Shown here: piece after piece, positions 1 to 64,000 of the stretch | Numbering within the stretch: the first letter of the stretch is position 1 | Layout of the letters: every line of letters begins with the position of its first letter | NCBI RefSeq assembly: GCF_003585925.1 | Contig: NZ_NRJH01000012.1 | Coordinates: 1 to 64,000 of the forward strand | DNA length: 64,000 bases | Origin: Psittacicella melopsittaci | GTDB taxonomy: Bacteria > Pseudomonadota > Gammaproteobacteria > Enterobacterales > Psittacicellaceae | Direction: 5' to 3' | Made by a program: the position numbers and the translations under genes | Notes under the pieces: model-generated | The model's input: only the letters and a program-made list of their open reading frames with translations | Told to the model about the DNA's origin: nothing | The model's database searches: none

Positions 1-3000
1 ACTACATCTGACAATGTAACTATTGACTCAGCTAACCGTTCAGTTTCTGTTATCGGTTCTAACATAACAGCAGAAAATTGTACAGTTAACATCACAGCTA
101 AAGAAAATACTACTAACGAAAATAGTAATATCTCTGGTAACACTGGCTTAATTATCAATGCTACTAATGGTACAGCGACAGTTAATGCTACTAACCTAAC
201 AGCAACTGGCGAAAATACTTCAATTAGCATTACAGGTAACCAAGGTGTTAATATCGGTAATGGTACTAATGTAACTGCTCCACAAAATGTTACTATTGAC
301 TCAGCTAATGGCTCAGTAAATGTTACAGGTTCTAACGTAACGGCTAACAATGGTACAGTTAACATCACTGCGAAAGAGAATACAACTATCGAGAATAGTA
401 ATATCTCTGGTAAACAAGGTGTTAATGTAGATGCAGAAAACGGCACTACAACTATTAACGCAACTAACGTTACAAGTGAAAACGGTTCTGTAAATGTAAC
501 TGGTAACCAAGGTGTTTACATTGGTAATGGTACTAATGTAACAGCTGCAGACAACGTAACTGTAACAACTCCAAATGGTTCTGTTTCTGTAATCGGTTCT
601 AACGTAACAGCGAACAATGGTACAGTTAACATCACTGCTAAAGAGAATACAACTATCGAAAATAGTAATATCTCTGGTAAACAAGGTGTTAACGTAGATG
701 CAGAAAACGGCACTACAACTATTAACGCAACTAACGTTACAAGTGAAAACGGTTCTGTAAATGTAACTGGTAACCAAGGTGTTTACATTGGTAATGGTAC
801 TAATGTAACAGCTGCAGACAACGTAACTGTAACAACTCCAAATGGTTCTGTTTCTGTAATCGGTTCTAACGTAACAGCGAACAATGGTACAGTTAACATC
901 ACGGCTAAAGAGAATACAACTATCGAGAATAGTAATATCTCTGGTAACCAAGGTGTTAATATCGACGCTGAAAACGGCACTACAACTATTAACGCAACTA
1001 ACGTTACTTCTAACAACGGTTCAGTGAACATTACTGGTAACCAAGCGGTGAACATTGGTAACGGTACTAACGTTACAGCTGCTGATAATGTAACTATTGA
1101 TTCATCTAATGGTTCAGTAAATGTTACAGGTTCTAACGTAACAGCTAACAATGGTACAGTTAACATCACTGCTAAAGAAAATGTTACTATTGAAAACAGC
1201 AACATTTCTGGTAACCAAGGTGTTAACGTAGACGCTGAAAACGGCACTACAACTATTAACGCAACTAACGTTACAAGTGAAAACGGTTCTGTAAATGTAA
1301 CTGGTAACCAAGGTGTTTACATTGGTAATGGTACTAATGTAACAGCGGGTAACAACGTAACAGTTGATTCACCAAATGGTTCTGTTTCTGTAATCGGTTC
1401 TAACGTAACAGCGAACAATGGTACAGTTAACATCACGGCTAAAGAAAATACAACTATCGAGAATAGTAATATCTCTGGTAACCAAGGTGTTAATATCGAC
1501 GCTGAAAACGGCACTACAACTATTAACGCAACTAACGTTACTTCTAACAACGGTTCAGTGAACATTACAGGTAACCAAGCGGTGAACATTGGTAACGGTA
1601 CTAACGTTACAGCTGGTAACAATGTAACTATTGATTCATCTAATGGCTCAGTTAATGTTACAGGTTCTAACGTAACAGCTAACAATGGTACAGTTAACAT
1701 CACAGCTAAAGAAAATGTTACTATCGAAAATAGTAATATCTCTGGTAACCAAGGTGTTAACGTAGACGCTGAAAACGGCACTACAACTATTAACGCTACT
1801 AATGTTACTTCTGAAAATGGTTCAGTGAACATTACTGGTAACCAAGGCGTGAACATTGGTAACGGTACTAACGTAACAGCTGCTGACAATGTAACTATTG
1901 ATTCATCTAATGGTTCAGTAAATGTTACAGGTTCTAACGTAACTGCAAATAACGGTACAGTTAACATCACGGCGAAGGAAAATGTTACTATTGAAAACAG
2001 CAACATTTCTGGTAACCAAGGTGTTAATATCGACGCTGAAAACGGCACTACAACAATTAATGCAACTAATGTAACTGCTGAAAACGGTTCAGTGAACATT
2101 ACTGGTAACCAAGGCGTAAATATCGGTAACGGTACTAACGTTACAGCAGGTAACAATGTAACTATTGATTCATCTAATGGCTCAGTAAATGTTACAGGTT
2201 CTAACGTAACAGCGAACAATGGTACAGTTAACATCACGGCTAAAGAAAACGTTACTATCGTAAACAGTAATATTTCTGGTAACCAAGGTGTTAATATCGA
2301 CGCTGAAAACGGCACTACAACTATTAACGCAACTAATGTAACTGCTGAAAACGGTTCAGTGAACATTACTGGTAACCAAGGCGTGAATATCGGTAACGGT
2401 ACTAACGTTACAGCTGGTAACAATGTAACTATTGATTCATCTAATGGTTCAGTAAATGTTACAGGTTCGAATGTAACAGCTAACAATGGTACAGTTAACA
2501 TCACTGCTAAAGAAAACATTACTATCGAAAACAGTAATATTACTGGTAACCAAGGTGTAGACATTAATGCAACTAATGGTACAACTACTATTAATGCAAC
2601 AAATATCTCTGCTCCTAACGGTTCAGTGAACATTACTGGTAACCAAGCGGTGAACATTGGTAATGGTACTAACATTAGTAGTCAAGGTGATGTGAACATT
2701 AACTCAACTAATGGTTCTGTAAATGTAACAGGTACAAATGTAACAACTAATGGCAATGTTAATATCACTGCTAAAGAGAATATTACGATTAATAACTCTA
2801 ACTTCAGTGGTAAAGACTTCTACTCGAATGCTACAAACGGTAGTTCAACAATTACCAACAGTACCTTCAACTTTACGAACATAACTGTTGATGCTAATGG
2901 TTCTAATACCTTTGATAACAACAATGTTAATATCACCAACAACACTCACCTCAGTGGTGATCCTGTAAGCTTTACTAATAACTCAGGTGTTATCGATAAG

Positions 3001-3450
3001 AACCCAGTTATTAACAATGTGACTTGTGGTACGGATACTACTAAACAAAACAACCCGAATCTAACCATAACTAATCCGGTTGTTGATCCTAGCATAGATC
3101 CGAACTACGATGATTGGTTATTAGAAGATGAAAGTGATGAAGTTAAACGTTCAGCTGGCTACATCACCGATAACGATGTACCTCTACCAGCAGGTGAAGG
3201 GGTAACCGTAACTAAAGATGGCTTCCAAATCTCAACATGTTACGTAGTTATTGATGACATCTTAGAACGTTACAACGTAACGCTCGAAGACGCTCAAAAC
3301 CTAACTACGCAAGAGATTATTGAGAAATACAACATCTCTGGAGACGATCGTCGTCGCTTCGAACAATCATGTCAACTTGTTCCTGGCTACCTCAGAACTA
3401 AGACTATCTTAGCTCCTGGATATAATCCTTCAGGTAGTAGTAACGAGTAA
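1..3450 (+). CDS. Giant repeat adhesin, C-terminal part (5' end outside window)
   Basis: The frame is open from base 1 to the TAA at 3448-3450 (1149 codons); the N-terminus and any secretion signal lie upstream of the window. The visible protein is almost entirely Asn/Thr/Val/Gly-rich beta-helix-like repeats of 89 residues, nearly every position following an N-x-T/S pattern. From about base 2820 the repeats end in a different domain with NNSN and THLSGDP stretches, then an acidic segment (DDWLLEDESDE) and a tail with Cys in CGTDTT, STCYVV and QSCQLVP. This resembles secreted adhesins of the two-partner or autotransporter classes, but no C-terminal beta-barrel is present, so a TpsA/HMW-type exoprotein is favoured. 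No partner transporter is visible. Inference: surface attachment. A strong hairpin terminator follows. Family identity of the missing N-terminus is unknown. Confidence 0.85.
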   Translation, partial: TTSDNVTIDSANRSVSVIGSNITAENCTVNITAKENTTNENSNISGNTGLIINATNGTATVNATNLTATGENTSISITGNQGVNIGNGTNVTAPQNVTIDSANGSVNVTGSNVTANNGTVNITAKENTTIENSNISGKQGVNVDAENGTTTINATNVTSENGSVNVTGNQGVYIGNGTNVTAADNVTVTTPNGSVSVIGSNVTANNGTVNITAKENTTIENSNISGKQGVNVDAENGTTTINATNVTSENGSVNVTGNQGVYIGNGTNVTAADNVTVTTPNGSVSVIGSNVTANNGTVNITAKENTTIENSNISGNQGVNIDAENGTTTINATNVTSNNGSVNITGNQAVNIGNGTNVTAADNVTIDSSNGSVNVTGSNVTANNGTVNITAKENVTIENSNISGNQGVNVDAENGTTTINATNVTSENGSVNVTGNQGVYIGNGTNVTAGNNVTVDSPNGSVSVIGSNVTANNGTVNITAKENTTIENSNISGNQGVNIDAENGTTTINATNVTSNNGSVNITGNQAVNIGNGTNVTAGNNVTIDSSNGSVNVTGSNVTANNGTVNITAKENVTIENSNISGNQGVNVDAENGTTTINATNVTSENGSVNITGNQGVNIGNGTNVTAADNVTIDSSNGSVNVTGSNVTANNGTVNITAKENVTIENSNISGNQGVNIDAENGTTTINATNVTAENGSVNITGNQGVNIGNGTNVTAGNNVTIDSSNGSVNVTGSNVTANNGTVNITAKENVTIVNSNISGNQGVNIDAENGTTTINATNVTAENGSVNITGNQGVNIGNGTNVTAGNNVTIDSSNGSVNVTGSNVTANNGTVNITAKENITIENSNITGNQGVDINATNGTTTINATNISAPNGSVNITGNQAVNIGNGTNISSQGDVNINSTNGSVNVTGTNVTTNGNVNITAKENITINNSNFSGKDFYSNATNGSSTITNSTFNFTNITVDANGSNTFDNNNVNITNNTHLSGDPVSFTNNSGVIDKNPVINNVTCGTDTTKQNNPNLTITNPVVDPSIDPNYDDWLLEDESDEVKRSAGYITDNDVPLPAGEGVTVTKDGFQISTCYVVIDDILERYNVTLEDAQNLTTQEIIEKYNISGDDRRRFEQSCQLVPGYLRTKTILAPGYNPSGSSNE
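235..2790 (+). repeat. Nine-plus exact-length 267-bp tandem repeats inside the adhesin gene
   Basis: The marker GGTAACCAAG starts at 235, 502, 769, 1036, 1303, 1570, 1837, 2104, 2371 and 2638, a constant spacing of 267 bp (89 codons). Copies are near-identical, with a few swapped variants (NQGVYIG, NQAVNIG, NQGVNIG). The last copy decays after about 2790 and the region before 235 is a more degenerate copy. Length is conserved to the base, so copy number changes keep the frame. Confidence 0.95.
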
Positions 3451-3477
3451 TTGATTTAGTTAAACTAAATCGCAAGT

Positions 3478-3509
3478 GCAGACTAGCTCAGCTAGTCTGC
3501 CTTTTTTTA
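3478..3509 (+). terminator. Rho-independent terminator of the adhesin gene
   Basis: Stem GCAGACTAGC / GCTAGTCTGC with loop TCA, followed by CTTTTTTT, 28 bases after the adhesin stop codon. Confidence 0.9.
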
Positions 3510-3522
3510 TGCCTGAAATTCG

Positions 3523-3640
3523 GGAAAAGTGAAGAAAAGGAAAATGAAAAAATGAAGAGAAGGAAAAGAAAAAATGAAGAAAAAGAAAATAAAACCGAGG
3601 ATAGGCGAAAATGAAAAAAATGAAGAATGGAAAAAGATCC
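3523..3640 (+). other. Polypurine low-complexity stretch
   Basis: Almost pure A/G on the plus strand, built from loose repeats of GAAGAAAAGGAAAATGAAAA. No convincing gene on either strand; the open frame on the minus strand encodes only Phe/Leu/Pro-rich low complexity. It sits between two convergent terminators. Confidence 0.7.
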
Positions 3641-3660
3641 CCTGCCTTACACAATAAAAA

Positions 3661-3690
3661 AAAGAGAGGCATAAAGCTCTCTCTTTTTAT
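3661..3690 (-). terminator. Terminator of trmD
   Basis: AAAGAGAG / CTCTCTTT hairpin with T-rich flanks on both strands; it touches the trmD stop codon at 3687-3689 and can work in both directions. Confidence 0.75.
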
Positions 3691-4496
3691 TCTCTACTTG
3701 TTTTCTTTTTGCGTGGTTTTTTAGCAAAAGGATCTGGTAAGCCTCGAATTTTAGCAAGTAAACTAATTTGCGTTTTAGTTAATGCTTGCTCTTGCTCTAA
3801 CTTAGCAATTAGCTCTGGACGACGTTCTAAAGTTCGGCGCAACGATTGCTCTTGACGCCAGAGTTCAATATTACCATGATGTCCTGAAAGTAGTACTTCA
3901 GGCACTCCTTGCCCATGATAGACTTCGGGACGCGTATAATGCGGGCAATCAAGTAAACCATTAGCAAAACTATCTTGCTCGGCAGATTCTTTGGTATTAA
4001 GAGCTTGCGGGATATGACGGATAATGGCATCTATCATAGTCATAGCTCCGAGTTCGCCTCCTGTGAGGACAAAGTCCCCTAAAGACCATTCTTGATCTAC
4101 ATAACGATCAATAAATCTTTGGTCTATGCCCTCATAACGTCCACAAATAAAAATGTAGTTGCAGTTAGATTGGGCAAGCTCAACACTAGCTTGGTGATTA
4201 AACACCTTTCCTTGCGGGGATAATAAAATTGTTTGCACTGCCTCACCTTTACTAGCAGCTTGGGCTTTAGCAGCTTCTAGAGCTCGTTCTAAAGGCTCAA
4301 TTTTCATCAGCATGCCAGGACCGCCCCCAAAAGGACGATCATCAACCGTTTTATGCTTGTCGGTAGTAAAATCACGGAGATTAAATACCTCTAATTCGTA
4401 GAGTCCTGCTTTTAAGGCTTGTTTGGTGATGCCCCAATCACTAATTGCTTTAAACATTTCAGGGAAAATCGTAATTACCCCGAACCATTTACTCAT
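3687..4496 (-). CDS. trmD: tRNA (guanine-N1-)-methyltransferase TrmD
   Basis: TrmD methylates G37 at N1 in tRNAs that read C- and G-starting codons, using S-adenosylmethionine, and so prevents frameshifting. Visible family motifs are the N-terminal [17 protein letters not shown] (residues 55-62), LLSPQG (91-96), CGRYEGID (118-125) and [11 protein letters not shown] (138-148), which form the knotted SAM site and the catalytic Asp region. Length 269 is close to the usual 240-260; the extra residues are a basic C-terminal tail rich in Lys/Arg. The start has an AGGAG ribosome site nine bases upstream. In most proteobacteria trmD lies in rpsP-rimM-trmD-rplS; here it stands alone behind thrC, which is unusual. 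Confidence 0.97.
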
Positions 4497-4520
4497 GCTA
4501 GGCTACTCCTGTACTAATAA

Positions 4521-4552
4521 AGAGTCTAAGACAAGGCTTAGACTCTTTTTTT
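4521..4552. terminator. Hairpin between thrC and trmD
   Basis: AGAGTCTAAG / CTTAGACTCT with a six-base loop. The T-run is perfect on the plus strand (TTTTTTT) and only TTTATTA on the minus strand, so thr operon transcripts may be only partly stopped and could read into trmD. Confidence 0.7.
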
Positions 4553-4556
4553 GGTT

Positions 4557-5861
4557 TTATTTATGGGCTTTAGCTGCCGCTGTATGGCTTAAAAGAAACT
4601 CTTTTAAAGTTGCATAGTCAGCATCAAAGTTTTCTGATAATAAAGGACGATCTTTATATTTTGCTAATTGCTCAGGTAAAGCAATTTCGCGTCCTAAAAT
4701 ATTTTCTACTTCGCCTTTAAATTTAGCTGGATGAGCTGTACCTAGGAAAATACCTACTTGCTCGTCTTTTAAGTAGTCTTTAAGCACGCGATAAGCTACA
4801 GCTCCATGAGGTTCAGAAACATAACCTAAACCATCTAAAGCAACAATAGTTTGGGCAGTTTGAGCATCAGAAACTGGAGCCGAGAATAAATCTTGCTCAA
4901 ATTTCCAGTTTTTCACGCGGAACAGCTCTTCAATACGTGGCCAGTTGTTTGGACGAGAAACATCCATAGCATTAGACAAAGTAGCTTGAGTTTGATGAGG
5001 TTCCCATTTGCCTGAAGCTAGGTAACGTGGCACTGTATCATTGGCATTAGTTGCAGCTATGTACTTAGCTACAGGTAAGCCAAGAGCCTTAGCTAGTAAA
5101 CCTGCAGTTAGGTTACCAAAGTTGCCCGAAGGAACACTAATTACAACTTCTTTGTTTTGAGGCACACGAGCATAAGCTTCAAAGTAGTAAGTAATTTGGG
5201 CTAATAAACGGCTAATGTTAATTGAGTTAGCTGAGTTTAAGCCAATTACTTCACGTAAGTGCTCATCATCAAAAGCTTGTTTTACTAATGCCTGACATGC
5301 ATCAAAGTCACCGTTAATCGCAATAGTTTTAATATTGTCGCCGAGAGTACAGAAAAGTTTTTCTTGTAACTCAGAAATACGACCTTTTGGATAAAGTACT
5401 ATTACTTCAATATTTGGGACTTGGTAAAAGGCATGAGCTACAGCCGCCCCTGTATCTCCCGAAGTTGCTGTAAGAATAGTAATTTTACGTTCTTGCGCGA
5501 GCAGACGTAAAACTTGCGACATAAAGCGTCCACCAAAGTCTTTAAAAGCTAAAGTTGGACCATGGAAAAGTTCTAAAGTATAAACACCAGGCTCTACCTC
5601 AACTACAGGTACAGGGAAGTTAAAGGCATTATTTACTAACTCTTGTACTTGCTCTGGACTAAATTCATCACCAATAAAAGCACCAAGAACTTTAGCAGCT
5701 CGCTCTTGGAAAGGTAAAGCTAAAAGCTCTTGAATTTGCTCAGGGCTAAAGCTAGGAATTTCACTCGGGAAAAATAAACCTTGATCCTTACCTAAACCTT
5801 GCAATACTGCTTGTTTAAATGATACTTTTTCCTCGGGGTGTTTAATATTATACAATTGCAT
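4557..5861 (-). CDS. thrC: Threonine synthase
   Basis: ThrC is the PLP enzyme that converts O-phosphohomoserine and water to threonine and phosphate, the last step of the pathway. The PLP lysine is in LAFKDFGGRF (K107), followed by the phosphate-binding-like TATSGDTGAA (131-140). The N-terminal NIKHPEEKVSF and the HPAKF stretch near the C-terminus (GTAHPAKFKGEV) are typical of the longer proteobacterial class. Length 434 matches the family (about 430). It is the third gene of thrABC; its ATG overlaps the thrB stop in TAATG, implying translational coupling. Regulated with the operon by the leader attenuator. Confidence 0.97.
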   Translation of the reverse strand: MQLYNIKHPEEKVSFKQAVLQGLGKDQGLFFPSEIPSFSPEQIQELLALPFQERAAKVLGAFIGDEFSPEQVQELVNNAFNFPVPVVEVEPGVYTLELFHGPTLAFKDFGGRFMSQVLRLLAQERKITILTATSGDTGAAVAHAFYQVPNIEVIVLYPKGRISELQEKLFCTLGDNIKTIAINGDFDACQALVKQAFDDEHLREVIGLNSANSINISRLLAQITYYFEAYARVPQNKEVVISVPSGNFGNLTAGLLAKALGLPVAKYIAATNANDTVPRYLASGKWEPHQTQATLSNAMDVSRPNNWPRIEELFRVKNWKFEQDLFSAPVSDAQTAQTIVALDGLGYVSEPHGAVAYRVLKDYLKDEQVGIFLGTAHPAKFKGEVENILGREIALPEQLAKYKDRPLLSENFDADYATLKEFLLSHTAAAKAHK

Positions 5862-6922
5862 TAAATTTCCTCTTGGCGTAAAAACTGAGCAAACTCTTGC
5901 TCACTTAAAACTACGGCTCCATCAAAGTCCGTTTGGCAAATATAAACAAAACCTTCTTCGTTTTGTAGGTAGTGTTGAGCAAAAACCTCTTGCAGTTTTT
6001 GGGCAGTAGCAAGGTTATTTGCTAGAGCATAAAAAGTTGGACCCGAACCCGAAATCCCACAAGCTAAAGCTCCTGCTTGGTAAAGTAAAGTGCGAATCTT
6101 ATCAGCATTAGGTAAAAGTTGCTCACGATAAGGTTCGGCAACTAGATCACGTAAACTTCGTGCTGCTAGCTCTTGATCCCCAAGATATAAAGCATGAACA
6201 AAGCTTGCCATATAAGCAGTTTGGGCAATAATTTGGCTTCGACTATAGCTATCTGGGAGAATGCGACGAGCATCCTCGGTTTTTATAACTATCCCAGGAT
6301 AAGCTAAAACCCAGTACCATTGCTCAAAAATTGGTAACTCTTGGGTTAGAGCTCCCTCTTTAACTGGGCGCTCAGGTGCTCCTGGATAAGGAGCATAAGC
6401 TGGAGGCAACATAAGTTGTAACCCACCTAGGTAAGCAGGGGCAACATTGTCATAATGTGCCGAACCCGAAACTGTACCTTCGAGCTCGCCCATAAGAGCT
6501 AGCATGGTGGTTTTTTCTAGTAGTTGCCCATGAAACTCATTAAGGGCTACCAAAGCTGCTACTGCCGAAGAAGATGACGAACCTAAGCCCGAGCCTACTG
6601 GCATGTTTTTATAGAGAGTTAAAGCTAAAGGCTTAACCTCATGGTCGCGAGCTTGAAGCTCACGTCGATAGAGAACATAGGCCTTGTAAACAAGGTTAGT
6701 TTCTAGTTTATCAGCTAGTTTACCAATAAACTTACCCTTGCCCGCAAAGGCTAGAGCAGGCTCGCCTGGGCGAGCTAGATTAGTATCTTGCTCGCTAAAA
6801 TCAGCAGCTACTACTATATCGCCCAGTCTTTTACCGTCAAGGCGTCTTACTGCCAAGCCCAGTAAATCAAAACCTACACTAAGATTGGCTGAAGTTGCGG
6901 GTGCATATACAGCTACTTGCAT
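5861..6922 (-). CDS. thrB: Homoserine kinase
   Basis: ThrB is a GHMP-family kinase that phosphorylates homoserine with ATP. The GHMP nucleotide loop PVGSGLGSSSSSA is at residues 108-120, the N-terminal motif is APATSANLSVGFDLLGLA, and the C-terminal glycine motif is CGISGSGPTFYAL. Length 353 is somewhat above the usual 310, with the extra residues in loops and at the C-terminus. Start ATG overlaps the thrA stop (TAATG), and its own stop overlaps thrC in the same way, so the three genes are tightly coupled. Confidence 0.97.
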   Translation of the reverse strand: MQVAVYAPATSANLSVGFDLLGLAVRRLDGKRLGDIVVAADFSEQDTNLARPGEPALAFAGKGKFIGKLADKLETNLVYKAYVLYRRELQARDHEVKPLALTLYKNMPVGSGLGSSSSSAVAALVALNEFHGQLLEKTTMLALMGELEGTVSGSAHYDNVAPAYLGGLQLMLPPAYAPYPGAPERPVKEGALTQELPIFEQWYWVLAYPGIVIKTEDARRILPDSYSRSQIIAQTAYMASFVHALYLGDQELAARSLRDLVAEPYREQLLPNADKIRTLLYQAGALACGISGSGPTFYALANNLATAQKLQEVFAQHYLQNEEGFVYICQTDFDGAVVLSEQEFAQFLRQEEI

Positions 6923-9387
6923 TAACGTATGCCTCCATAACTTTGCAGCGTACGAAGAATATCAGAGAAAATACCAGCTGCTGTAACATCATTACCTGCC
7001 CCGTAACCACGGAGTAATAATGGAATTGGGTTATAGTAGCGCGTATAGAAGGCAAGAGCATTTTCACCACCTTTAACCTTGTAAAGTGGATCATCAGCCC
7101 CTACTTCCATAATTTTTACTGAGCATTTACCGTGATCAATTTGCCCTACATAACGCATTACCTTACCTTCGGCTTTACATTTTTCTACGCGTGCTGAGAA
7201 CTCAGCATCTAGTTCAGGCAGTTTTGCCATAAACTCTTCGGTAGAAAGACCTTGAGCAAAGCCAACTGGTAATACAGGTTCTACTACTATATCGCTTAAT
7301 TCAAGTTCAAGACCTGATTCACGAGCGAGAATCAGAAGCTTACGAGCTACGTCTTGCCCTGAAAGGTCATCACGTGGATCTGGTTCGGTAAAGCCTAATT
7401 CACGTGCTTTAGCAGTTACTTGTGATAAAGGCGTACCATTTTCGAGTTCACCAAAAATGTACGAAAGCGAACCTGAAAGAATACCATTAAAGGTTTCAAT
7501 TTCGTCACCTGCGGCAATGAGATTTTGCAGGTTTTCAATTACAGGAAGACCTGCACCTACGTTAGTTTCATACATGAGGCGACGTTGTTCTCTTTGTGCC
7601 ACTTCACGCATTTTTTGATAATAAGCGTAAGAAGAAGTATTAGCTTTTTTGTTTGGCGTTACGATATTAAAGCCTGCTTCTAGCAGACGCACATAGCTAT
7701 CAGCAATGTTTTGGTTTGAAGTACAATCCACAAATACTGGATTAACTACATGGTCAATTTCTACGCGGCGAATAAAGTCAGAGAGCGTATACTCTAAACC
7801 TTCTTCTTCGAGGCGTTGACGCCAGTTTTCATCGAGTTCTAAACCTTTAGGGTCAAGAAGCCATTTACGACTATTAGCAATACCACAAATTGCAATTTCT
7901 ACGTTTTTACTTGCTAAGTATTCTTTCTGACGTAAAATTTGTGATAAGAGTTCGCTTCCAACTCCACCCACGCCAACAATATAAGTACGAATAATCTTCT
8001 TTGAGTTAAAGAGCATGCGGTGCGTTGCTCGTACCGATTCAATTACTTGGTTACCACGAATTACCGTAGAAATAGCACGCTCTGAAGAACCTTGGGCAAT
8101 AGCAATAATACTTACATTAGTTAAAGCTAAAGCCGAGAAGAATTTAGCAGCTGTTCCTTTGAGGTTTTTCATGTTATCCCCAATTACAGAAACTATTGCT
8201 AAATCGTGCTGTACTTCGATTGGATCTAAAGCTCCCTGAGCAATTTCGCTAGCAAACTCTTGTTCTAGAGCTGCTAAACACTTGCTTGCGTCACTTTCGG
8301 TACAACAGAAACCAATTGAGTATTCAGATGAACTTTGGGTAATGAGAATTAAAGATACGCCTGCACGCGATACTGTATCAAAAATACGAGCTGCTATCCC
8401 CACTTGCCCAATCATTGCTGGACCTGCCACGTTGAACATAGCCACATTGTTTAGAGAAGTAATACCCTTAATGTGTTGTTGGCTAGGTTTTAATTGGCTC
8501 GAGTCAACAATAATTGTTCCTGCATCTTGCGGTTTATTAACGTTTTTAATAACGCAAGGAATTCTAAATTGAGCAATTGGACTAATTGTTTTTGGATGAA
8601 GAACTTTAGCCCCAAAGTAGCTTAACTCCATTGCCTCTTGGTAAGAGAGCTCTGGGAGTAATAAAGCATCTTCAACTATATTTGGATCACAAGTGTATAC
8701 ACCATCTACATCTGTCCAGATTTCACAAGCACTAGCATTAGTACAAGCTGCTAATAAAGCTGCCGAGTAATCTGAACCATTGCGTCCTAAGAGCATTACT
8801 TGCCCTTGAGCATTACCCGCAGTAAACCCTGGCATTAAGTAAATTGTTTTACGGTTAAATTCTAAAGTTTTAAATTTAGCTTGGGAAGCTAAAACATCAA
8901 TTGAAGCTTCAAAGAAGTTGTCATCATTAGCAACCAGATAGTCCCAAGGTAAAATAATGTCATTAGCTTGACCAAGTTGATCAAGGTATTGTTGCATTAA
9001 AAATACCGAACAACGTTCACCTGCACTTACAACATAAGCAAATTCAGCATCGCTAATTTGTTTATTTAGCGTAAGAGATTTTAAGCTATATTCAACTTCG
9101 TTAAGAATTGCGCCTAAGCCCACTAACCATTTATCAGCTTGCTCTGGTTCGGCAAGACCATGAGCAATACTATAAACTATATCTTCTACTGCTCCTAAAG
9201 AAGAACGATAAGTACCATTAGCTTGAGCTTGACCTATAGCTGCATGCAAAAGGTTAGTTACTTTTGCAGGAGCTGATAAAACTACAGCTACGCCTTCACT
9301 TTCGTAAGCTGCACGAATGATTTTTGCGACATTTTGAAATGCTGCGGCATTAGCTACCGATGTACCGCCAAATTTTAAAACTTTCAT
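6922..9387 (-). CDS. thrA: Bifunctional aspartokinase I / homoserine dehydrogenase I
   Basis: ThrA carries out the first and third steps of threonine synthesis: phosphorylation of aspartate and NAD(P)H reduction of aspartate semialdehyde to homoserine. The kinase signature [10 protein letters not shown] is at residues 4-13, two ACT regulatory domains lie roughly at 310-460, and the Rossmann motif [10 protein letters not shown] of the dehydrogenase is near residue 467, with NVGAGLPVI and [15 protein letters not shown] after it. Length 821 equals the E. coli enzyme (820). A ribosome site (TAGGT) lies about eight bases before the ATG. The intermediate enzyme Asd is encoded at 49985-51115 in this window. 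Feedback inhibition by threonine is expected from the family. Confidence 0.98.
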
Positions 9388-9452
9388 AATTTTACCTATT
9401 ATTGAAGGATTTTTCCTCTATATATTATATTAAAAAACCTTGCTTTTAACGC

Positions 9453-9531
9453 AAAAAAGCGAGCCTTGGTGGCTCGCTTTTTTTCCTCACTAGAGAAAGT
9501 TTTACACACACTTAATGTAGCTAGCCACCAA
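9453..9531 (-). terminator. thr operon attenuator: terminator and competing antiterminator
   Basis: Read on the minus strand, GCGAGCC / GGCTCGC (9477-9459) followed by TTTTTT forms a terminator about 65 bases before thrA. A 9-base segment upstream, TTGGTGGCT (9531-9523), is the exact complement of AGCCACCAA (9474-9466), which includes the 5' arm of that terminator, so pairing with it would abolish the terminator. Confidence 0.85.
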
Positions 9532-9606
9532 TTACTAAGTTTGACTAACTACTTACAGGAAGATAGATATTTTACGATTAAGTCTAATCAAAATTAAAAT
9601 TATTAT

Positions 9607-9639
9607 CCACCTGAAAATAACTAGTCTACTTCAAGGTGG
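9607..9639 (-). promoter_or_regulatory. Leader hairpin overlapping the Thr codons
   Basis: On the minus strand CCACCT at the end of the ACC codons pairs with AGGTGG (stem CCACCT-TGAA / TTC-AGGTGG with one bulged base). A ribosome stalled on the Thr codons would cover the 5' arm. This is the sensor part of the inferred attenuator. Confidence 0.7.
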
Positions 9640-9661
9640 TGGTTGTTAAATTTAAAAACAT
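9626..9661 (-). CDS. thrL: thr operon leader peptide
   Basis: A 12-codon reading frame, ATG to TAG, encodes MFLNLTTTTLK, with four consecutive Thr codons (ACA ACC ACC ACC). It lies about 23 bases after a predicted transcription start, has a weak AGAGA ribosome site, and is followed by an alternative hairpin pair ending in a terminator before thrA. Position, Thr run and downstream RNA structure match the known enterobacterial thrL attenuation system, although the E. coli peptide is longer and also rich in Ile. The sequence itself is short, so the call rests on the context. Confidence 0.85.
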   Translation of the reverse strand: MFLNLTTTTLK

Positions 9662-9690
9662 AAAAAAATCTCTAGCTTGGGGAAATAATT

Positions 9691-9719
9691 ACTATATATT
9701 TATGTTAACACAGAACCAA
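9691..9719 (-). promoter_or_regulatory. Predicted thr operon promoter
   Basis: Minus-strand TTGGTT (9719-9714), a 17-base spacer, then TATAGT (9696-9691). The predicted start near 9684 lies just upstream of the leader peptide. Confidence 0.65.
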
Positions 9720-10307
9720 GCTAAGAAAAGTACTTTTATTAACTTTTCTAACTAAAACTTTGATAAATAAAGTAAAAAAGTCTGCTTTTAGGGTTGTCTT
9801 GAGGGGGTTGAGGTAGAGCTAACGGATAGTTTTATGCTTGTTTGAGGTTGGTTTTTATAGTTTACTTGAGGTTGGTTTTTTCTCACTTGCCTCTGCTGAG
9901 TTTTTAATCGTTTGCTTGAGGTTAGATTTTTTATCTCTTTTCTCTGCTGAGTTTTTTATCGCTTGCTTGAACTTAGTTTTTTATCGTTTGCCTGAGCTTA
10001 GGTTAGAGGCAAGGGGGTAGCAAGGCTTGATCTTTTGTTTGGCTTTTGTTTTCCGTTTGGGGTGTGATTTTAGCAGGGCTTGGTCGTTAATTAGGCTTTT
10101 TTAGGTCTTACTTTGATTTACTCTCTAGCTTTGCTTTTAGGTCTGCCTTTATCCTGCGGTAAAAATTTTTATCTTTTTGTGAAAAGTTTTTATTTTTCCC
10201 GTATTTTCTAGCCGTGCTACTAAAGATTGGCATTTTTTTTGCCATTTTCCTTGCGGTAGTATAATATAATAAAAAAGACTTTTTTAGCTATCAAGCCAAA
10301 CATTAAT
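9720..10307. other. Gap between divergent thr and corC-lnt operons; T/G-rich imperfect repeats
   Basis: From about 9835 to 10010 the plus strand is T/G-rich and built of loosely repeated units such as TGCTTGAGGTTGGTTTTT and CTCTGCTGAGTTTTTTATCG. A 60-codon hydrophobic frame here arises from the repeats and is not credible. The rest is AT-rich spacer leading to the corC promoter. Confidence 0.6.
10238..10270 (+). promoter_or_regulatory. Predicted corC-lnt promoter
   Basis: TTTGCC at 10238-10243, a 16-base spacer, and TATAAT at 10260-10265, with a second overlapping TATAAT at 10265-10270. About 40 bases precede the corC ATG. Confidence 0.6.
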
Positions 10308-11615
10308 ATGTCATTTCTAGAACAGATAAAAACAATAACAAATAATCTTATTAATAAAAGCCGCCAAAAACTAATTGCGGTTCTAACAAATAAACCAGGT
10401 TCGGTAGAATCTGCAGAAGACCTTGAACAACAAATTGAATACCTCAACAACAATAAAGCAATAGATATTCACATTGCTAAAATGTTAAAAGGGGTATTAA
10501 GCATTCGTAATTTACGTGCTCGTGATCTCATGATCCCACGTGCTCATATTGATTACTTTGAGTCTGACCAAACTCTCGAAGATGTATTAAATGCCGTATT
10601 AGAAAACGGGCATAGTCGTTATCCAATTCTCGATGACAACAACGACGATCAAGAAGCAATTAGCTTACTTTTTACGAAAGATTTACTTCGTGTTCTTATT
10701 GACCAAAAAGTAGATCAAGTAAGCCTCACGGAAATTGCCAAACCAATTAAAATTATCCCTGAAACCAAACATGTAACTACTTTATTACAAGAGTTCCAAA
10801 GTTCACGTACTCATCTAGCTCTAGTAGTTAATGAGTTTGGGGAGATTTCAGGATTAATTACTATTGAAGATATTCTTGAAGAAATTGTTGGTGATATTTC
10901 AGATGAGTTTGATAAAGAAGATCTCTTTATCCAGCAAGTAAGTAAAACATCTTTTGATGTTTTAGCTAAAACCCCAATTTATCTCTTTAACGAAGCTTTT
11001 GGTTGTGAACTTTCAGATCAAGAGTTTGATACTATTGGGGGCTATGTTTTTGGTTTACTCGGACACATGCCTATACGTAATGAGTCTATAGACTTAATTC
11101 CAGGCAAACTAATTGCTCGTATTACCCAAGTTAATGAACGTCAAATTCTCAAACTAAGAGTAAGAGCCATTCAAGACTATAGTGTAAAACTGAAAAAAGA
11201 AATTGCTGAGGTAACTAATACCGAACAGGCTGCTCAGGTAGTAGCTGAAGCTAATGCTCAAGCAGAGCAAGCTAAGGCTCAAACAGAGCAAGCTAATGCT
11301 CAAGTTGAACAAGCAAATGCTCAAGCAGAACAAGCTAACGCTCAAGCTGAGCAAGCAAAGGCTCAAGGAGAGCAAGCTAACGCTCAAGCTGAACAAGCTA
11401 ACGCTCAAGCTGAACAAGCTAACGCTCAAGCTGAACAAGCTAATGCTCAAGCTGAACAAGCTAATGCTCAAGCAGAGCAAGCAAGTGCTCAAACAGAGCA
11501 AGAAAACGCTCAGGCAGAGCAAGCAAAGGCTCAAGCAGAGCAAGTAAATGCAACGGCAACGGTAAACCCAGAGCAAGCACCTCTTACTAATGATAAAGCA
11601 GAACAGGAGAAATAG
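10308..11615 (+). CDS. corC: CorC/HlyC-family CBS-domain protein with heptad-repeat tail
   Basis: CorC (YbeX) proteins are cytoplasmic CBS-pair proteins linked to cobalt/magnesium efflux or envelope stress. The sequence shows the N-terminal LRARDLMIPRAHIDYF (about 69-84), a CBS pair (about 75-200; EFGEISGLITIEDILEEIVG is the end of CBS2) and the transporter-associated CorC_HlyC domain (about 212-290; FDTIGGYVFGLLGHMP). E. coli YbeX has 292 residues; this protein has 435 because residues 316-413 are 14 copies of a 7-residue Ala/Gln/Glu unit (NAQAEQA), likely an extended coil. It sits five bases before lnt, the conserved corC-lnt order. The tail is the odd part and has no known role. The start is set by the ATG after the promoter; no clear ribosome site is seen. 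Confidence 0.92.
   Translation: MSFLEQIKTITNNLINKSRQKLIAVLTNKPGSVESAEDLEQQIEYLNNNKAIDIHIAKMLKGVLSIRNLRARDLMIPRAHIDYFESDQTLEDVLNAVLENGHSRYPILDDNNDDQEAISLLFTKDLLRVLIDQKVDQVSLTEIAKPIKIIPETKHVTTLLQEFQSSRTHLALVVNEFGEISGLITIEDILEEIVGDISDEFDKEDLFIQQVSKTSFDVLAKTPIYLFNEAFGCELSDQEFDTIGGYVFGLLGHMPIRNESIDLIPGKLIARITQVNERQILKLRVRAIQDYSVKLKKEIAEVTNTEQAAQVVAEANAQAEQAKAQTEQANAQVEQANAQAEQANAQAEQAKAQGEQANAQAEQANAQAEQANAQAEQANAQAEQANAQAEQASAQTEQENAQAEQAKAQAEQVNATATVNPEQAPLTNDKAEQEK
11254..11547 (+). repeat. 14 x 21-bp tandem repeat encoding the CorC tail
   Basis: Units of GCTCAAGCTGAACAAGCTAA type, 21 bp each, exactly 14 copies, with five consecutive near-identical ones in the middle. Each unit encodes NAQAEQA with small variations (K, S, T, V, G). 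The repeats also keep other frames open, which explains spurious frames on both strands. Confidence 0.95.
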
Positions 11616-11620
11616 AACTT

Positions 11621-13345
11621 ATGGTAATTTCTTCTTGGAGTATGCGTTTTCCGCTTGTTCTTTTTGCAGCCTTTGTTGGTTATTTTACCTATTTAGGTTT
11701 TGCTCCTTACTATAATAGCCTTGCTCTTTTTGTGAGCCTCTTTTTCTATATTTTCTTTTTACAGATTAAAGCGAGTAAAAAGCGAGGCAGTTATTTAATT
11801 CCCTATGTGTGGGATGTAGCTTTTAGTTATGCTACTTTATCTTGGTTAAACCAAGCTCTAAACTATTTTGGCGATCTACCTACGGGCATGAGCCAAGTAG
11901 TAGTGCTAGCAATAAGTTTAGGACTAGGGGTACGTTCCCTTATTCTTGCCATTCTTTGGAATGGACGCGGAAGAAACTTTATTTTCCTTCCGCTTCTTTT
12001 TAGTGGGGTAACTTACCTTTGGTATAACCTTGTAGCAAACTTCCCTTGGTTAAACCTTGCTTATGCTAATAGCAATGCGGTAGGGGCATTACTTGCACCT
12101 ATTGGCGGAACCTACTTAGTGCAATTTAGTCAGTTTGCCTTTATTACTTTTATTTACGCTCTGGTACATAAAATTGTTCTCAGTCGTCAACAACCTATGA
12201 CCATGAGCTTACGTCGACAAACGATCGACCGTCAACAACGCATTGCTTGGCGTACAGACTTTGTGGCTTTATTTCTTCTTGCAGTCGGTTATGTTGCAGC
12301 TCATTTTTACTATGTGCAATATACCAGCAAAGCAAATACGCCTATAAGCGTGGCTTTAGTGCAACCGAATTTTACTTCGCATGAGCGTAATCTACTCGAA
12401 AGCCAACCGCAAATGGTAGCCCAGTATCAAAATCTGATTGGGCAAACGCTAAACAATCAAGGGCAAGCTGCTCCTCGACTATGGATTCTTCCTGAGTCAG
12501 CGTTAATGTCATTTTACTCGCTTGACGCTAATCCACTCTATGCCAATAGTCCGTATGTAGCGCCAACCTTAGGTTATTTAGCGAGTATCTATGCTCCTTT
12601 AGCTCCGCTTAATGGGGATCTAATACTAGGTACTCTTGGCGTAGCAATGCAAGATGATAAAATTCGTAACTACAATGCCGCTCTGGTACTAACTAATCCT
12701 GCTTCAGTAGCAGGAGCAGTACTAGCACCAAATCGCATTGAACACTTAAATGATCAGCCAGTTCTGGTGCAAAGCTATTTAAAACAACATCTGGTTCCTT
12801 TTGGGGAATATGTTCCTTTTGCAAGTGTACTTAAATACTTACCTATTCCAGGAATCGAGAATATTGTTAATAGTCCGTTTTCCACTGGACAAAAGTATCA
12901 AGCTAATATAAAAACTTCTGCAAGCCAAGCAGCAGTATTAATTTGCTATGATGCTTTATTTGCTGAGCAACTAATGCGTCAAATTAACTCAGATACTAAT
13001 GTTCTCATTAATATTAGTAACGACGTGTGGTTTGGTAATGATCAAGGTCCTGCTCAACACTTAAATGTTGCCCGTTACCGTTCTTTAGAAAGCCAAAGAT
13101 ATACATTGAGAGCTACTAATAATGGTATTACCGCAATTATTAATGAGCAAGGTCAGGTAGTAAACTATCTCCCACAAAACCAAGCTCGTGTCTTAGTTGG
13201 ACAATACTACAATGTTACGGGAACTACCCCATATCAAGAGTATAGTCGCTTAATGAACTTTGCCTTAGCGTTAATCTTCTTATTTGCGGTAGGTATTGTT
13301 CGTGCTTGTGTGGCATTAATGACCAGTAACAATCGTAATGTTTAA
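11621..13345 (+). CDS. lnt: Apolipoprotein N-acyltransferase
   Basis: Lnt transfers an acyl chain from phosphatidylethanolamine to the N-terminal cysteine of lipoproteins in the inner membrane, the last step of lipoprotein maturation. About six hydrophobic segments fill residues 1-235, followed by a periplasmic nitrilase-like domain and a final C-terminal membrane segment (MNFALALIFLFAVGIVRACV). The nitrilase triad is visible: Glu in LPESALMSF (about 292), Lys in YLKQHLVPFGEYVPF (about 389) and Cys in VLICYDALF (about 442). Length 574 is somewhat above E. coli (512). It lies directly after corC, with a ribosome site (AGGAG) inside the corC end, and is followed by a strong terminator. Confidence 0.96.
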   Translation: MVISSWSMRFPLVLFAAFVGYFTYLGFAPYYNSLALFVSLFFYIFFLQIKASKKRGSYLIPYVWDVAFSYATLSWLNQALNYFGDLPTGMSQVVVLAISLGLGVRSLILAILWNGRGRNFIFLPLLFSGVTYLWYNLVANFPWLNLAYANSNAVGALLAPIGGTYLVQFSQFAFITFIYALVHKIVLSRQQPMTMSLRRQTIDRQQRIAWRTDFVALFLLAVGYVAAHFYYVQYTSKANTPISVALVQPNFTSHERNLLESQPQMVAQYQNLIGQTLNNQGQAAPRLWILPESALMSFYSLDANPLYANSPYVAPTLGYLASIYAPLAPLNGDLILGTLGVAMQDDKIRNYNAALVLTNPASVAGAVLAPNRIEHLNDQPVLVQSYLKQHLVPFGEYVPFASVLKYLPIPGIENIVNSPFSTGQKYQANIKTSASQAAVLICYDALFAEQLMRQINSDTNVLINISNDVWFGNDQGPAQHLNVARYRSLESQRYTLRATNNGITAIINEQGQVVNYLPQNQARVLVGQYYNVTGTTPYQEYSRLMNFALALIFLFAVGIVRACVALMTSNNRNV

Positions 13346-13464
13346 TTAAGCTGAGTTAATTCACTTAAATTAGTTAGCAAAGTTACTAAAAACTTCTTGA
13401 GTTTTATTAAGCTCTTGAGTTTTAAACAAGCTATTAGTGCTTTAAACTAACACTTTATACTTAA

Positions 13465-13502
13465 AAGTCCTCTGAATTTTCTAAATTCAGAGGACTTTTT
13501 TA
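13465..13502 (+). terminator. Terminator of the corC-lnt operon
   Basis: AAGTCCTCTGAATT / AATTCAGAGGACTT with a five-base loop, then TTTTT. The 120 bases between the lnt stop and this hairpin carry a repeated CTTGAGTTTTA. Confidence 0.9.
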
Positions 13503-13505
13503 TAG

Positions 13506-13840
13506 CTAATTTTTTTATGGGCATATTGTAGCTTTAATTACTTTTTGTGGGCTTAGTTTACCATATTCTTTTCCTTTTCTCTCTGGTCTTTTTTACCCTT
13601 TATCCTTTTCTGTCCTTCTGGCTTTTTTACCCTTTATCTTTTTTTGACTCTCTGCCTGTTTTGCACTTTAGCTTTTGCAGATGCTCTTATTTGGCAACAC
13701 AACTTTCTTTGCTCTTTTTTCTATTTTTTCCTCTTGTTTATCAGGTTTTTAGGCTTTTACCCTCTTCATATTAACTTATGGGCTAACAATTTTTTCTTGC
13801 TAATGCGTAAAATTTTTCCCCATTTAATCCTTTTTTTTAG
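13506..13840. other. Pyrimidine-rich low-complexity spacer
   Basis: The plus strand is strongly T/C-rich with a loosely repeated CTTTTTTACCCTTTATCTTTT. Two overlapping hydrophobic frames here (75 and 85 codons) have no ribosome site and only reflect composition; I do not call them genes. Confidence 0.6.
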
Positions 13841-14006
13841 TACAATATGGGCGAAGGCTTTTCTATGCAGCTTGATCTTGAGCTGCTTGTTAGTTTCCTA
13901 ACTTGATTAGGATAAAGATTTGAAGCTCAGATTTTGTCAAATATTAAGGCTATCCTGTACTTTTTAAAAGTACGTTGTGTATTAAAAACTTTACTCTCTG
14001 AGCATT
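13841..14006 (+). promoter_or_regulatory. cpdB promoter and structured 5' leader
   Basis: TACAAT at 13841-13846 suggests a start near 13853, giving about 150 bases of leader. It holds three hairpins in a row: GCAGCT/AGCTGC (13867-13886), TCCTAA/TTAGGA (about 13896-13912) and GTACTTTT/AAAAGTAC (13957-13973). No known riboswitch class was recognised. Confidence 0.5.
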
Positions 14007-16040
14007 ATGAAATTAAGATTAGCTAAATTATCTGCTACATTTGTAGGGTTGGGTTTTGCAAGTATGGCGTTTGCAGATGCACCAACCATTAAATTCCGTG
14101 TTATCGAAACTACCGATCTTCACGCTTACTATACTTCATACGACTACTTTAAAGATGCCCCAGTGTTAAACTATGGTCTAACTCGTACGGCAACTTTAAT
14201 TAAACAAGCTCGTGCTGAAGCAACTAACTACGTGCTAGTAGATAATGGAGATTTAATCCAAGGTGGTATGATTGGTAACTGGGCACTAAATGATAACTTT
14301 AAATCATTTAAAATTCACCCAGCCTATCAAGCGTTTCAATACTTACAATATGATGTATCTAACATAGGTAACCACGAGTTCAACTATGGCTTACCTTATT
14401 TACAAAAAGTTGTAGATACAGCACAAAAACTTGCTAAAGTTCCTGTTATCAATGCTAACGTTTATGACGCTAAAACAGGAGAAAACTACTATACGCCTTA
14501 CATTATTCAGGAAAAAGAAGTAGTTGATACTGCAGGTAACAAACACACGATTAAAGTTGGTTATATTGGTTTTACTCCACCAGCAATTATGCAATGGGAT
14601 GCTGATAAACTAACTGGTCATGTTACAGCTGCTCCAATTGTTGATACAGCTAAAAAATTCATTCCTGAAATGAAAGCTAAAGGAGCTGACATTATTATTG
14701 CTATTCCTCACTCAGGAATTGGTGTAGCTGCTCCGTCTAACTCTTTATTCCCGAACCAGGTTATTAACCTCACTAAAGTTCCTGATATAGATGCGGTAAT
14801 GTTTGGGCACTCGCATGCTGTTTTCCCTTCGGAAGAATTCAAACACATTGCTGGAGCTGACATTAAACGTGGTCTAATCAATGGTGTTCCTTCAGTAATG
14901 CCAGGACGTTGGGGTGATCACTTAGGGATTGTAGATTTAGTTTTAGTGCAAGATGCTAATGGCAAATGGAAAGTTGATCCGCAACAATCTGTGGGCTTTA
15001 CTCGTCCTATTTACGATAACCAAAAACGTCAAGCTCTTGTAGAAGAAGACAAAGGTTTAGTGCAAGTATTAGCTGATACCCACCAAAAAACACGTGAATA
15101 TGCTAACTCACCAATTGGTCAATTAACCGATAACCTTTACGGTTACCTTGCTCTAACTCAAGATGACTATGCGGTTAAATTTGTTAACCAAATTCAGTTA
15201 GCTACTTTACAAAAATGGGTAGCAGACGAAGGTAAAGAGTTTGCGGGTTATAAACTTCTTTCAACTCAAGCTCCATTCAAATATGGTGAACGTCACAATG
15301 ACGTAACTAACTTTGTTGCCGTAGATAATGGTACTTTCTCTTTACGTAACGTTTCAGATGTGTACGTTTATCCAAACATGTTCAATGTAGTTAAAGCTAC
15401 AGGAGCTGATGTAAGAAACTGGTTAGAATGTGCAGCAGGACAATTTAATCAAATCTATACAGGTACAGATCAACGTCAAGATTTAATTAACTACCAAGGT
15501 TACCGTACTTACAACTTTGATGTATTCTACGGGGTAACTTACCAAATTGACGTTACCAAACCACAAAAATTCACTTCATCTTGTCGTCCAACTCGTACTG
15601 TAGGGGCTGGTCGTATTGTTAACCTCAGATACTTAGACGGTACTGAAGTTAAAGACACTGACCAAGTGTTAGTGGCAACTAACAACTTCCGTGCGAACGG
15701 TGGTCGTATGGCAGGTACAGGTCCAGAACATATTGTTTATGCAAGTTTATCAACTTCGCAAGAAATTATTATGGACTATGTAAGTGAAGTAGCAAAACAA
15801 GGCAAACCTGTATCTATTGATACTACGCCAAGCTGGTCATTTGTACCTATTCCAGATGGGGATAAGTTAAACGTAGTGATTTTCTCTGCTCCAGATGATA
15901 AAGCAGTACGTTGGACCTTACAAAACTCTGTATGGCCATTAACTAAATTAGGTTTAGATAGTGCTGGATTCCAAGAATACCGCATTGATCTTTCTAAATA
16001 TCAACCTAATCTTCTTATCCAAAACCACAATAATAAATAA
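14007..16040 (+). CDS. cpdB: Periplasmic 2',3'-cyclic-nucleotide 2'-phosphodiesterase/3'-nucleotidase
   Basis: CpdB hydrolyses 2',3'-cyclic nucleotides and 3'-nucleotides outside the inner membrane so that nucleosides can be taken up. A signal peptide ends at AFA (residue 23). The calcineurin-like metallophosphatase domain shows ETTDLHAYY (D37, H39), DNGDLIQGG (D82), GNHEFNYG near 120, IPHSG and GHSHAVF near 266, all metal ligands. The 5'-nucleotidase C-terminal domain follows, with NNFRANGG. Length 677 fits the family (E. coli 647). It is monocistronic between its own structured leader and a terminator. Together with the SAM hydroxide adenosyltransferase module it suggests nucleoside scavenging. 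Confidence 0.95.
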   Translation: MKLRLAKLSATFVGLGFASMAFADAPTIKFRVIETTDLHAYYTSYDYFKDAPVLNYGLTRTATLIKQARAEATNYVLVDNGDLIQGGMIGNWALNDNFKSFKIHPAYQAFQYLQYDVSNIGNHEFNYGLPYLQKVVDTAQKLAKVPVINANVYDAKTGENYYTPYIIQEKEVVDTAGNKHTIKVGYIGFTPPAIMQWDADKLTGHVTAAPIVDTAKKFIPEMKAKGADIIIAIPHSGIGVAAPSNSLFPNQVINLTKVPDIDAVMFGHSHAVFPSEEFKHIAGADIKRGLINGVPSVMPGRWGDHLGIVDLVLVQDANGKWKVDPQQSVGFTRPIYDNQKRQALVEEDKGLVQVLADTHQKTREYANSPIGQLTDNLYGYLALTQDDYAVKFVNQIQLATLQKWVADEGKEFAGYKLLSTQAPFKYGERHNDVTNFVAVDNGTFSLRNVSDVYVYPNMFNVVKATGADVRNWLECAAGQFNQIYTGTDQRQDLINYQGYRTYNFDVFYGVTYQIDVTKPQKFTSSCRPTRTVGAGRIVNLRYLDGTEVKDTDQVLVATNNFRANGGRMAGTGPEHIVYASLSTSQEIIMDYVSEVAKQGKPVSIDTTPSWSFVPIPDGDKLNVVIFSAPDDKAVRWTLQNSVWPLTKLGLDSAGFQEYRIDLSKYQPNLLIQNHNNK

Positions 16041-16047
16041 TAAAATA

Positions 16048-16080
16048 ACCTCCGAGCTTTAAGTTCGGAGGTATTTTTTT
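16048..16080 (+). terminator. Terminator of cpdB
   Basis: ACCTCCGA / TTCGGAGGT hairpin followed by ATTTTTTT, just after the cpdB stop. Confidence 0.9.
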
Positions 16081-16090
16081 AGAATAAAAT

Positions 16091-16116
16091 TAAGTCCTCG
16101 CAAAAGCGAGGACTTA
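16091..16116 (-). terminator. Terminator of the 396-residue porin gene
   Basis: TAAGTCCTCG / CGAGGACTTA with loop CAAAAG; on the minus strand it is followed by ATTTTAT. It faces the cpdB terminator. Confidence 0.75.
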
Positions 16117-16138
16117 TTTGGTTCGAACTAAATTTCTC

Positions 16139-17329
16139 TTACCATGTAGTAATTAAACCTGTTGCCACAGCAAATCTATGTGCAGATAATTGTGTACCAT
16201 AGTTTTTATAGTAGTCAGTATAAGATACTAACCCTTCAGCAAATACAGTAAAGTTAAAAGTACCTAATACTTTACTTGCTAAGTTATATGAAGTACCGAA
16301 GTAACCTTCATAAGCATTGTTAGCTCTTGTTGCTGCACCAGTCTTAGATTTGATTTCTGTATTAGCATATAGGAAACCAGTATAAGGAGTAAAAGCACCT
16401 ACCCTATAGCTTAGGTCAATACCAGCACTCGTGTAACGAGTGCTGGTCGCCGCTGTTTCAGCTTTAGCCGTACTCACTTCCGCACGAACACGTAAATTAC
16501 CTAATGGACGTAGATCAGCACCTAATTGGAAACCTTTAGTTGCATATTTATTTGTATAGCTTGCGTATACTTGTTTTTGTGCAGCTAAAAGTTGCACTTG
16601 ACCTAGGTTACCTAATTGGTAAATTAAAGCACCAGATACTTCTGTATCGTAACGGCGTTTATTTTCACCATTTAGAGTTTGTTGACTACGCATGTCACCA
16701 TAAGAAACAGAGGCACTTAGAGGTACATTAGCACTTAAATTAGGAGTAGTATAGTTAATTAAGCGATCTTGTGTATCTAAGTAAGCATAGGTAATAGCAC
16801 GCTTTTGGTTACCTAAATAAAGAGTACTTGTACCAAAGTCACGTACGTCAGCAGAACCTTGAGCTGTAACATAATCACCTGTAGATAAAGCAAGAGTTAA
16901 ACGACCATAGGTTTTACTATCTAAGTAAGTGTAGAAACGGTCGATTCGCACTGGCATTTTATTGTGTCTAGGTGAATAGGTTTTTGCCCCGTAAGAACGA
17001 TCAGCATAAGTCCAAGTTACTCTATAAGCATGAGTACTTGAGAAAGTGTGAGTCGCTCGTAAATATGCTCCTGCAGTTAAGTCATCGTTAATGTACTGAC
17101 GTAGAGTAAACATTAAACGCGTACGTAAACTCCATACTCCAGAGTCATTTTTTACATAGTTAGCTTCATTCTTAGTTTGATTATTTTGGTCAAGGTAACC
17201 TAAACGTACATGACCTGCAAAGCTTAGGCTTGATTTATTATCATTCCAAGAAAGAAGTCGCACAGCAGCCGAGCTAGTGCTTACCACAGCTGTTGCTAGG
17301 GCGAGAGAAATTAAAGTCTTCTTAAACAT
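16139..17329 (-). CDS. Outer-membrane porin-like protein (396 residues)
   Basis: The start is set at the ATG of MFKKTLISLALATAVVSTSSA, a clear signal peptide; an upstream in-frame TTG would add seven residues ahead of it. The mature part alternates polar and aromatic residues in beta-strand style, with many Tyr and Arg (LSFAGHVRLGYLD, RFYTYLDSKTYGRLTLALS, GDYVTAQGSADVRDFGTST) and ends in VATGLITTW, a terminal aromatic as in trimeric porins. Length 396 fits the Gram-negative porin family. The DFGTST element recurs in the other porin-like protein (20871-22172), so they are likely distant paralogues. Inference: diffusion pore in the outer membrane; substrate unknown. Confidence 0.8.
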   Translation of the reverse strand: MFKKTLISLALATAVVSTSSAAVRLLSWNDNKSSLSFAGHVRLGYLDQNNQTKNEANYVKNDSGVWSLRTRLMFTLRQYINDDLTAGAYLRATHTFSSTHAYRVTWTYADRSYGAKTYSPRHNKMPVRIDRFYTYLDSKTYGRLTLALSTGDYVTAQGSADVRDFGTSTLYLGNQKRAITYAYLDTQDRLINYTTPNLSANVPLSASVSYGDMRSQQTLNGENKRRYDTEVSGALIYQLGNLGQVQLLAAQKQVYASYTNKYATKGFQLGADLRPLGNLRVRAEVSTAKAETAATSTRYTSAGIDLSYRVGAFTPYTGFLYANTEIKSKTGAATRANNAYEGYFGTSYNLASKVLGTFNFTVFAEGLVSYTDYYKNYGTQLSAHRFAVATGLITTW

Positions 17330-17700
17330 ATAATTCAAAACAACAAACAAAAAAAAACAAAAAAATTAGAGAAAACTCCAAAAAACTTGGAGTTAACGGC
17401 TAAATAGCAATCATTACTATTTAGACAATATTAAGCATTATACCTATTTTATTGAGCTGAGAAAAAATAACTTTTATAGATAAATGACAGATCATTTATA
17501 TTATTTAACTAAGTAAAGGATAATTAGGCAAGCTAAATTACTTCCTCAAGAAAAGATCTCGCCAAAAACCCTTACTTTAAGTAGGTCTTTTAAGATAGAC
17601 AAGGGCATAATTGTTTATTTTAAGTACATAAAATTGAGTAATTATTTATTATTTTTTCAACAAAAAAATGAACCCTTAGTTACCTAAGAGTTCTATTTTT
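17330..17700 (-). promoter_or_regulatory. Upstream region of the porin gene, with -10 box and a terminator
   Basis: On the minus strand TATAAT lies at 17442-17437, about 108 bases before the porin ATG; the -35 is poor. The remainder is AT-rich. The terminator of the 714-residue gene (17663-17693) ends the interval. Confidence 0.5.
17663..17693 (-). terminator. Terminator of the 714-residue gene
   Basis: Minus-strand GAACTCTTAG / CTAAGGGTTC with loop GTAA, then ATTTTTTT. Confidence 0.85.
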
Positions 17701-19845
17701 TTATTTTTTGCCACGTTTACGTGCCGAGCGACTTACTCGCATTACTTTATTTTTTGGGATAACAACTTTTTTAACTTTTCTCTCAGGTGCTTTTACCTCT
17801 GGTTCTGGTTCGCTAAATGGCACTGAGAAGTCGCCGTTAATTGTTTCTTTAAGGCTGTTTAAGTAATTTAAGTCTTCACCTAGATTGCGAGCATTTCTTT
17901 GTTGCTGGGCTTGCATATGCGAGAATAAAGCCTGCTCAAGATTTGGACGCCCTGCTGATTCTGGTTTAGTTTGTTTGGCTTCGAGAAGCTTGTCAATTTG
18001 CCCAAAACCTTCAGGAGTTGCTTTACCACGGAATTGGCGATCTTTTTGGCTTTGTGCTTTGGCAACAAGAGCAAGTTTATCTTGGTGAGCAAAAGTAGGA
18101 GTTAATAGCTCACTTAAAGACACTTTAATCTTGGCTTTAACATTTTTGAGAGCCCCAACACGATTTTGCGGTAAAACTTCACTTGCTAAAAAGTATTTTT
18201 CTTTATTACCTTTTTTACGCTGACTATAGTTAGCAAACGCATTTTTGTAAGCTTCTTTTAAGAACTCGAGTTGCTCTGGCGTGTATTTTTGCTCTCTTTG
18301 ACGGATGCGTAAACTACGCATTGCTGTGTACTCATCCAGCACTTTAGCTACATTTTCTTGATAAGCTTGTACTTGCGGAGCATAGTCTTGGGCTAAATCT
18401 AAAGCTTGAGTTTGGCTTGTTTGCAGCGAAATCATTTTCTTAACAAACTCTTGTTGCTCTGAGTTGAGGTCTTCGGCAAGAACACTATGAGCATGTTGTA
18501 ATACAACTGGAGCTAAAGCTTGGGCTTTAGGTTCAACAAAAGCAGGAACATACACCGAACCTTGTTCATCTCCATAGCTATCGATAAACACATCGAGAAG
18601 ATCTGGTGAGTTATAGTCAATTGCTACATAGTCTGGTAACTCAGTGCAATTGGTATAGATATCCGCTAAATGATAAACATGGTTAGCAAAATAAAGAGGA
18701 TCGTCTTTATTTTTAAGATAGCTATTGAGATCGATTACCGCATCAAGATTTAACTCAGGATCCTTGCTAGTAAAGGTTGGATTAATGCCTTGATTTGGGT
18801 CTTGTTGTTTTTCTCTTAATTCTTCCATGGTATGAAGAATACGAGCATAGGCTTTACGTAAAGAATCAACAATAAAGTTAAAGCTCTCTGGATAGTTTTG
18901 CTTTTGTTTATTAATTTGCTCTTGGAAAAATTCTTTTTGTTCTTCTCGACGTGGGAAACAAGCTAAAGTTCCTAAGTGTTTTACTGAACGAGCAAACTCA
19001 TGTAAAGGTTTACCACTATTAGCAAATAAACGTCCAAGTTTATAGTAGTTTTCTGGAAGCCCTAGTTCTGGGTTATAAACATAGTGATCAACAATGTAGC
19101 TTAAACTACGCGTGTGTTGATCGGTAAGATCAAATCTAAAGAACCAGAATGGAGCTTGAGATTCAAGATCTATTTTAGCCAGACTAGCGTGATAGCATGC
19201 TCCTAAACCTAAACTAAAGGCAATGTAACTATAACTCGACATATATAGATCTAACAGATCTAAAATGCGTTGTTGGTTATAGATATTGTGTTCTTTGTGT
19301 AAGTAAGCAAACACAAACTTAAACATTGCACTAGTTAAAACAAATGGTGGGAACTTTTTATAGCGCTCTGGAGCTATTTGTTCAAAACCATTGTTAGGAT
19401 CACGCATTTTTTCTGCCATATAGTCGATTTCATTTAGGTTAAGAGCTTCGACATTAGCAAAAGCGTTCTTAGTATCTATCTCGGTTAAATAGTAATCATA
19501 GTAGGTTACCATTTTCATGAGAATAATATGACGTAAATCGCGATCGTCGTTATTTGCTATTAATAAAGAAGCGTATAACGAGCTAAAAGTTAAAACTAAT
19601 AACCCTGTGCTATAAGCTTTTTTACCCTCGGTATTAACTAAACGAAAAGCACGATTTGAATCATGGTTAAATGATTTTTCGCGCCCATGTTTTTGCGAGT
19701 TAATGGTTCGATTTAAATGGAAAATTGAATTTACTATAGGGTCATTAAAATTTAAGCGATTGGTAAAGTTTACCGTAAACTCTAATTCTATTAAAATTGC
19801 TCGGTAGAGATCCGGAGCATAATTCATTTTTTTGCTAAACTTCAT
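17701..19845 (-). CDS. Protein of unknown function (714 residues)
   Basis: I do not recognise this protein. It has no signal peptide; one mildly hydrophobic stretch (YSTGLLVLTFSSLYASLLIA, about 92-111) is probably buried helix rather than membrane. The first 350 residues look alpha-helical with many Tyr, Phe and Leu. A charged, Gln-rich helical middle (430-560) follows. The end is a Pro/Lys/Arg-rich basic tail (KVKKVVIPKNKVMRVSRSA then RKRGKK), suggesting nucleic-acid or ribosome contact, which is only inference. The start is well supported: AGAGGTG lies eight bases before the ATG. It has its own terminator and no operon partners, and sits between two porin genes with similar composition to its neighbours. 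Confidence 0.85.
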   Translation of the reverse strand: MKFSKKMNYAPDLYRAILIELEFTVNFTNRLNFNDPIVNSIFHLNRTINSQKHGREKSFNHDSNRAFRLVNTEGKKAYSTGLLVLTFSSLYASLLIANNDDRDLRHIILMKMVTYYDYYLTEIDTKNAFANVEALNLNEIDYMAEKMRDPNNGFEQIAPERYKKFPPFVLTSAMFKFVFAYLHKEHNIYNQQRILDLLDLYMSSYSYIAFSLGLGACYHASLAKIDLESQAPFWFFRFDLTDQHTRSLSYIVDHYVYNPELGLPENYYKLGRLFANSGKPLHEFARSVKHLGTLACFPRREEQKEFFQEQINKQKQNYPESFNFIVDSLRKAYARILHTMEELREKQQDPNQGINPTFTSKDPELNLDAVIDLNSYLKNKDDPLYFANHVYHLADIYTNCTELPDYVAIDYNSPDLLDVFIDSYGDEQGSVYVPAFVEPKAQALAPVVLQHAHSVLAEDLNSEQQEFVKKMISLQTSQTQALDLAQDYAPQVQAYQENVAKVLDEYTAMRSLRIRQREQKYTPEQLEFLKEAYKNAFANYSQRKKGNKEKYFLASEVLPQNRVGALKNVKAKIKVSLSELLTPTFAHQDKLALVAKAQSQKDRQFRGKATPEGFGQIDKLLEAKQTKPESAGRPNLEQALFSHMQAQQQRNARNLGEDLNYLNSLKETINGDFSVPFSEPEPEVKAPERKVKKVVIPKNKVMRVSRSARKRGKK

Positions 19846-20227
19846 CTATTTTGCACCTCTAAAAATTTAGCTTAAATGTAACCAGACATAGTTCATGCCT
19901 TGGCTCACATGGTCTAGCTAAATTCGATTACTTTGCATTCATAATACATCCTCTATATTTTATACTAAATCTCTAGCTCGCGTGAAATTTTCCTGCTAAA
20001 AAGCTAATTTTTAGTATTTTTTTTGCTTGTATACTCTAGTTGGACAAAGAAGATTAGTTAGCTTTTATACTAACTAGGCTTTTTGGTTTCTTTTAGTCGT
20101 GGTTATTTATGGTTTAGTGTTTATTTTTTTTTGTTTATTGTTTATTGTTTATTGCTGCAGCCTCAATTAAATCAACAACCAAATTAAATAACTTTTGCCC
20201 AACCAACAAAATACCACAACCTCAAAA

Positions 20228-20413
20228 CTATCATTTGCAAGGTTAAAAATTGCTATCTTACTATCATTTGCAATAATTAACGGTAACAAGAGATTAAAAT
20301 CAGAGTAAACTCCCTAACTATCATTTGATAATTGTAAAATAAAAGATGAGGTTAAGGTTGTAATATATTTCATTTGGTAGATAAAATTATCAGATTAACC
20401 TATCATTTGCTAA
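20228..20413 (+). repeat. Four direct copies of CTATCATTTG
   Basis: CTATCATTTGCAA at 20228-20240 and 20261-20273, CTATCATTTGATAA at 20318-20331 and CTATCATTTGCTAA at 20400-20413. Spacing is uneven (33, 57, 82). The core ATCATTTGC also forms one arm of the Fur-type palindrome at 49384-49402, so these may be regulator half-sites. Confidence 0.7.
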
Positions 20414-20656
20414 TTTAGGCGAAAAAATAATAAAATTTTTCTATATTTTTGCATTTTATTCACAATTTAGATTTTTTATTGAGTATAATAAGCCTAAATT
20501 TATTATCCCTTGAGGAAAATAAACCATTTCCACTTTTACAAGATAAGAAAGGTTTATTAGCCCTAAATAACTCTCTAATAAACTCATAGGACTAATCCTT
20601 GGTTAATTTCTTTTGCCTATCCTTGAGATAGAGTCTAGGATATGTCCTTATTCCTT

Positions 20657-20712
20657 GGCTATATAGTTAGTATTCCTGGCTATATAGTTAGTATTCCTAA
20701 CTATATAGTTTA
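20657..20712 (+). repeat. 21-bp phased tandem repeats with palindromic core
   Basis: GGCTATATAGTTAGTATTCCT at 20657 and again at 20678, then AACTATATAGTTT at 20699; each step is exactly 21 bp, two helical turns. The core CTATATAG is palindromic. It lies 160-215 bases before the porin ATG. Confidence 0.8.
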
Positions 20713-20870
20713 AATACATGTGTCTACAATAGTTTTTATTGCCCACAACTTGATTGTGAAGCTGTGATAAATTATTTTAAAGAAACTTCTATACTTAACT
20801 AATTTACAAAAGACTAATCTTTCCAAGTGTTTAGTACTCTTTCTTATGTTTTAGATTAATAAGATTGAAT

Positions 20871-22172
20871 ATGAAAAAAACACTTTTAGCTTTAGTATTA
20901 GGAAGCATGGCAGCTTCTTCATTTGCTTACGTTAATTTATTTGCTTCAGCAGATGGTCGTTCTACGATCCAATTAGGGTTAGACTTACGTCTTCACTATA
21001 TCTATGATGGTAAAGACCTTGATATTCGTAATGGGGCTACACAATCTCAAGATTGGGTAAATACTTTAGGTTTCCGTCCACGTGTTCAATTACGTGCTCG
21101 TGCATGGTTAAATCCAAGAACTAACATCGGTTTTGATTCGCGTATCGGTGCTAACTGGATTAACTCACACGCAGGTATGCAAAATGCTACAGCGTCTCGT
21201 ACACAATACTACGGTACTATTAACTATGGTACTTACGATACACGTGCACAAGCTTTCCCTGAACGCTACACTTTAGAAAATGGTGTTACTAAACAAAAAA
21301 CTCGTTCAATTACCAATCCACGTTTTGAACGTTTATATGTTTACTTTGAAAACTTTGACTTCGGTAGAATCACTATCGCTCCAGGTTTATCAAACATCCG
21401 TTCTCAAGAACAAGGGGCTGCAGATTATAACGATTTCGGTACTTCAACCAACGTTGTAACTACTCCATACTCAGCTTTATCTGATGTATACTTAACTTAT
21501 GCAGACTGGACTGCTCGTTATGATCTAACTAGCGATCCTAACAAAAAATACCGTGTTGCAGTTTCAACATCTTGGAAACAAGGCGAAAGATACGTTGATG
21601 GTCGTAACAAATACGCGCGTGATATCCAAGCTTCATTTGGTTGGAAATTTGACCGCAATAACTCTATCTACTTAAACTTAGCTACAGCTCGTAGCATTAA
21701 TGAAAGCACAACGGCATTCTTAGGTTACACAACTGCATGGGGTGCTGAAGTTTACTTAGACTTACGTCCAATTCCAGGCTACAGAGATTTACGCGTACGT
21801 ACTAATGTTTCTGTGTTAAAACAACACGACTACAACCGTGACCAACCATCTCACAAAGCTTCGTTTGGTTTAGATGTACAACACAACAATACTTTTGTTA
21901 AAGGCTTAACAGTTTACGGTGGTTACATCAACAAATACACTAAATCTCACTACAACAGAAATACTGGTAACTACAGCCAAGTACAAGAATCAGCTACTTA
22001 CTTAGGTACAGAATACTGGGTATTTGATTCATACGCTGGTGATGCATTTAGCTTAAAATACTTTGTTGAAGGTAACTACTACAAAGTTAGAAATACTACA
22101 GCTGCTTCAACTCGTGTAGTTAATAAACTAACAGACAAACAAGTAGCTACAGGCTTTAGATTATTCTACTAA
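20871..22172 (+). CDS. Outer-membrane porin-like protein (433 residues)
   Basis: The start is set at the ATG giving MKKTLLALVLGSMAASSFA, a signal peptide; an in-frame TTG two codons upstream is less likely. The mature protein is rich in Tyr, Arg, Asp and aromatic beta-strands (GLDLRLHYIYDGKDLDIRNG, RVQLRARAWLNPRTNIGFD, RITIAPGLSNIRSQEQGAADYNDFGTST), and ends in KQVATGFRLFY with a terminal aromatic. Length and layout fit general porins. It resembles the other porin at DFGTST and in strand rhythm. Codon use is strongly biased (CGT, GGT, TTA, AAA), suggesting high expression. Regulation may be complex, given the repeated operator-like arrays upstream. Substrate is unknown. Confidence 0.82.
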   Translation: MKKTLLALVLGSMAASSFAYVNLFASADGRSTIQLGLDLRLHYIYDGKDLDIRNGATQSQDWVNTLGFRPRVQLRARAWLNPRTNIGFDSRIGANWINSHAGMQNATASRTQYYGTINYGTYDTRAQAFPERYTLENGVTKQKTRSITNPRFERLYVYFENFDFGRITIAPGLSNIRSQEQGAADYNDFGTSTNVVTTPYSALSDVYLTYADWTARYDLTSDPNKKYRVAVSTSWKQGERYVDGRNKYARDIQASFGWKFDRNNSIYLNLATARSINESTTAFLGYTTAWGAEVYLDLRPIPGYRDLRVRTNVSVLKQHDYNRDQPSHKASFGLDVQHNNTFVKGLTVYGGYINKYTKSHYNRNTGNYSQVQESATYLGTEYWVFDSYAGDAFSLKYFVEGNYYKVRNTTAASTRVVNKLTDKQVATGFRLFY

Positions 22173-22247
22173 TCCTCTAAAACTGTTGAACCTTTCTTAA
22201 CAAGAGAGCTGCAGTTAGAGTGATATTGACTTTTTTCATGTGTCTAG

Positions 22248-22283
22248 AAGCAACCTTAAATTCATTAAGGTTGCTTCTTTTCA
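22248..22283 (+). terminator. Terminator of the second porin gene
   Basis: GAAGCAACCTTAA / TTAAGGTTGCTTC with loop ATTCA, then TTTTC. Confidence 0.85.
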
Positions 22284-22476
22284 TTTTAGATCCTACCTCC
22301 GCGCAAGATGTTCGTTTTTTATCATTTTGTCTTTTTCTCCTTATCTTTCTTTTGCTTAAAAATCAACCTCTTAACAAAAGAACAGTAAAATAACTTTACT
22401 TTTTCCCGCCTATATTTATACACTAACTTATTGATTATTAATCATAATCTATTTTACTCTTTTTCTTACCTAAAAG

Positions 22477-22492
22477 TGTGAACTAGATCACA
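22477..22492. promoter_or_regulatory. Perfect CRP-type site
   Basis: TGTGAACTAGATCACA matches the TGTGA-N6-TCACA consensus in both arms. Its centre is about 60 bases upstream of the start predicted from TATAAT at 22532-22537, the spacing of a class I activator site. Confidence 0.8.
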
Positions 22493-22543
22493 AAATGAAA
22501 AGTTTTTTACTTTTTTGCTAAAATATTTGCCTATAATATTTGC

Positions 22544-22733
22544 ATGAGAATAACTTACGTTATTTACTCTATTGTATGTTGTTTTTTATAACTTTGGTTA
22601 AATCTTTCTTCTTATAATAATCTTTGTTGCAAAGTTAAAAACTGCCTACAAACCATATACAAATATAAATCTTTATTTACATTTACTCTCGTTTTATTTA
22701 TTAAGGTGGCGTTGTTTGAACGCCACCTTTTTC
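22544..22733 (+). ncRNA. Candidate CRP-controlled small RNA
   Basis: A -10 box (TATAAT, 22532-22537) with a CRP site 60 bases up and a strong terminator, AAGGTGGCGTT / AACGCCACCTT plus TTT (22703-22733), define a transcript of about 190 bases. No convincing long frame is present; a 15-residue frame (MRITYVIYSIVCCFL, 22544-22591) would be leaderless. A second TATAAT near 22613 could yield a shorter form of about 110 bases. AATAAC/GTTATT forms a 5' hairpin. Known CRP-dependent small RNAs exist in enterobacteria, but no homology to one was recognised. Confidence 0.6.
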
Positions 22734-22985
22734 TCTTTGTTTATAATTTCTCCTGTCTAACTTAGCAAGAATATATAATTCCCAACTTTAAAGTCCATAG
22801 ACGTTAATTTTTCGGAGAAAAAATTTATTATTTTCCGAATATTACGGGCAAAAAAAGGATATAATAAAAACATATGGTTTTTATTTAATATTGCATTAAA
22901 AACCATAAAACTTCTTATGTCTGGAAAAAGAATTTTTTTGCTTTTTCCTCTGTCTCAACTCCATAACTAGAGAACTTTAAAGCGT

Positions 22986-25900
22986 ATGAATTTAAGTGAA
23001 AATGAATTTGAAAAAAACGTAATCGACACTTTAACTAGTTTATACCCATATGGTTGGGATTTTTTAAACAGTAAACTTACCCGTGAAAGCGATTATGTAT
23101 CTGAAGACAGGTTATTAAGAAACCTTAAAGAAATCATAGAAAGAAACAACCGTTCGATATTACTTCAATCAGGCTCGGCAAAACTTGACGACCAAGAATT
23201 CAAAGAAGTTATTAATGAGATTAGGGAATCTATCTACAACAAAGAAAATTCTAAAGGATTTGTGCCATTTAATGCGGCTGTCTTTTTACAAAGTAGTGGT
23301 AGACCTACCGAAGTCCAAATTACCCGTACAAGTGATCACAAAGAACATAAAATATCTTTAATTCTCTTTTCTTCGGATGAGAAAAAACCTCAAGGGTATA
23401 GAGACTACCAACCGACTTATCAAATTGCTCAACAAGTTCAAATTGGTAACTACCGTGCGGATTTAATGTTACTAATTGATGGTCTTCCTGTAGTTCTCTT
23501 TGAGAATAAAAGAAAAGATGTAGATATTAATGGAGCTTATAGTCAAGTTAAGCGTTATCTTAATGAAATCGATCAAAAACAACTAACAATTTTCTCTACA
23601 ATTCAAGTTTGTGCAGTAGCTAAAGAAAATGAGTTAAGATACTTTGCTCGTCCAAATACTAACGAAGATATTGACAGAAAATATTGCTATCAATGGACCG
23701 AAAAAAATAAAGACATCAAAACCTTCGGTGATCTCCATTTAAAAAGAATTGATCTCGATAGTCAAAAGGAAATTCCGGCTTCATTTGAGGTTCCAGTAAC
23801 TGACGTAACTTTAGTGTTAAAAAATCTATTTACCCCTCTAAATACACGTCATATGGTGACTAACCATATTATTACTGAAAAAGGTATCAGGCCTAGAATT
23901 ATGCTCATGCGTAAATACCAAGCTAAGGCAGTAGATGAGTGCATTTCTCGAATTAACAAAATGCTAACCCATCTTGACGATGAGGGACACTTTACGCAAG
24001 TTGGTAGTGATATAGAGCCAATAGTGCAAAAAACTAAAACGGTAGTTAACCGCTTAGGTTATGTATGGCATACTACGGGAGCGGGGAAAACCGTAACCAG
24101 TTTTAAAATTGCTAACCTTATTGCCCGCAGTGAAAGTAAAATCCAAAAAGTAGTTTTTCTTGTTGATCGTATTGACTTAAGAAAACAAACTTATGATAAC
24201 TTCAGTCGCTTTTTAACTTCGTCTGAAGACAGCCTTATAGTTATCGATAACTCAGAAGGAAGTGGTAGTAGAACCCTTGGGGAAGCTCTTGCAAGCAACC
24301 AAACAAATAATATTACTATTACTACTATTCAAACTTTACATAAGTTCCTTACTAGCTCTAACCCTGAGTATAAAGAGTTAGCCGATATAGCAGCCGAAAA
24401 AAATATTCTGTTTATTGTTGATGAAGCCCATCGTTCGACAAGCGGTGACTCTTTAAAAGAGATTCGTAATATTCTAAAATACACCGCATGGATTGGTTTT
24501 ACTGGTACTCCGAATCTCGATGACTATAAACCAGAATATCTCGGAACTTACAAAAACACCGAGGCTATATTTGGTAAATTAGTACACTCATATACCATTT
24601 TACAAGCTATTTATGATAATAACGTGCTTGGTTTTGATGTGCACTTTACCCAAATAGATAACATTCAACAGGTTTTTGATCCAGAAAAAAATACTGACTT
24701 TGCTAACTTTGCGGCAAAAGAAAAATTTACTTTTGAGCCGTATGAAGATGAAAGTCCAGATGATTACAATAAGCGCTATAACGAAGTTACGGATAAATAC
24801 CTTAACTTAAAACTCAAGCACGCAGAGCAAAGTCAAGTTGCTAAAAACTATATTAAAAGCATAGTTGCCTTTACGCTAGAAAACTGGAAGCTCTTTTCTA
24901 AAGAGCGTAAATTCAGTGGTATGTTAACTACCACTTCCATTAACATGGCTTATCACATTTTCTGTGAGTTTAGAGATCAACTTGCACAAATGAGTGAAGA
25001 AAGGAAAAAAGCTCTCTTTGTTGACAACCTGAAGTTTACGGCTATTTTTAGTGACAAAGTTGATAATAAAGGCGATGGCGATGACAAAGCCTACTTAAAA
25101 GAAATCAGAGAGCACTACCGTAATACTCTTGGCTTCAATGATAACTTCCATGAAAGTGATGCTATGGAACGTATCAAGCGCGTTAATCGTAAAGAAAAAG
25201 AGGATCCTAAAGAATATTTAGACTTAATTATTGTTGTTGACAAGCTTTTAACTGGGTTTGATGCACCAAAACTACACACTTTAATTGTTGATCGTATCTT
25301 AAGTGGCGCAAAACTAATTCAAGCTTACTCAAGAACTAACCGTCTTTCTAATTACAAACCTTACGGTAAGATCATTAATTTACGTGCACCACAACGTAAT
25401 AAAGAAGAGTTCTTAGCAGCTATGAAAACCTACTCGGGACTTAGTGAAGATGATAAGTTTGATGCTAAGGTTATAATGCCTGAGCAGGATGAGCTGGTAA
25501 TAAGAATTGCTAAACGCCAAGAAGATTTAGCAAGAGTTAATGCTGTATTTAGCAACTCTGAATCCCCGTTTAATCTCCCGTACATTCGTGAATATGGTTT
25601 AGCAGGTCTCGCAATTCCAGATCTAACTTCAACAGACGAAGGCTCTGAAAGCTATAAGTTATTAAAAGAGTTGCACTCTATTCTGAGAGATATTAATTAC
25701 TTAACTCTGCAAGCTAAAGACCGTCCTTTAGAATATAATGCCGAGGGTAAACTTATTTCTGGTTATGATGAAAATGACCCTGATGCGTTTTATGAATCTC
25801 TAGGTCTTAAAGATAAAGAGACCTACCAAAAAGGTTATGTGGATCCTCAATCTCTCATTGGACAGCAATTAGCTAACTTTCGGGCAAGTAAAAAGTCAGA

Positions 25901-26615
25901 AAATCCTAATTCACCCTTTCTCGAAGAAGAAGAGGTAGAAGAAGATCAAATTGGCGATAATCTTTACCAATTAAATATTCTTGAAGAAGAAAATCTTCGT
26001 GTTACTAAACAAAAAGTTATAGAGTTTATCCATCAGTTTATTGATACTGGCTTAGCTACCACCCCAACGCGCGAAGCCTTTATTGAAACAACTCTAAAAA
26101 CTTTAGAGACTCTAAAAACTATGGATTACTACGAGATAGCGTCTCACTTTAAAGCAGCCCTTGCGTGTGTTGAAAATGAACTCAATTCTTTATTTAACAG
26201 TAATAAAAATTTTGATGTAGAAGAACTGGAGAAACACTTCAAAGAGTTCTTCAAGAACGCGCAAAGCATTATCGAAGGCAATAATAGCGGAGATTCTCTC
26301 AATAGTATAGTTTTCGGTTTTCAGTTTGATGTCTTTATTGACAAAGTTAAAAGTAATCCTTCTACATATCCGTTTATCAACTTTGATGAACAAACTATAA
26401 AGACAATTGAAAAGTTTAGAAAAGAGGCTATTTATAATCTCAACAATCCTAATAGTGATGTAAGAACTTTCCGCCCTCGAATTTCATATTTTACTGATGA
26501 AATTAACAAAAGTAGAAGTCGATTTGTAATATTAAGCGACTCTGATCCTGTAAAAATCTTTGAAAACGACTTAAACAGAATCGTTACCGCAGCTTATCAA
26601 ATTCCAGAAGCTTAA
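22986..26615 (+). CDS. Type I restriction enzyme R subunit-like protein, copy 1
   Basis: HsdR proteins combine an endonuclease and a DNA translocase motor. The N-terminal nuclease shows the PD-(D/E)xK core: the Asp of NYRADLMLLIDG (about 158) and LFENKRK (about 173-179). Motor motifs follow: Walker A WHTTGAGKT (about 360), DEAHRST (about 477), GFTGTPN (about 503) and AYSRTNRL (about 783). A long C-terminal helical domain completes 1209 residues, within the upper range for the family. It is followed by a close paralogue at 27155, and neither HsdM nor HsdS is in the window. All nuclease and motor residues look intact. The ATG is chosen because the nearby promoter and the paralogue begin alike (MNLSENEFEKN / MKITESQFESN). 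Possible roles: restriction with a methylase encoded elsewhere, or a stand-alone defence. Confidence 0.92.
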   Translation: MNLSENEFEKNVIDTLTSLYPYGWDFLNSKLTRESDYVSEDRLLRNLKEIIERNNRSILLQSGSAKLDDQEFKEVINEIRESIYNKENSKGFVPFNAAVFLQSSGRPTEVQITRTSDHKEHKISLILFSSDEKKPQGYRDYQPTYQIAQQVQIGNYRADLMLLIDGLPVVLFENKRKDVDINGAYSQVKRYLNEIDQKQLTIFSTIQVCAVAKENELRYFARPNTNEDIDRKYCYQWTEKNKDIKTFGDLHLKRIDLDSQKEIPASFEVPVTDVTLVLKNLFTPLNTRHMVTNHIITEKGIRPRIMLMRKYQAKAVDECISRINKMLTHLDDEGHFTQVGSDIEPIVQKTKTVVNRLGYVWHTTGAGKTVTSFKIANLIARSESKIQKVVFLVDRIDLRKQTYDNFSRFLTSSEDSLIVIDNSEGSGSRTLGEALASNQTNNITITTIQTLHKFLTSSNPEYKELADIAAEKNILFIVDEAHRSTSGDSLKEIRNILKYTAWIGFTGTPNLDDYKPEYLGTYKNTEAIFGKLVHSYTILQAIYDNNVLGFDVHFTQIDNIQQVFDPEKNTDFANFAAKEKFTFEPYEDESPDDYNKRYNEVTDKYLNLKLKHAEQSQVAKNYIKSIVAFTLENWKLFSKERKFSGMLTTTSINMAYHIFCEFRDQLAQMSEERKKALFVDNLKFTAIFSDKVDNKGDGDDKAYLKEIREHYRNTLGFNDNFHESDAMERIKRVNRKEKEDPKEYLDLIIVVDKLLTGFDAPKLHTLIVDRILSGAKLIQAYSRTNRLSNYKPYGKIINLRAPQRNKEEFLAAMKTYSGLSEDDKFDAKVIMPEQDELVIRIAKRQEDLARVNAVFSNSESPFNLPYIREYGLAGLAIPDLTSTDEGSESYKLLKELHSILRDINYLTLQAKDRPLEYNAEGKLISGYDENDPDAFYESLGLKDKETYQKGYVDPQSLIGQQLANFRASKKSENPNSPFLEEEEVEEDQIGDNLYQLNILEEENLRVTKQKVIEFIHQFIDTGLATTPTREAFIETTLKTLETLKTMDYYEIASHFKAALACVENELNSLFNSNKNFDVEELEKHFKEFFKNAQSIIEGNNSGDSLNSIVFGFQFDVFIDKVKSNPSTYPFINFDEQTIKTIEKFRKEAIYNLNNPNSDVRTFRPRISYFTDEINKSRSRFVILSDSDPVKIFENDLNRIVTAAYQIPEA

Positions 26616-26639
26616 AGATGGTTTTTAGGATAAAAATAA

Positions 26640-26678
26640 AAGTCCAGCGAATTTTATATTTGCTGGACTTATTTTTTT
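26640..26678 (+). terminator. Terminator of first hsdR copy
   Basis: AAGTCCAGC / GCTGGACTT with a 13-base loop, then ATTTTTTT. The 30 bases between stop codon and stem are shared with the second copy. Confidence 0.85.
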
Positions 26679-27154
26679 CTCGCTAAAATGAACAAAAAAA
26701 TTTACGAACCATAGTTTGGTTTTACTTACTTAAACATGAGAAAGAAAAAAGGAATTTTACTAAATAAACAGCTTATCTAGATAAAATTATTGTAATTTGG
26801 CTATTTTACTTAAGTTATAGGCTAGATAACAGGATAATATTAAAACAAAGTACTTACATTAACCATCCTAAAAATATTACGAGCTTAAAAGCAGTAAAGA
26901 TAGAGTGTATCCGATAAGCTATAAGCAACATTAAAAAGAAAAAACAATACAAACCAAACACTACTAACTAAGAGAGTAAATTAAGTTTACAGTACGAATG
27001 ATAAAGCATTGAAAATAAAAAACTTCTAACCTATAATTAATTATAAGAGAACATAAAAATAATCAATCTTGGCAAATAAAAAACAACACTAAAGTCCGTT
27101 GTTTTAGATATTAATTTAAATAACCTTAAACAAAATTAGGAGCACTGTTAATAT
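26679..27154. other. AT-rich spacer between the two hsdR genes
   Basis: No gene or remnant of hsdM/hsdS is seen. TATAAT at 27032-27037 is a likely -10 for the second copy, leaving a leader of about 110 bases; AGGAGC at 27138-27143 is its ribosome site. Confidence 0.6.
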
Positions 27155-30100
27155 ATGAAAATTACGGAATCTCAATTTGAAAGTAACATTATAGAAACTT
27201 TAACTAGTTTACAGCCTCGTGCTTGGGAGTTTTTAAATAATAAGCTAAATAAAAAAAGCACTTATTTAACTGAAAATGATTTAAAAGAAAATCTTAAAGA
27301 AATCATTGAAAGAAACAACCGTACTATATTAATTAAATCTGGCTCGGCAGAACTTAAGGAACAAGAATTCAGAGAAATTCTTAATGAAATTGAGGAATCT
27401 ATCTACAACAAAGAAAATTCTAAAGGATTTGTGCCATTTAATGCAGCAGTATTTTTACAAAGTAGTGGTAGAGCTACCGAAGTCAAAATTACCCGTAAAG
27501 GTGACGACGAAAATAAAAAAACGCCTTTAGTTCTATTTTCTCCAGAAGAGAAAAAACCTAATGGGTACAGAGACTACGAACCTACTTATCAAATTGCTCA
27601 ACAAGTTCAAATTGGTAACTACCGTGCGGATTTAATGTTACTAATTGATGGCCTCCCAGTAGTTCTCTTTGAGAATAAAAGAGAAGATGTAGATATTAAT
27701 AGAGCTTATAATCAAGTTAAGACTTATCTTAAGGAAATCGATAATAAACATCTAACCATTTTCTCTACAATTCAAGTATGCGTAGTAGCTAAAGAAAATT
27801 GGTTAAGATACTTTGCTCGTCCAAATAAAAACGATAAGATTGACAAAAATTATTGTTATCAATGGACTGAAAGAAGTAAAGATATCAAAAACCTCGGCGA
27901 GCACCAATTACAAAGAATAGATCTATATAGTCAAAAGGAAATTCCAGCTTCATTTGAGACTCCAGTAACTGACGTAACTTTAGTGCTAGAGAGACTATTT
28001 ACTCCTCTAAATGTACGTAATATGGTGACTAACCATATTATTGCTGAAAAAGGTATCAAGCCTAGAATTATGCTCATGCGTAAGTACCAAGCTAAGGCAG
28101 TAGATGAGTGCATTTCTCGGATTAACAAAATGCTAACCCATCTTGACGATGATGGACACTTTACGCAAGTTGATAACGATATTAATCCAACTCTACAAAA
28201 AACTAAAACGGTAGTTAACCGCTTAGGTTATGTATGGCATACAACGGGAGCGGGGAAAACCGTAACTAGTTTTAAAATCGCTAACCTTATTGCTCGCAGT
28301 GAAAATAAAATCCAAAAAGTAGTTTTTCTTGTCGATCGTATTGACTTGAGAAAACAAACTCATAATAACTTCAGTCGCTTTTTAACGTCGTCTGAAAACA
28401 GCCTTATAGTTATAGATAATTCAATAGGAAGTGGCAGTGAAAGTGACAGTGAAAACACCAGTGAAAACACCAGTGAAAGTGGTAGTAAAAGTAGCAGTAA
28501 AGGTGGCAGTAAAAGTGGCAGTATAAAACTTGGGGAAGCTCTCGCAGACGACGAAAAAAATAATATTATTATTACTACTATTCAAACTTTACATAAGTTC
28601 CTTACTAGCTCTAACCCTAAGTATAAAGAGTTAATCGATAATGCGTCTGAAAAAAATATTCTGTTTATTGTTGATGAAGCCCATCGTTCGACAAGCGGTG
28701 ACTCTTTAAAAGAGATTCGTAATATTCTAAAATACACCGCATGGATTGGTTTTACAGGTACTCCGAATCTCGATGACTATAAACAGGAAAATCAAGGAAA
28801 ACATAAAAACACCGAGGCTATATTTGGTAACTTAATACACTCATATACCATTTTACAAGCTATTTATGATAGGAATGTGCTTGGTTTTGATGTGCATTTT
28901 ACCCAAATAGAAGACATTAAACAGGTTTTTGATCCAGAAAAAAATACTGACTTTGCTAACTTTGCGGTAAAAGAAAAATTTTCTTTTAAGCCGTATGAAA
29001 ATGAAAGTCCAGATGATTATACTAAGCGCTATAACGAATTTACGGACAAATACCTTAACTCAAAACTCAAAGAAGAACAAAGTCAAATTGCCAAAAACTA
29101 TATAAAAAGCATAGTTGCCTTTACGCTTAAAAACTGGAAGCTCTTTTCTAAAGAGCGTAAATTCAGTAGTATGTTAACCACCTCTTCCATTAACATGGCT
29201 TATCACATTTTCTGTGAGTTTAGAGATCAACTTGCACAAATGAGTGAGGCAGAGAAAAAAGCTCTCTTTGTTGACAACCTGAAGTTTACGGCTATTTTTA
29301 GTAACACGGTTGATTATAAAGGCGATGGCGATGACAAAGCCTACTTAAAAGAAATCAGAGAACACTACCATAATACTCTTGGCTTCAATGAGAACTTCCA
29401 TGAAAGTGATGCTATGGAACGTATCAAGCGCGTTAATCGTAAAGAAAAAGAGGATCCTAAAGAATATTTAGACTTAATTATTGTTGTTGACAAGCTTTTA
29501 ACCGGGTTTGATGCACCAAAACTACATACTTTAATTGTTGATCGTGTCTTAAGTGGAGCAAAACTAATTCAAGCTTATTCAAGAACTAATCGTCTTTATA
29601 AGAGGATCAAACCTTTTGGTAAGATCATTAATTTACGTGCACCACAACGTAATAAAGAAGAGTTCTTAGCAGCTATGAAAACCTACTCGGGACTAAGTAA
29701 AGGAGATAAGTTTGATACTAAGGTTATCATGCCTGATCGAAAAAACCTGCGTAAAATAATTACTAAAAGGAAGATAGATTTAGTAAGAATTTTTAAAAAA
29801 CATTTCAATTCTGAATCTCCGATTAATCTCAGTCACATTAGTAAATATGGTTTATCAAGACTCGAAATTCCAGATATAACTTCAATAGAAGAAGATGCTG
29901 ACACATATAAGCACTTAAAAAGTGTGAACCGTATTCTGCAAGGCATTATTAAATTAACTCTGCAAGCTAAAGATAGTCCTTTAGAATATAATGCCAAGGG
30001 TAAACTTATTTCTGGTTATGATGAAAATGACCCTGATTCATTTTATAAACGTCTAGGTCTTAAGGATAAAGACACCTACCAAAAAGGTTATACGAAAGTT

Positions 30101-30865
30101 CATTCTATCATTAAACAGCAAATAGCTAACTATCGGGCAAGTCAAAAGTCAGAAAATCCTAATTCATCCTTTCTCGAAGAAGAGTTAGAAGTAGATCAAA
30201 TTGGCGAAGCTCTTTACCAATTAAATATTCTTGAAGAAGAAAACCTTCGCGTTACTAAACAAAAAGTTATAGAGTTTATCCATCAGTTTATTGATGTTGG
30301 CTTAGCTACCACCCCAACGCGCGAAGCCTTTATTAAAACAACTCTAAAAACTTTAGAAACTCTAAAAACTATGGATTACTACACGGTAACGCCTCACTTT
30401 AGAGTTGCCCTTGCGTGTATTGAAAATGGACTCAATGATTTATTTAACAGTAATAAAAATTTTGATGTTGAAGAACTGGAGAATCACTTCAAAGAGTTCT
30501 TCAAGAACACGCAAAGCATAATCGAAGGCAATAGAAGCGTAGATTCCATCAAGAGTATAGTTTTCGATTTTCAGTTTGATGCCCTTATTGACAAAGTGAA
30601 AAGTGATCCTACTACATATTCGTTTATCAACTTTGATGAACAAACTATAGAGGTAATTGAAAAGTTTAAAGAAACTATAGTTTATAATCTCAACAATCCT
30701 AATAGTGATGTAAAATTTTTCAGCAATCAAATTAAACATTTTACTGATGAAATTAACACAAGTAGACGTTCATTTGCAATATATAGCGAATCAGATCCTG
30801 AAAAAATCTTTGAAAACGATTTAGAAAGAATCATTAATGAAGCTTATCGAATTCCAACCTCTTAA
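27155..30865 (+). CDS. Type I restriction enzyme R subunit-like protein, copy 2
   Basis: This paralogue aligns with copy 1 over its whole length, with long identical stretches in the motor and more divergence at residues 860-1000. Nuclease residues (RADLMLLIDG, LFENKRE), WHTTGAGKT, DEAHRST, GFTGTPN and AYSRTNRL are all kept. It differs by a Ser/Gly/Glu/Lys low-complexity insertion (about residues 425-455, after NSIGSGS) between the Walker A and DEAH motifs, which accounts for its greater length (1236). The start has a good AGGAGC site. Retention of all motifs in both copies argues against decay. Same context note: no HsdM or HsdS nearby. Confidence 0.92.
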   Translation: MKITESQFESNIIETLTSLQPRAWEFLNNKLNKKSTYLTENDLKENLKEIIERNNRTILIKSGSAELKEQEFREILNEIEESIYNKENSKGFVPFNAAVFLQSSGRATEVKITRKGDDENKKTPLVLFSPEEKKPNGYRDYEPTYQIAQQVQIGNYRADLMLLIDGLPVVLFENKREDVDINRAYNQVKTYLKEIDNKHLTIFSTIQVCVVAKENWLRYFARPNKNDKIDKNYCYQWTERSKDIKNLGEHQLQRIDLYSQKEIPASFETPVTDVTLVLERLFTPLNVRNMVTNHIIAEKGIKPRIMLMRKYQAKAVDECISRINKMLTHLDDDGHFTQVDNDINPTLQKTKTVVNRLGYVWHTTGAGKTVTSFKIANLIARSENKIQKVVFLVDRIDLRKQTHNNFSRFLTSSENSLIVIDNSIGSGSESDSENTSENTSESGSKSSSKGGSKSGSIKLGEALADDEKNNIIITTIQTLHKFLTSSNPKYKELIDNASEKNILFIVDEAHRSTSGDSLKEIRNILKYTAWIGFTGTPNLDDYKQENQGKHKNTEAIFGNLIHSYTILQAIYDRNVLGFDVHFTQIEDIKQVFDPEKNTDFANFAVKEKFSFKPYENESPDDYTKRYNEFTDKYLNSKLKEEQSQIAKNYIKSIVAFTLKNWKLFSKERKFSSMLTTSSINMAYHIFCEFRDQLAQMSEAEKKALFVDNLKFTAIFSNTVDYKGDGDDKAYLKEIREHYHNTLGFNENFHESDAMERIKRVNRKEKEDPKEYLDLIIVVDKLLTGFDAPKLHTLIVDRVLSGAKLIQAYSRTNRLYKRIKPFGKIINLRAPQRNKEEFLAAMKTYSGLSKGDKFDTKVIMPDRKNLRKIITKRKIDLVRIFKKHFNSESPINLSHISKYGLSRLEIPDITSIEEDADTYKHLKSVNRILQGIIKLTLQAKDSPLEYNAKGKLISGYDENDPDSFYKRLGLKDKDTYQKGYTKVHSIIKQQIANYRASQKSENPNSSFLEEELEVDQIGEALYQLNILEEENLRVTKQKVIEFIHQFIDVGLATTPTREAFIKTTLKTLETLKTMDYYTVTPHFRVALACIENGLNDLFNSNKNFDVEELENHFKEFFKNTQSIIEGNRSVDSIKSIVFDFQFDALIDKVKSDPTTYSFINFDEQTIEVIEKFKETIVYNLNNPNSDVKFFSNQIKHFTDEINTSRRSFAIYSESDPEKIFENDLERIINEAYRIPTS
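28430..28525 (+). repeat. Ser-rich short repeats inserted in second hsdR copy
   Basis: Repeats of AGTGGCAGTGAAAGT and AACACCAGTGAA type, all in multiples of three, absent from copy 1 where GGAAGTGGTAGTAGAACC stands at the same point. Confidence 0.8.
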
Positions 30866-30887
30866 AGAATGTTTTTAGGATAAAAAT

Positions 30888-30930
30888 AAAATTCCACCTA
30901 ATTGCCCAACAATTAGGTGGAATTTTTTTA
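30888..30930 (+). terminator. Terminator of second hsdR copy
   Basis: AAATTCCACCTAATTG / CAATTAGGTGGAATTT with a five-base loop, then TTTTTA. Confidence 0.9.
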
Positions 30931-30949
30931 TTCTACTTAATCAGTTCTT

Positions 30950-31060
30950 TAAATAACTTTTATCTTCTGCCTCTACCCTTAAATACTTTTTGCTGAACTT
31001 AAATATTTTTTACTATTATTTACCAGCCTTCTATATCTGTCCTTAAATACTTTTACCTCT
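30950..31060. repeat. Short direct repeats CTTAAATACTTTT
   Basis: About four copies of (C)CTTAAATACTTTT or close variants between the convergent hsdR and ecfT terminators. No gene seen. Confidence 0.55.
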
Positions 31061-31083
31061 CCTTTAATTACAAGCATAAAAAA

Positions 31084-31117
31084 AGACTATTACACTTTTA
31101 ACAAAGTGTAGTAGTCT
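31084..31117 (-). terminator. Terminator of the ECF transporter operon
   Basis: Minus-strand AGACTA-TACACTTT / AAAGTGTA-TAGTCT with loop GTTA and a following TTTTTTT. Confidence 0.9.
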
Positions 31118-31129
31118 CCGTGAGGTTTG

Positions 31130-31960
31130 CTAAACAAATGGATTATAAAAACGTCCTTGATTAAGTTCCCAGCAAACAAAAACTGTAGCTAGAATTAATA
31201 AAGCAAGAACTATTACTAGATAATCGGTTACTTGCATTTTTCTTTGACTAATCCAAGTACGGCGTTTATTTTGCCCAAATCGGCGTAATTCCATTGCTTG
31301 GTTTATCGAGTCTATATTATTAAAGGAGTTAAGTAACAGAGGCATTACCTGTGCTACTATCGCTTTTACTCTTTGCCAGAAAGGTGCTTTACGCGATAAG
31401 TCTAAGCCACGAGCTTGTTGCGATTTACTGATTGCCTGATATTGAGCTTGCACATCAGGAATATAACGTAAGGTTAAAGCTACAGCATAGCTCAGACGAT
31501 AACTTAAGCCGATTTGATTTAAACTCGAAGCAAACTGACTTGGGTTAGTAGTCATTAAAAAGGCAATAGCTAGAGGTACTGTACATATGTACTTGAGCAC
31601 CATGTTAGCTAAAAAGAAAAACTCTTCGTAGGTAAACTGAAAATATCCCCAACCCGCAAATATCGGGTTATAGGTACCATACAGAGAGTTGCCATGCGTA
31701 GGATCAAAAACATACACCATGACAAGGTTTAATACCGAGAAAAAGAGAATAAATTTCACGACAAAGCTTATTTCAACATAGCGTATTTTAGAGAGCTTGA
31801 GAATAAGCAATGAACTTACGGAAATAAAGATTAATAATCTTGTATCGTAAGTTAACATCGAAGCAGTTACCACGATAATAAAATATAAGAGCTTAGCCGT
31901 AGAATGCAGGCGATGAACTAGCGAATTTTTAGGAATAAACCCCATTACATTGTTACTCAT
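31130..31960 (-). CDS. ECF transporter T component
   Basis: EcfT is the membrane coupling subunit of energy-coupling-factor importers. The protein has about five to six hydrophobic segments and the two Ala-Arg-Gly style coupling motifs: SQQARGLDLS and AMELRRFGQ, which contact the ATPases. The start is placed at the ATG of MSNNVMGF, which has GGAGAG about eight bases upstream; an in-frame start eight codons earlier is weaker. It overlaps the end of the ATPase gene by eight bases. Length 276 is typical. Last gene of the operon. Confidence 0.88.
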   Translation of the reverse strand: MSNNVMGFIPKNSLVHRLHSTAKLLYFIIVVTASMLTYDTRLLIFISVSSLLILKLSKIRYVEISFVVKFILFFSVLNLVMVYVFDPTHGNSLYGTYNPIFAGWGYFQFTYEEFFFLANMVLKYICTVPLAIAFLMTTNPSQFASSLNQIGLSYRLSYAVALTLRYIPDVQAQYQAISKSQQARGLDLSRKAPFWQRVKAIVAQVMPLLLNSFNNIDSINQAMELRRFGQNKRRTWISQRKMQVTDYLVIVLALLILATVFVCWELNQGRFYNPFV

Positions 31961-33665
31961 GATGCACTCTCCGATCGTAAGCAATAAATTTTTCCGTAAA
32001 GACTACAGGATTAGCCAAGCCCATACGTTGGGCTAAGACAAATAAGCTAGTTTCTTTTAAGGCAGCTTGTTTTACTAAACTTGGGTTAGTTAAAACTTTT
32101 ACTGGCGTTGTATCAGAAACTATTTGTCCATTTACCATTACTATTGCACGGTGGGTATACTCGAGCATTAGATGCATGTCATGGGTCACCATAATAATAG
32201 TTACGCCAAGGCGGTTAATTTGTCTTAAAAACTCCATGAGCTCGGTATAGTGTTTATAATCTTGTCCTGCCGTAGGTTCATCTAAAATAATTACCTTAGG
32301 ATCTAAGACTAAAATCGAAGCTATGGTTAAACGTTTTTTCTGGCCATAAGAAAGGGCGGATACGGGCCAGTTACGCATGGCATACAGACCACAAGTGCGC
32401 AGAACTTGATGAACGCGTGTTTCTACTTCTTTTTCTGGTACCTTACGAAAACGTAAGCCTAGAGCTACTTCATCGTAAATTTTTACTTGGGTAATCATTT
32501 GGTTAGGGTTTTGCATAACATAACCCACATGGTCGGCAATTTCTTTAATGCTCCAGGCTTGCATATTTTGCCCTTCCCAGCTTAGTTGCCCCTTGCTTGT
32601 CCGCTCAAAACCACAAATGATTTTTGCTAAAGTAGACTTCCCTGCTCCGTTTTTCCCCACCAGAGAAATCATTTCCCCTTTGCCTATTTCAAGATTTATA
32701 TTTTTTAAAATCGTTGGCGTATCTTCACTATAAGCAAATGAAACCTTTTCTAGTTTAATCAGACTTTGGGCTTTTACTTGTGGCACTACTGCAGGTTGAC
32801 TTGCTTGCCATTGGGCAAGTTTAGTTGCTATCTCAGCACCTGCTAAAGTATCTATCGACGCAATATTTTCTACTTGATCGAGGTCTACGCCAGCATAGCG
32901 TAAAGCCGTTACCCATAGAGGTTCACGTATGCCCAGCTCGGCTAGAGTGTTACTTTTGAGTAAAGCCTCTGGAGTTGTATCGGCTGCTATTTGCCCATGA
33001 CTAAACACAATAATGCGGTCAACATTGGCAATTAACACATCTTCGAGACGGTGTTCAATAATTACAACTGTAGCTTGCGTTTGGGCTTGAATTTGAGCAA
33101 TTAACTTAGTTGAATCTTGCCCTGAAGCTGGGTCAAGGTTTGCCAGTGGCTCATCAAAAAGTAAAATTGGCGTTTCATCAACAAGCACGCCTGCAAGGGA
33201 TACACGTTGCTTTTGTCCCCCTGAAAGATCATGAGGAGATTTTTCTAAAAGTTCTTCTACGCCTACGGCTTTTGCCCATTTTTGTACTTGTTCTTGCATT
33301 TGCTCACGTGGGACACAAGAGTTTTCTAAGGCAAAGGCTATATCTTCTTCAACGGTAAGACCAACAAATTGATGGTCAGTATCTTGTAATACTGTACCTA
33401 TAGAATTACTTAACTCAAAAAGCGAAGAGTTTTTTGTAACTACACCATTTACGGTTAATTCACCAGTTATTTTTCCTGGAAAGGCGTGAGGGATAAGTCC
33501 ATTAATACAGTTACCAAGTGTACTTTTACCTGAACCTGAAGGTCCAAGAATTAATACTTTTTCCCCTGGATAAATATCGAGATTTATATCTTTTAACGTT
33601 GGCTCGGCTTGAGCATCATATTTAAAGTTAAAATTTTTAAATGAAATAATCGGTTGTTTGTCCAT
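31953..33665 (-). CDS. ECF transporter, two fused ATPase domains
   Basis: A single 570-residue chain carries two complete ABC ATPase domains, equivalent to EcfA and EcfA'. Domain 1: Walker A GPSGSGKST (41-49), signature LSGGQKQR, Walker B LLFDEPLA. Domain 2 begins near residue 300: Walker A GKNGAGKST, signature LSYGQKKR, Walker B IILDEPTAG. Fused ECF ATPases of this type are known next to UPF0397-type S components. A 12-bp hairpin (33676-33701) sits just before its start and no ribosome site is evident, so translation may be adjusted there. It powers the importer formed with EcfT and the S component. Confidence 0.92.
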   Translation of the reverse strand: MDKQPIISFKNFNFKYDAQAEPTLKDINLDIYPGEKVLILGPSGSGKSTLGNCINGLIPHAFPGKITGELTVNGVVTKNSSLFELSNSIGTVLQDTDHQFVGLTVEEDIAFALENSCVPREQMQEQVQKWAKAVGVEELLEKSPHDLSGGQKQRVSLAGVLVDETPILLFDEPLANLDPASGQDSTKLIAQIQAQTQATVVIIEHRLEDVLIANVDRIIVFSHGQIAADTTPEALLKSNTLAELGIREPLWVTALRYAGVDLDQVENIASIDTLAGAEIATKLAQWQASQPAVVPQVKAQSLIKLEKVSFAYSEDTPTILKNINLEIGKGEMISLVGKNGAGKSTLAKIICGFERTSKGQLSWEGQNMQAWSIKEIADHVGYVMQNPNQMITQVKIYDEVALGLRFRKVPEKEVETRVHQVLRTCGLYAMRNWPVSALSYGQKKRLTIASILVLDPKVIILDEPTAGQDYKHYTELMEFLRQINRLGVTIIMVTHDMHLMLEYTHRAIVMVNGQIVSDTTPVKVLTNPSLVKQAALKETSLFVLAQRMGLANPVVFTEKFIAYDRRVHHE

Positions 33666-33675
33666 AGCGAAGGTT

Positions 33676-33701
33676 AAAGCAAGTACAGATGTACTTGCTT
33701 T
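33676..33701 (-). promoter_or_regulatory. Intra-operon hairpin before the ATPase gene
   Basis: AAAGCAAGTACA / TGTACTTGCTTT with a two-base centre, between the S-component stop and the ATPase ATG. On the minus strand it is followed by AACC, not a T-run, so it is more likely an mRNA-processing or stability element than a terminator. Confidence 0.6.
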
Positions 33702-33713
33702 ATCTCATGTTTT

Positions 33714-34277
33714 TTATTTTTCTAATTCTAAAGCACCTGATTTAGTACGAGTTCTAGCGTAAACTGCTAATAAAACTGTACCAATAATCCCTACTGATAG
33801 TGCATTACCAATAGCTGCTACTATACCTTGAAGGTATACTTTGTTAGTTGGTTCAGCGTAAACTGCCGTATCTATGGAAGGAGCTACTACTCCCCAAAGT
33901 ATTAAATTGGCAATGACTTGGATAACATTAAAGATAATAGCTTGTTTTACTGTAAAGTAACCTGCTAAGAGTTTTTTACCATCAACTGCATAACCTAAAA
34001 CTACACCAAGTAGAGCTGAACAACTAATCCAGCTAAACCAAGCTGTACCATATTGGGTAACGTCATTTAAGAAATGCCCAATAAACGCTGCTACACCAGC
34101 AGCAAATGGACCAAAAATACCTGCAAATAAAGCTAAAAAGCCATATGCCGTTTGTAGTTTAGTATTTGGTACTGGAGTTGGTAACATCACAAAACGCATT
34201 AAAATTAAAATTATTGCCGCCCCAATTCCTATTGCCACAACCGTTTTTACCGGATTACGTTTAGTTGCTGTCGCCAT
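33714..34277 (-). CDS. ECF transporter S component (UPF0397-like)
   Basis: A 187-residue protein with about five membrane segments. The opening VKTVVAIGIGAAIILILMRF, then VPNTKLQTAYGFLALFAGIFG and GHFLNDVTQYG, match the UPF0397 family of substrate-binding ECF subunits. The start has AAGGAG nine bases upstream. It lies between the SAM hydroxide adenosyltransferase and the ATPase gene. The substrate cannot be read from the sequence; the neighbour suggests a SAM-derived or nucleoside-type compound (inference). Confidence 0.87.
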   Translation of the reverse strand: MATATKRNPVKTVVAIGIGAAIILILMRFVMLPTPVPNTKLQTAYGFLALFAGIFGPFAAGVAAFIGHFLNDVTQYGTAWFSWISCSALLGVVLGYAVDGKKLLAGYFTVKQAIIFNVIQVIANLILWGVVAPSIDTAVYAEPTNKVYLQGIVAAIGNALSVGIIGTVLLAVYARTRTKSGALELEK

Positions 34278-34311
34278 GAAAATAACTCCTTACAAAAAAT
34301 TATAACATTTA

Positions 34312-35169
34312 CTATGCTTGCGCAATCTGAGATTTACGAATCTCAATACTCCACTCAACCCCTGTACCTATATGGTATAACCGGCTAAATGAATCCTGGT
34401 TAACTGCCACTCCCACGTTCAGAAGTGAGTTAATATAAACTAGAGGTTCGCCAATGTTTACATCTGAGAAAACCTTAGCAAACTTCATTACGTTTTGGTA
34501 AACCTTAATGCCATTATGGTAAATAGAAACTACTACATCTTCACCACTTTTAACTTCGAGTTCACGTAATAGGCCTAAGGGAATATTGGTCCATAAGCTC
34601 CCAAAACGTATATCTAAAATATCGATAATACCACGTGCAATGCCGTCTTCTACGCGAGCATCTACAATAGGTATACATGTAACCTTGTCAAGCGGAACAA
34701 CCGTTCCTAAGTCTTCAAATGACACTAAGCCAGCTGCTAAACGAGCTCCATTAAAAGCATATACATCACGACCATGAAACGTATGACTTTCTCCCGAATG
34801 CGGTAAACGAGAAACTAATTCATCAATTTGGCGCACTTCTTCTAAGCCAATGTAGTGAGCTAAGTGACTTAAAGTACCATTATCTGGGGTAATTACAATT
34901 TGTCCATTTTTTGTTTTAGCCACAAAACTACGGCGCGTCGAGCCTACACCAGGGTCAACTACAGAAACAAAAACTGTGCCTTTTGGCCAATAAGGAACTG
35001 TTTGTAATAAACGATAAGAAGCAGCCCAAATATCATAGGGAGGAATATCGTGAGTTAAATCATGCACGCGTAATTCAGGATCTACTTGAGCAGCTACACC
35101 ATACATTGCACTAACTGCACCGTCACCTAAACCAAAGTCTGTTTGTAATACTAATGCGTGTTTTGTCAT
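34312..35169 (-). CDS. SAM hydroxide adenosyltransferase (DUF62 family)
   Basis: Members of this family split S-adenosylmethionine to adenosine and methionine by activating water. The start LQTDFGLGDGAVSAMYG, HDIPPYDIWAASYRL, VVDPGVGSTRR, ITPDNGTLSHL and FHGRDVY are family motifs; Asp and His in these form the active site. Length 285 is typical. The ribosome site AAGGA lies nine to ten bases before the ATG. First gene of the operon with the ECF importer; this pairing is known from other bacteria. The 5' end of the transcript may fold (AGGTAG / CTACCT at 35231-35262). Confidence 0.93.
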   Translation of the reverse strand: MTKHALVLQTDFGLGDGAVSAMYGVAAQVDPELRVHDLTHDIPPYDIWAASYRLLQTVPYWPKGTVFVSVVDPGVGSTRRSFVAKTKNGQIVITPDNGTLSHLAHYIGLEEVRQIDELVSRLPHSGESHTFHGRDVYAFNGARLAAGLVSFEDLGTVVPLDKVTCIPIVDARVEDGIARGIIDILDIRFGSLWTNIPLGLLRELEVKSGEDVVVSIYHNGIKVYQNVMKFAKVFSDVNIGEPLVYINSLLNVGVAVNQDSFSRLYHIGTGVEWSIEIRKSQIAQA

Positions 35170-35446
35170 TTGATTTTTTCCTTAACTTTTCTATGTAATT
35201 GTCTTAAAAATTTTATTTTTGCCAAAATTTAGGTAGACTAACCCCAAGTAGTGGGACTACCTCTAGATATAACAAAATAAAATGTGGTCTTGAGAGATTT
35301 TCTCTAAGTTAATTTAGATTTTAGGTACAGTTTGTTTAGGGATAAAACCTACCTAAAAAAGTAGAAACATACTAAGGGAGTTTGCCTAGCCGGCAAAAGA
35401 TAAAATTTGGATTTTATATAAGATAAGAATTTATCGTTAAATTTTT

Positions 35447-35474
35447 AAGTCAGCTTTGTCGACAAAGCTAACTT
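35447..35474. repeat. Perfect palindrome AGCTTTGTCGACAAAGCT with extended arms
   Basis: The 18-bp palindrome is at 35452-35469; the flanks TAAGT and ACTTA extend it. A second partial palindrome, CAAGCTCAAGCTTG, follows at 35477-35490. No T-run, so a protein site or cruciform rather than a terminator. Confidence 0.7.
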
Positions 35475-36019
35475 AACAAGCTCAAGCTTGCTAGTGCTTT
35501 GTTAAACTTTACATTCGCTCATTAACAAAAACTAGTTTTTTCATTTGATACTCTTTTATAACGAAAATTTATTTGGAAGATTAAAGAATGTAAATAGCCA
35601 AGCAAAAGAAGTGAAGGGTGCTTAACTATTGTAATAAATTTAGTCTAGCAAATTTCTTTTCGAAATAAAAGTATAAAATATAAAAAAAATTTAACTTTTT
35701 TCTTAAAAGCTTGTTATTTAAGCTTTTTATAGCAAAGGAAAGACATTTGATTTGATTTTTTATAAGGCATTTTTTATGCCTAAAGTATAGCAAATTTTTT
35801 TCATTACGGGGCAATTTTCTTGCCTTTATTTTCTTCTCAGGCAAGTTTGTAATTTTAGAGCTATCTCTCGGAGAGAGGCATTGTAACTAGGGAGCGAGAA
35901 GGGAGTTTTAGTGCTTTAATAATTCACTTAAGAGCTTTTATATCTTGCTTATTTACTTATCTGCTTATTCGCTTATTTTGTGAACACGAGTCTTTGTGGT
36001 GAGAGAAGAATAAAAAAGA

Positions 36020-36330
36020 AACAATTTTTGCTTTAAGAGAGGAGAGGGCACTCGGCTTGCTGTAAGAGATAAAAGGAGCACTATTTGCTGTGATAGAGGA
36101 GAGGGGAACTCTCTTGGCTTTAATAGAAGAAATGTGAACTCTCTTTGTTTTGATAGGGCAAAAGTGTTGGGGGATCTTGCTTTAATAAGGAAGAGGGGAT
36201 CTCTTTGCTTTATAGAAGAAAGGCTACTGCTATTACTGTTAGAGAAGAGAAGGAAGAGAAGAGAACACTAGCTTCTGTGAGATAAGAAAGGAGACATTAT
36301 TTACTGTAAGAAAAAAGAAAAATATAACTC
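36020..36330 (+). repeat. Purine-rich imperfect tandem repeats
   Basis: Degenerate units of TTGCTGTGATAGAGGAGAGG type, each with a GAACTCTCTTTG-like piece, recur about seven times. No open frame of note. Confidence 0.6.
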
Positions 36331-36630
36331 ATTGCCTTAATAAGAAGCAGTCTCTTCTTTTGCTTAAATATTATTTAGCTACTCAGAGAAAAATTTATTT
36401 TTGCTCTTAACTTTGTTTTTTTTAGTTTGAGAACTCACTTTTTCTTTTTGCCTGCCTTAATTTCTCCCCTAATTTACGGAAAAACTCCAACTTCCTTGCC
36501 TAAGTGGCTAAAAGTACCTAATTTGCTCTTAAACTCAAGAACTTAGCACCTTAACAAAGGCAAGTAAGAATTGTTCTTCTTAATTTCCTTACTTAAAGTA
36601 AGTAAATTGGCTTTATTTCACTTTTTGCTC

Positions 36631-37043
36631 TATAATATACCGTGGCAAGTTATAACTTTTTTCTGGCAAATTTTCCTTTTTAGGTCTAGTTAGATAGAAA
36701 ATAATTCCAATTAAAGATCAGTAACTTAGATTTAAGAATTTTATTTTGGCACCCTAATCTTTTTCTAAAAAAAGTTAAAACTTTTTCCTTTTTTGCTTGT
36801 CTAACTAGGTAAGAGAAAATACCTCTAGAAATTAATTAAGTTGAAGTTTTAATCTTTAACATAACAAACTCTCACAATCTCATCTTTTAGGTCTGGCAAC
36901 CGTCTGTAATCTGTCTTACAAATATCCCAACAATATTTTCAACTTAATTCCTTTATAGAGTTATTTTTAATTAGTTCACACATTAGAAAGAGCTAGCTTA
37001 AGCTAGTTCCTGTTTAGAAAATTTACATCCAATAATACTACCC
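36631..37043 (+). promoter_or_regulatory. tpsA promoter and long 5' leader
   Basis: TATAAT at 36631-36636 suggests a start near 36643 and a leader of about 400 bases. The leader holds CTAGTTAGA (near 36686) and its exact complement TCTAACTAG (near 36799), and a palindrome CTAGCTTAAGCTAG near 36991. No strong ribosome site precedes the ATG. Confidence 0.5.
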
Positions 37044-40000
37044 ATGAATAGAATATATCGACTAAAATTAAATGATCAGGGACGCTTAGTTGTCGTTTCT
37101 GAAATCTGCAATCATGCAGGTAAAACCACAGGTGCGGTTCAAAGCACCCCAGTTGAGCTAGAGGACTATACTCTCTCAACAGAAGATAATTTAAAAATTT
37201 CGCGTATTGCCCGTCAAGGCACTAATACATTTACATCTAGCATCTGCCAACTTACAAAACGAGCTGGTAGAGCCCTAGGCATGTCTGCAACTTTAGCTAT
37301 AGCTCTATTGGGTAGTATGAGCTTAAGCGCTAAAGCACTTGCTATTAGTGGGGATCCTAGCGTAATCGCAGGTAAAGCCCAAATCGATGTAAATGGCCTA
37401 GTTACTAATATTACTTCGGTTACTGATCGTACAATTATTGATTGGAAAACTTTCAATATCGGAGTAAACGAAATCTATAACTTTATCCAAAACTCTGCGG
37501 ACTCAGCAGTACTTAACCGTGTTCTTGGTGGTCAAGTATCACAAATTCTTGGTACCCTAAGATCAAACGGACAAGTATTTATTGTTAACCCAGCAGGGAT
37601 AGTGTTTGGTAAAACAGCTACAGTTGACGTAAACTCTTTAGTAGCTTCAACTCTTGATATTAGCAATGAAGACTTCTTAGCTGGCAAGTTAAACTTTAAC
37701 TCTAGCAATGATGAAAAAATAGCAGCTATTTTAAACCAAGGTCTTATTAGCGTTGATAAAAATGGTCACATTGCCTTAGTAGGTGGTCAAGTAGTAAACA
37801 ACGGTATTCTAAAAAGTGAAAACGGTAATGTTTTCTTACTTGCAGGTCAATCAATTCAAATTAGTGACTTTAACAACCCACAAATTGTTTACACCATTAA
37901 AGCAGGTAACCAAGCGGTTAACCTTGGAGAAATCTTTGCGGGTAAACAAGGTTTAGTATTTGGTCACCAAGTAATTAACCAAGGAACAATTAAAGCAAAT
38001 GTTTCAGCTAATGGTAGTGTAGAACTTTACGCTTTAGGTGAAGGTTCGGGTACTTATGTGCCTAGCACTAACACTATTAGTGTAAGTGCTAAAGGCGAAG
38101 AACAAGGGGTTGTAATTAACAATGGTACTCTTGTTGGTCAGCAAGTTAAAGTAAATGGTGACAATATCTATTTACTTGGCAACTCAAGCATTCAAGCTCA
38201 AGCTAATGGTGAGCAAGCAGGTAAAGTTGCTATTGGTGGCTTAAACCAAGTTGGTAATGTTGCTGCTTTAGCTAAAGATGATAGCCAACTTAAAGCTCAA
38301 AAATTAGTAGTTAATAAAAACGCAACTACTCGTGCCCAAGGAACAAGCAAACAAGGTGGAGAAATCCTTGCTTATGCTAATGTAGCTTACTTTGCGGGTA
38401 ACTGGGAAACTACTGACAAGGCTGGCTTAGTAGAAACTTCTGCTAACCACGCTTACTTTAGTGATGACTTTAATGTAAGCACTAACGGTGGGACTTGGTT
38501 ATTAGACCCATTAAACATTAATGTAGTTAATGGTACAGCTCTTAACTACAATGTAAGCGATAACACTAATGTAATTTACGATTATAATCTGCAAGCTGAT
38601 GGCTCAGTTCTCATTCACTATATTAATAATGATTACAGCAATCTAGTTGCAGATACTTCAAGCACTAATTATAGCTTAAGTCTTACTGATAGCTTTATTA
38701 ACAAGCGTTTAGAGCAAAATCACGTTTACCTCTATACTCCAGATGGTAACGTAAGCTTTACTGATGCGGTAATTACTGGCTCTGATTTAAGCTTTGATTT
38801 CTATGTTTTTGCTCGTCAAGGTAATATTAGTCTTTACAATACTACTATTAACATTAGTAATAAAGATGCCGCAGTTAACCTAGTTGCAGGTAACTCAATT
38901 TACCTTAATAACAGTAACGTTACCGCAGCTAACCAAACTTACGCAGCGGTAAGAAGAATTGTTGTAGATAATACTACCCTTACTGGTAACTTAAGCTTCG
39001 CTACTGGTAGCAATGTATTTGAGAACTGGGAAGATACTATTTCTGGTTTAAATCCAGGTGGTACTTTTAACTATTCGCAAACTTCAACAACAAACGCTGG
39101 TGCAGATCAAGATACAAGCTCAACTGGAACTAAAGAAGCTATTCCTGATCCAAATGAACAAGTAGATAGCACAGCTAGCGAATATCGCTCAGGCTTTGCT
39201 TACTCAATTGCCGAAAGTGATCGTACCATTCAATTTACTAATTCGACTTTAAATATTACTAATGCAAATGCAAGCATTAACACTAATGGAACCATTGGTT
39301 TTAGTAATGTAACAGTGCTTGGTAATGCTAATAGTGTGGTTGCTGATGGTACTACTGCAAGTCAAGATTTAGTAAAAAGATTAAGTGCGTATAGAAGTAA
39401 TTTAAACATTACTTCTGGTCGTGGTGTGCTCTTTGAAGGTAACTTTGCGGTTAACAGTGCTTTAGTTAACCTAAACGCAACTTCAACTGATGAAACTGTA
39501 GTGGCTATTACCTTTACTGCAGGTACAGCTCTCAATGCAACTAACAATGGGGTTATTAACCTCTTTGCCACATCGAGCAACGGGTCAACTGCTATAAGTT
39601 ACCTCAGTAAAAACCGCTATCAAGCAACTTATGATAACGGAACTTATATAGATCCAGATCTGCAAGATACCGTGAACTTAAGCGGACGCTTCTTTATTAC
39701 CGCTAAAGTAACGAACGAAGACTATGCTCTTTCTTCAATTGCAGATCTTACAGATGCAACTCTTAATTTAGATAATGCTAACTTAACGCTAATGTATTAC
39801 AACTCAGATACTATTAGTCGCTTAAGTAGTCTCTATTTTAAAGATATTAATCTAACAAATAAATCAACGCTCTATACTTTTAACCTCAACAACAATGGTG
39901 AGTTTACTTCCCTAACTGAAAGAGGTAACCCAGTTATTATTTACGGTAACGTAAGCGTAACTAATAACTCTTTATTACGTCTTAACTCTCGTGGTGGCGT

Positions 40001-43000
40001 GTATTTTTCAAGCATGAACTACGATGACGATGGGGAACTTGTTAAAAGTAAATTCTATATAGAGCAAGGGTCTTATTTTAATAGTTATTCGCCGACCATT
40101 ATTTTTGAAGACTATGAAGTAGATATCCAAGGTGCTTCTAACATTGGTGAGTACCAACCGAACCAAAGTATTAATCTAATCTTCAAAAACGTAGATGCAA
40201 ACCTTTCTGGGGTTAACCTCGTAAACTTAAATAATTTATCGGCAACTTTTGTAGATAGTAATGTTAGTGACTTTAACCTAAGTGCGACAGCTTTAAAAGC
40301 TTTCCAACTTTATAGTGAAAACTCTAAGTACATTAACTCTACGGTAAATATTAATAGCACAGGTGAGGCTAACTTATATTTTCTCAGCACTACTTTTAAT
40401 AATACAAATGTAGATGTTAAAGGGGCTTCTGTTTTTGCTAACCGTATTTGTGCAAGTGAAGTAGCACACATTAACCTAACTAATAACTCTACCCTGAACT
40501 TTACTACAGGTAATGCAACCTCTGATGGTTTTGTGGATGCTGGAGTTTTAACTTTAGGTAACCTAAATATTACTAGTGACAACACGAATAATAGCCTAAA
40601 CTTTAGTGCTAAAGAGCTTAACTTTGCGGGAACTCTTGGTTATAGTGCGAATGTAGCTTTACAAAACTACACGGCAAATAACATAACGGTTAACAATAAA
40701 CTTAACCTAACGGCAAGAAATGAAGCAAGCAAGGCAATTGCTGAGCGTGTTTTAGGTACCGAGGATAATGAACAAAAAACTTCAGGTATCTACTTTACGG
40801 GTTACAACATTAGCGTGAACAACAACCTCACGGCTAATGCAGATGTGCTTGATTTCCACGCAACGCAAAGCTTAAATATTGCTGGTAAAGTTAATGTTAC
40901 AGGTCAAGTTTACCTCGGAGATTACCGTAGTAAAAACGACTTCCAAGGTACAGGTACAGGTCTAAACCAATACTCTACCTACAATGTTAACCTCACAGGG
41001 GAGTTAAATGTTGAAGGTGATATTACTGCTCGTAATAACATTACCCTAGATAACGGGGGTAGCCTCAATGTTAGTAATAACCTAACTTCAGATAGTAACA
41101 TTATTAACCAAAACGGCTCTGTTACGGCAAATAACATCACCGCTAACTTCTATGTACAAAGAAACGGTAGCACTAAAGTTAACCATACCCTAAAAGTGTC
41201 ACGTAACTTTGTAGCTGCTGTAGGTACAGTTGATATTAATTCCTTAACGGCAACCAATATAACCCTAAGCAGTAGAAATGCTCTGCAAATTAAAAACCTA
41301 GACTATACCACCAACCTAAATATTATCGGTGGAGCAAGTCTAACTGCCAATAATGTAACTGCAGGTGCTCAAGCTACAACTAATATTGCAGGTAACTTAA
41401 CTGTAACTGAATCTCTTAAAGTAAATGATATTACTCTTGACGGTGGTAGCCTCACTTCACAAGGGCAAACAAGTATAACCGGTGACTTTAATGCTACAGA
41501 TGCAAGCATTAATCTCGGTGACTTTACCTATAGCAAAGCATTTAACTTTACTAATACAAGCTTAAATGCAAGCAACCTCAACCTTGAACAATTCCAAGCA
41601 ACGGCAGGTAATAGCTTTAATGTAACAGGCACTCTAACTGCCAAAGATGTAGAAATCGATGGAGCAAATGTAAGTGCTGGTACTCTAGTAGCTGCTGAAG
41701 GTAATGTAGATGTTAAAAACAACTCTAACCTGACAGTAACGCAAAACTTAATTACCAAAGAGTTTAACGCAGAAAATGCAAGCTTAGATCTTGCTAACGT
41801 TGCCGTAAATAAATTTAGCACTAAAGATGTAGAGCTAAATAGTACTGGTCTAATTAACGCTCCAGAAGTAGTTTTAGGAGAAAATACAACCGCTTCTTTA
41901 ACTAACTTAAATGCAACTAACATTAATGTAACTGGTGCGAAAACAAACGTTAAAATTAGCCATAACTTAAGCAGTGAAAACCTAACCGTTACTCAGAACG
42001 CTAACCTTAGCACTGATAACGCTTCGGTAGGACAAAGCTTTAACGTAACTGAAGGTGGTCAAGTTGTTGTAACTGGTAAAACTGTAGCTCACAATATTAC
42101 AGTTAAAGACTACAACTCTAATGCAGCATTTAGTGAGATTACGGCAACTACAATTGACATTAGCGAAAATGGAAAAGCTTACCTCGGCGTAGCTGATATT
42201 AATACCCTAAATACTTCAGGGATTAGTACTGAAGTTTACGCAACAAATATTGCGGCAACTAATGTTAACGTTGATGAAGACTCACGTCTGCAAGTAGATA
42301 ACCAAATTAGAACCACAAATCTAAATGTTGGTGGTCGTGCAACTTTAGTGGCTATAAATGCTACAGCTAATGAAGTAAACATTAGTGGCAACAGTTGGGC
42401 AAGTATTGATAATATCCAAGCAACTAACATTAGCGTAAAAGATTATGCAGGTGCTTTACTCTTTAACACTAGTGCAACTAATATAGTTGTTGAAGATAAT
42501 TCTTATGCAGATTTTTGCCAAGCAAATACTTACAACCTTACGGTAACTGACTCAAACGTTAGTTTCTATACGGCTAACATTACAAAAAATCTAACTCTAA
42601 CTAACAGTAGCCTTAAAGCTGAAGAATATGTTAGATCTTTAGATGAGATTAACCTCAACGGTAGTAATCTCACCACCAAAGACCTTGCGGTAGTTAATCT
42701 AACGGCAAGCAACTCAGCAAACATTACCGTAAACCAAAGCTTAAGAGGAACTAACATTTCTCTTAACAATAGTAAGCTTGCGGTAGCCGAAGATGTAGTG
42801 GCACAAAACGCTCTGATTACTAACGAGAGTGCGATAAAAGCAGGTAATTTAACTGCTGCACATCAGCTTAATGTTGATAACGCACAAGTTGAAGTTAACC
42901 ATAGTATTAATGCAGGTGAGACTCAGTTTAGCCAAGCTAAAGTACAGGCAACTAACTTAACCAGCGACAAGTTAACTGTTCAAGGTTCAGATGTAGATTT

Positions 43001-46000
43001 AACTAACCTAACCGTAGCTGAGACTACAAGCATCGACAAAAATGCTAACCTAAATGCAACTAGTATCCGTACTGATGCTCTGGTAGTTGACCAAGCTAAT
43101 GTAAGTGCAAACAACATTGCGGTTAATACAAGTGTAACTTTAACTAACCAAGCTAAAGTTAAAGCTAGCGATAGCCTTACTTCTATGGCTATTGACCTCA
43201 ACAACGCAAGTATTGAAGCAGGTGACCTCACTACTTCAACGGCAAAAATTGCTAACGATAGCCAAGTTAATGCAACTAATACCTTTATTGCAAACGAACT
43301 AACTATCGACAACTCTAACCTCAAAGCAAATAATGCTGTGGTTAATAGTACAGCAACTCTTTCTAACACCGCAAATGTTGAAGCAAATAATAACTTTACC
43401 GCTCGTGCTGTTAAAGTAGATAACGCTAGCCTCGCGGCAAATAATCTCAGCGTTGCTTTTGACATTGAAGCAAGCAATCACAGTGAAATTACCGCAAAAG
43501 ATACTATCTCTGCGAATATCCTCAGAGGTAATAATGTAAGCATTAGTGCTAATGATATTGACGTAAAATACGAAATATCTTTAACTAATAACTCTGCGGT
43601 AGAAGCTACAGGTAATGTAAGTGCAATTAACTTAGAAGTATTCAACTCAAGCTTAGATGCAGGTAACTTAAGTCTAAGTCAAAGTGCTAACTTTGCTGAT
43701 AACGCTAAAGTAAAAGTAAGCGATACATTTGATACATATTATCTGGTTGCTAATAACTCTACTTTAGAAGCAGGGGATCTAAGTGTAGAAACAACTGCTT
43801 TACTAAATAACACTAATGTTACTCTTGATGGTGATCTTTCTGCACAAGCTCTCGTAGCTAACAACACTAATCTAAGTGCAGATAATGTTAGTGTTACAGG
43901 TGATCTAGTAGTAGATAATGGTAAAGTATCAGCGCGTGATACTATTGAAGCAGAAAACTTTAATGCTTCTAATACCACAGTAACGGCAGCTAACCTTGAG
44001 GTAGAAAACAACGCTAGCCTCTCTAATGGCACAAAAGTTACTGTAACTGATACTTTAAGTGCAGCTAACCTTGAAGCTAATCAAGTTAAAGTTGAAACTG
44101 CAAACCTTAGTGTAACTAATAACCTTAGCCTCACTAGCGACACTACAGTTACTGCAAGTGATACTTTAAGTGCAGGTAACTTAACTGCCGATAATGTAAC
44201 TGTAAACTCTAATAAAGTTGTTGTAGATAATGACGCAACTTTAACTAATGTTTCAGTTACTGCTAAAAATGATCTAAGTGTAGGTGGTAACTTCAACTCT
44301 GCAGATACAGATGTAACTGCAAATAACGTTAATGTTGGCAAGGATGCTACTTTAACTAACGGTACAGTTACTGCTAAAAATGATCTAACTGTAGGTGGTA
44401 ACCTTAAAGCTGAAAAAGTTAACCTAAACGCTAACAACCTTAAAGTAGAAAATGATACTACTTTAACTGATGGTACAGTTACTGTAGGTAACGATCTAAC
44501 TGTAGGTGGAAACCTCAAAGCTGACAAAGTATCTGTAAACGCTAACAACCTAGAAGTAGGTGCAGACGCTACTTTAACTAACGGTTCAGTTACTACTGAA
44601 AATAACTTAAGTGTTGGTGGCAATCTTGAAGCAAACACTGTAGACTTAAAAGCTAATAACCTTACAGTTGCTCAAGATGTTACTCTAACTAATCTTACAG
44701 TTACTGCAAATAACGACCTAAATGTAGGTGGTAACCTTAACGCAGATAGAGTAGCTGTAAACGCTAATAACCTTACAGTAGCCGAAGATGCTACTCTAAC
44801 TAATGGTCCAGTTGCTTTAGGTAATGACCTAAGTGTAGGTGGTAACCTTAAAACAGAAAATGTAGTTGTAAACGCTAATGATGTTACTGTTGAAGGTGAT
44901 GCTACTTTAAGTAAGGGTGCAGTTTATGCTCGTAATGATCTAAGTGTTGGTGGTAGCCTCAACGCAGAAAATGTAAACTTAAACGCTAACAACAACGTTA
45001 AAGTAAACGAAGATGCTACTTTAACTAATGGTACAGTTACTGCTGGTAATGACTTAAGTGTTGGTGGTAGCCTCAACTCAGAAAATGTTGACTTAAGTGC
45101 TAACAACCTTACTGTTAACAAGGACGCTACTTTAACTAACGGTACAGTTACTGCTGGTAATGACCTAAGTGTTGGTGGTAGCCTCAACGCAGAAGAAGTA
45201 GACTTAAGTGCTAACAACCTTACTGTTAACAAGGACGCTACTTTAACTAACGGTACAGTTACTGCAGGTAATGACCTAAGTGTTGGTGGTAACCTCAATA
45301 CTGATAAAGTAGATGTAAGTGCAAATGACCTTACAGTTAACGGGGACGCTACTTTAACTAACGGTACAGTTACTGCAACTAACGACCTAAGTGTCGGCGG
45401 TAACCTCAATACTGATAAAGTAGATGTAAGTGCAAATGACCTTACAGTTAACGGGGACGCTACTTTAACTAACGGTACAGTTACTGCAACTAACGACTTA
45501 AGTGTTGGTGGTAACCTTAAAGCAGATAATGTAGATGTAACTGCTAACTACGTTACTGTTGGTAAAGAAGCTACTTTAACTAATGTTACTGTTACAGCAA
45601 GCGGTGATGTTAACGCTAATAGCTTAACAGCTGACAATGTAACTGTTACAGCAACTAACCTTGAGGTAGAAAACAACGCTAGCCTAACTAACGATACATC
45701 AGTTACGGTTACCGATACCTTAAGTGCAGGTAACTTAACTGCTGATAACACAACACTTAACGCTAATGACGTTAAAGTAGACAAAGATGCTAGTTTAACT
45801 GACGTTACCGTTAAAGCTGGTAATGACCTAAGTGTTGGTGGTAACCTTAAAGCAGATAATGTAGATGTAACTGCTAACGACGTTACTGTTGGTAAAGAAG
45901 CTACTTTAATTAATGTTACAGTTACAGCAGGTGGCGATGTTAAAGCTGGTAGCTTAACAGCTAACAATGCAACTGTTACAGCAAATGACGTTAAAGTAGA

Positions 46001-48734
46001 TAATGACGCAACTTTAACCGACGTTACAGTTAATGCTAACGGCGATCTGTCTGCTGGTAGCTTAACAGCTAACAATGCAACTGTTACAGCAAATGACGTT
46101 AAAGTAGATAATGACGCAACTTTAACTGACGTTACAGTTAATGCTAACGGCGATCTGTCTGCTGGTAGCTTAACAGCTAACAATGCAACTGTTACAGCAA
46201 ATGACGTTACAGTTAAAAACAACGCTACTTTAACTGACACTACAGTTAATGCTAACGGTGATGTGTCTGCTGGTAACCTAACTGCAGATAATGTAACTGT
46301 TACAGCAAATGACGTTACAGTTGACAACAACGCTACTTTAACTGACTCTACAGTTAAAGCTGACGGTGATGTATCTGCTGGTAACTTAACCGCTGACAAT
46401 GTAACCTTATCTGCTAACAACGTTAACGTAGTAAACAACACTACTTTAACTAGTGGTACTACAGTTACTGCTAATGGTGATATTACTACAGATAACCTCA
46501 CTGCTGACAATTCAAGTCTAAGTGCAGATAATGTTGTAGTAGGATCTACCGCTACTTTAACTAACGGTACAAGCGTAAGTGCTTCAGATACAATTAATGC
46601 GGGTGACCTAATTGCTGATAATGTAGCTCTATCTGCAACTAACGTTATCATTGAAAACACAGCGGTGTTAACCAATGGTACAACTGTAACAGCAAGTGAT
46701 ACTGTAAGTGCAACTAACCTTGAAGTAGATAACTCAAGTGTAGAAGCAACTAATGTTATAGCAGAAGAAGATGCTAATGTAACCAACAACTCTAACGTTT
46801 CAGCTAAAGAAAATCTTGAAGCTGGTAATCTAACCGTAGATAGTAGTAGTGTTAATGCTAACAACCTCAGTGGTAACAATGTAAATCTAGGTAATGAATC
46901 TAACCTCAACATTGTTGATAGTATTAACTTAAATGATACATTTACATCTGTAAACAGTAATGCAACTACAGTTAACCTCAATGCCTCAAGCATTGACGTA
47001 AGCGAAGGTAGTGAGCTTAACGTTTATGGTAATGCAAATACAGATGAGCTTACAGTTAACTCTAACTCAAGTATCAATGTTACAGGTGCACTTACCTCAA
47101 ATCGCACAGATTTAGATAACGCAACCGTTAACCTAAACTCAGCGTTCTTAGGTGCAGTAAATATTGATAACTCAAATGTTACGGCAGTAAACCTCAGTAC
47201 CGAAGATGCTAAGATCAATAACTCAGCTCTTTCAGCTTCAAATATTGATATTACAGGTAACACAAGCATTAACGGTACTAGTGTAAATGCTGGACAGTTT
47301 GATATAAGTGGTACTAAAGTTGAGATTAGTGGCAGTACCGTTTCTACTAACGCAACAAATATTAATGCTACAGATACAGATATTTCGGGCAGTATTTTTG
47401 CAAGAGATAATTTAAACATTAACTCTGCAGATACTAATATCTCTGATAGTGATTTAAGTGCGGTAGAAAACTTTACTTCAAATGGTCGTAACCTTACTAT
47501 AGATGCTTCTAGTGCTTCGGCTGGTAATGTAACCATTAACGCTAGCGATTCATTAACTGTTGGTAATGGAAGTCTTGTTAATGCAGTTAACCTCTCTATT
47601 AACACAAGTAACTTCAATGGTGATTCTAGCGCCTTCAACTTTACTAATGGTGATGTAACTTGTAGCGTATCTAGTCCAGGCTGTGCAAATCTCTATAAAT
47701 CCATTACAGGTAACGATCTTGTACCAGATAACGTAGGCAACGTTATTAAAGAAGTTGACTCATCTATGATCGAAGATACTAAAAAAGCTACAGACGTTTA
47801 CTCATCGTCTACAGCTTATGAAATCGGTAATAGTGCAGTTAACGCAAATGGTACAGTTGGTGTAAGCGGTGACGGTACTGACACTGATGATTTAGAGAAC
47901 TCAACTAACCGTAGCTTAGCGGATACAGATACAGGTGATAGCATTAGCTCTGATCAACAATCTGTAACTACTTCACCTGATGCAAATTCATCTAGCGATG
48001 AAGACACTAGCATCGATATTGTTGCTACTAAAGATCCTGTGGCTCCAAGCAAGGATATAGATCGTGCTAACGATAGCAATCAATTTAAAGATGTTGTAGA
48101 TGCAGGTAATGGTTACAATGATCTAACTCCAAATGGACAAGAGCTCTTCCCTGAATCTAAAGTTCCTAGTCAAGAAACTTTAGATGAAGTTAAAGGATCT
48201 GGTATTGCGCAACAAGCTTTACCATATGGTGAATCTGATGTAAGCTTCCGTTCTATAAGTAAAGTTAACATTAATGCTGTATTTGCGGCTGCTCGTCAAA
48301 AAGCAAGTGTTGACTTAAGTGCAAGCTTAGATGACTTTAACCAAGCAAACGAAGATGCTACAGGTGAAAGTCAAGTTAGCGAAAGCGACTTAGAAGCGAC
48401 AGCAACAACAGGTCAAGGTATGGATCCTACTCGTCCTTACGGTATGTCAGTAGGTGAGTACACGCATATGGTACGTAACCTTACTCCTGAAGCTACTGAA
48501 GTTCTCGTTAAAACTTCAAATGACTTTGGTTTAGGTGCACAAGGTATGACTTACAACAATCCTGGTATCCAGTTAGTAGATCAAGCTCAAACTTGTTCTC
48601 CTCTCTCTTCAGCAAATGCTCTAAGCGTTTGTTATGCTCCAGGTAGTGTGCTTCCAGGAAGCCTCAACCTCAATGTAAGCAACCCAGGAAATAATGTAGT
48701 TGTTCCTCTTGCTCCGACACAAAACAATAAATAA
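37044..48734 (+). CDS. TpsA-type giant adhesin with ESPR signal and TPS domain
   Basis: A 3896-residue secreted protein. Residues 1-30 are an extended signal peptide region of type V secretion (NRIYRLKLNDQGRLVVVSE), followed by a hydrophobic core and cleavage near AKALA (residue 100). Residues 101-350 form the TPS secretion domain: NRVLGGQVSQILGTL, NGQVFIVNPAGIVFG and ASTLDISNEDFLAG are hallmark elements recognised by the outer-membrane TpsB. The rest is beta-helix-like, very rich in Asn, Thr, Val and Ala, with 36- and 37-residue repeats at about 2430-3150 and N-x-S/T sequons throughout. Two Cys pairs lie near the end (CSVSSPGC and CSPLSSANALSVC). No tpsB is in the window. Inference: filamentous surface adhesin, possibly glycosylated like HMW1. 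A strong terminator follows. Confidence 0.93.
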   Translation: MNRIYRLKLNDQGRLVVVSEICNHAGKTTGAVQSTPVELEDYTLSTEDNLKISRIARQGTNTFTSSICQLTKRAGRALGMSATLAIALLGSMSLSAKALAISGDPSVIAGKAQIDVNGLVTNITSVTDRTIIDWKTFNIGVNEIYNFIQNSADSAVLNRVLGGQVSQILGTLRSNGQVFIVNPAGIVFGKTATVDVNSLVASTLDISNEDFLAGKLNFNSSNDEKIAAILNQGLISVDKNGHIALVGGQVVNNGILKSENGNVFLLAGQSIQISDFNNPQIVYTIKAGNQAVNLGEIFAGKQGLVFGHQVINQGTIKANVSANGSVELYALGEGSGTYVPSTNTISVSAKGEEQGVVINNGTLVGQQVKVNGDNIYLLGNSSIQAQANGEQAGKVAIGGLNQVGNVAALAKDDSQLKAQKLVVNKNATTRAQGTSKQGGEILAYANVAYFAGNWETTDKAGLVETSANHAYFSDDFNVSTNGGTWLLDPLNINVVNGTALNYNVSDNTNVIYDYNLQADGSVLIHYINNDYSNLVADTSSTNYSLSLTDSFINKRLEQNHVYLYTPDGNVSFTDAVITGSDLSFDFYVFARQGNISLYNTTINISNKDAAVNLVAGNSIYLNNSNVTAANQTYAAVRRIVVDNTTLTGNLSFATGSNVFENWEDTISGLNPGGTFNYSQTSTTNAGADQDTSSTGTKEAIPDPNEQVDSTASEYRSGFAYSIAESDRTIQFTNSTLNITNANASINTNGTIGFSNVTVLGNANSVVADGTTASQDLVKRLSAYRSNLNITSGRGVLFEGNFAVNSALVNLNATSTDETVVAITFTAGTALNATNNGVINLFATSSNGSTAISYLSKNRYQATYDNGTYIDPDLQDTVNLSGRFFITAKVTNEDYALSSIADLTDATLNLDNANLTLMYYNSDTISRLSSLYFKDINLTNKSTLYTFNLNNNGEFTSLTERGNPVIIYGNVSVTNNSLLRLNSRGGVYFSSMNYDDDGELVKSKFYIEQGSYFNSYSPTIIFEDYEVDIQGASNIGEYQPNQSINLIFKNVDANLSGVNLVNLNNLSATFVDSNVSDFNLSATALKAFQLYSENSKYINSTVNINSTGEANLYFLSTTFNNTNVDVKGASVFANRICASEVAHINLTNNSTLNFTTGNATSDGFVDAGVLTLGNLNITSDNTNNSLNFSAKELNFAGTLGYSANVALQNYTANNITVNNKLNLTARNEASKAIAERVLGTEDNEQKTSGIYFTGYNISVNNNLTANADVLDFHATQSLNIAGKVNVTGQVYLGDYRSKNDFQGTGTGLNQYSTYNVNLTGELNVEGDITARNNITLDNGGSLNVSNNLTSDSNIINQNGSVTANNITANFYVQRNGSTKVNHTLKVSRNFVAAVGTVDINSLTATNITLSSRNALQIKNLDYTTNLNIIGGASLTANNVTAGAQATTNIAGNLTVTESLKVNDITLDGGSLTSQGQTSITGDFNATDASINLGDFTYSKAFNFTNTSLNASNLNLEQFQATAGNSFNVTGTLTAKDVEIDGANVSAGTLVAAEGNVDVKNNSNLTVTQNLITKEFNAENASLDLANVAVNKFSTKDVELNSTGLINAPEVVLGENTTASLTNLNATNINVTGAKTNVKISHNLSSENLTVTQNANLSTDNASVGQSFNVTEGGQVVVTGKTVAHNITVKDYNSNAAFSEITATTIDISENGKAYLGVADINTLNTSGISTEVYATNIAATNVNVDEDSRLQVDNQIRTTNLNVGGRATLVAINATANEVNISGNSWASIDNIQATNISVKDYAGALLFNTSATNIVVEDNSYADFCQANTYNLTVTDSNVSFYTANITKNLTLTNSSLKAEEYVRSLDEINLNGSNLTTKDLAVVNLTASNSANITVNQSLRGTNISLNNSKLAVAEDVVAQNALITNESAIKAGNLTAAHQLNVDNAQVEVNHSINAGETQFSQAKVQATNLTSDKLTVQGSDVDLTNLTVAETTSIDKNANLNATSIRTDALVVDQANVSANNIAVNTSVTLTNQAKVKASDSLTSMAIDLNNASIEAGDLTTSTAKIANDSQVNATNTFIANELTIDNSNLKANNAVVNSTATLSNTANVEANNNFTARAVKVDNASLAANNLSVAFDIEASNHSEITAKDTISANILRGNNVSISANDIDVKYEISLTNNSAVEATGNVSAINLEVFNSSLDAGNLSLSQSANFADNAKVKVSDTFDTYYLVANNSTLEAGDLSVETTALLNNTNVTLDGDLSAQALVANNTNLSADNVSVTGDLVVDNGKVSARDTIEAENFNASNTTVTAANLEVENNASLSNGTKVTVTDTLSAANLEANQVKVETANLSVTNNLSLTSDTTVTASDTLSAGNLTADNVTVNSNKVVVDNDATLTNVSVTAKNDLSVGGNFNSADTDVTANNVNVGKDATLTNGTVTAKNDLTVGGNLKAEKVNLNANNLKVENDTTLTDGTVTVGNDLTVGGNLKADKVSVNANNLEVGADATLTNGSVTTENNLSVGGNLEANTVDLKANNLTVAQDVTLTNLTVTANNDLNVGGNLNADRVAVNANNLTVAEDATLTNGPVALGNDLSVGGNLKTENVVVNANDVTVEGDATLSKGAVYARNDLSVGGSLNAENVNLNANNNVKVNEDATLTNGTVTAGNDLSVGGSLNSENVDLSANNLTVNKDATLTNGTVTAGNDLSVGGSLNAEEVDLSANNLTVNKDATLTNGTVTAGNDLSVGGNLNTDKVDVSANDLTVNGDATLTNGTVTATNDLSVGGNLNTDKVDVSANDLTVNGDATLTNGTVTATNDLSVGGNLKADNVDVTANYVTVGKEATLTNVTVTASGDVNANSLTADNVTVTATNLEVENNASLTNDTSVTVTDTLSAGNLTADNTTLNANDVKVDKDASLTDVTVKAGNDLSVGGNLKADNVDVTANDVTVGKEATLINVTVTAGGDVKAGSLTANNATVTANDVKVDNDATLTDVTVNANGDLSAGSLTANNATVTANDVKVDNDATLTDVTVNANGDLSAGSLTANNATVTANDVTVKNNATLTDTTVNANGDVSAGNLTADNVTVTANDVTVDNNATLTDSTVKADGDVSAGNLTADNVTLSANNVNVVNNTTLTSGTTVTANGDITTDNLTADNSSLSADNVVVGSTATLTNGTSVSASDTINAGDLIADNVALSATNVIIENTAVLTNGTTVTASDTVSATNLEVDNSSVEATNVIAEEDANVTNNSNVSAKENLEAGNLTVDSSSVNANNLSGNNVNLGNESNLNIVDSINLNDTFTSVNSNATTVNLNASSIDVSEGSELNVYGNANTDELTVNSNSSINVTGALTSNRTDLDNATVNLNSAFLGAVNIDNSNVTAVNLSTEDAKINNSALSASNIDITGNTSINGTSVNAGQFDISGTKVEISGSTVSTNATNINATDTDISGSIFARDNLNINSADTNISDSDLSAVENFTSNGRNLTIDASSASAGNVTINASDSLTVGNGSLVNAVNLSINTSNFNGDSSAFNFTNGDVTCSVSSPGCANLYKSITGNDLVPDNVGNVIKEVDSSMIEDTKKATDVYSSSTAYEIGNSAVNANGTVGVSGDGTDTDDLENSTNRSLADTDTGDSISSDQQSVTTSPDANSSSDEDTSIDIVATKDPVAPSKDIDRANDSNQFKDVVDAGNGYNDLTPNGQELFPESKVPSQETLDEVKGSGIAQQALPYGESDVSFRSISKVNINAVFAAARQKASVDLSASLDDFNQANEDATGESQVSESDLEATATTGQGMDPTRPYGMSVGEYTHMVRNLTPEATEVLVKTSNDFGLGAQGMTYNNPGIQLVDQAQTCSPLSSANALSVCYAPGSVLPGSLNLNVSNPGNNVVVPLAPTQNNK
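44980..45600 (+). repeat. 111-bp tandem repeats in the TpsA gene
   Basis: GGACGCTACTTTAACTAACG recurs with a constant step of 111 bp (unit starts near 45121, 45232, 45343, 45454), encoding 37-residue units such as TLTNGTVTAGNDLSVGGNL. Adjacent copies are nearly identical. Looser 37-residue units extend upstream to about 44270. Confidence 0.9.
45945..46270 (+). repeat. 108-bp tandem repeats in the TpsA gene
   Basis: GCTGGTAGCTTAACAGC starts at 45945, 46053 and 46161, exactly 108 bp apart (36 residues: AGSLTANNATVTANDVKV and so on). Two copies are virtually identical; the register differs by one residue from the 111-bp block. Confidence 0.9.
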
Positions 48735-48739
48735 GTTGA

Positions 48740-48775
48740 AAGTCCAGTTAGAAAAATCTAACTGGACTTTTTTTT
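48740..48775 (+). terminator. Terminator of the TpsA gene
   Basis: AAGTCCAGTTAGA / TCTAACTGGACTT with an A-rich loop, then TTTTTTT. Confidence 0.95.
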
Positions 48776-49376
48776 GCTTCTAAAACAGAGGTATAGATTA
48801 GACTAGATATTACTTTAGCCTCAAGGGGATTGAGCGTAAGCACAAATGGCATGAAGTAGATAATGCTCATTCTAAACTTAAATTAGGCTCTCTAATTAAT
48901 GCTCAGGATTTCTTATTAATGCTCAGACTTTCTTATTAATGGTCATCTTAAGCTTTAATTCTAACCCATTAATTAATTGTCTTACCAAGCTTAAATTCTA
49001 GTCATCCCAAGCTTAATTAAATTATAGTTCCATAATTAATTATCTTCCCTAAACTTAAATTGGTCTTTATATATAATTAATGCTCATCCAAGCTTAATTA
49101 AATTGTAACTACCTAATGCTTAATTATCTCCCCTGAACTTAAATATCCCTAATTAATTCATTTCTCTAGATATTCTCGGCAATTTCTCTAGATTTTAGCG
49201 GCATTTTTTCTAGATTTTATCGGCATTTTTTCGATTAATTTCGGTTTTTCTTCTTGCTCAATTTTAGTCTGAGAGGAGTTTTCGGCTTTAATAACCTTAA
49301 TTTTTTTAGGTATTTATAAAAAATAAAGTTGCTATAAATCAAAGGTTTAAAGAAAAAAACTAAAATTTTTTTTTAT
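48776..49376. repeat. AT-rich interspersed repeats
   Basis: Many copies of CTTAATTAA, TAATTAATGCTCA and AAGCTTAAATT between about 48840 and 49160, then three degenerate 24-bp units (TTTTCTAGATTTTATCGGCA) at about 49165-49235. No gene seen. Confidence 0.6.
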
Positions 49377-49383
49377 TCCAAAT

Positions 49384-49402
49384 GCAAATGATTATCATTT
49401 AG
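49384..49402. promoter_or_regulatory. Fur-type palindrome over a promoter
   Basis: GCAAATGATTATCATTTAG matches the 19-bp Fur consensus GATAATGATAATCATTATC at 13 positions and has the 7-1-7 core TGCAAAT-G-ATTATCA. It ends three bases before TATAAT (49405-49410), a placement that would block the promoter. Confidence 0.7.
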
Positions 49403-49416
49403 ACTATAATGAATCT

Positions 49417-49521
49417 ATCTAACCAAGCGAAGGTTAGTCTCCTAAAAAGATAGTTAAAATATTTGAATTTGTGTAGAGAAAGCATTTTAGCTAACTCAGA
49501 TAAAGTGCTTTCTTTTTTTTT
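49417..49521 (+). ncRNA. Candidate Fur-regulated small RNA
   Basis: After TATAAT (49405-49410) a transcript of about 100 bases would start near 49417. It has a 5' hairpin CTAACC/GGTTAG (49419-49437), a CUCCU-containing single-stranded stretch, an A/U-rich middle, and a 12-bp terminator stem AGAAAGCATTTT / AAAGTGCTTTCT (49477-49513) with eight Ts. No reading frame of note. Size and control resemble RyhB-type iron-sparing RNAs, but sequence homology to RyhB was not recognised. Confidence 0.65.
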
Positions 49522-49607
49522 ATTGGACTCTTCGCTTCGATGGTTTTCTCTCTCACTCTATTTTTCCATCAGGGTTAGATTAGCGCAAAAGCTCATATAA
49601 TATAGAT

Positions 49608-49660
49608 AATAAAACAAGCGGCGTAGTTTCTACGAATGCAGACGTAGAAACTACTTTTTC
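49608..49660 (+). ncRNA. Candidate very short RNA with terminator
   Basis: TATAAT at 49596-49601 is followed by GTAGTTTCTACG / CGTAGAAACTAC (49623-49654) and TTTTT, giving a transcript of about 50 bases. A further hairpin with T-run lies at 49751-49781, so a longer form of about 175 bases is possible. Confidence 0.45.
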
Positions 49661-49750
49661 TCTTAGCTTTTACTGAAGTTTTAAGTAATTAAAACTTCAC
49701 TAAACGCTAATTAGCCACTAATAAACAAAAACACAAAACCCTAAGTCTTG

Positions 49751-49781
49751 TTTCAGCTGGGGACAACCCAGCTGAAATTTT
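49751..49781 (+). terminator. Orphan terminator hairpin
   Basis: TTTCAGCTGGG / CCCAGCTGAAA with loop GACAA, then TTTTAT. No gene precedes it except the short RNA candidate. Confidence 0.75.
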
Positions 49782-49900
49782 ATATCTAGCGTTTTTTCTC
49801 TTAATCTTTTTAATCTTATATCTCCTATGCAACTAGAGTTCCCCCTCTGGTTGCTTTTATATAACTCTTTATTCACTCTATATTAACTCTGTATTCACTC

Positions 49901-49940
49901 TCTAATCTAATCTATCTAATCTAATCTATCTAATCTAATC
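49901..49940. repeat. CTAATCTAATCTAT microsatellite
   Basis: About three 14-bp units of mixed TCTAA and TCTA steps just before the asd terminator. Confidence 0.85.
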
Positions 49941-49947
49941 AAAAAAA

Positions 49948-49984
49948 AATAGAGTAGGCACTAACCTACTCTATTTTTTTTTAA
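49948..49984 (-). terminator. Terminator of asd
   Basis: AATAGAGTAGG / CCTACTCTATT with T-runs on both strands; it ends next to the asd stop codon. Confidence 0.9.
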
Positions 49985-51115
49985 TTAGTAATCTAAAGGA
50001 GCATTAAGAATTAAACGTAACATTCTACGTAATGGTTCTGCAGCACCCCAAAGAAGTTGATCTCCCACGGTAAAAATACTTACGTATTCATCACCAAGAG
50101 ATAATTTACGCACACGACCTACAGCTACATTTAAAGTACCTGAAACAGCCGTTGGCGTTAATTTGTGGATAGTTTCTTCTTTATTGTTTGGTACAACATA
50201 AACCCATTTATTGTGCTCAGCAATAAGTTTTTCAATTTGTTCTACCGAAAGATTTTCTTTTAGTTTTAAGGTAATGCTTTGGCTGTGTGAACGTAAAACC
50301 CCTACACGCACACAAGTTGAATCAACTTTAATGCTGTGATCAGCTAAGCCAAGGATTTTATTAGTTTCAGCGTGACCTTTCCATTCTTCTTTGGTAAAGC
50401 CGTGCTCGTGTTGTGCATCTATCCAAGGCAGTAAGCTTGCTGCTAATGGTGCCCCAAAGTAAGGTGCAGCTAAATCAGTACTTAATTTTTCTTGTACTTT
50501 AGCAGCTACATCTAACATGGTTTTACTGCGATCCGCTAAGTCTTCTGCTACATGGTTGTAAACTGCACCAAATTGCTCAACGAGTTCACGCATGTTTGCA
50601 GCTCCTGCTCCCGAAGCAGCTTGGTAAGAGCTTACAATTGCACTTTCTACTAAACCTTTAGTAAAGAGACCACCTAAACCAATTAACATTAAAGAGACTG
50701 TACAGTTAGAACCTGCAAAGTCTTTTTGTCCATTAGCTATAGCAGCTTGCAGTTGTTCTTTGTTGATTGGATCAAGAATAAGACTTACATTATCTTTCAT
50801 GCGTAATGCCGAAGCCGCATCTATCCAATAACCTTGCCAACCTGCTTCTCTTAATTTAGGGTGCATGGCATTAGTATAATCACCACCTTGACAGGTTATA
50901 ACAAAATCATACTTGCTTAACTCTTCAACACTATTAGCATCACCAATTACGCCTAGGTCGTACTTACCTACTTTAGGAGCTGGAGTACCATGAGTTGAAG
51001 TTGAGAAAAATGTTGCGTCGATTAAGGCAAAATCATCTTCCTCGAGCATGCGATTTACTAATACCGAGCCTACCATACCACGGTAGCCTACAATAGCAAC
51101 TTTTGGTTGTGTCAT
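49985..51115 (-). CDS. asd: Aspartate-semialdehyde dehydrogenase
   Basis: Asd reduces aspartyl phosphate to aspartate semialdehyde, the branch metabolite for threonine, methionine, lysine and diaminopimelate. The NADP-binding start VAIVGYRGMVGSVLV, the active-site Cys in AGSNCTVSLML (C138) and VRVGVLRSHSQ with the substrate and catalytic His are all present. Length 376 is near the E. coli enzyme (367). AAAGGA lies about nine bases before the ATG. It follows the 125-residue gene by 29 bases and probably shares its promoter. It supplies the substrate for ThrA, encoded at 6922-9387. Confidence 0.97.
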   Translation of the reverse strand: MTQPKVAIVGYRGMVGSVLVNRMLEEDDFALIDATFFSTSTHGTPAPKVGKYDLGVIGDANSVEELSKYDFVITCQGGDYTNAMHPKLREAGWQGYWIDAASALRMKDNVSLILDPINKEQLQAAIANGQKDFAGSNCTVSLMLIGLGGLFTKGLVESAIVSSYQAASGAGAANMRELVEQFGAVYNHVAEDLADRSKTMLDVAAKVQEKLSTDLAAPYFGAPLAASLLPWIDAQHEHGFTKEEWKGHAETNKILGLADHSIKVDSTCVRVGVLRSHSQSITLKLKENLSVEQIEKLIAEHNKWVYVVPNNKEETIHKLTPTAVSGTLNVAVGRVRKLSLGDEYVSIFTVGDQLLWGAAEPLRRMLRLILNAPLDY

Positions 51116-51145
51116 ATGTTTTGTTATCCTTTACAAAGTGCAGCT

Positions 51146-51523
51146 TTAATGTTTGCGACGTAAAATTTTACTTAAAGCCGTAAAAAATCTATTAGATGCC
51201 GAAGGCGGAGAGAGAGAAGAAGTTGCCTCTTGCTCGTTTTTAACCATACAAGTGCGACGATGATTTAAAGCACGAGCATCTTGGCGAATTTGACGAATTG
51301 AAGCAGTTACCCGTTTTGCCTTGCTTTGGCTTTCAGGAATCATCCCGAGTTTTACACTGCGACCTCGTCCCACCATTTTAGCTACTTGGGTTTTAGCAAC
51401 TTTAGGTGCTTCTCCTATAATCTCTGGTTTAGCTATTTTATTACTAGCTTGGGGCGTGGCTTTAACTTTAGGTTTTGTATCCTGAGAAAGCACTTCTTTG
51501 TCTAATTCTTCAGAAGTTTCCAT
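51146..51523 (-). CDS. Small basic protein of unknown function (125 residues)
   Basis: I do not recognise it. It is Lys/Ala/Pro-rich at the N-terminus (acidic first 10 residues, then KPKVKATPQASNKIAKPE), with a basic helix in the middle (KAKRVTASIRQIRQDARALN) and a basic end (LSKILRRKH). It has no signal peptide or membrane segment. It is likely real: GGGAGGGG lies four bases before the ATG, among the strongest ribosome sites in the window, and TATAAT at 51553-51558 (minus) provides a promoter behind the preceding terminator. Probably co-transcribed with asd. Confidence 0.72.
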   Translation of the reverse strand: METSEELDKEVLSQDTKPKVKATPQASNKIAKPEIIGEAPKVAKTQVAKMVGRGRSVKLGMIPESQSKAKRVTASIRQIRQDARALNHRRTCMVKNEQEATSSLSPPSASNRFFTALSKILRRKH

Positions 51524-51571
51524 AATTCCCCTCCCATTAATATTTACAATTAATTATAGCATAAACAACAA

Positions 51572-51602
51572 AGAAAAAAGATCCCCTAACGAGGATCTAT
51601 TT
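51572..51602 (-). terminator. Terminator after the SNase-like gene
   Basis: Minus-strand AGATCC / GGATCT with an eight-base loop, followed by TTTTTTC. It separates the serB transcript from the 125-residue gene and asd. Confidence 0.75.
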
Positions 51603-52490
51603 TTAATTATTCCAGAGGCCTATTTTTAATTCTTGGGCTTGGAGTTGGGCTAACTCAAAAGCACGATAAGTGTTGCTTGAATCAGCATATTTTGCATTAA
51701 GTTGGGCTGCCCCAAGTTCAACTAAACGATAGTTAACATTTAGTCCTTGCCAGTAGGCAACAGCAACTATACTTGGTTCTTGGTAAGTAGATAAACTTTG
51801 AATTACTAGACGTTTATTGAGTAAAGTGTCGCGTAGTAAACAATAAGTTTGGAAAGCGTACGCTTTATTTGCAGGACCTTGAATACCATAGAGTTTAACA
51901 ATCCGCGTCTGGTCAAGGTGCGGGAAGTAACAACTAATAGTATCCGAAGAAAACACTTCCACTACTAAACAGCTAGGTAATTGGTTTTGGGCAACAAAAC
52001 TATTAAAGTTATCTTGCACTTGCACATTATTGGCAATGCTTGCATCTTCGAGCGAAGATACAGGTGTTCGCATGGTAATACTTGTTGGATTTGAAGTTTT
52101 AGCTACTGTGCGTAATGAGCCTGTAAAGCTAACTACCACACTAGCTACCGAGAACACAGTTGAATTATTATAAAGAGCAAAATTATTGTAGCCTACGCCT
52201 CGATTGAAAGCTGCACTACGAGCATATACCGAAGAACGACGATCACTACGATCTAAACCTCGCGTTGCGGGATTACTGCTTGCAGGTCGACCTGGCATAG
52301 CTCCAGGATTGCTACCGCCTGGATTTTTATCTCCACCTCCTCCAGGACCACCGCGCTCTCCCCCGAATGTTTGAATATCAAAATTATCAGGAGAAATAGC
52401 AGCTTGAGCTTCTGGGAAAGTCGTAAAATTACCTGCTAAGAATCCAACACTTGCAAGGGAGATTAATTTTTTAACTGATAGAAAACTCAT
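51603..52490 (-). CDS. Secreted SNase-fold protein lacking catalytic residues
   Basis: A signal peptide (cleavage after AQA, residue 30) is followed by a Gly/Pro/Asn-rich linker (42-80) and a C-terminal domain (about 165-293) with the pattern of staphylococcal nuclease: RIVKLYGIQGPANKAYAF, then NKRLVIQS, VAVAYWQGLNVNYRLVELG, and AQELKIGLW. Aligned to the nuclease RLLLVDTPE and YGRGLAYIY motifs, the catalytic or metal residues are replaced: R35 by K199, D40 by Q204, T41 by G205, E43 by A207 and R87 by S240. It is therefore probably a non-enzymatic envelope protein (inference). Sixteen bases separate it from serB upstream, so it is likely co-transcribed. Two Cys pairs (174/187, 217) could form a disulfide. 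Confidence 0.75.
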   Translation of the reverse strand: MSFLSVKKLISLASVGFLAGNFTTFPEAQAAISPDNFDIQTFGGERGGPGGGGDKNPGGSNPGAMPGRPASSNPATRGLDRSDRRSSVYARSAAFNRGVGYNNFALYNNSTVFSVASVVVSFTGSLRTVAKTSNPTSITMRTPVSSLEDASIANNVQVQDNFNSFVAQNQLPSCLVVEVFSSDTISCYFPHLDQTRIVKLYGIQGPANKAYAFQTYCLLRDTLLNKRLVIQSLSTYQEPSIVAVAYWQGLNVNYRLVELGAAQLNAKYADSSNTYRAFELAQLQAQELKIGLWNN

Positions 52491-52506
52491 ACTTGAAAAA
52501 ACAATA

Positions 52507-53583
52507 CTATAATAACCAAGCTTTAATTTCTAATATCGCAAGTAAAGCATAGAGGTCATTATGCTGAATAATAAAGTCTGCAACTTCATTCACTACTGGC
52601 TTAGCATGGTAGGCTACCGAAAAATCTGCAGCTTTTAACATAGCTATATCATTAGCTCCGTCACCTATAGCAATAGTAGTTAAACCCTGTTGTTGGTATT
52701 TATCTACTATTTGTGCTTTATAATCGGCGTCAACAATAGCTCCTTCAACAACTCCTGTAAGCACGCCTTGGTCTTGGCCTAGAGTATTAGCGTGAAATTC
52801 ACTAAACCCTAGCTCTTGGCTTACAGCTTGAGCAAAAGGAATAAAGCCACCGCTTACTAGAGCAGTTTGCCATTCTTTACTATTTAAAGCCTTAAGTAAC
52901 TCACTTGCACCTACAGTGTAAGGTAAAGTTGCAATAATTGTATCAAAATCTTGGACGTTCACTCCTTTTAACAGAGCAACGCGTTGGCGTAAACTTGCGG
53001 CAAAATCTAACTTGCCTTGCATCGCCTCTTCGGTAATGGCTGCAACTTGCTCTTCTATCCCGCATAGACTAGCTATACGATCTATACATTCACAAGTTAC
53101 CATGGTCGAATCCATATCCGAAACAAAAGCGCCTTTTTCTTTTAGGTTCGGCACTAGTGCTAAATCCACACAGTCAGCTCCGTGGCTGCGTAAAAATGCA
53201 AAAAGTTCTTGCACCTTGTCGCTACTAAGTACAACTACTATACTATGGGCGTAAAGTTTTACCACATGAATAGTTGCATTATAATCTGGTAGGTTCATTA
53301 ATAATTTAGCTACCGGAAAATCAACAAAAGTAGCAGCTACCAAACGCATTTGCGGATTTTTTAATAGAGCTTTTTCCCTTTCAACTTTTAGGGCATTTTC
53401 TTTTTCTTGCTCTTTTAGTTTTTCTGGTTCCAGAAAAACTGGTAACTCTGCCAAAGCTTGTTCATACACTTGGCTATCGCGAGTTAATAAAGCTTTATAA
53501 GTTAATGCCGTTAAATTATTTGCGGGAAAAGCTGACAAAGACGCGGCTGTTTGACGCAAAATTTTAGTCGCAAGTTCAGACAT
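52507..53583 (-). CDS. serB: Phosphoserine phosphatase
   Basis: SerB is the HAD-family enzyme that releases serine from phosphoserine. The nucleophile motif FVSDMDSTMV contains D156 and D158, followed by CECIDRIA; VSGGF is motif II and GDGANDIAML with DFSVAYHAKP is motif III/IV. The first 150 residues form the ACT-like N-terminal part seen in the E. coli protein (322 residues), here longer by a charged helix (52-75, KEQEKENALKVEREKA). GAGAG lies upstream of the ATG. First gene of its transcript. Confidence 0.95.
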   Translation of the reverse strand: MSELATKILRQTAASLSAFPANNLTALTYKALLTRDSQVYEQALAELPVFLEPEKLKEQEKENALKVEREKALLKNPQMRLVAATFVDFPVAKLLMNLPDYNATIHVVKLYAHSIVVVLSSDKVQELFAFLRSHGADCVDLALVPNLKEKGAFVSDMDSTMVTCECIDRIASLCGIEEQVAAITEEAMQGKLDFAASLRQRVALLKGVNVQDFDTIIATLPYTVGASELLKALNSKEWQTALVSGGFIPFAQAVSQELGFSEFHANTLGQDQGVLTGVVEGAIVDADYKAQIVDKYQQQGLTTIAIGDGANDIAMLKAADFSVAYHAKPVVNEVADFIIQHNDLYALLAILEIKAWLL

Positions 53584-54327
53584 AATATTTAGCTCTCGAT
53601 TTAAGTGTCTAGGAATCGCACTTGCGCCAGAAATAAATATACGCCTTTACCTATGATTAATATAAGGGTTAAATTTCTAACTTCAATTAGAAAAAATAAC
53701 TTTTTTACTCCCCTTATAAGAAACAGTTTAAGGTGTATTTTTTAAGCCTTTTACTCTAAGATTAGAGCGCAAGCAACTATACGTTAATTATTTTACCTAA
53801 AATCTCTAGCCTTTGCTGAAAAATTGTAGAGAATACCAGCTAAAACTAAGGTTAAAGTATAGAATAGAGCCTAATTTATATCAGCGATTTTAGAAAAAAC
53901 GAGAGGAAGAAAAAAAGAAAACTTTCCAACACAAATACAAGGGCAAAAAAGAGATTTTTTTTGTTGAGGGAAAAGGAAAAGAGAAAAAGGGAAAATCTAC
54001 TGGGAAAAAACCAAAGTAAAAAAGAGAAAATAACTTATAAGGAACACTAGGCAAGAAAGGGGGGGAATTAGCAAGAACGGCAAAGAACAAAAAAGGTAAA
54101 TTTTCTCAGCAAAAGCAAAGCTAAAAAAGTAAGAGACAGGCGTACCTGTCTCTTAAAAAATACCTAAAACAAATTAAAAGTGCTTTAGAAATACCTCATA
54201 ACCAAGCTAGGACAAAATAAAAATCTAACTAACTTATAGTCTAGCTTAGCTATTTAATCTAGCTAAGGCTTTTAGTTTAGCCTGTTTTTTTGCTTAACTA
54301 GCCTTGAGTCTAGCTTAGCAATTTTAT
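53584..54327. other. Purine-rich spacer upstream of serB
   Basis: No supported gene. From about 53885 to 54110 the plus strand is A/G-rich (GAGGAAGAAAAAAAGAAAAC type). The 66-codon Phe/Pro-rich minus frame there is compositional. The terminator of the UPF0126 gene lies at 54122-54158. Confidence 0.65.
54122..54158 (-). terminator. Terminator of the UPF0126 gene
   Basis: Minus-strand TAAGAGACAGG / CCTGTCTCTTA with a four-base loop, then CTTTTTT. Confidence 0.75.
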
Positions 54328-55281
54328 CTAGTCCTGCCCTTTATCTTTTGTTGAGGCAGAGCTAGTTGAAGTTGAGACTGAGCTAGCTTGCTCTGAGGTC
54401 TTTTCTTGTTCTTCGCCCTCAGTTTCACTTGGCTCTTCTTTTTGTTCTTTGGCACTTACATCTATAGCAATTACTTCTTGCTCATTACTTACAGTAACGG
54501 CAATGGTAATATCTTCTTTATCTTCTACTGCTGTTTGAATTGCTTCACTTACAGCTGTAGCTACTTGATTGCTTGGATGCTCTTTAAAGTTTTCTTGTTC
54601 GTTATAAGCAATTCTTGCTTTACGAGAAAACTTGCGTAAGCCTCTTTCTAACCAAGTAATATGCTTAAAGCGAGCGTCATCATAATCAAATACAGGCAGA
54701 GATAAATTAAATCTAATTGCCAGAAGTCTAAAACCTATACCAAATACTACAGCAATTATTACTGCCAGATTAGTTGCCACTCCTACTTGTAACATAAACC
54801 AGTAGAAAATGGTAGTTAAAAAGGCAATACTTGCATAGAGTTCGGCTTTAAAGGCTAGAGGAATACGATTACAAAGCAAGTCTCTTAATACCCCACCAAA
54901 GGATCCTGTACATACACCTGCTACACAAGCAAGAATTATGCCATAACCCATTTGTAAGGCAGCTTGGGCACCTAAAAGCGTAAAGGCTACTAAACCTATG
55001 GCATCTAAAACTAAGAATATAGTTTTTAGATAGAACATAAACTGAGCTATTAAAATAGTTAAAAATGAGCATACTGCCGTTACAATCAGCAAGTAAGGGT
55101 CTTGTACCCAAGGAAGAGGATAGTTATTGAGAAGAATATCTCGCACCGATCCCCCGCCAAGAGCAGTTACATTGGAAATAATTAGTACCCCAAACCAGTC
55201 CATTTTAACTCGCCCTGCAGCCAAGGCTCCGGTTACTGCACAAGCGATCACGCCAATTAAATTCAAAATATCTAGTAACAT
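54328..55281 (-). CDS. UPF0126/TRIC-like membrane protein with acidic tail
   Basis: Seven hydrophobic segments in two inverted halves, each with the family motif: ALGGGSVRDILL in the first and GSFGGVLRDLLC in the second, as in YadS/YicG and the TRIC-type channel family; some relatives move glycine, which cannot be inferred here. The conserved part ends near residue 205. It is extended by a charged tail of about 110 residues rich in Glu, Gln, Ser and Thr (EEPSETEGEEQEKTSEQAS). The ribosome site is weak. Transcribed alone. Confidence 0.87.
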   Translation of the reverse strand: MLLDILNLIGVIACAVTGALAAGRVKMDWFGVLIISNVTALGGGSVRDILLNNYPLPWVQDPYLLIVTAVCSFLTILIAQFMFYLKTIFLVLDAIGLVAFTLLGAQAALQMGYGIILACVAGVCTGSFGGVLRDLLCNRIPLAFKAELYASIAFLTTIFYWFMLQVGVATNLAVIIAVVFGIGFRLLAIRFNLSLPVFDYDDARFKHITWLERGLRKFSRKARIAYNEQENFKEHPSNQVATAVSEAIQTAVEDKEDITIAVTVSNEQEVIAIDVSAKEQKEEPSETEGEEQEKTSEQASSVSTSTSSASTKDKGQD

Positions 55282-55350
55282 TAAGCCAGCCTATGATCTT
55301 TTGTTTGCTAAAGTTTTATTATACTCTTTTTTCTTGCCGACAAAAGGAAA

Positions 55351-55376
55351 GCTTCTAGATTTAAAATCTAGAAGCC
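55351..55376 (-). terminator. Terminator of the DeoR-family gene
   Basis: GCTTCTAGATTT / AAATCTAGAAGC, followed on the minus strand by TTTCCTTTT. Confidence 0.7.
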
Positions 55377-55381
55377 ATTTC

Positions 55382-56179
55382 CTAGTGAACCAGTTTTAGT
55401 GCTATCGAATGTTGGGCAAAATATTTTGGGTAGTCTGGATGTAAACCATCATCGGTAATAACTAAATCTGGCACACTAAAATCAACAATCTTGTGTTTAG
55501 CGTGACGGGCAAACTTGGTGTGATCGGCAACAACGATTACCTTGTCAGCTTGCTGAATCATTTGTCGGTTTAACACTGCCTCATCTGGATAATGGGTAGT
55601 TAAACCATAGTCTATATGATAACCGTCTACGGCAAAGAAAAGTTGTTCATAGTGCAAATCGGTTAGCATAGTTTGGGTTTGTTCACCAATAAAGCACTTG
55701 CCTTTGGCATTGAGTCTGCCTCCAAGCAGAACTATAGTAATTCCAGGAACGGCACTTAAAAGCTCACATACAGGTAACGAGGGAGTAATTACCGTGAGAT
55801 TTTGCCATTTAACTTTACTAATTTGTACAGCTAGTTCGTAAATGGTGGTGCCTGCATCTAATAATATAGTTGTTCCATCTTTAATTAGTTCAAGTGCTGC
55901 TAAGGCAAGACGGGTTTTTATTGAATGTTCAAAGTTTTGTTTTTGCAAAAAAGAAAACTCTTGATCAAATTGCAAGGTGTCGCGGTCTTCGTTTAAATTA
56001 AGGGATTTAATACAACCATGCGCTTTAATGAGTTTTTTCTCTTTTTCTAAAATTTCTACGTCAGTGCGAATTGTTACTTTAGAAACCTTGAAATAGTAGG
56101 CCAAATGACTAATCGCAACTATACCTATGCTATTAACAAGGTTTAGTATATCTTGTCGGCGTTTTTCTCCGGCCTTCAT
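55382..56179 (-). CDS. DeoR-family transcriptional regulator
   Basis: An N-terminal winged helix (EKRRQDILNLVNSIGIVAI, then FKVSKVTIRTDVEILEKEKK) is followed by the phosphosugar-sensing domain of DeoR proteins (LDAGTTIYELAVQI, TPSLPVCELL, LLGGRLNAKGKCFIG, FFAVDGYHIDYGLT, VVADHTKF). Length 265 is typical. GAGGT lies about nine bases before the ATG. A perfect CRP-type site lies about 90-104 bases upstream, so carbon status likely controls it. No sugar operon is adjacent; the aldo/keto reductase beyond the small RNA interval may or may not be a target. Confidence 0.9.
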   Translation of the reverse strand: MKAGEKRRQDILNLVNSIGIVAISHLAYYFKVSKVTIRTDVEILEKEKKLIKAHGCIKSLNLNEDRDTLQFDQEFSFLQKQNFEHSIKTRLALAALELIKDGTTILLDAGTTIYELAVQISKVKWQNLTVITPSLPVCELLSAVPGITIVLLGGRLNAKGKCFIGEQTQTMLTDLHYEQLFFAVDGYHIDYGLTTHYPDEAVLNRQMIQQADKVIVVADHTKFARHAKHKIVDFSVPDLVITDDGLHPDYPKYFAQHSIALKLVH

Positions 56180-56267
56180 AATATAAACCTCAAAGGTAAA
56201 ATAAATTCCTGTTTATGTTTATATATTAATAAAAATTTTTCTCCTTCCCAAAAGTTTTTTCTCGTTT

Positions 56268-56283
56268 TGTGATATACGTCACA
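56268..56283. promoter_or_regulatory. Perfect CRP-type site upstream of the DeoR gene
   Basis: TGTGATATACGTCACA, both arms matching TGTGA-N6-TCACA. Its centre is 96 bases from the DeoR ATG; an AT-rich -10-like region (TTAATATATAAA) lies between. Confidence 0.8.
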
Positions 56284-56874
56284 CTTTTTTGTTTATAAAC
56301 CTATATTTTTTGACAAAAAACCTCATTTTTTCTCAAAATTCTCCCTAGGATAAATAAAGAATAAAAAATAAATAAACCAATTACTTTTCCTATAGGAAAA
56401 AGATAACTAGTTGCTATTGCGTAAAATAAGTAATAACTAAAAGCTTAATTTTTTTCTTTATAACATTTTCCCAAAAATGGCTAAATCCCTTACTTTTGTT
56501 GGGTTTATTTTACTTTTTCTGCCTCTTATTTTGAGTAAGTTTGTGAGTTTAGTTTGCTCTAAGTTCTTTATAATTTCTCCTTAGTCTGCCTCTAACTTAC
56601 CTAGGTTTTTCCTTTGCTTTTGTTTAGTTAAAGGTAGTATTTTCTTTCCATAGGCAAGCTAGCTTAAACAGGTTTTTACTTTAATTGCCTTGGTCATTTA
56701 CTTTAAGTTGTACCTACTTTTTGGGGCTCGGCAGTTGTCTTTGGCTCAATTGTTGAGTAGACAACTCAAGTTTATTCTCTTGCACCCTATCTTATTTACG
56801 TATAAATAAGCATTTTTATAAACTCATCAGAAAAGATCTCTCTGCAATATTCGCAAATCATATATAATAGAGAT

Positions 56875-57010
56875 ACAGAAAAGAAGAAAATATTCAATAC
56901 TTTTTATTCCTCTTGTCCCAGTACGCTGGGGCAATTTTATCCAGATTTCTGAGAACCTTGAAGGTTCATGCAATAACTCTTGCTATGTTTATAGGGCAAG
57001 AGTTTTTTTT
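56875..57010 (+). ncRNA. Candidate structured small RNA
   Basis: TATAAT at 56863-56868 and a terminator (AACTCTTG / CAAGAGTT, T8, ending at 57010) bound a transcript of about 135 bases. It contains GTCCCAG-TACG-CTGGGGC (56915-56932), GAACCTT-G-AAGGTTC (56953-56967) and a CU-rich stretch (UUCCUCUUGU) that could pair with ribosome sites. No reading frame of note and no known family recognised. Confidence 0.6.
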
Positions 57011-57039
57011 ATTTTTGTAAAACGTAGTATAATGTAATC

Positions 57040-57113
57040 TACAAAAGGTTACCTTTTTGTAATTTGTTTAATAAAATCGTAATTTGAAGACGGCGTAACT
57101 GCCGTCTTTTTTT
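57040..57113 (+). ncRNA. Second candidate small RNA, tandem to the first
   Basis: TATAAT at 57028-57033, then a hairpin ACAAAAGG/CCTTTTTGT, an A/U-rich middle, and a terminator AAGACGGC / GCCGTCTT with T7 (57087-57113). The transcript would be about 75 bases. The next gene has its own -10 at 57125-57130, so this is not obviously its leader. Confidence 0.55.
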
Positions 57114-57124
57114 ATAAAATCGAC

Positions 57125-57162
57125 TATAATAAAGGTATTACAATCTAACCTTGGAGTTACCC
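57125..57162 (+). promoter_or_regulatory. Aldo/keto reductase promoter and ribosome site
   Basis: TATAAT at 57125-57130 predicts a start near 57137, 26 bases before the ATG; GGAG lies six bases before the ATG at 57163. Confidence 0.65.
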
Positions 57163-58020
57163 ATGCCTAAAATTAAACTTAACAATGGCGTTGACATGCC
57201 ATTAGTTGGACTAGGAGTATATAAAATGGATACTCCCGCTGAATGTGAAAAAGCCATTATTACGGCAATTGAAGCGGGTTACCGTCATATAGATACTGCT
57301 ACTTTATATGGTAATGAAAAAGCGGTAGGACGAGCTATTAAAAACTGTGGTATCCCACGTGAAGAACTCTTTATTACCACAAAACTTTGGGTACATGATG
57401 CAACTGAAAGTAAAGCTCCGCAAGCTTTTGCGAGATCTCTTGAAGATCTGGGCTTAGACTATTTAGATCTTTACTTATTACACACTCCATTTAATGATAT
57501 CTATGGAGCATGGCGTGCCTTAGAAAAACTCTATGCTAATGGCGATGTACGAGCAATTGGTGTAAGTAACTTTGATCCAGCAACATTACAGAATTTAATT
57601 CTGGGCAATCAAGTTACCCCTGCGGTTAACCAAATTGAACTGCATCCATTTTATCAGCAAAACCAGGCTGTAGCTTTTAACCGCTCACAAGGAGTAGTAA
57701 CTGAATCTTGGTCATCTTTTGCTCGTGGTAAAAATGATCTCTTTACTAATGAAATCTTAGTAAAAATTGCTCAAACTCACAATGTAAGCGTAGCTCAAGT
57801 GGTATTACGTTGGTTAGTGCAACAAGATATAGTAGTTATCCCTAAATCAGTTACCCCAGAGCGCATTTACAGTAACCTTGATGTCTTTAGCTTTAATTTA
57901 AGTGCCGAGGAAATGCAACTAATTGCTTCCCTTGACCAAAACCACACTTTATTTAACGATCGCACTGATCCGCAGGTAGTAGTTAATACTTTCAATCGTT
58001 ATCCTGATGAGTGTAAATAA
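57163..58020 (+). CDS. Aldo/keto reductase
   Basis: An NADPH-dependent carbonyl reductase of the family that includes 2,5-diketo-gluconate and methylglyoxal reductases. The catalytic tetrad is visible: D44 and Y49 in HIDTATLYGNE, K74 in FITTKLWV and H107 in LYLLHTPF. GVSNF and the C-terminal IPKSVTPERI (cofactor phosphate binding) are present. Length 285 is typical. The ATG at 57163 is chosen over an in-frame TTG four codons upstream because the GGAG site falls inside that extension. The substrate cannot be read from sequence. Confidence 0.95.
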   Translation: MPKIKLNNGVDMPLVGLGVYKMDTPAECEKAIITAIEAGYRHIDTATLYGNEKAVGRAIKNCGIPREELFITTKLWVHDATESKAPQAFARSLEDLGLDYLDLYLLHTPFNDIYGAWRALEKLYANGDVRAIGVSNFDPATLQNLILGNQVTPAVNQIELHPFYQQNQAVAFNRSQGVVTESWSSFARGKNDLFTNEILVKIAQTHNVSVAQVVLRWLVQQDIVVIPKSVTPERIYSNLDVFSFNLSAEEMQLIASLDQNHTLFNDRTDPQVVVNTFNRYPDECK

Positions 58021-58405
58021 AACGCAAATTCTTGCTTTAAGTAAGAGTAAAAAAGCTAAATAAAAAATTATTTTGTAAAAAAAGAGAGGCCTCGGCTTCT
58101 CTTTTTTCTTTTTCTATCCGAATCTCTCCCCTCGAGAAAATAGTTGAATTATACTCAACATCCTTTTGAGTTAGACCTACTTTTTTTCCCTTTTTCTAAG
58201 TTCCTATAATAGAGTTAACAACTACTTGTTTTAACAACAAAAATCATTGGCTTAAGCAACAAAATAATATATCTCCAAATAGAATTGCTTATTGCTAATT
58301 GCTTAATCTCTTAATCGGTTAATTATTAATTATTTAAATTAGTAAGCAACTAAGATCTTTTTTGCTTTCATAAAATCACAACTCTATACAGAAACTTAAA
58401 AAACT
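58021..58405. other. Spacer with terminator and promoter
   Basis: A hairpin AAGAGAGGCC / GGCTTCTCTT with T6 at 58081-58107 ends the reductase transcript. TATAAT at 58205-58210 is a possible promoter for the next gene, with a leader of about 190 bases. Nothing else is seen. Confidence 0.6.
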
Positions 58406-58783
58406 ATGAACTTAGATCTCTTCTTACAAATGTATCAACAACTAATTACTGCAATGCTAGAAAAGGATACCTCTACTCTAGCAAGATTACTCACCGCAGA
58501 TTTTGAGTTAATTCATATGACAGGCTATGTCCAAAGTCGCCAAGAATGGTTTAGTCAAATTCTCAATGGACAAATGCAATACTTTAGTTTTACTCCAGTA
58601 AGCCAAGAATTTAAAATCATTAGCCCTAGCCAAGTTGAGTTCCACAACTTTAGTAAAGTTGATGCACGCATCTATGGCATGCACAACATCTGGGATTTAA
58701 AAACCATCTGGACTTTTACTTTACAAGACTCAGGACAATGGCTAATTAGTCATATGGACGCTACCCCTTCTTTACGCCGATAG
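58406..58783 (+). CDS. NTF2-like (SnoaL/DUF4440-type) protein
   Basis: A 125-residue single-domain protein with the pattern of the NTF2-like superfamily: a helical start (LFLQMYQQLITAMLEKDTSTLARLLTADFELIHMTG, read in pieces), a QSRQEWFSQI helix and a beta-rich end finishing in WLISHMDATPS. The His of DFELIHMTG and HMDATP are typical pocket residues. Such proteins are small enzymes or binding proteins; no specific substrate can be named. Possibly co-transcribed with the NAD(P)-binding protein 165 bases downstream. Confidence 0.78.
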   Translation: MNLDLFLQMYQQLITAMLEKDTSTLARLLTADFELIHMTGYVQSRQEWFSQILNGQMQYFSFTPVSQEFKIISPSQVEFHNFSKVDARIYGMHNIWDLKTIWTFTLQDSGQWLISHMDATPSLRR

Positions 58784-58799
58784 TTTTTCTTGGTAGCTA

Positions 58800-58945
58800 C
58801 CCAAGCAAAAGTACAAACAACACAAAAAACACAAACACAAAAAAGCAAACAACCCTAGCAAAAGTAAAAACAACACAAAAAAGCCAAACACCCCAAGAAA
58901 AAGTAAAAACAGCACAAAAAACCTAAACACCCCAAGGAATAAACT
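58800..58945 (+). repeat. 39-bp A/C-rich tandem repeats
   Basis: AAAAGTAAAAACA-type units with a step of 39 bp (for example 58861 and 58900), about three copies, plus strand almost free of T and G. Each contains CACAAAAAA and CCAAACACCCCAAG. Confidence 0.8.
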
Positions 58946-58948
58946 AAA

Positions 58949-59527
58949 ATGACCAATGTATTACTCCTCGGAGCTACAGGCTCTTTAGCTCAAGTAGCTA
59001 TTCCAGAATTTTTACAAATACCTCAAGTTAAATTAACTCTTTTTGCTCGTTCGGCACAGAGACTACCTGACTATCCACGAAGTAAAAAAATTGCGGGCAA
59101 TATTTTTGCGGAGGAAACTTTAGTTGAGGCTATGCAAGGACAAGATCTAGTAATCGCTACTTTAAGTGGCGATCTGCCTGCCATGGCACAAAGTATAGTT
59201 AAGGCTATGCACCAAACAGGGGTAAAACGCCTCATCTTTGTTAGCTCTTATGGTATCTATGGCGAAATAGCAGGACGCCCTGGGATACCACAAATTCTCC
59301 AGCCTTATCGTCAGGCTGCCGATATTATCGAGGCTTCGGGACTTGACTATACCATAGTGCGTCCAGGTTGGTTTGATAATAGTGCCAATACAAGTTATCA
59401 AGTCTTTCTCAAGGGGCAAACTGTGACAGGAAATGATATCTCTCGTAAAGCTCTAGCTCACTTTTTTAAACAAATAATTCTAACTCCGAACTTATACTCA
59501 CAAGCTAACTGTGCTTTAGTGAGATAA
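58949..59527 (+). CDS. NAD(P)-binding (NmrA-like) protein
   Basis: A Rossmann protein of 192 residues. The dinucleotide loop LLGATGSLAQVAIPEFL is at the N-terminus, LTLFARSAQRL follows, then the VIATLSG strand, RLIFVSSYGIYG and the C-terminal YTIVRPGWFDN of atypical short-chain dehydrogenases. Lys of the Tyr-x-x-x-Lys pair is not seen, so a redox-sensing or isomerase-like role is possible. The start is the ATG after AAGGAA. A terminator follows. Confidence 0.85.
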   Translation: MTNVLLLGATGSLAQVAIPEFLQIPQVKLTLFARSAQRLPDYPRSKKIAGNIFAEETLVEAMQGQDLVIATLSGDLPAMAQSIVKAMHQTGVKRLIFVSSYGIYGEIAGRPGIPQILQPYRQAADIIEASGLDYTIVRPGWFDNSANTSYQVFLKGQTVTGNDISRKALAHFFKQIILTPNLYSQANCALVR

Positions 59528-59535
59528 TGTACTTA

Positions 59536-59566
59536 GCTCCCAAATGTTTTTTGGGAGCAATTTTTT
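59536..59566 (+). terminator. Terminator of the NAD(P)-binding protein gene
   Basis: GCTCCCAAA / TTTGGGAGC, then AATTTTTT. Confidence 0.9.
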
Positions 59567-59697
59567 ATAAATTTTTTCTAATTGTTCGCTTTTTTTGGTA
59601 AAATTATAAAGAGAAGAGACAACTTGTCTTTTTTCCTGGTTTTACAAAAAATCTCTCTTAATTTAGAGGTTTTCTATCTTATTTGACCTTAGAAAAT

Positions 59698-61308
59698 ATG
59701 ATTCCGCAAAATAACGCAAAATTCCCAACAGATCCTGAAAGTGGCAAAAAACGCCCTTTAGAAGAACAGCAAGAAGAGCAGCAAGAGCAAGCTCAACAAG
59801 GGCAAGAGCAACAACGTACTCCGCCACACAATGATACTATTATTATTGAACCACCAAAGTACCGCTTTCTTGGTTTAATGGTGGTATTAGCATTAGGTCT
59901 TTCTGGCTTTGCTGTTTATAAAATGTATGAGCCATCAATTTTTAATACGCAAGATTTAGAAGCTACTAGCTCTAAATATGTGTCTTTAACTGACTTTAAT
60001 GCCTTCAAAAACTCTACTCAACAAGATATTGAAATTCTAAAAATTAAATACAATATCTTACAACAACAGTTTGATTCGCGTTTTAACCAAACGACAACAA
60101 CTTTTGATCGTACCTTTGGCGGAGCATCAACTAACAACAATAATGCCACCAACACAGGTACTACTAACTTTAATAGTAACAATTTAAATCGTGTTCTTGA
60201 TAACTATGTAACCATCGAGAACCTCAATACCACGATTAACAATTTAAATACTAATCTGCAAACGCAGATTACTAATCTTGCTAATCGTGTAAATACGCTC
60301 GAACAAAATAACTCTAGCAATAGTGCTGCTCCAGCACCTGCTCCGGCACCAGCTCCTGCTCCTGCCCACCCAAGTTTAACTAGCGAGCAAGTACAAAACT
60401 TAATTAGCCAGGCTATTAACACCGAGGGCTTTAAAACCTATATTGGGACTTTAATTGCTCAATATGTGTTACAAAACCCAAGCTTTACGCAAGCTGATCG
60501 TGAGCAGTTAACTAGCGATATTGCTAAAAATGTTTCTGAGCAAGTATTAGCTCAAGTTAATAATCGTATTACGCAAACGTCACAAAACCTAACACGCCAA
60601 ATTAATGAACAGTTACCAACTGCCATTAACAATAGCGTGCAACAAGCACAAGAGTCGGCTTTAACGCAACTCTATACGCAAGTTAACAGTGTTTTAGTGC
60701 ACCAAAGCTTATTACAAATCCAAGGGCAAATTAACGCTAATGCTAGCCTAGATACCATTATCACGAATTTACGTATTGCCGCAAGCCTAGCTCCAAATGA
60801 GCAAGTGCGCAATGCAATTCAAACTGATATTTCGAATCTAGCTAATGGTCGTGCTGATAATGAAACTACCCAAGTAGTAAACAACATTATTGGTCAAATT
60901 AACCAAGTTGCGAATCTTCCTAACTTAAGTCAAGAACAAATCCAGCAAGTAGCTTCTAACTCAGAAAACGAGTCTTCATTTAGTAAAGCAACTAAAGACT
61001 TTTTCGCTAAATTTGTTCAAGTACAAAAAGTTGGTCAAGGTTTAGATTTATCGAGCGCTAACCTCAATCTCTACTTACAAGAGAACATTAAACTCAACTT
61101 ACAAAATGCTCTTATAGCTATTGGAGCTAACAACTCTGAAGCTTATCAGCAGAGCCTAGACAATGCTCTTAATGTTCTAACGCAAGTATATCCGCAAGAT
61201 AATGAAGCCGTAAAAGCATTAGTAGCGACCCTAACTGAATTAAATAAACATAGAATTTCTTACAATTCTAGTTATCAACTTGGGGCTTTAACTCTCTTTA
61301 ATAAATAA
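59698..61308 (+). CDS. hemX: HemX-like membrane protein
   Basis: The start is set at the ATG giving MIPQNNAKFP; an upstream in-frame TTG is weaker. The order is a Gln/Glu-rich cytoplasmic N-terminus (EEQQEEQQEQAQQGQEQQ), one membrane segment (LMVVLALGLSGFAVYKMY, about residues 62-80), a coiled-coil, an Ala/Pro hinge (APAPAPAPAPAPAH) and a long periplasmic Gln/Asn-rich helical domain. This layout and the following hemY fit HemX, an inner-membrane protein linked to haem synthesis though not an active methyltransferase in gammaproteobacteria. At 536 residues it is longer than E. coli HemX (393). hemC and hemD are not adjacent here. The call leans on context. Confidence 0.75.
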   Translation: MIPQNNAKFPTDPESGKKRPLEEQQEEQQEQAQQGQEQQRTPPHNDTIIIEPPKYRFLGLMVVLALGLSGFAVYKMYEPSIFNTQDLEATSSKYVSLTDFNAFKNSTQQDIEILKIKYNILQQQFDSRFNQTTTTFDRTFGGASTNNNNATNTGTTNFNSNNLNRVLDNYVTIENLNTTINNLNTNLQTQITNLANRVNTLEQNNSSNSAAPAPAPAPAPAPAHPSLTSEQVQNLISQAINTEGFKTYIGTLIAQYVLQNPSFTQADREQLTSDIAKNVSEQVLAQVNNRITQTSQNLTRQINEQLPTAINNSVQQAQESALTQLYTQVNSVLVHQSLLQIQGQINANASLDTIITNLRIAASLAPNEQVRNAIQTDISNLANGRADNETTQVVNNIIGQINQVANLPNLSQEQIQQVASNSENESSFSKATKDFFAKFVQVQKVGQGLDLSSANLNLYLQENIKLNLQNALIAIGANNSEAYQQSLDNALNVLTQVYPQDNEAVKALVATLTELNKHRISYNSSYQLGALTLFNK

Positions 61309-61337
61309 CATTTTTGATTTTTAAGGTTATCCAACGC

Positions 61338-62615
61338 ATGTTTCGTATCTTAATCTGGTGTTTTCTGTTTGTGGTGATCTTAGCGGCAGCTCCTTTCTTG
61401 CTAAGTCACAATGGGCAGGTAATTATATATTTTGGCGAGTATAGCTATACACTCTCGCTCTTGACCTTTTTAGTAATTTTTCTTGTTGCTTTAGGTGTGC
61501 TTGAAGTTCTAGCATGCCTTGCACGTTGGTTATATCATCTGTTCTTTGATTGGTATCTCCAACGTCGTCAAAGACGTCAAGCTAAAGCCGACCGCTTAGT
61601 AGAAAAAGGTCTACGCCAAGCTCTAGTTGGTGATTATCGTCAAGCCCAAAAAACTTTGGCTAAATCAGCAACTAAAGCAAATTTACCTTTTTACAACCTC
61701 AGTCAAACTTTTGATTTGGCAATTCGTAATCGTAATACACGTCTGGCTAAAGACTTACTTATTCGTATGCTCGAAAATAGCCAAGGCACAGCCCAAGATC
61801 AAAAAATTATTGACCTGAGTAAATTAAAATACTTTGTTGCCACTAAACAATGGCAAAAAGCAAGTAACTTTTTGTCACGCATTCGTCTCAATAACTCTAC
61901 CGAGGAAGTATTATTGCTAGCACGTAATGTTTACTTACATACTAACCAGTATGCTTTACTCGAAGACTTATTACCGCAATTAGTGCGACAAGAATATTTA
62001 GCTCCTGAGCAAGCCCAACAAGATCTGCAATGGGCTTACCATGGCTTTATTCAACGTCAATTAAAAGAACAAAATAATAATCCGCAAGCTTTAGTAACCT
62101 GGTTCGAAGCGCAAAACCGCGAGCATCGTTCGGATCTTCTTTTCCGCAACCAAATGCTGCAAACGCTTATTAAGCTCGAAGCTTATTTACCAGCTATCGA
62201 CCTAGCTACACAAACCTTGCGTCGTTGTCCTTTAGAGCAAGTTGAAGCTTCTAACTTCTTTGAGCTTGTAGGACAAATTCCTCATGACAGTCCAGATGAC
62301 AAACTTTGTCGTGCTTTAGAAAAAGTATTAGGCAAAACGCAACCTGCAACCCAATTTGCTTTAATGTCGTTGCTTGCTCGCCTTTACTATCGCCAAAATC
62401 AATATGAACAAGCTCAAACTTGGATTGATAAGCTCATTAGCGATGACAAAGAACTTTCTCCAGATACTATACTTTTAGCTCAAGTGGTGTATCGTAAAAA
62501 CAACGCCCGAGAAAAACTTCTTGGCCTGACTAACCTTATTGATACGCAATATAATTTATCTGAAACTACGGCAAATACTCCTGCCACTGCCTCTGATGAG
62601 AATACAGATAAATAA
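61338..62615 (+). CDS. hemY: HemY-like protein
   Basis: The start is set at the ATG of MFRILIWCFLFVV, with AAGG 11 bases upstream; an in-frame TTG at 61314 would add eight residues. Two membrane segments lie at the N-terminus (about 2-20 and 38-62) around NGQVIIYFGEYSYTLSLL, the HemY N-terminal signature, then a basic segment (YLQRRQRRQAKADR) and TPR-like helical repeats to the end. Length 425 is close to E. coli HemY (398). It follows hemX directly and is linked by context to haem metabolism, with no enzymatic activity known. A strong terminator follows. Confidence 0.88.
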   Translation: MFRILIWCFLFVVILAAAPFLLSHNGQVIIYFGEYSYTLSLLTFLVIFLVALGVLEVLACLARWLYHLFFDWYLQRRQRRQAKADRLVEKGLRQALVGDYRQAQKTLAKSATKANLPFYNLSQTFDLAIRNRNTRLAKDLLIRMLENSQGTAQDQKIIDLSKLKYFVATKQWQKASNFLSRIRLNNSTEEVLLLARNVYLHTNQYALLEDLLPQLVRQEYLAPEQAQQDLQWAYHGFIQRQLKEQNNNPQALVTWFEAQNREHRSDLLFRNQMLQTLIKLEAYLPAIDLATQTLRRCPLEQVEASNFFELVGQIPHDSPDDKLCRALEKVLGKTQPATQFALMSLLARLYYRQNQYEQAQTWIDKLISDDKELSPDTILLAQVVYRKNNAREKLLGLTNLIDTQYNLSETTANTPATASDENTDK

Positions 62616-62632
62616 TTGGTTAACCTCTTTAC

Positions 62633-62663
62633 GACTCTAAGATTTTTCTTAGAGTCTTTTTTT
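62633..62663 (+). terminator. Terminator of hemX-hemY
   Basis: GACTCTAAG / CTTAGAGTC with a six-base loop, then TTTTTTT. Confidence 0.92.
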
Positions 62664-62667
62664 GTAC

Positions 62668-62707
62668 TATAATATAAAAACCTGTAATTTTTTTTGGCTT
62701 GTTTTAT
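62668..62707 (+). promoter_or_regulatory. Promoter of the EamA exporter gene
   Basis: TATAAT at 62668-62673 lies directly behind the hemY terminator; start near 62680, 28 bases before the ATG at 62708. Confidence 0.6.
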
Positions 62708-63994
62708 ATGTCTAACTTAACTAAAGGAATAATCCTAACTTTATTATCGGTGCTTATGTCGGCACTTATGGGATTAATCTTTAAAAGTATTGGCGAACAT
62801 ATTTCCGTTTATGAAAAGGTTTTTGCTCGTGGTTTAGCCTCTTTGCTGATTACTTTGGTAGTGATTTACTTTTTACGCCGTAGTGTACGCATCTACAATC
62901 GTAAAAACAAGCTCACCATGGAGCAAGCGCAATTGGCACATGTGGCTATGACCACAGCAACTGGGGCACCTTCTACTTCCTTAAGTACGGCCGCAACCAT
63001 AGTTAAAGCCCACAAAGTGATTAAACCAGATCCCGATGGACCAGTTAAGCTTATGGCTACGGGCCTTAAAGTACCGCATTATTTTGGGGCACTAAGCAAC
63101 TGGAAAATGCTCTTGGTTCGTGGGCTGACGGGGACTACGGCTATGTTTACCTATATTTACACCTGTAATACCCTTAGTCTTGCCGATGCCGATATGATGG
63201 TTAAACTTTGTTCGGTGTTTTTAATAATTATTAGTGCTTTTTTCTTACATGAAAAAACCTCTATTACGCAATTTACGGTAGTAATAGTGTCACTCTTAGG
63301 AGCAATTTTTATTATTAAACCTAATTTTAATAATCCAAATTTGCTCTCGTATTTAATTGGCTTAGGGGGAACTCTAGCTCTAGCCTTAACCTATATTTCC
63401 GTACGTAAACTCACCACTACTAATAATGGGGAGCATCCGCTAACTATTGAATGCTGTTTAGCTCTTACTATAGTGATAACTACTATTTTGCCAACCTTGT
63501 ACTATTTCCAAGGCTTTAGCGGGCAAGGGAAGTATTATTTTCTCTTAGTGCTGGCAGCTCTACTCTCGGTAATTGGGCAGTATACTTTTACTTTTGCATT
63601 TAAGTATGCTCCCTCAGTAGAAATTAGTGTCTATGGCTATTCCTCGCTTCTTTGGAATTGCTTATTTGGTTTTGTCTTCTTTGCTACTATTCCCGATGTT
63701 TATTCGGTAATAGGCTATCTGGCCATAGTTGCCTCAGGTATCTATCTGTTCTTCTATAACAAGCGTCGCTTAAAAGTATTAAGCAGTATCCGCAAAATGT
63801 TAAAAGCAGAGGCTCAGGCTCGCAAACGTAAAGAGCAAGAGCAAAAGCAAAAGCAAAAATCTCAAGCTCAGCAAGAGCCAAAGCACAGTGAGCAAGCTCA
63901 ACAACAAGAGCATGATACGGCAAAGCTAAACTCTCAAGCTAAAGAGCAAGATACGACACAGCCAAACTCCCAAGCTCAAGAACAAACTACCTGA
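62708..63994 (+). CDS. EamA-family (DMT) transporter with Gln-rich tail
   Basis: Ten hydrophobic segments in the two EamA repeats: the first half (IILTLLSVLMSALMGLIF to DADMMVKLCSVFLIIISAFFL) has an insert of about 55 residues after the second helix, and the second half starts at LLSYLIGLGGTLALALTYI. The family exports small metabolites. The ATG at 62708 (MSNLTKG) is preferred over an in-frame TTG three codons upstream. The last 65 residues form a charged, Gln-rich tail (KEQEQKQKQKSQAQQEPK) not usual for the family. The stop codon is six bases before the window end. Confidence 0.88.
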   Translation: MSNLTKGIILTLLSVLMSALMGLIFKSIGEHISVYEKVFARGLASLLITLVVIYFLRRSVRIYNRKNKLTMEQAQLAHVAMTTATGAPSTSLSTAATIVKAHKVIKPDPDGPVKLMATGLKVPHYFGALSNWKMLLVRGLTGTTAMFTYIYTCNTLSLADADMMVKLCSVFLIIISAFFLHEKTSITQFTVVIVSLLGAIFIIKPNFNNPNLLSYLIGLGGTLALALTYISVRKLTTTNNGEHPLTIECCLALTIVITTILPTLYYFQGFSGQGKYYFLLVLAALLSVIGQYTFTFAFKYAPSVEISVYGYSSLLWNCLFGFVFFATIPDVYSVIGYLAIVASGIYLFFYNKRRLKVLSSIRKMLKAEAQARKRKEQEQKQKQKSQAQQEPKHSEQAQQQEHDTAKLNSQAKEQDTTQPNSQAQEQTT

Positions 63995-64000
63995 GCCCAG

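Follow-up and report, generated by a model that had tools for sequence, protein, structure and literature searches.

The window analyzed here, a 64,000-nucleotide stretch of DNA that begins with the first base of contig C4 of its genome (G000; 99 contigs, 91% complete), opens inside a tandem array of 267-bp units carried by one frame, P0001, which probably forms the 3′ portion of a gene for an HMW1/EtpA-type two-partner-secretion adhesin (TpsA). We consider it probable that the array encodes the shaft of this adhesin, and that the shaft is glycosylated by a single HMW1C enzyme, exported via a single TpsB, beta-helical and able to recombine by whole coils. In the cytoplasm the sole HMW1C-type enzyme would place hexoses on many of the N-X-S/T sites (sequons) of the adhesin, and the glycosylated protein would then be threaded through the sole TpsB pore of the adhesin-export kind. 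Outside the cell it would fold as a right-handed beta-helix, held at the surface by a C-terminal module with two cysteines, while recombination between units would change the length of the rod by whole coils and leave the fold intact. TpsA rods with HMW1C-type N-glycosylation are already known (HMW1, EtpA), and we regard the present case as a hyper-sequon, centralized variant of that system, with its glycosylation predicted from sequence.

The repeat array and the gene that carries it

The features of the window that bear on this reading, all on the plus strand, are the following.

1 to 3450, plus strand: tpsA-type adhesin gene, 3′ part (P0001), an ORF of 1149 codons open at its 5′ end (Fil_haemagg_2, E = 5.2e-35, Pfam)
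1 to 234, plus strand: partial diverged unit of the longer type (91 residues, 273 bp), by unit-model match
235 to 2637, plus strand: nine full 267-bp units of 89 codons each, with 14–16 N-X-S/T sequons per unit
2638 to 2904, plus strand: tenth, diverged unit, continuing into a C-terminal beta-helix cap (by identity, and by strands in a model of 2671–3447)
3238 to 3372, plus strand: helical C-terminal module flanked by a pair of cysteine codons with a spacing of 44 residues (C-X43-C), possibly a surface anchor
3478 to 3508, plus strand: hairpin with a T run after it, probably the adhesin gene's intrinsic terminator, seen by eye in the sequence
37044 to 48734, plus strand: second tpsA-type adhesin gene (P0002), which has 3896 codons, 216 sequons and a separate set of 108/111-bp repeats

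TRF reports a period of 267 with 10.0 copies, 86% matches and 0% indels over positions 11–2673, and the autocorrelation of positions 1–3450 is highest at exactly 267 (0.709) and its multiples (534, 801), with values of 0.21–0.32 at the other lags from 261 to 273. As GGTAACCAAG opens all ten unit starts (235, 502, 769, 1036, 1303, 1570, 1837, 2104, 2371 and 2638), the exact 267-bp spacing described in the initial annotation is borne out by all three measures. That annotation had placed an array of ten units at 235–2790; the starts are exact, but the array does not begin at 235, as it extends to base 1, where the contig end cuts it and makes ten a lower bound on the copy number. In the partial unit at 1–234, 78 residues align to 76 positions (14–89) of the unit model (E = 2.1e-24), so that this unit is two residues longer, and 273-bp units are also present in contigs C43, C55 and C56 (C14, C34, C39 and the like denote other contigs of G000; G001–G003 are relatives of its genome). 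The ‘near identity’ ascribed to the ten units was too strong a term: the nine full units have pairwise identities of 0.745–0.951, which corresponds to a 5–25% difference with none identical to another, and the tenth (from 2638) is a diverged cap with an identity of only 0.47–0.55 to the rest. The same divergence tempers the proposed recent expansion, which is favored by one adjacent pair of units sharing 209 identical bases (427 versus 694), the longest exact self-repeat.

The order and number of units would be unreal if short reads had joined or collapsed units from several genes during assembly. Contig C4 does start inside the array, nine contig ends of G000 fall inside ORFs of the adhesin family, and exact repeats reach the length just given. 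However, the nine full units are all distinct, the frame is open throughout, and C39 holds a complete array plus its flanks within one contig (27 units among the matches listed), and we consider even a partial assembly artefact rather improbable.

Reading the array as the shaft of a TpsA protein also draws on its paralogues. The 5′ part of P0001, with its N-terminal stretch, lies beyond the contig start; the paralogue on C14 has a TPS domain (PF05860, E = 1e-29), and its N-terminus finds 2odl as the top solved match (E = 3.1e-72), with EtpA next. P0002 has a TPS domain at 37386–38003 (E = 5.4e-28), and hmmscan of the whole protein gave no family. DUF2345 and three other weak matches of P0001 were set aside as repeat noise because no stretch passes on its own. 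The genes 3′ of P0001, named by eye, are presumably trmD and thrC. Elsewhere in the window there is an adjacent pair of type I restriction R-subunit-like genes (22986–26615 and 27155–30865), and an in-frame 21-bp repeat of 14.5 copies (11248–11551) forms the 3′ end of a CBS/CorC-type gene (10308–11615).

Modelled fold and sequon density

The structure model, computed from four units with nine further alignment rows from the window and its paralogues, has a pLDDT of 98.5, a pTM of 0.94 and 48 strands, or 12 per unit, and each 89-residue unit thereby forms four three-strand coils of a three-sided beta-helix in the model. Among solved structures it agrees best with the EtpA repeat region (Z 32.8, rmsd 1.9 over 341 of 356 residues), and other beta-helical proteins rank below from Z 29.5 downward; in Foldseek alone nothing reached E ≤ 0.001, the first hit being EtpA (4.2e-3). 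The computed model thus predicts a beta-helical fibre of the sort that characterizes TpsA proteins of the HMW1/EtpA type. Autocorrelation peaks in other family members, which include 43–45, 64–65, 87–91 and 132–133 residues, lie near multiples of a coil of ∼22 residues, and the peaks of P0002 at 37 and 111 indicate that coil length differs between family members.

Clean in-frame duplication alone would suffice to explain an exact period of 267. The coil count would further explain why indels seldom persist, as the unit appears to be made of whole coils, and we propose that unit length is held constant because a four-coil unit can recombine without breaking the fold; the 91-residue unit type implies that a change of two residues is tolerated. 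The nearly constant period of some coding repeats would in this way acquire a structural reason. The initial annotation had also proposed that the fibre lengthens or shortens in steps of 89 residues, and this holds in form, since the unit keeps the reading frame, corresponds to four coils in the model and differs in number between paralogues; natural length change would be the corresponding prediction.

The most striking property of the repeat unit is its sequon density. P0001 has 169 N-X-S/T motifs in 1149 residues versus 88 mirror motifs (S/T-X-N), and shuffles of its composition yield 59 ± 6 sequons with a maximum of 78 (n = 2000), while ten other ORFs of the window hold 32 sequons and 29 mirror motifs in 5399 residues. 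The 27 family ORFs had been picked by sequon and Asn content, and in the ten of them that are at least 1000 aa long with a recognizable motif the fibres contain 3286 sequons versus 1367 mirror motifs in 32,965 residues; the TPS domains of the same ten show no excess (13 versus 17 in 2212 residues). Two adhesin ORFs that fell under the selection cut have the same bias (237 versus 123 and 129 versus 58).

Across 16 modelled coils the sequon Asn is found 11 times in strand A, 16 times in strand B and 12 times in strand C, and in strand B it is the first strand residue in every coil. Where the middle residue of a sequon lies in a strand, 34 of 35 are V or I, and elsewhere all 24 are G or A; the Asn and Thr would presumably face outward, with the middle residue pointing into the core. 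Codon and recombination tests were run on the 22 full ungapped units scoring above 120 bits, from C4, C14, C47 and C56, with 43 more distant units excluded. Among these close units 14 of the 15 consensus sequons occur in all and the remaining one in 73%; retention in the 43 distant units is less strict (0.28–1.0). Of the seven amino-acid changes that fall on sequon positions, five exchange S for T or the reverse. Extra codon states at sequon positions are nonsynonymous in 7 and synonymous in 32 cases, compared with 37 and 49 at other positions (p = 0.008), and the contrast is weak when only other N, S and T positions are considered (10 nonsynonymous, 16 synonymous; p = 0.087), these p values being rough because the units are non-independent.

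A purely structural cause could also produce this pattern, as beta-helix turns favor Asn and strands favor beta-branched residues, which would give N-X-T without glycosylation. In the model the ladder Asn does open the strand and is followed by V or I and then by T or S, the mirror motif likewise exceeds the shuffle mean (91 at lag 2 versus 59), and the weak codon contrast with other N, S and T positions points the same way. However, fibres have an approximately twofold or greater surplus of N-X-S/T over its mirror that is missing from the TPS domains, which in solved relatives are beta-helical as well (PMC11463764), and an HMW1C enzyme is encoded in four of four genomes. The neighborhood of the adhesin family also contains a natural contrast: upstream of the C14 adhesin lies a distinct repeat protein (L009, 8829–11174, minus strand) with units that start EGLFSYGPAA and a two-cysteine end resembling that of the C47 adhesin, and it has 1 sequon versus 16 mirror motifs. 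(GP17 and Colicin_E5 matches of this protein were rejected as repeat noise, no stretch passing alone.) Taken together, a purely structural origin seems to us quite unlikely, and we retain glycosylation as the probable reason for the sequons.

EtpA, from the EtpA/EtpB/EtpC system of enterotoxigenic E. coli, resembles the present protein in being a TpsA rod with a beta-helix and tandem repeat modules. It is N-glycosylated by an HMW1C-type enzyme, as is predicted here. EtpA is described as having four repeat modules, with a glycan at about every 24th residue, and 96 canonical sites are mentioned (PMC11463764); P0001, in contrast, has about one canonical sequon per 7 residues and a C-terminal module with two cysteines, and the genes of its system are dispersed. 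Should the sites be used, the rod would have canonical N-glycan sites at approximately two to three times the per-residue density of EtpA, decorated with simple sugars by one cytoplasmic enzyme.

Glycosyltransferase, export pore and C-terminal module

An HMW1C-type gene is present once in each of G000, G001, G002 and G003, and 6 of the 59 genomes searched have one. The HMW1C-like protein of G000 (locus L018) matches PF18071 (E = 1.2e-21), PF18254 (E = 2e-30) and PF13844 (E = 1.4e-9), that is HMW1C_N, HMW1 domain 2 and GT41, and aligns with solved NGTs over residues 9–608, nearly its whole length (E = 2.9e-166). The closest named relatives of the gene are in Psittacicella gerlachiana (97%), P. 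hinzii B96_3 (91%) and P. hinzii 111 (78%). Psittacicella is on this basis the most likely genus of G000, and P. melopsittaci, the one named species left over, would be a guess at the species. A TpsB of the adhesin-export kind is likewise encoded by one gene in each of the four genomes, the relatives sharing 78–86% identity with the G000 copy; in G003 there is also a second, distinct ShlB, and at 91% completeness a second TpsB or HMW1C of G000 could escape the search. TPS-domain matches number 16 in G000, 9 in G001, 18 in G002 and 12 in G003, and as one front and two rear parts at contig ends could pair up, G000 has at least 15 TPS genes. The adhesin family seems to use one common export pore and one sugar-adding enzyme. 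Sequons in the fibre together with an HMW1C enzyme in the same genome are what would be expected of a TpsA protein of the HMW1/EtpA type.

The gene order is a different matter. No TpsA-like ORF occurs beside the HMW1C or TpsB genes among the listed neighboring ORFs of at least 150 aa, and the adjacency of tpsA, tpsB and glycosyltransferase genes typical of HMW1 and Etp loci is absent. HMW1/HMW2 of Haemophilus influenzae, with at least 31 modified sites in HMW1, shares with the present system a TpsA adhesin and an HMW1C glycosyltransferase, and the sequon-poor TPS domain resembles the glycan-free secretion domain of HMW1, whose pro-piece is non-glycosylated (PMC3983070). However, hmw1A, B and C are clustered, whereas enzyme and pore genes lie away from the adhesin genes here. 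Orphan HMW1C-like enzymes, as in Actinobacillus pleuropneumoniae and Kingella kingae, also have no adhesin gene adjoining the NGT gene; for all species reported by 2017, PMC5303269 gives autotransporter adhesins as the targets of such enzymes. In contrast, a search of the four genomes here for YadA-type anchors, one class of autotransporter, found none, and the plausible substrates are TpsA proteins. HMW1C enzymes have been divided into those beside tpsA/tpsB and those without obvious targets (PMC3983070); an orphan HMW1C enzyme acting on TpsA proteins would add another arrangement. There is precedent for a TpsB pore that exports more than one TpsA (PMC5422565).

It is conceivable, though we would stop just short of favoring it, that the whole system is centralized: an orphan NGT and an orphan TpsB would serve most of more than 12 dispersed TpsA genes, the rods would be selected for sequon density with a continuous ladder of sugars along one face of the beta-helix, and whole-coil recombination would alter rod length while keeping fold and ladder. 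If a single HMW1C enzyme is indeed at work, removing one gene would hit a dozen or more adhesins, which would offer a direct test of the purpose of HMW1C glycosylation, be it folding, protease shielding, anchoring or adhesion, and the promiscuity of TpsB would become testable on an unusual scale. In the titles, abstracts and excerpts covered by our literature search we found no published match for the sequon density, the layout of one enzyme, one pore and many dispersed adhesins, or the C-X43-C end, and among Psittacicella papers, by titles and abstract openings, none on its adhesins.

The two cysteines of P0001 stand 70 and 26 residues from its end, and their spacing of 44 recurs in 17 of the 21 family ORFs with a visible 3′ end, a sharing that is partly a selection effect because a C-terminal-domain model was used to locate the G001–G003 loci. 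The exceptions are P0002 (12), the C47 adhesin (26) and two interrupted ORFs with none. A model of 2671–3447 places helices at residues 182–243; its overall pLDDT is 78.3 and its pTM 0.54, with blocks from 191 to 240 at 79–90 and the preceding linker under 50. HMW1 requires a C-terminal disulfide for its tethering (PMC3983070), and on this analogy we infer that the module is a surface anchor. The cysteines of HMW1 are 10 apart (1518, 1528) versus 44 here, and P0001 has no such pair 10 apart within its last 20 residues. The C-terminal domain is present in 4 of 40 genomes, all of the same genus. Its alignment against genome contigs brought up 150 stretches with none confirmed (own and very near genomes being perhaps excluded), and the best Foldseek hit of the model, at E = 0.47, reveals no fold relative of the helical module.

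Paralogues, recombination and locus turnover

At E ≤ 1e-20 the unit has at least 77 matches in G000, at least 11 in G001, at least 4 in G002 and 2 in G003, the first three counts being lower bounds as 150 of 241–301 candidates were scored. These numbers make the expansion of the unit appear largely specific to the species of the window. The G000 matches are distributed over contigs C1, C4, C14, C34, C39, C43, C47, C55 and C56, and besides the C39 array, the genes on C43, C4 and C14 have 9, at least 10 and at least 11 units, respectively, among the matches listed. An alignment of the unit against viral contigs brought up 182 stretches with none confirmed, and a four-unit protein query against plasmids found nothing.

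The mosaic variants noted in the initial annotation are supported by an in-house PHI-type test on the 22 close units, whose statistic was 0.488, compared with 0.643 ± 0.018 when site order was permuted (p = 0.0002, the smallest value that 5000 permutations allow). Recombination among units is thus supported at the sequence level; it would occur inside the array, and perhaps also with unit-bearing paralogues, to yield mosaic units. The longest exact match to another contig examined is 137 bp, to C14, and the similarity of C4 to C14 units (0.826) is close to that among C4 units (0.850), so that either units move from gene to gene or C14 and C4 belong to a single gene. Joining C14, whose array is open at the contig end, to C4 failed, as the 12 contig ends compared share no exact terminal overlap of at least 15 bases, and C55 or C56 are equally possible partners.

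Such exchange could also mean that the main role of the array is antigenic variation, with paralogous arrays as a reservoir from which host-exposed unit variants are shuffled, a role compatible with a glycosylated shaft. The recombination test fits this idea, as do the patchwork of best matches among C4, C14 and C47 units, the abundance of unit matches on nine contigs of one genome and the turnover of the trmD-adjacent locus described below. Against it, protein variation within the array is small (mean column identity 93% across its units), and if C14 and C4 are two parts of one gene, inter-gene exchange is left unproven. We consider antigenic variation unlikely to be the main role, although it has more in its favor than the structural or assembly explanations, and continue to read the array as a shaft that recombines by whole coils.

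The trmD-adjacent locus varies among the relatives in both content and orientation, with no adhesin in G001, a co-directional adhesin in G002 and a frame-broken remnant in G003, and the trmD side may be a recurrent site of adhesin gain and loss. The G003 remnant (L130, 11830–13925), which lies between trmD and a DJ-1-like gene, is split over two frames and lacks a TPS domain. On C56, a lone in-frame TAA (L014, 658–660) close to the contig end breaks an adhesin frame into pieces of 4306 and 219 codons and is either a genuine interruption or a sequence error. Finally, contigs C113 (L131–L133) and C101 (L134–L135) of G002 carry frames of 14,652 and 10,020 codons that are open at the contig end, with 1251 and 834 sequons, respectively, and nearly identical C-termini.

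Follow-up and report, generated by a model that had tools for sequence, protein, structure and literature searches.

A putative threonine attenuator of Psittacicella with a six-segment leader RNA laid out like that of the his operon

Introduction

How could a leader peptide of only eleven residues govern a terminator that begins about 145 nt beyond its stop codon? The thr locus of the bird-associated Psittacicella melopsittaci (family Psittacicellaceae, Pasteurellales) poses this question, since such an arrangement lies upstream of thrA in the window, by which we mean the whole 64,000-nt stretch of DNA analysed. Two attenuators of E. coli serve as points of reference: thrL, which responds to threonine and isoleucine (PMC9291695), and the his attenuator, which comprises stem-loops AB, CD and EF with an alternative DE (PMC10989985). 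A first-pass annotation of the window had proposed threonine-dependent attenuation of thrABC in a variant design in which stalled ribosomes free a 9-base segment that blocks the terminator. The comparisons and folding models presented here leave attenuation as the best reading, supported by the Thr codons and the 9-base complement in all four Psittacicella genomes, and point to a more elaborate route from the ribosome to the terminator.

Results and Discussion

Organization of the thr locus

The locus lies on the minus strand of contig C4 of the P. melopsittaci genome (G000) in the order leader ORF, terminator, thrA, thrB and thrC (Table 1), with the end of the terminator at 9453, 65 nt upstream of the thrA start at 9387. 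It was compared with three congeners (G001, G002 and G003), two of which are named P. hinzii B96_3 and 111, and the ThrA of the window is 83-89% identical to theirs. Downstream, trmD (3687-4496, minus strand) follows 60 bases past thrC in the same direction and is possibly co-transcribed. The interval between terminator and thrA holds an extra 200 to 700 nt with no recognised genes in G001 (L045) and G003 (L044), a stretch missing from the window and from G002.

Table 1. Features of the thr locus in the window, in the order in which the minus strand is read
Feature	Positions	Strand	Sequence, pairing or evidence
Candidate extended -10 element, TGTTAACAT	9702..9710	-	consensus match; form TGnTAAnAT
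Leader ORF, MFLNLTTTTLK + stop TAG	9626..9661	-	sequence; 3 congeners with short Thr-run leaders
Segment A, Thr codons and following bases	9629..9645	-	CAACCACCACCTTGAAG; pairs with B; alternative partner D
Segment B	9604..9626	-	GACTAGTTATTTTCAGGTGGATA; begins on last stop-codon base; partner A or C
Segment C	9543..9569	-	TATCTATCTTCCTGTAAGTAGTTAGTC, 3' end GTAGTTAGTC; B:C and C:D in 4/4 species
Segment D, putative antiterminator strand	9517..9531	-	TTGGTGGCTAGCTAC; C:D 10 bp in 4 species; D:E
Segment E, terminator 5' arm and loop	9466..9477	-	GCGAGCCACCAA; partner D or F
Segment F, terminator 3' side	9453..9465	-	GGCTCGC + T run; E:F -21.0 kcal/mol, 0/300 shuffles as stable
thrA, bifunctional aspartokinase/homoserine dehydrogenase I	6922..9387	-	NF006959, 1128 bits vs cut-off 726 (NCBIfam)
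thrB, homoserine kinase	5861..6922	-	TIGR00191, 279.5 bits (NCBIfam)
thrC, threonine synthase	4557..5861	-	TIGR00260, 348.2 bits (NCBIfam)

Leader peptide and terminator

The leader opens with ATG at 9661, reads threonine through ACA ACC ACC ACC and closes with TAG at 9628-9626, which confirms the annotated 11-residue peptide with four Thr codons in a row. The congeners carry Thr-run leaders at the same place, MLVQLTTTTSK in G002, MVLSSTTTTGK in G001 and MYFLVTTTTTYCD in G003, the last about 980 nt upstream of thrA. Thus 4/4 genomes have a leader of 11 or 13 residues that contains an unbroken run of four or five Thr codons and no Ile codon, and the short ORF rich in codons for the pathway product that marks leader-peptide attenuators is present in four species. 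Across the whole 64 kb, one other small ORF has a run of four Thr codons, MTTTTIKK... at 10633 on the plus strand, inside corC.

The intrinsic terminator that had been placed upstream of thrA is confirmed as well, and it is a strong one. It spans 9484-9453 on the minus strand (AAAAAAAGCGAGCC-ACCAA-GGCTCGCTTTTTT), and an E:F helix followed by a T run lies between the leader and the first gene in all four species. Its start is 145 nt past the stop codon in the window, 154 or 152 nt past it in the pair G001 and G002, and about 225 nt past it in G003 by segment positions. The 9-base segment TTGGTGGCT (9531-9523), which forms the 5' part of segment D, is exactly complementary to AGCCACCAA (9474-9466) on the 5' side of the terminator in the window; in the congeners the match is 8/9 or wobbled, and partial in G001. 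When the pairs are listed, TGGCT:AGCCA is intact in the window, G002 and G001, the outer D:E pairs are lost or wobbled in G002 and G001, and G003 has one internal mismatch (8/9). The first-pass annotation had named the loss of either the Thr codons or the complement in relatives as the outcome that would speak against it, and neither is lost in any of the four genomes.

Pairing among the six segments

Between the Thr codons and the T run we distinguish six segments, A to F, with five helices among neighbours. Their duplex energies in the window are -12.1 kcal/mol for A:B, -20.1 for B:C, -12.0 for C:D, -19.7 for D:E and -21.0 for E:F, and by the same measure all five are available in 4/4 species. 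The first of them accommodates the annotated hairpin with the ACC codons as its 5' arm, which can pair with CAGGTGG of segment B. The leader as a whole (245 nt) folds with z = -7.0, and 0/200 shuffles are as stable. Taken singly, B:C, D:E and E:F each beat 300/300 shuffles in the window; over the four species C:D and E:F stand above nearly all shuffles in each, and the shuffles as stable number at most 1/300 for B:C, 0-13/300 for D:E and 1-23/300 for A:B.

Because MAFFT on the whole leader misplaces segment B of G003, duplex energies were used to assess B:C, and column counts were confined to the 3' half. There, C:D, to which C contributes its last 10 bases (9552-9543), has 10 pairs that are 100% paired in 4/4 species. 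G003 differs at four of these pairs and keeps all of them, three through one-sided changes and one through a two-sided change. In the shuffle control for pairs with two-sided changes 35/500 shuffles did as well, which is only mildly significant, as four sequences would lead one to expect, and sliding the partner by 1-3 columns lowers pairing from 96% to 51% or less. The covariation rests mainly on G003, since there are four genomes and three of them are close to each other. The conserved parts of the leader are the Thr run, GACTAG adjoining the stop codon, GTTAGTC, GTGGCTA and the terminator, and the rest mostly aligns poorly. In 4/4 species the stop codon touches or sits within the GACTAG of B; G003 is in another frame relative to this motif, and its retention despite the frame shift suggests selection on the RNA and not on the end of the peptide.

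Effect of ribosome position on the leader fold

To model the effect of a translating ribosome, the transcript was folded as far as the 3' end of E with a larger or smaller footprint fixed on one of the Thr codons in turn or on the stop codon; the folds describe equilibrium on truncated transcripts and are not kinetic. In the window, a ribosome on Thr codons 6-8 is predicted to leave B:C and D:E formed, with 7.5-10.5 expected pairs in D:E and at most 1.4 in C:D. G002 gives the same outcome at codons 6-7, and at codon 8 with the smaller footprint. D:E is weaker in G001 (3.4-8.3 expected pairs at codons 6-7), and in G003 its maximum of 6.2-7.1 falls on codon 8 or codon 9 according to the size of the footprint, the value at codon 8 being 7.1. 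For a ribosome on Thr codon 7 the expected D:E pairs are 10.3 in the window, 8.2 in G002 and 3.4 in G001. With the last Thr codon as the stall site and the larger footprint, no switch is predicted.

At the stop codon the picture reverses. D:E falls to 0.0 expected pairs in 4/4 species, and C:D rises to 9.6-9.9 in the window (9.9), G002 and G001; in G003, D is mostly held by A and C:D has just 0.3 pairs. Prevention of D:E by a ribosome that has reached the stop codon is thus a clear prediction for three species and a weaker one for G003. When the stretch from leader to E was shuffled as a control, the observed switch was matched by 0/200, 1/200, 20/200 and 3/200 shuffles across the four species, the 20/200 belonging to G001, where the switch is weak. 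An antiterminator that excludes the terminator and is set by ribosome position is therefore found in silico, weakly in G001. With no ribosome on the RNA, D is bound by A in the window, G001 and G003 and by C in G002. Once the transcript is complete, the terminator comes out as most stable whatever the ribosome state, so the decision between termination and readthrough must be kinetic and depend on timing, as it does in all attenuators of the ribosome-mediated leader-peptide class.

Taken together with the conserved pairing, these models indicate that the leader is very probably a ribosome-mediated attenuator of thrABC that responds to charged tRNA-Thr by way of an RNA relay of six segments, in which A:B, C:D and E:F would lead to termination and B:C and D:E to readthrough. 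When threonine is short, a ribosome waiting on the Thr codons would cover A, leaving B to pair with C; D, released from C, could then pair with E, and D:E would pre-empt the terminator so that transcription runs into thrA. When threonine is plentiful the ribosome would reach the stop codon and, since this touches the first bases of B, a ribosome finishing translation there should disrupt the base of B:C; C would take D, E:F would form and transcription would end. After release of the ribosome A:B could hold B. A leader that is not translated should also terminate, because D would be sequestered by the Thr codons (A) or by C. The earlier proposal that a stalled ribosome frees the 9-base segment thus stands as far as the release of D for E goes; the manner of release, which that proposal left unexplained, would involve the extra segment C and hence six segments rather than four.

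An improbable alternative would dispense with C as a partner of D. In such a four-segment switch A would pair directly with D across a B:C spacer hairpin, so that a ribosome stalled on A frees D for E and A:D otherwise withholds it. The ribosome-free fold of the window does hold B:C and A:D together (A:D 5.9 expected pairs, with 5.0 in G001 and 4.9 in G003), and A:D beats most shuffles (6-23/300 as stable). However, a ribosome that has reached the stop codon leaves most of A covered, and if C:D did not form, this would cost the terminator precisely under plentiful threonine; in the model it is C:D that takes over at the stop codon in 3/4 species. Moreover, the full pairing of C:D in 4/4 species through four pair changes would go unexplained if C merely closed a spacer.

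Very improbable, too, is a reading without regulation, in which the terminator serves to end a transcript from upstream or from the antisense direction, while the short ORF arose by chance or encodes an unrelated small protein. Bidirectional terminators are common between genes, and corC is divergent upstream. However, the Thr runs and the pairing and order of the segments are kept in four species in which the flanking intergenic sequence aligns poorly, and the minus strand between the leader and corC has no ORF of at least 60 aa, and therefore no nearby upstream gene whose transcript needs ending. Least probable of all is control of the terminator by a protein or ligand on the B:C hairpin with the Thr codons secondary, for although this hairpin is unusually long for a thr leader and no Rfam family exceeds its gathering threshold at the locus, the Thr runs adjoining B are conserved in 4/4 species and the ribosome-position model yields a switch by itself.

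Comparison with known attenuators

The proposed six-segment relay, textbook in its principle of attenuation, has a hairpin layout nearer to that of the his operon than to those of other threonine operons. With the thr attenuator of E. coli and its relatives (thrL, RF00506) it shares the operon, a leader with Thr codons and a terminator before thrA. Psittacicella was compared with 21 relatives from its order in which a thr leader could be recognised, and a simple search found the terminator in 14 of them. Their leaders have 20-27 residues and 1-6 Ile codons, and the terminator lies 16-30 nt past the stop (14/21); those of Psittacicella have 11-13 residues and no Ile codon, with the terminator about 145-226 nt past the stop. 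The description of the locus as a variant with a short peptide and a distant terminator is borne out by these figures.

The likeness to the his attenuator (hisL) lies in six segments, A-F, whose alternatives follow an identical order, A:B, C:D and E:F against B:C and D:E, available in four species. It extends to a leader that is short (E. coli hisL has 16 residues) and contains the sensed codon in a run, and to a long spacer between leader and terminator. It is a resemblance of layout. In place of His codons and a downstream his operon, Psittacicella has a leader that reads Thr codons and precedes thrABC; it would therefore work like a his-type attenuator without being a his attenuator. One operon thus appears with different RNA attenuation layouts in neighbouring families.

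Such variants are missed by the Rfam Thr_leader model. RF00506 does not match the locus, its gathering cut-off of 55 bits is not exceeded in any of the family's genomes, and across the genus the model matches random terminators and never the thr leader locus. Other Rfam families give weak sub-threshold matches at the locus that are unrelated and driven by the terminator or an AT-rich hairpin. A covariance model of the 3' half, run on 296 genomes of the order, scores 72-104 bits for the four Psittacicella thr leaders only, and no second copy was found within the genus. The remaining matches (at most 42 bits) were taken as terminator noise; five were checked for leader-like ORFs and none was convincing. 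Attenuators of the six-segment thr kind may accordingly be under-annotated.

Threonine codons and isoleucine synthesis

In E. coli, isoleucine is made from threonine. Searches of the four Psittacicella genomes did not find IlvA, IlvC (ketol-acid reductoisomerase) or the large subunit of acetolactate synthase; for IlvA, the biosynthetic threonine deaminase, the sole matches were weak ones to other PLP enzymes, at about 51 bits against a cut-off of 411. Four related genomes in the same search carry all three. The Psittacicella genomes are 86-92% complete, so joint absence from all four through missing sequence is unlikely. A sensor of threonine alone would fit this result, as a hypothesis and not as proof. 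A leader free of Ile codons is not strictly linked to loss of the isoleucine pathway, because ilvD scores above its curated cut-off in 2/4 genomes (G000:C61:22770-24542 and G003:C150:26934-28715) and because G041, of the same order, has ilvC although its Thr leader (MNTQRTLTTTTSTTAGRQERGVRA) likewise contains no Ile codon. With neither IlvC nor acetolactate synthase found alongside it, ilvD could be a relic or a dehydratase that serves some other function. We offer only tentatively, and consider somewhat doubtful, the scenario in which the lineage swapped the compact attenuator of its order, sensing threonine and isoleucine, for a Thr-only six-segment relay alongside its loss of isoleucine synthesis, the Thr codons doubling as an anti-D strand so that an untranslated leader terminates. 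The locus nonetheless offers a case for testing whether leader codons track the fate of a pathway.

Promoter and flanking sequences

The attenuation model places the start of transcription upstream of the leader, which would then be translated and be subject to threonine-dependent termination. The promoter originally proposed, TTGGTT-17-TATAGT, is weak: its first hexamer agrees with 3/6 consensus positions, and it is absent from the promoter scan list. The extended -10 element in Table 1 is the more likely candidate, and its TGnTAAnAT form is present 5' of the leader in 4/4 Psittacicella genomes at a distance of 49-98 nt from the ATG.

Farther upstream, the intergenic region 5' of this candidate promoter contains an imperfect tandem repeat of about 25 bases in nearly 7 copies (9830-10001), which does not appear in those upstream stretches of the congeners that were inspected. 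The divergent corC-like gene (10308-11615, plus strand) has a coding tandem repeat in its C-terminal part (11248-11551), with a 21-base unit in 14.5 copies of the AEQANAQ type; the C-terminal part of the G003 homologue is also low-complexity, but of another sequence. Elsewhere in the window, an ORF of 808 aa (1024-3450, plus strand) with Asn/Thr-rich repeats (NGSVNVTGSNVTANNGTVNITAKENVTI...) probably encodes a surface or adhesin-like repeat protein.

What the first reader, a model, noticed from the sequence alone, without database searches (positions are those of the whole stretch)
22986..30865. Tandem orphan HsdR-type genes without methylase or specificity subunit
Two full-length, motif-intact R subunits stand side by side, each with its own promoter and terminator, with no hsdM, hsdS or remnants nearby. 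A type I R subunit needs M and S to find DNA. Either both serve an hsdMS elsewhere, giving alternative motors for one system, or they act without methylase as a separate defence. Duplicate R subunits both under selection are unusual.
Basis: partly seen in the sequence, partly recalled or inferred. Interest (0 to 1): 0.75.

Follow-up and report, generated by a model that had tools for sequence, protein, structure and literature searches.

The report
Twin restriction motors, scattered restriction system
Two neighbouring genes for the DNA-cutting motor of a bacterial defence enzyme look partnerless in this stretch, but the rest of the genome holds one matching methylase gene and at least 22 target-choosing genes, nine of them shut off by a slippery TA repeat, so they are most likely spare motors of one dispersed, switchable restriction system.

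Summary
Observation confirmed: two intact HsdR genes (22986-26615; 27155-30865; 77% identical) stand in tandem with no hsdM or hsdS in the window. They are not partnerless. The genome is a Psittacicella (bird-associated Pasteurellales). Outside the window it carries exactly one classical HsdM, beside mukFEB, and at least 22 type I hsdS genes on eight contigs, six of them in an array about 39 kb past the second hsdR on the same contig. The hsdR site is syntenic in P. hinzii, which has one hsdR, one hsdM and 11 intact scattered hsdS. Outside the genus, 21 of 24 HsdR relatives have an HsdM within 4 kb. In this species nine hsdS genes are frameshifted at a TA tract exactly 146 nt after the ATG; one sibling with a longer tract is open. 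Between the two hsdR copies the motor is constrained (dN/dS 0.42), but the C-terminal part, implicated in docking on HsdM-HsdS in EcoR124I, has dN/dS 1.47 (bootstrap 1.05-2.20). Most likely: a dispersed type I system with one methylase, a large switchable specificity repertoire and alternative motors acting in trans. Mycoplasmas are the known parallel; this is a new variant. Cognacy and switching are inferred, not shown.

The parts
22986..26615 (+). R1: type I restriction subunit HsdR, 1209 aa, intact
   Evidence: ORF; Pfam HSDR_N, SWI2_SNF2, ResIII, T1R_D3; best PDB sequence match EcoR124I HsdR; AlphaFold model (mean pLDDT 65.8) matches EcoR124I HsdR 2w00/4bec/6h2j by Foldseek
27155..30865 (+). 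R2: tandem paralogue of R1, HsdR, 1236 aa, intact
   Evidence: ORF; 77% identity to R1; same Pfam domains
23460..23510 (+). R1 PD-(D/E)xK nuclease residues D159, E173, K175
   Evidence: invariant in the ten-sequence HsdR alignment
24078..24092 (+). R1 Walker A (G365-A-G-K-T369)
   Evidence: conserved in all rows except that A366 is S in some
24420..24431 (+). R1 DEAH box (D479-H482)
25320..25343 (+). R1 motor motif VI (Q779-AYSRTN-R786)
25509..26612 (+). R1 C-terminal region (842-1209), counterpart of the part of EcoR124I HsdR implicated in binding HsdM-HsdS; dN/dS 1.47 against R2
   Evidence: EcoR124I CTD role from PMC2878639
29762..30862 (+). R2 C-terminal region, same comparison
28429..28522 (+). 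In-frame 12-nt tandem repeat (7.8 copies) in R2 coding a Ser-rich insert of about 28 residues inside the motor domain, absent from R1
26640..26670 (+). Intrinsic terminator-like hairpin after R1
27009..27037 (+). Promoter-like site before R2 (TTGAAA-17-TATAAT)
   Evidence: 11 of 12 matches, though sites of this kind are not enriched in the region
30888..30926 (+). Intrinsic terminator-like hairpin after R2; the ~25 nt after the stop resemble those after R1 (TTTTTAGGATAAAAATAAAA)
20865..22172 (+). Flanking porin-like gene marking the syntenic left edge of the hsdR site (not part of the system)
   Evidence: 54-56% identical neighbour of hsdR in P. hinzii and P. gerlachiana
31130..34277 (-). Flanking ECF-type transporter genes marking the syntenic right edge of the hsdR site (not part of the system)
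   Evidence: 73-82% identical neighbours of the single hsdR in P. hinzii

Best explanation
R1 and R2 are alternative restriction/translocation subunits of one dispersed type I restriction-modification system. A single HsdM (contig C6, beside mukFEB) pairs in trans with whichever of at least 22 HsdS subunits is expressed; the M2S complex methylates its target and recruits R1 or R2 (and probably the older paralogue R3 on contig C38) to translocate on and cut unmethylated DNA. The expressed specificity set is changed by slippage of a TA tract 146 nt into many hsdS genes and by exchange of target-recognition domains among copies. The motor gene was duplicated in this species; the copies keep the nuclease and motor but are diverging in the C-terminal docking region. 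Shown here: gene content, synteny, tract positions and reading frames, R1/R2 substitution pattern. Inferred: that R, M and S assemble, that the tracts slip in living cells, and that R1 and R2 are both used.
For: Exactly one HsdM_N protein in this genome, in P. hinzii and in P. gerlachiana. 44 Methylase_S hits in this genome, 39 in type I genes once the type IIG pairs on C7/C58 are removed, giving 22 hsdS bodies with distinct 3' ends; its 48 first-look candidates are the highest of 395 genomes of the order, next highest 25. hsdR site syntenic with the single hsdR of P. hinzii, hsdM site syntenic in both named relatives. P. hinzii has one HSDR_N protein in all, so an R1-type HsdR must serve its HsdM and HsdS if that system restricts. 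Outside the genus-specific set 21 of 24 HsdR relatives have an HsdM within 4 kb; locus G216 holds the best outside HsdM (488 bits), a top HsdR relative and an hsdS with the same LRFPxF...W unit motif as the Psittacicella hsdS. R and M trees both place the genus apart from the G005/G011/G003_C213 operon group. TA tracts: all 12 complete 5' ends have the tract exactly 146 nt after the ATG, lengths 9 (2), 11 (9), 13 (1, the only open one); 11 of the 12 TA tracts of 11 nt or more in 353 kb of this genome lie there.
Against: No direct evidence of assembly, methylation or restriction. R3, not R1/R2, groups most closely with the HsdR of G216, so R3 could be the main partner of HsdM here. R and M bit scores across outside loci do not correlate (Spearman 0.22, p 0.35). 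The 11-nt tracts are short, and one open gene of 12 is only weakly below a one-in-three expectation (about 0.05). The genome is 91% complete in 99 contigs, so another hsdM could be missing. The C-terminal dN/dS excess rests on one pairwise comparison.
Confidence: 0.72

Rival explanations
1. R3 (C38) is the working partner of the HsdM/HsdS set, and R1/R2 act apart from it, as methylase-independent nucleases or with another partner.
For: R3 is closer than R1 to the HsdR of G216, whose locus also holds the nearest outside HsdM; three HsdR relatives outside the genus showed no HsdM within the sequence fetched.
Against: P. hinzii has an R1-type HsdR as its only HSDR_N protein, together with HsdM and 11 intact hsdS. 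Two of the three HsdM-less outside hits sit near contig ends and have hsdS-like sequence beside them. No Psittacicella genome searched has an R1-type HsdR without HsdM.
Confidence: 0.12
2. The tandem pair is a plain recent duplication (dosage or redundancy) with relaxed constraint, not specialisation.
For: Synonymous divergence is modest (dS about 0.17); one copy in P. hinzii.
Against: Neither copy shows decay: all catalytic motifs intact, equal departures from conserved columns and near-equal lineage-specific changes (R1 32, R2 30 with P. gerlachiana as outgroup). Changes are concentrated in the C-terminal region with dN/dS above 1, while motor and nuclease stay constrained.
Confidence: 0.2
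3. The C-terminal divergence is an arms race: phage anti-restriction proteins attack the HsdR-methylase assembly, and keeping two motors with different docking surfaces guards against one inhibitor. (Compatible with the main explanation.)
For: C-terminal dN/dS 1.47 between copies; HsdR (32-36% identity to congeners) and HsdM (44-56%) are less conserved than their syntenic neighbours in the genus (right-hand hsdR flank 73-82%, left-hand 48-59%, mukFEB 68-84%). EcoR124I has been solved with Ocr and ArdA bound (PDB titles).
Against: No inhibitor, phage or binding data; replacement by gene transfer could also explain the low identity between species.
Confidence: 0.15

Closest known systems
Mycoplasma few-M/many-S type I systems (M. 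pneumoniae: 2 hsdM, 10 scattered hsdS, hsdR frameshifted, PMC4537597; M. haemofelis: 21 hsdS, 2 hsdM, 2 hsdR, PMC3196708; review gives 22 as the record, PMC3874165)
   Same: One or two hsdM serving a large set of hsdS; repeat tracts in hsdS; in M. haemofelis also two hsdR
   Different: Here in a gammaproteobacterium; the tract is a TA dinucleotide near the start that shuts the gene off, whereas M. pneumoniae has a 12-bp in-frame repeat in the helical domain; hsdR intact and in diverging tandem copies; hsdR, hsdM and hsdS all unlinked
Staphylococcus aureus core type I system (PMC8942034)
   Same: One core hsdR working with interchangeable hsdMS sets in trans
   Different: S. aureus keeps hsdM beside hsdS, has few hsdS, and one core hsdR
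EcoR124I (type IC) HsdR, PDB 2w00/6h2j/7bst
   Same: Domain order, motifs and fold of R1; HsdM also matches EcoR124II M
   Different: About 21% identity; R1/R2 are 170-200 residues longer
Type I loci with duplicated, recombining hsdS (REBASE survey, PMC7394358)
   Same: Several hsdS per system with movable target-recognition domains
   Different: Those are local inverted-repeat sets within 30 kb; here copies are spread over the genome and many are gated by a reading-frame tract

Membership tests
Type I restriction-modification HsdR | HSDR_N nuclease + SWI2/SNF2 motor + D3 domain in one chain with intact catalytic motifs | tested here: met
Type I restriction-modification HsdR | Fold of a solved HsdR | tested here: met
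   Foldseek top 15 hits all EcoR124I HsdR, E down to 3e-34; model confidence moderate, much of the last 230 residues below pLDDT 50
Type I restriction-modification HsdR | NCBIfam hsdR subfamily score cut-off (a naming aid, not a biological feature) | tested here: inconclusive
   271 and 261 bits against a cut-off of 284.6, E below 1e-76
Type I restriction-modification system | HsdM and HsdS encoded in the same genome | tested here: met
   1 HsdM, at least 22 HsdS
Type I restriction-modification system | R, M and S assemble; ATP-dependent cutting of unmethylated DNA | not testable with these tools
   needs biochemistry or restriction assays
Dispersed few-M/many-S type I system (Mycoplasma kind) | One or two hsdM, many hsdS at separate chromosomal sites | tested here: met
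   same in P. hinzii (1 hsdM, 11 intact hsdS)
Phase-variable hsdS (simple sequence repeat) | Repeat tract inside the ORF whose length sets the frame | tested here: met
   TA tract 146 nt after ATG in 12 genes, 9/11/13 nt, only 13 nt open
Phase-variable hsdS (simple sequence repeat) | Tract length changes within a population | not testable with these tools
   one consensus assembly; only paralogue-to-paralogue length differences seen
Methylase-free HsdR-type defence | No hsdM/hsdS partner in the genome | tested here: not met

The most novel reading that the evidence does not exclude
A combinatorial restriction machine: one methylase, a tract-gated library of more than 20 specificity subunits (several with an extra decayed N-terminal recognition unit) and three motors whose diverged docking regions prefer different methylase-specificity assemblies, so that both what is recognised and which motor is recruited are switched independently in each cell.
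Probability: 0.2. Interest if true: 0.8.

Novelty: new variant of a known kind. Interest (0 to 1): 0.62.

Why it matters
It moves the large, switchable, few-M/many-S design out of Mycoplasma into a gammaproteobacterial genus with cultured species, with an intact and duplicated motor, so that motor-specificity pairing in trans, self-restriction on switching a new hsdS on, and selection on the HsdR docking region become directly testable. It also shows that an hsdR without neighbours in a window need not be an orphan.

Tried and rejected
Methylase-free defence: rejected because HsdM and HsdS are present. hsdM/hsdS remnants between or beside R1/R2: none. Homologous upstream regions as a sign of a whole-cassette duplication: upstream sequences are not similar, only a short stretch after the stops is. 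Slippage switch in R1/R2: the only notable tract is an in-frame 12-nt repeat in R2. Recent gene conversion between R1 and R2: dS is fairly even, no long identical block. R-versus-M score correlation over 21 loci: no signal. The adenine methylases on C1, C7 and C58 as partners: C7 and C58 are type IIG pairs with their own S, C1 is a different enzyme. The single genome-contig scan named P. gerlachiana and P. hinzii but not the window's own record; the species is therefore not named, though the remaining described species is P. melopsittaci.

Full report
Observation. The window holds two uninterrupted HsdR genes on the + strand, R1 22986-26615 (1209 aa) and R2 27155-30865 (1236 aa). They are 77% identical end to end, carry HSDR_N, SWI2/SNF2-ResIII and T1R_D3 domains and all nuclease and motor motifs. 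R1's closest solved relative by sequence and by fold is EcoR124I HsdR. No hsdM or hsdS lies in the window.

The partners. The window is positions 1-64000 of contig C4 of a 2.29 Mb draft genome in 99 contigs, 91% complete. A scan of named genomes identifies two of its three congeners as Psittacicella gerlachiana and P. hinzii, Pasteurellales. The genome has a single classical HsdM, 609 aa, at C6:22717-24546, directly after mukFEB and without hsdS or hsdR beside it; the naming of mukFEB rests on my reading of the sequences. It has 44 Methylase_S domain hits. Five belong to type IIG pairs on C7 and C58. The other 39 fall in 22 genes with distinct 3' ends on contigs C4, C9, C13, C41, C55, C67, C70 and C85, plus 5' pieces at contig ends; one of the 22 (C41:16063) is below the Pfam cut-off. 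Six form an array at C4:69899-80312, about 39 kb beyond R2. In a survey of 395 genomes of the order this genome had the most first-look hsdS candidates (48; next 25). That survey scored at most eight per genome, so the ranking uses unscored candidates.

The genus. P. hinzii (G001) has one HSDR_N protein, one HsdM and 11 intact hsdS of about 400 aa plus a contig-end fragment, mostly single genes among housekeeping genes; one follows hsdM. Its hsdR lies between the same porin and transporter genes as R1/R2, and hsdM follows mukFEB in P. hinzii and P. gerlachiana. So a single hsdR at this site is shared and the tandem copy is seen only here; in P. gerlachiana the contig ends 24 nt after hsdR, so a second copy there cannot be excluded. 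Two hsdS sites are also syntenic: the C4 array with P. hinzii C3/C140, and C9-C70 with C33. Against P. hinzii, HsdR (32%) and HsdM (44%) are less conserved than their neighbours: right-hand hsdR flank 73-82%, left-hand flank 48-59%, mukFEB 77-83%.

Do R and M belong together? Of 24 HsdR relatives outside the genus-specific set, 21 have an HsdM within 4 kb. Locus G216 has the best outside HsdM (488 bits), an HsdR among the top matches, and an hsdS whose units begin with the LRFPxF...W motif seen in most Psittacicella type I hsdS but not in the type IIG S genes. R and M trees both keep the genus apart from the G005/G011/G003_C213 operons. Against a simple one-to-one story, R3 (C38:618-3878, lone, beside lepAB, with an orthologue at the same site in P. 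gerlachiana) groups closer to G216's HsdR than R1 does, and R-M scores do not correlate over loci. Three HsdR of this clade (R1, R2, R3) and one HsdM therefore coexist.

The hsdS switch. Twelve hsdS 5' ends are complete around a TA tract, and in all twelve the tract begins exactly 146 nt after the ATG. Tract lengths are 9 nt (2 genes), 11 nt (9) and 13 nt (1). Only the 13-nt gene, C4:69899-71062, is open (384 aa); in the others translation ends at residue 56-61, while the downstream frame stays open, for 331-530 codons wherever the gene is not cut by a contig end. Eleven of the 12 TA tracts of at least 11 nt in 353 kb of this genome sit at this position. Of the 22 genes, nine are open, nine are shut by the tract and four cannot be judged at contig ends. 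P. hinzii hsdS lack the tract; on G003 contig C181 two hsdS regions have (AT)6 tracts, and the hsdM of a G003 operon has a 20-nt GA tract. Eight of the genes begin with a decayed extra recognition unit before two normal ones. The same recognition-domain types recur in first and second position of different genes, as expected from domain exchange.

The two motors. Between R1 and R2 dN is 0.123 and dS 0.174. By region dN/dS is 0.59 (nuclease 61-300), 0.42 (motor 301-841; bootstrap 0.30-0.63) and 1.47 (842-1209; 1.05-2.20). Changes since the split are even between copies and neither departs more from conserved columns. In EcoR124I the C-terminal domain is implicated in binding HsdS-HsdM (PMC2878639). 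The pattern fits two working motors diverging where they meet the methylase; partner preference and escape from anti-restriction proteins are both open as causes. R2 also has an in-frame Ser-rich repeat insert in the motor domain. R1 and R2 each end in a hairpin terminator.

Comparison. Mycoplasmas are the known case of one or two hsdM with up to 22 hsdS (PMC4537597, PMC3196708, PMC3874165). S. aureus is the known case of an hsdR serving interchangeable hsdMS sets in trans (PMC8942034). None of the three papers in the library that mention Psittacicella has a title or abstract about restriction systems. The combination here, in a gammaproteobacterium, with tract-gated hsdS, all three gene types unlinked and tandem diverging motors, is a new variant rather than a new kind.

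Limits. Everything about assembly, methylation, restriction and live switching is inference. The assembly is a draft with many contigs ending inside hsdS, so the hsdS count is a lower bound and a second hsdM cannot be ruled out. The dN/dS result is a single pairwise estimate.

Noticed in passing
own genome contig C23, L039:5660-13761 (+); homologue P. gerlachiana G002:C253:2091-10633: Five-gene cassette with an HsdR-like protein in the middle (415/290/1045/553/395 aa), no hsdM or hsdS; the other four proteins match nothing in Pfam or PADLOC. A possible unnamed HsdR-containing defence cassette.
   Followed up: partly
own genome contig C38, L038:618-3878 (-): Third lone HsdR (R3, 1086 aa) beside lepA-lepB, with an orthologue at the same site in P. 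gerlachiana (55% identity) and none found in P. hinzii.
   Followed up: yes
own genome contig C4:70895-78393, and C9, C13, C85: hsdS genes with an extra, decayed recognition unit at the front that carries the TA tract, followed by two normal units: three-unit HsdS if ever in frame.
   Followed up: partly
own genome contig C7:16348-16361 (L025): (TA)7 tract next to GGGG inside the second type IIG restriction-methylase gene (15912-17960), the only TA tract of 11 nt or more outside hsdS in the sequence held.
   Followed up: no
L102:6126-6145 (G003:C213): 20-nt GA repeat near the start of an hsdM-hsdS fusion gene in a congener, likely another on/off switch.
   Followed up: no
L157:5158-5733, L158:4181-4753, L159:7209-7787: A ~190-aa protein resembling half an HsdS lies directly before hsdR in three related loci of other genera.
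   Followed up: no
window 37044-48734 (+): 3896-aa open reading frame with no Pfam match.
   Followed up: partly
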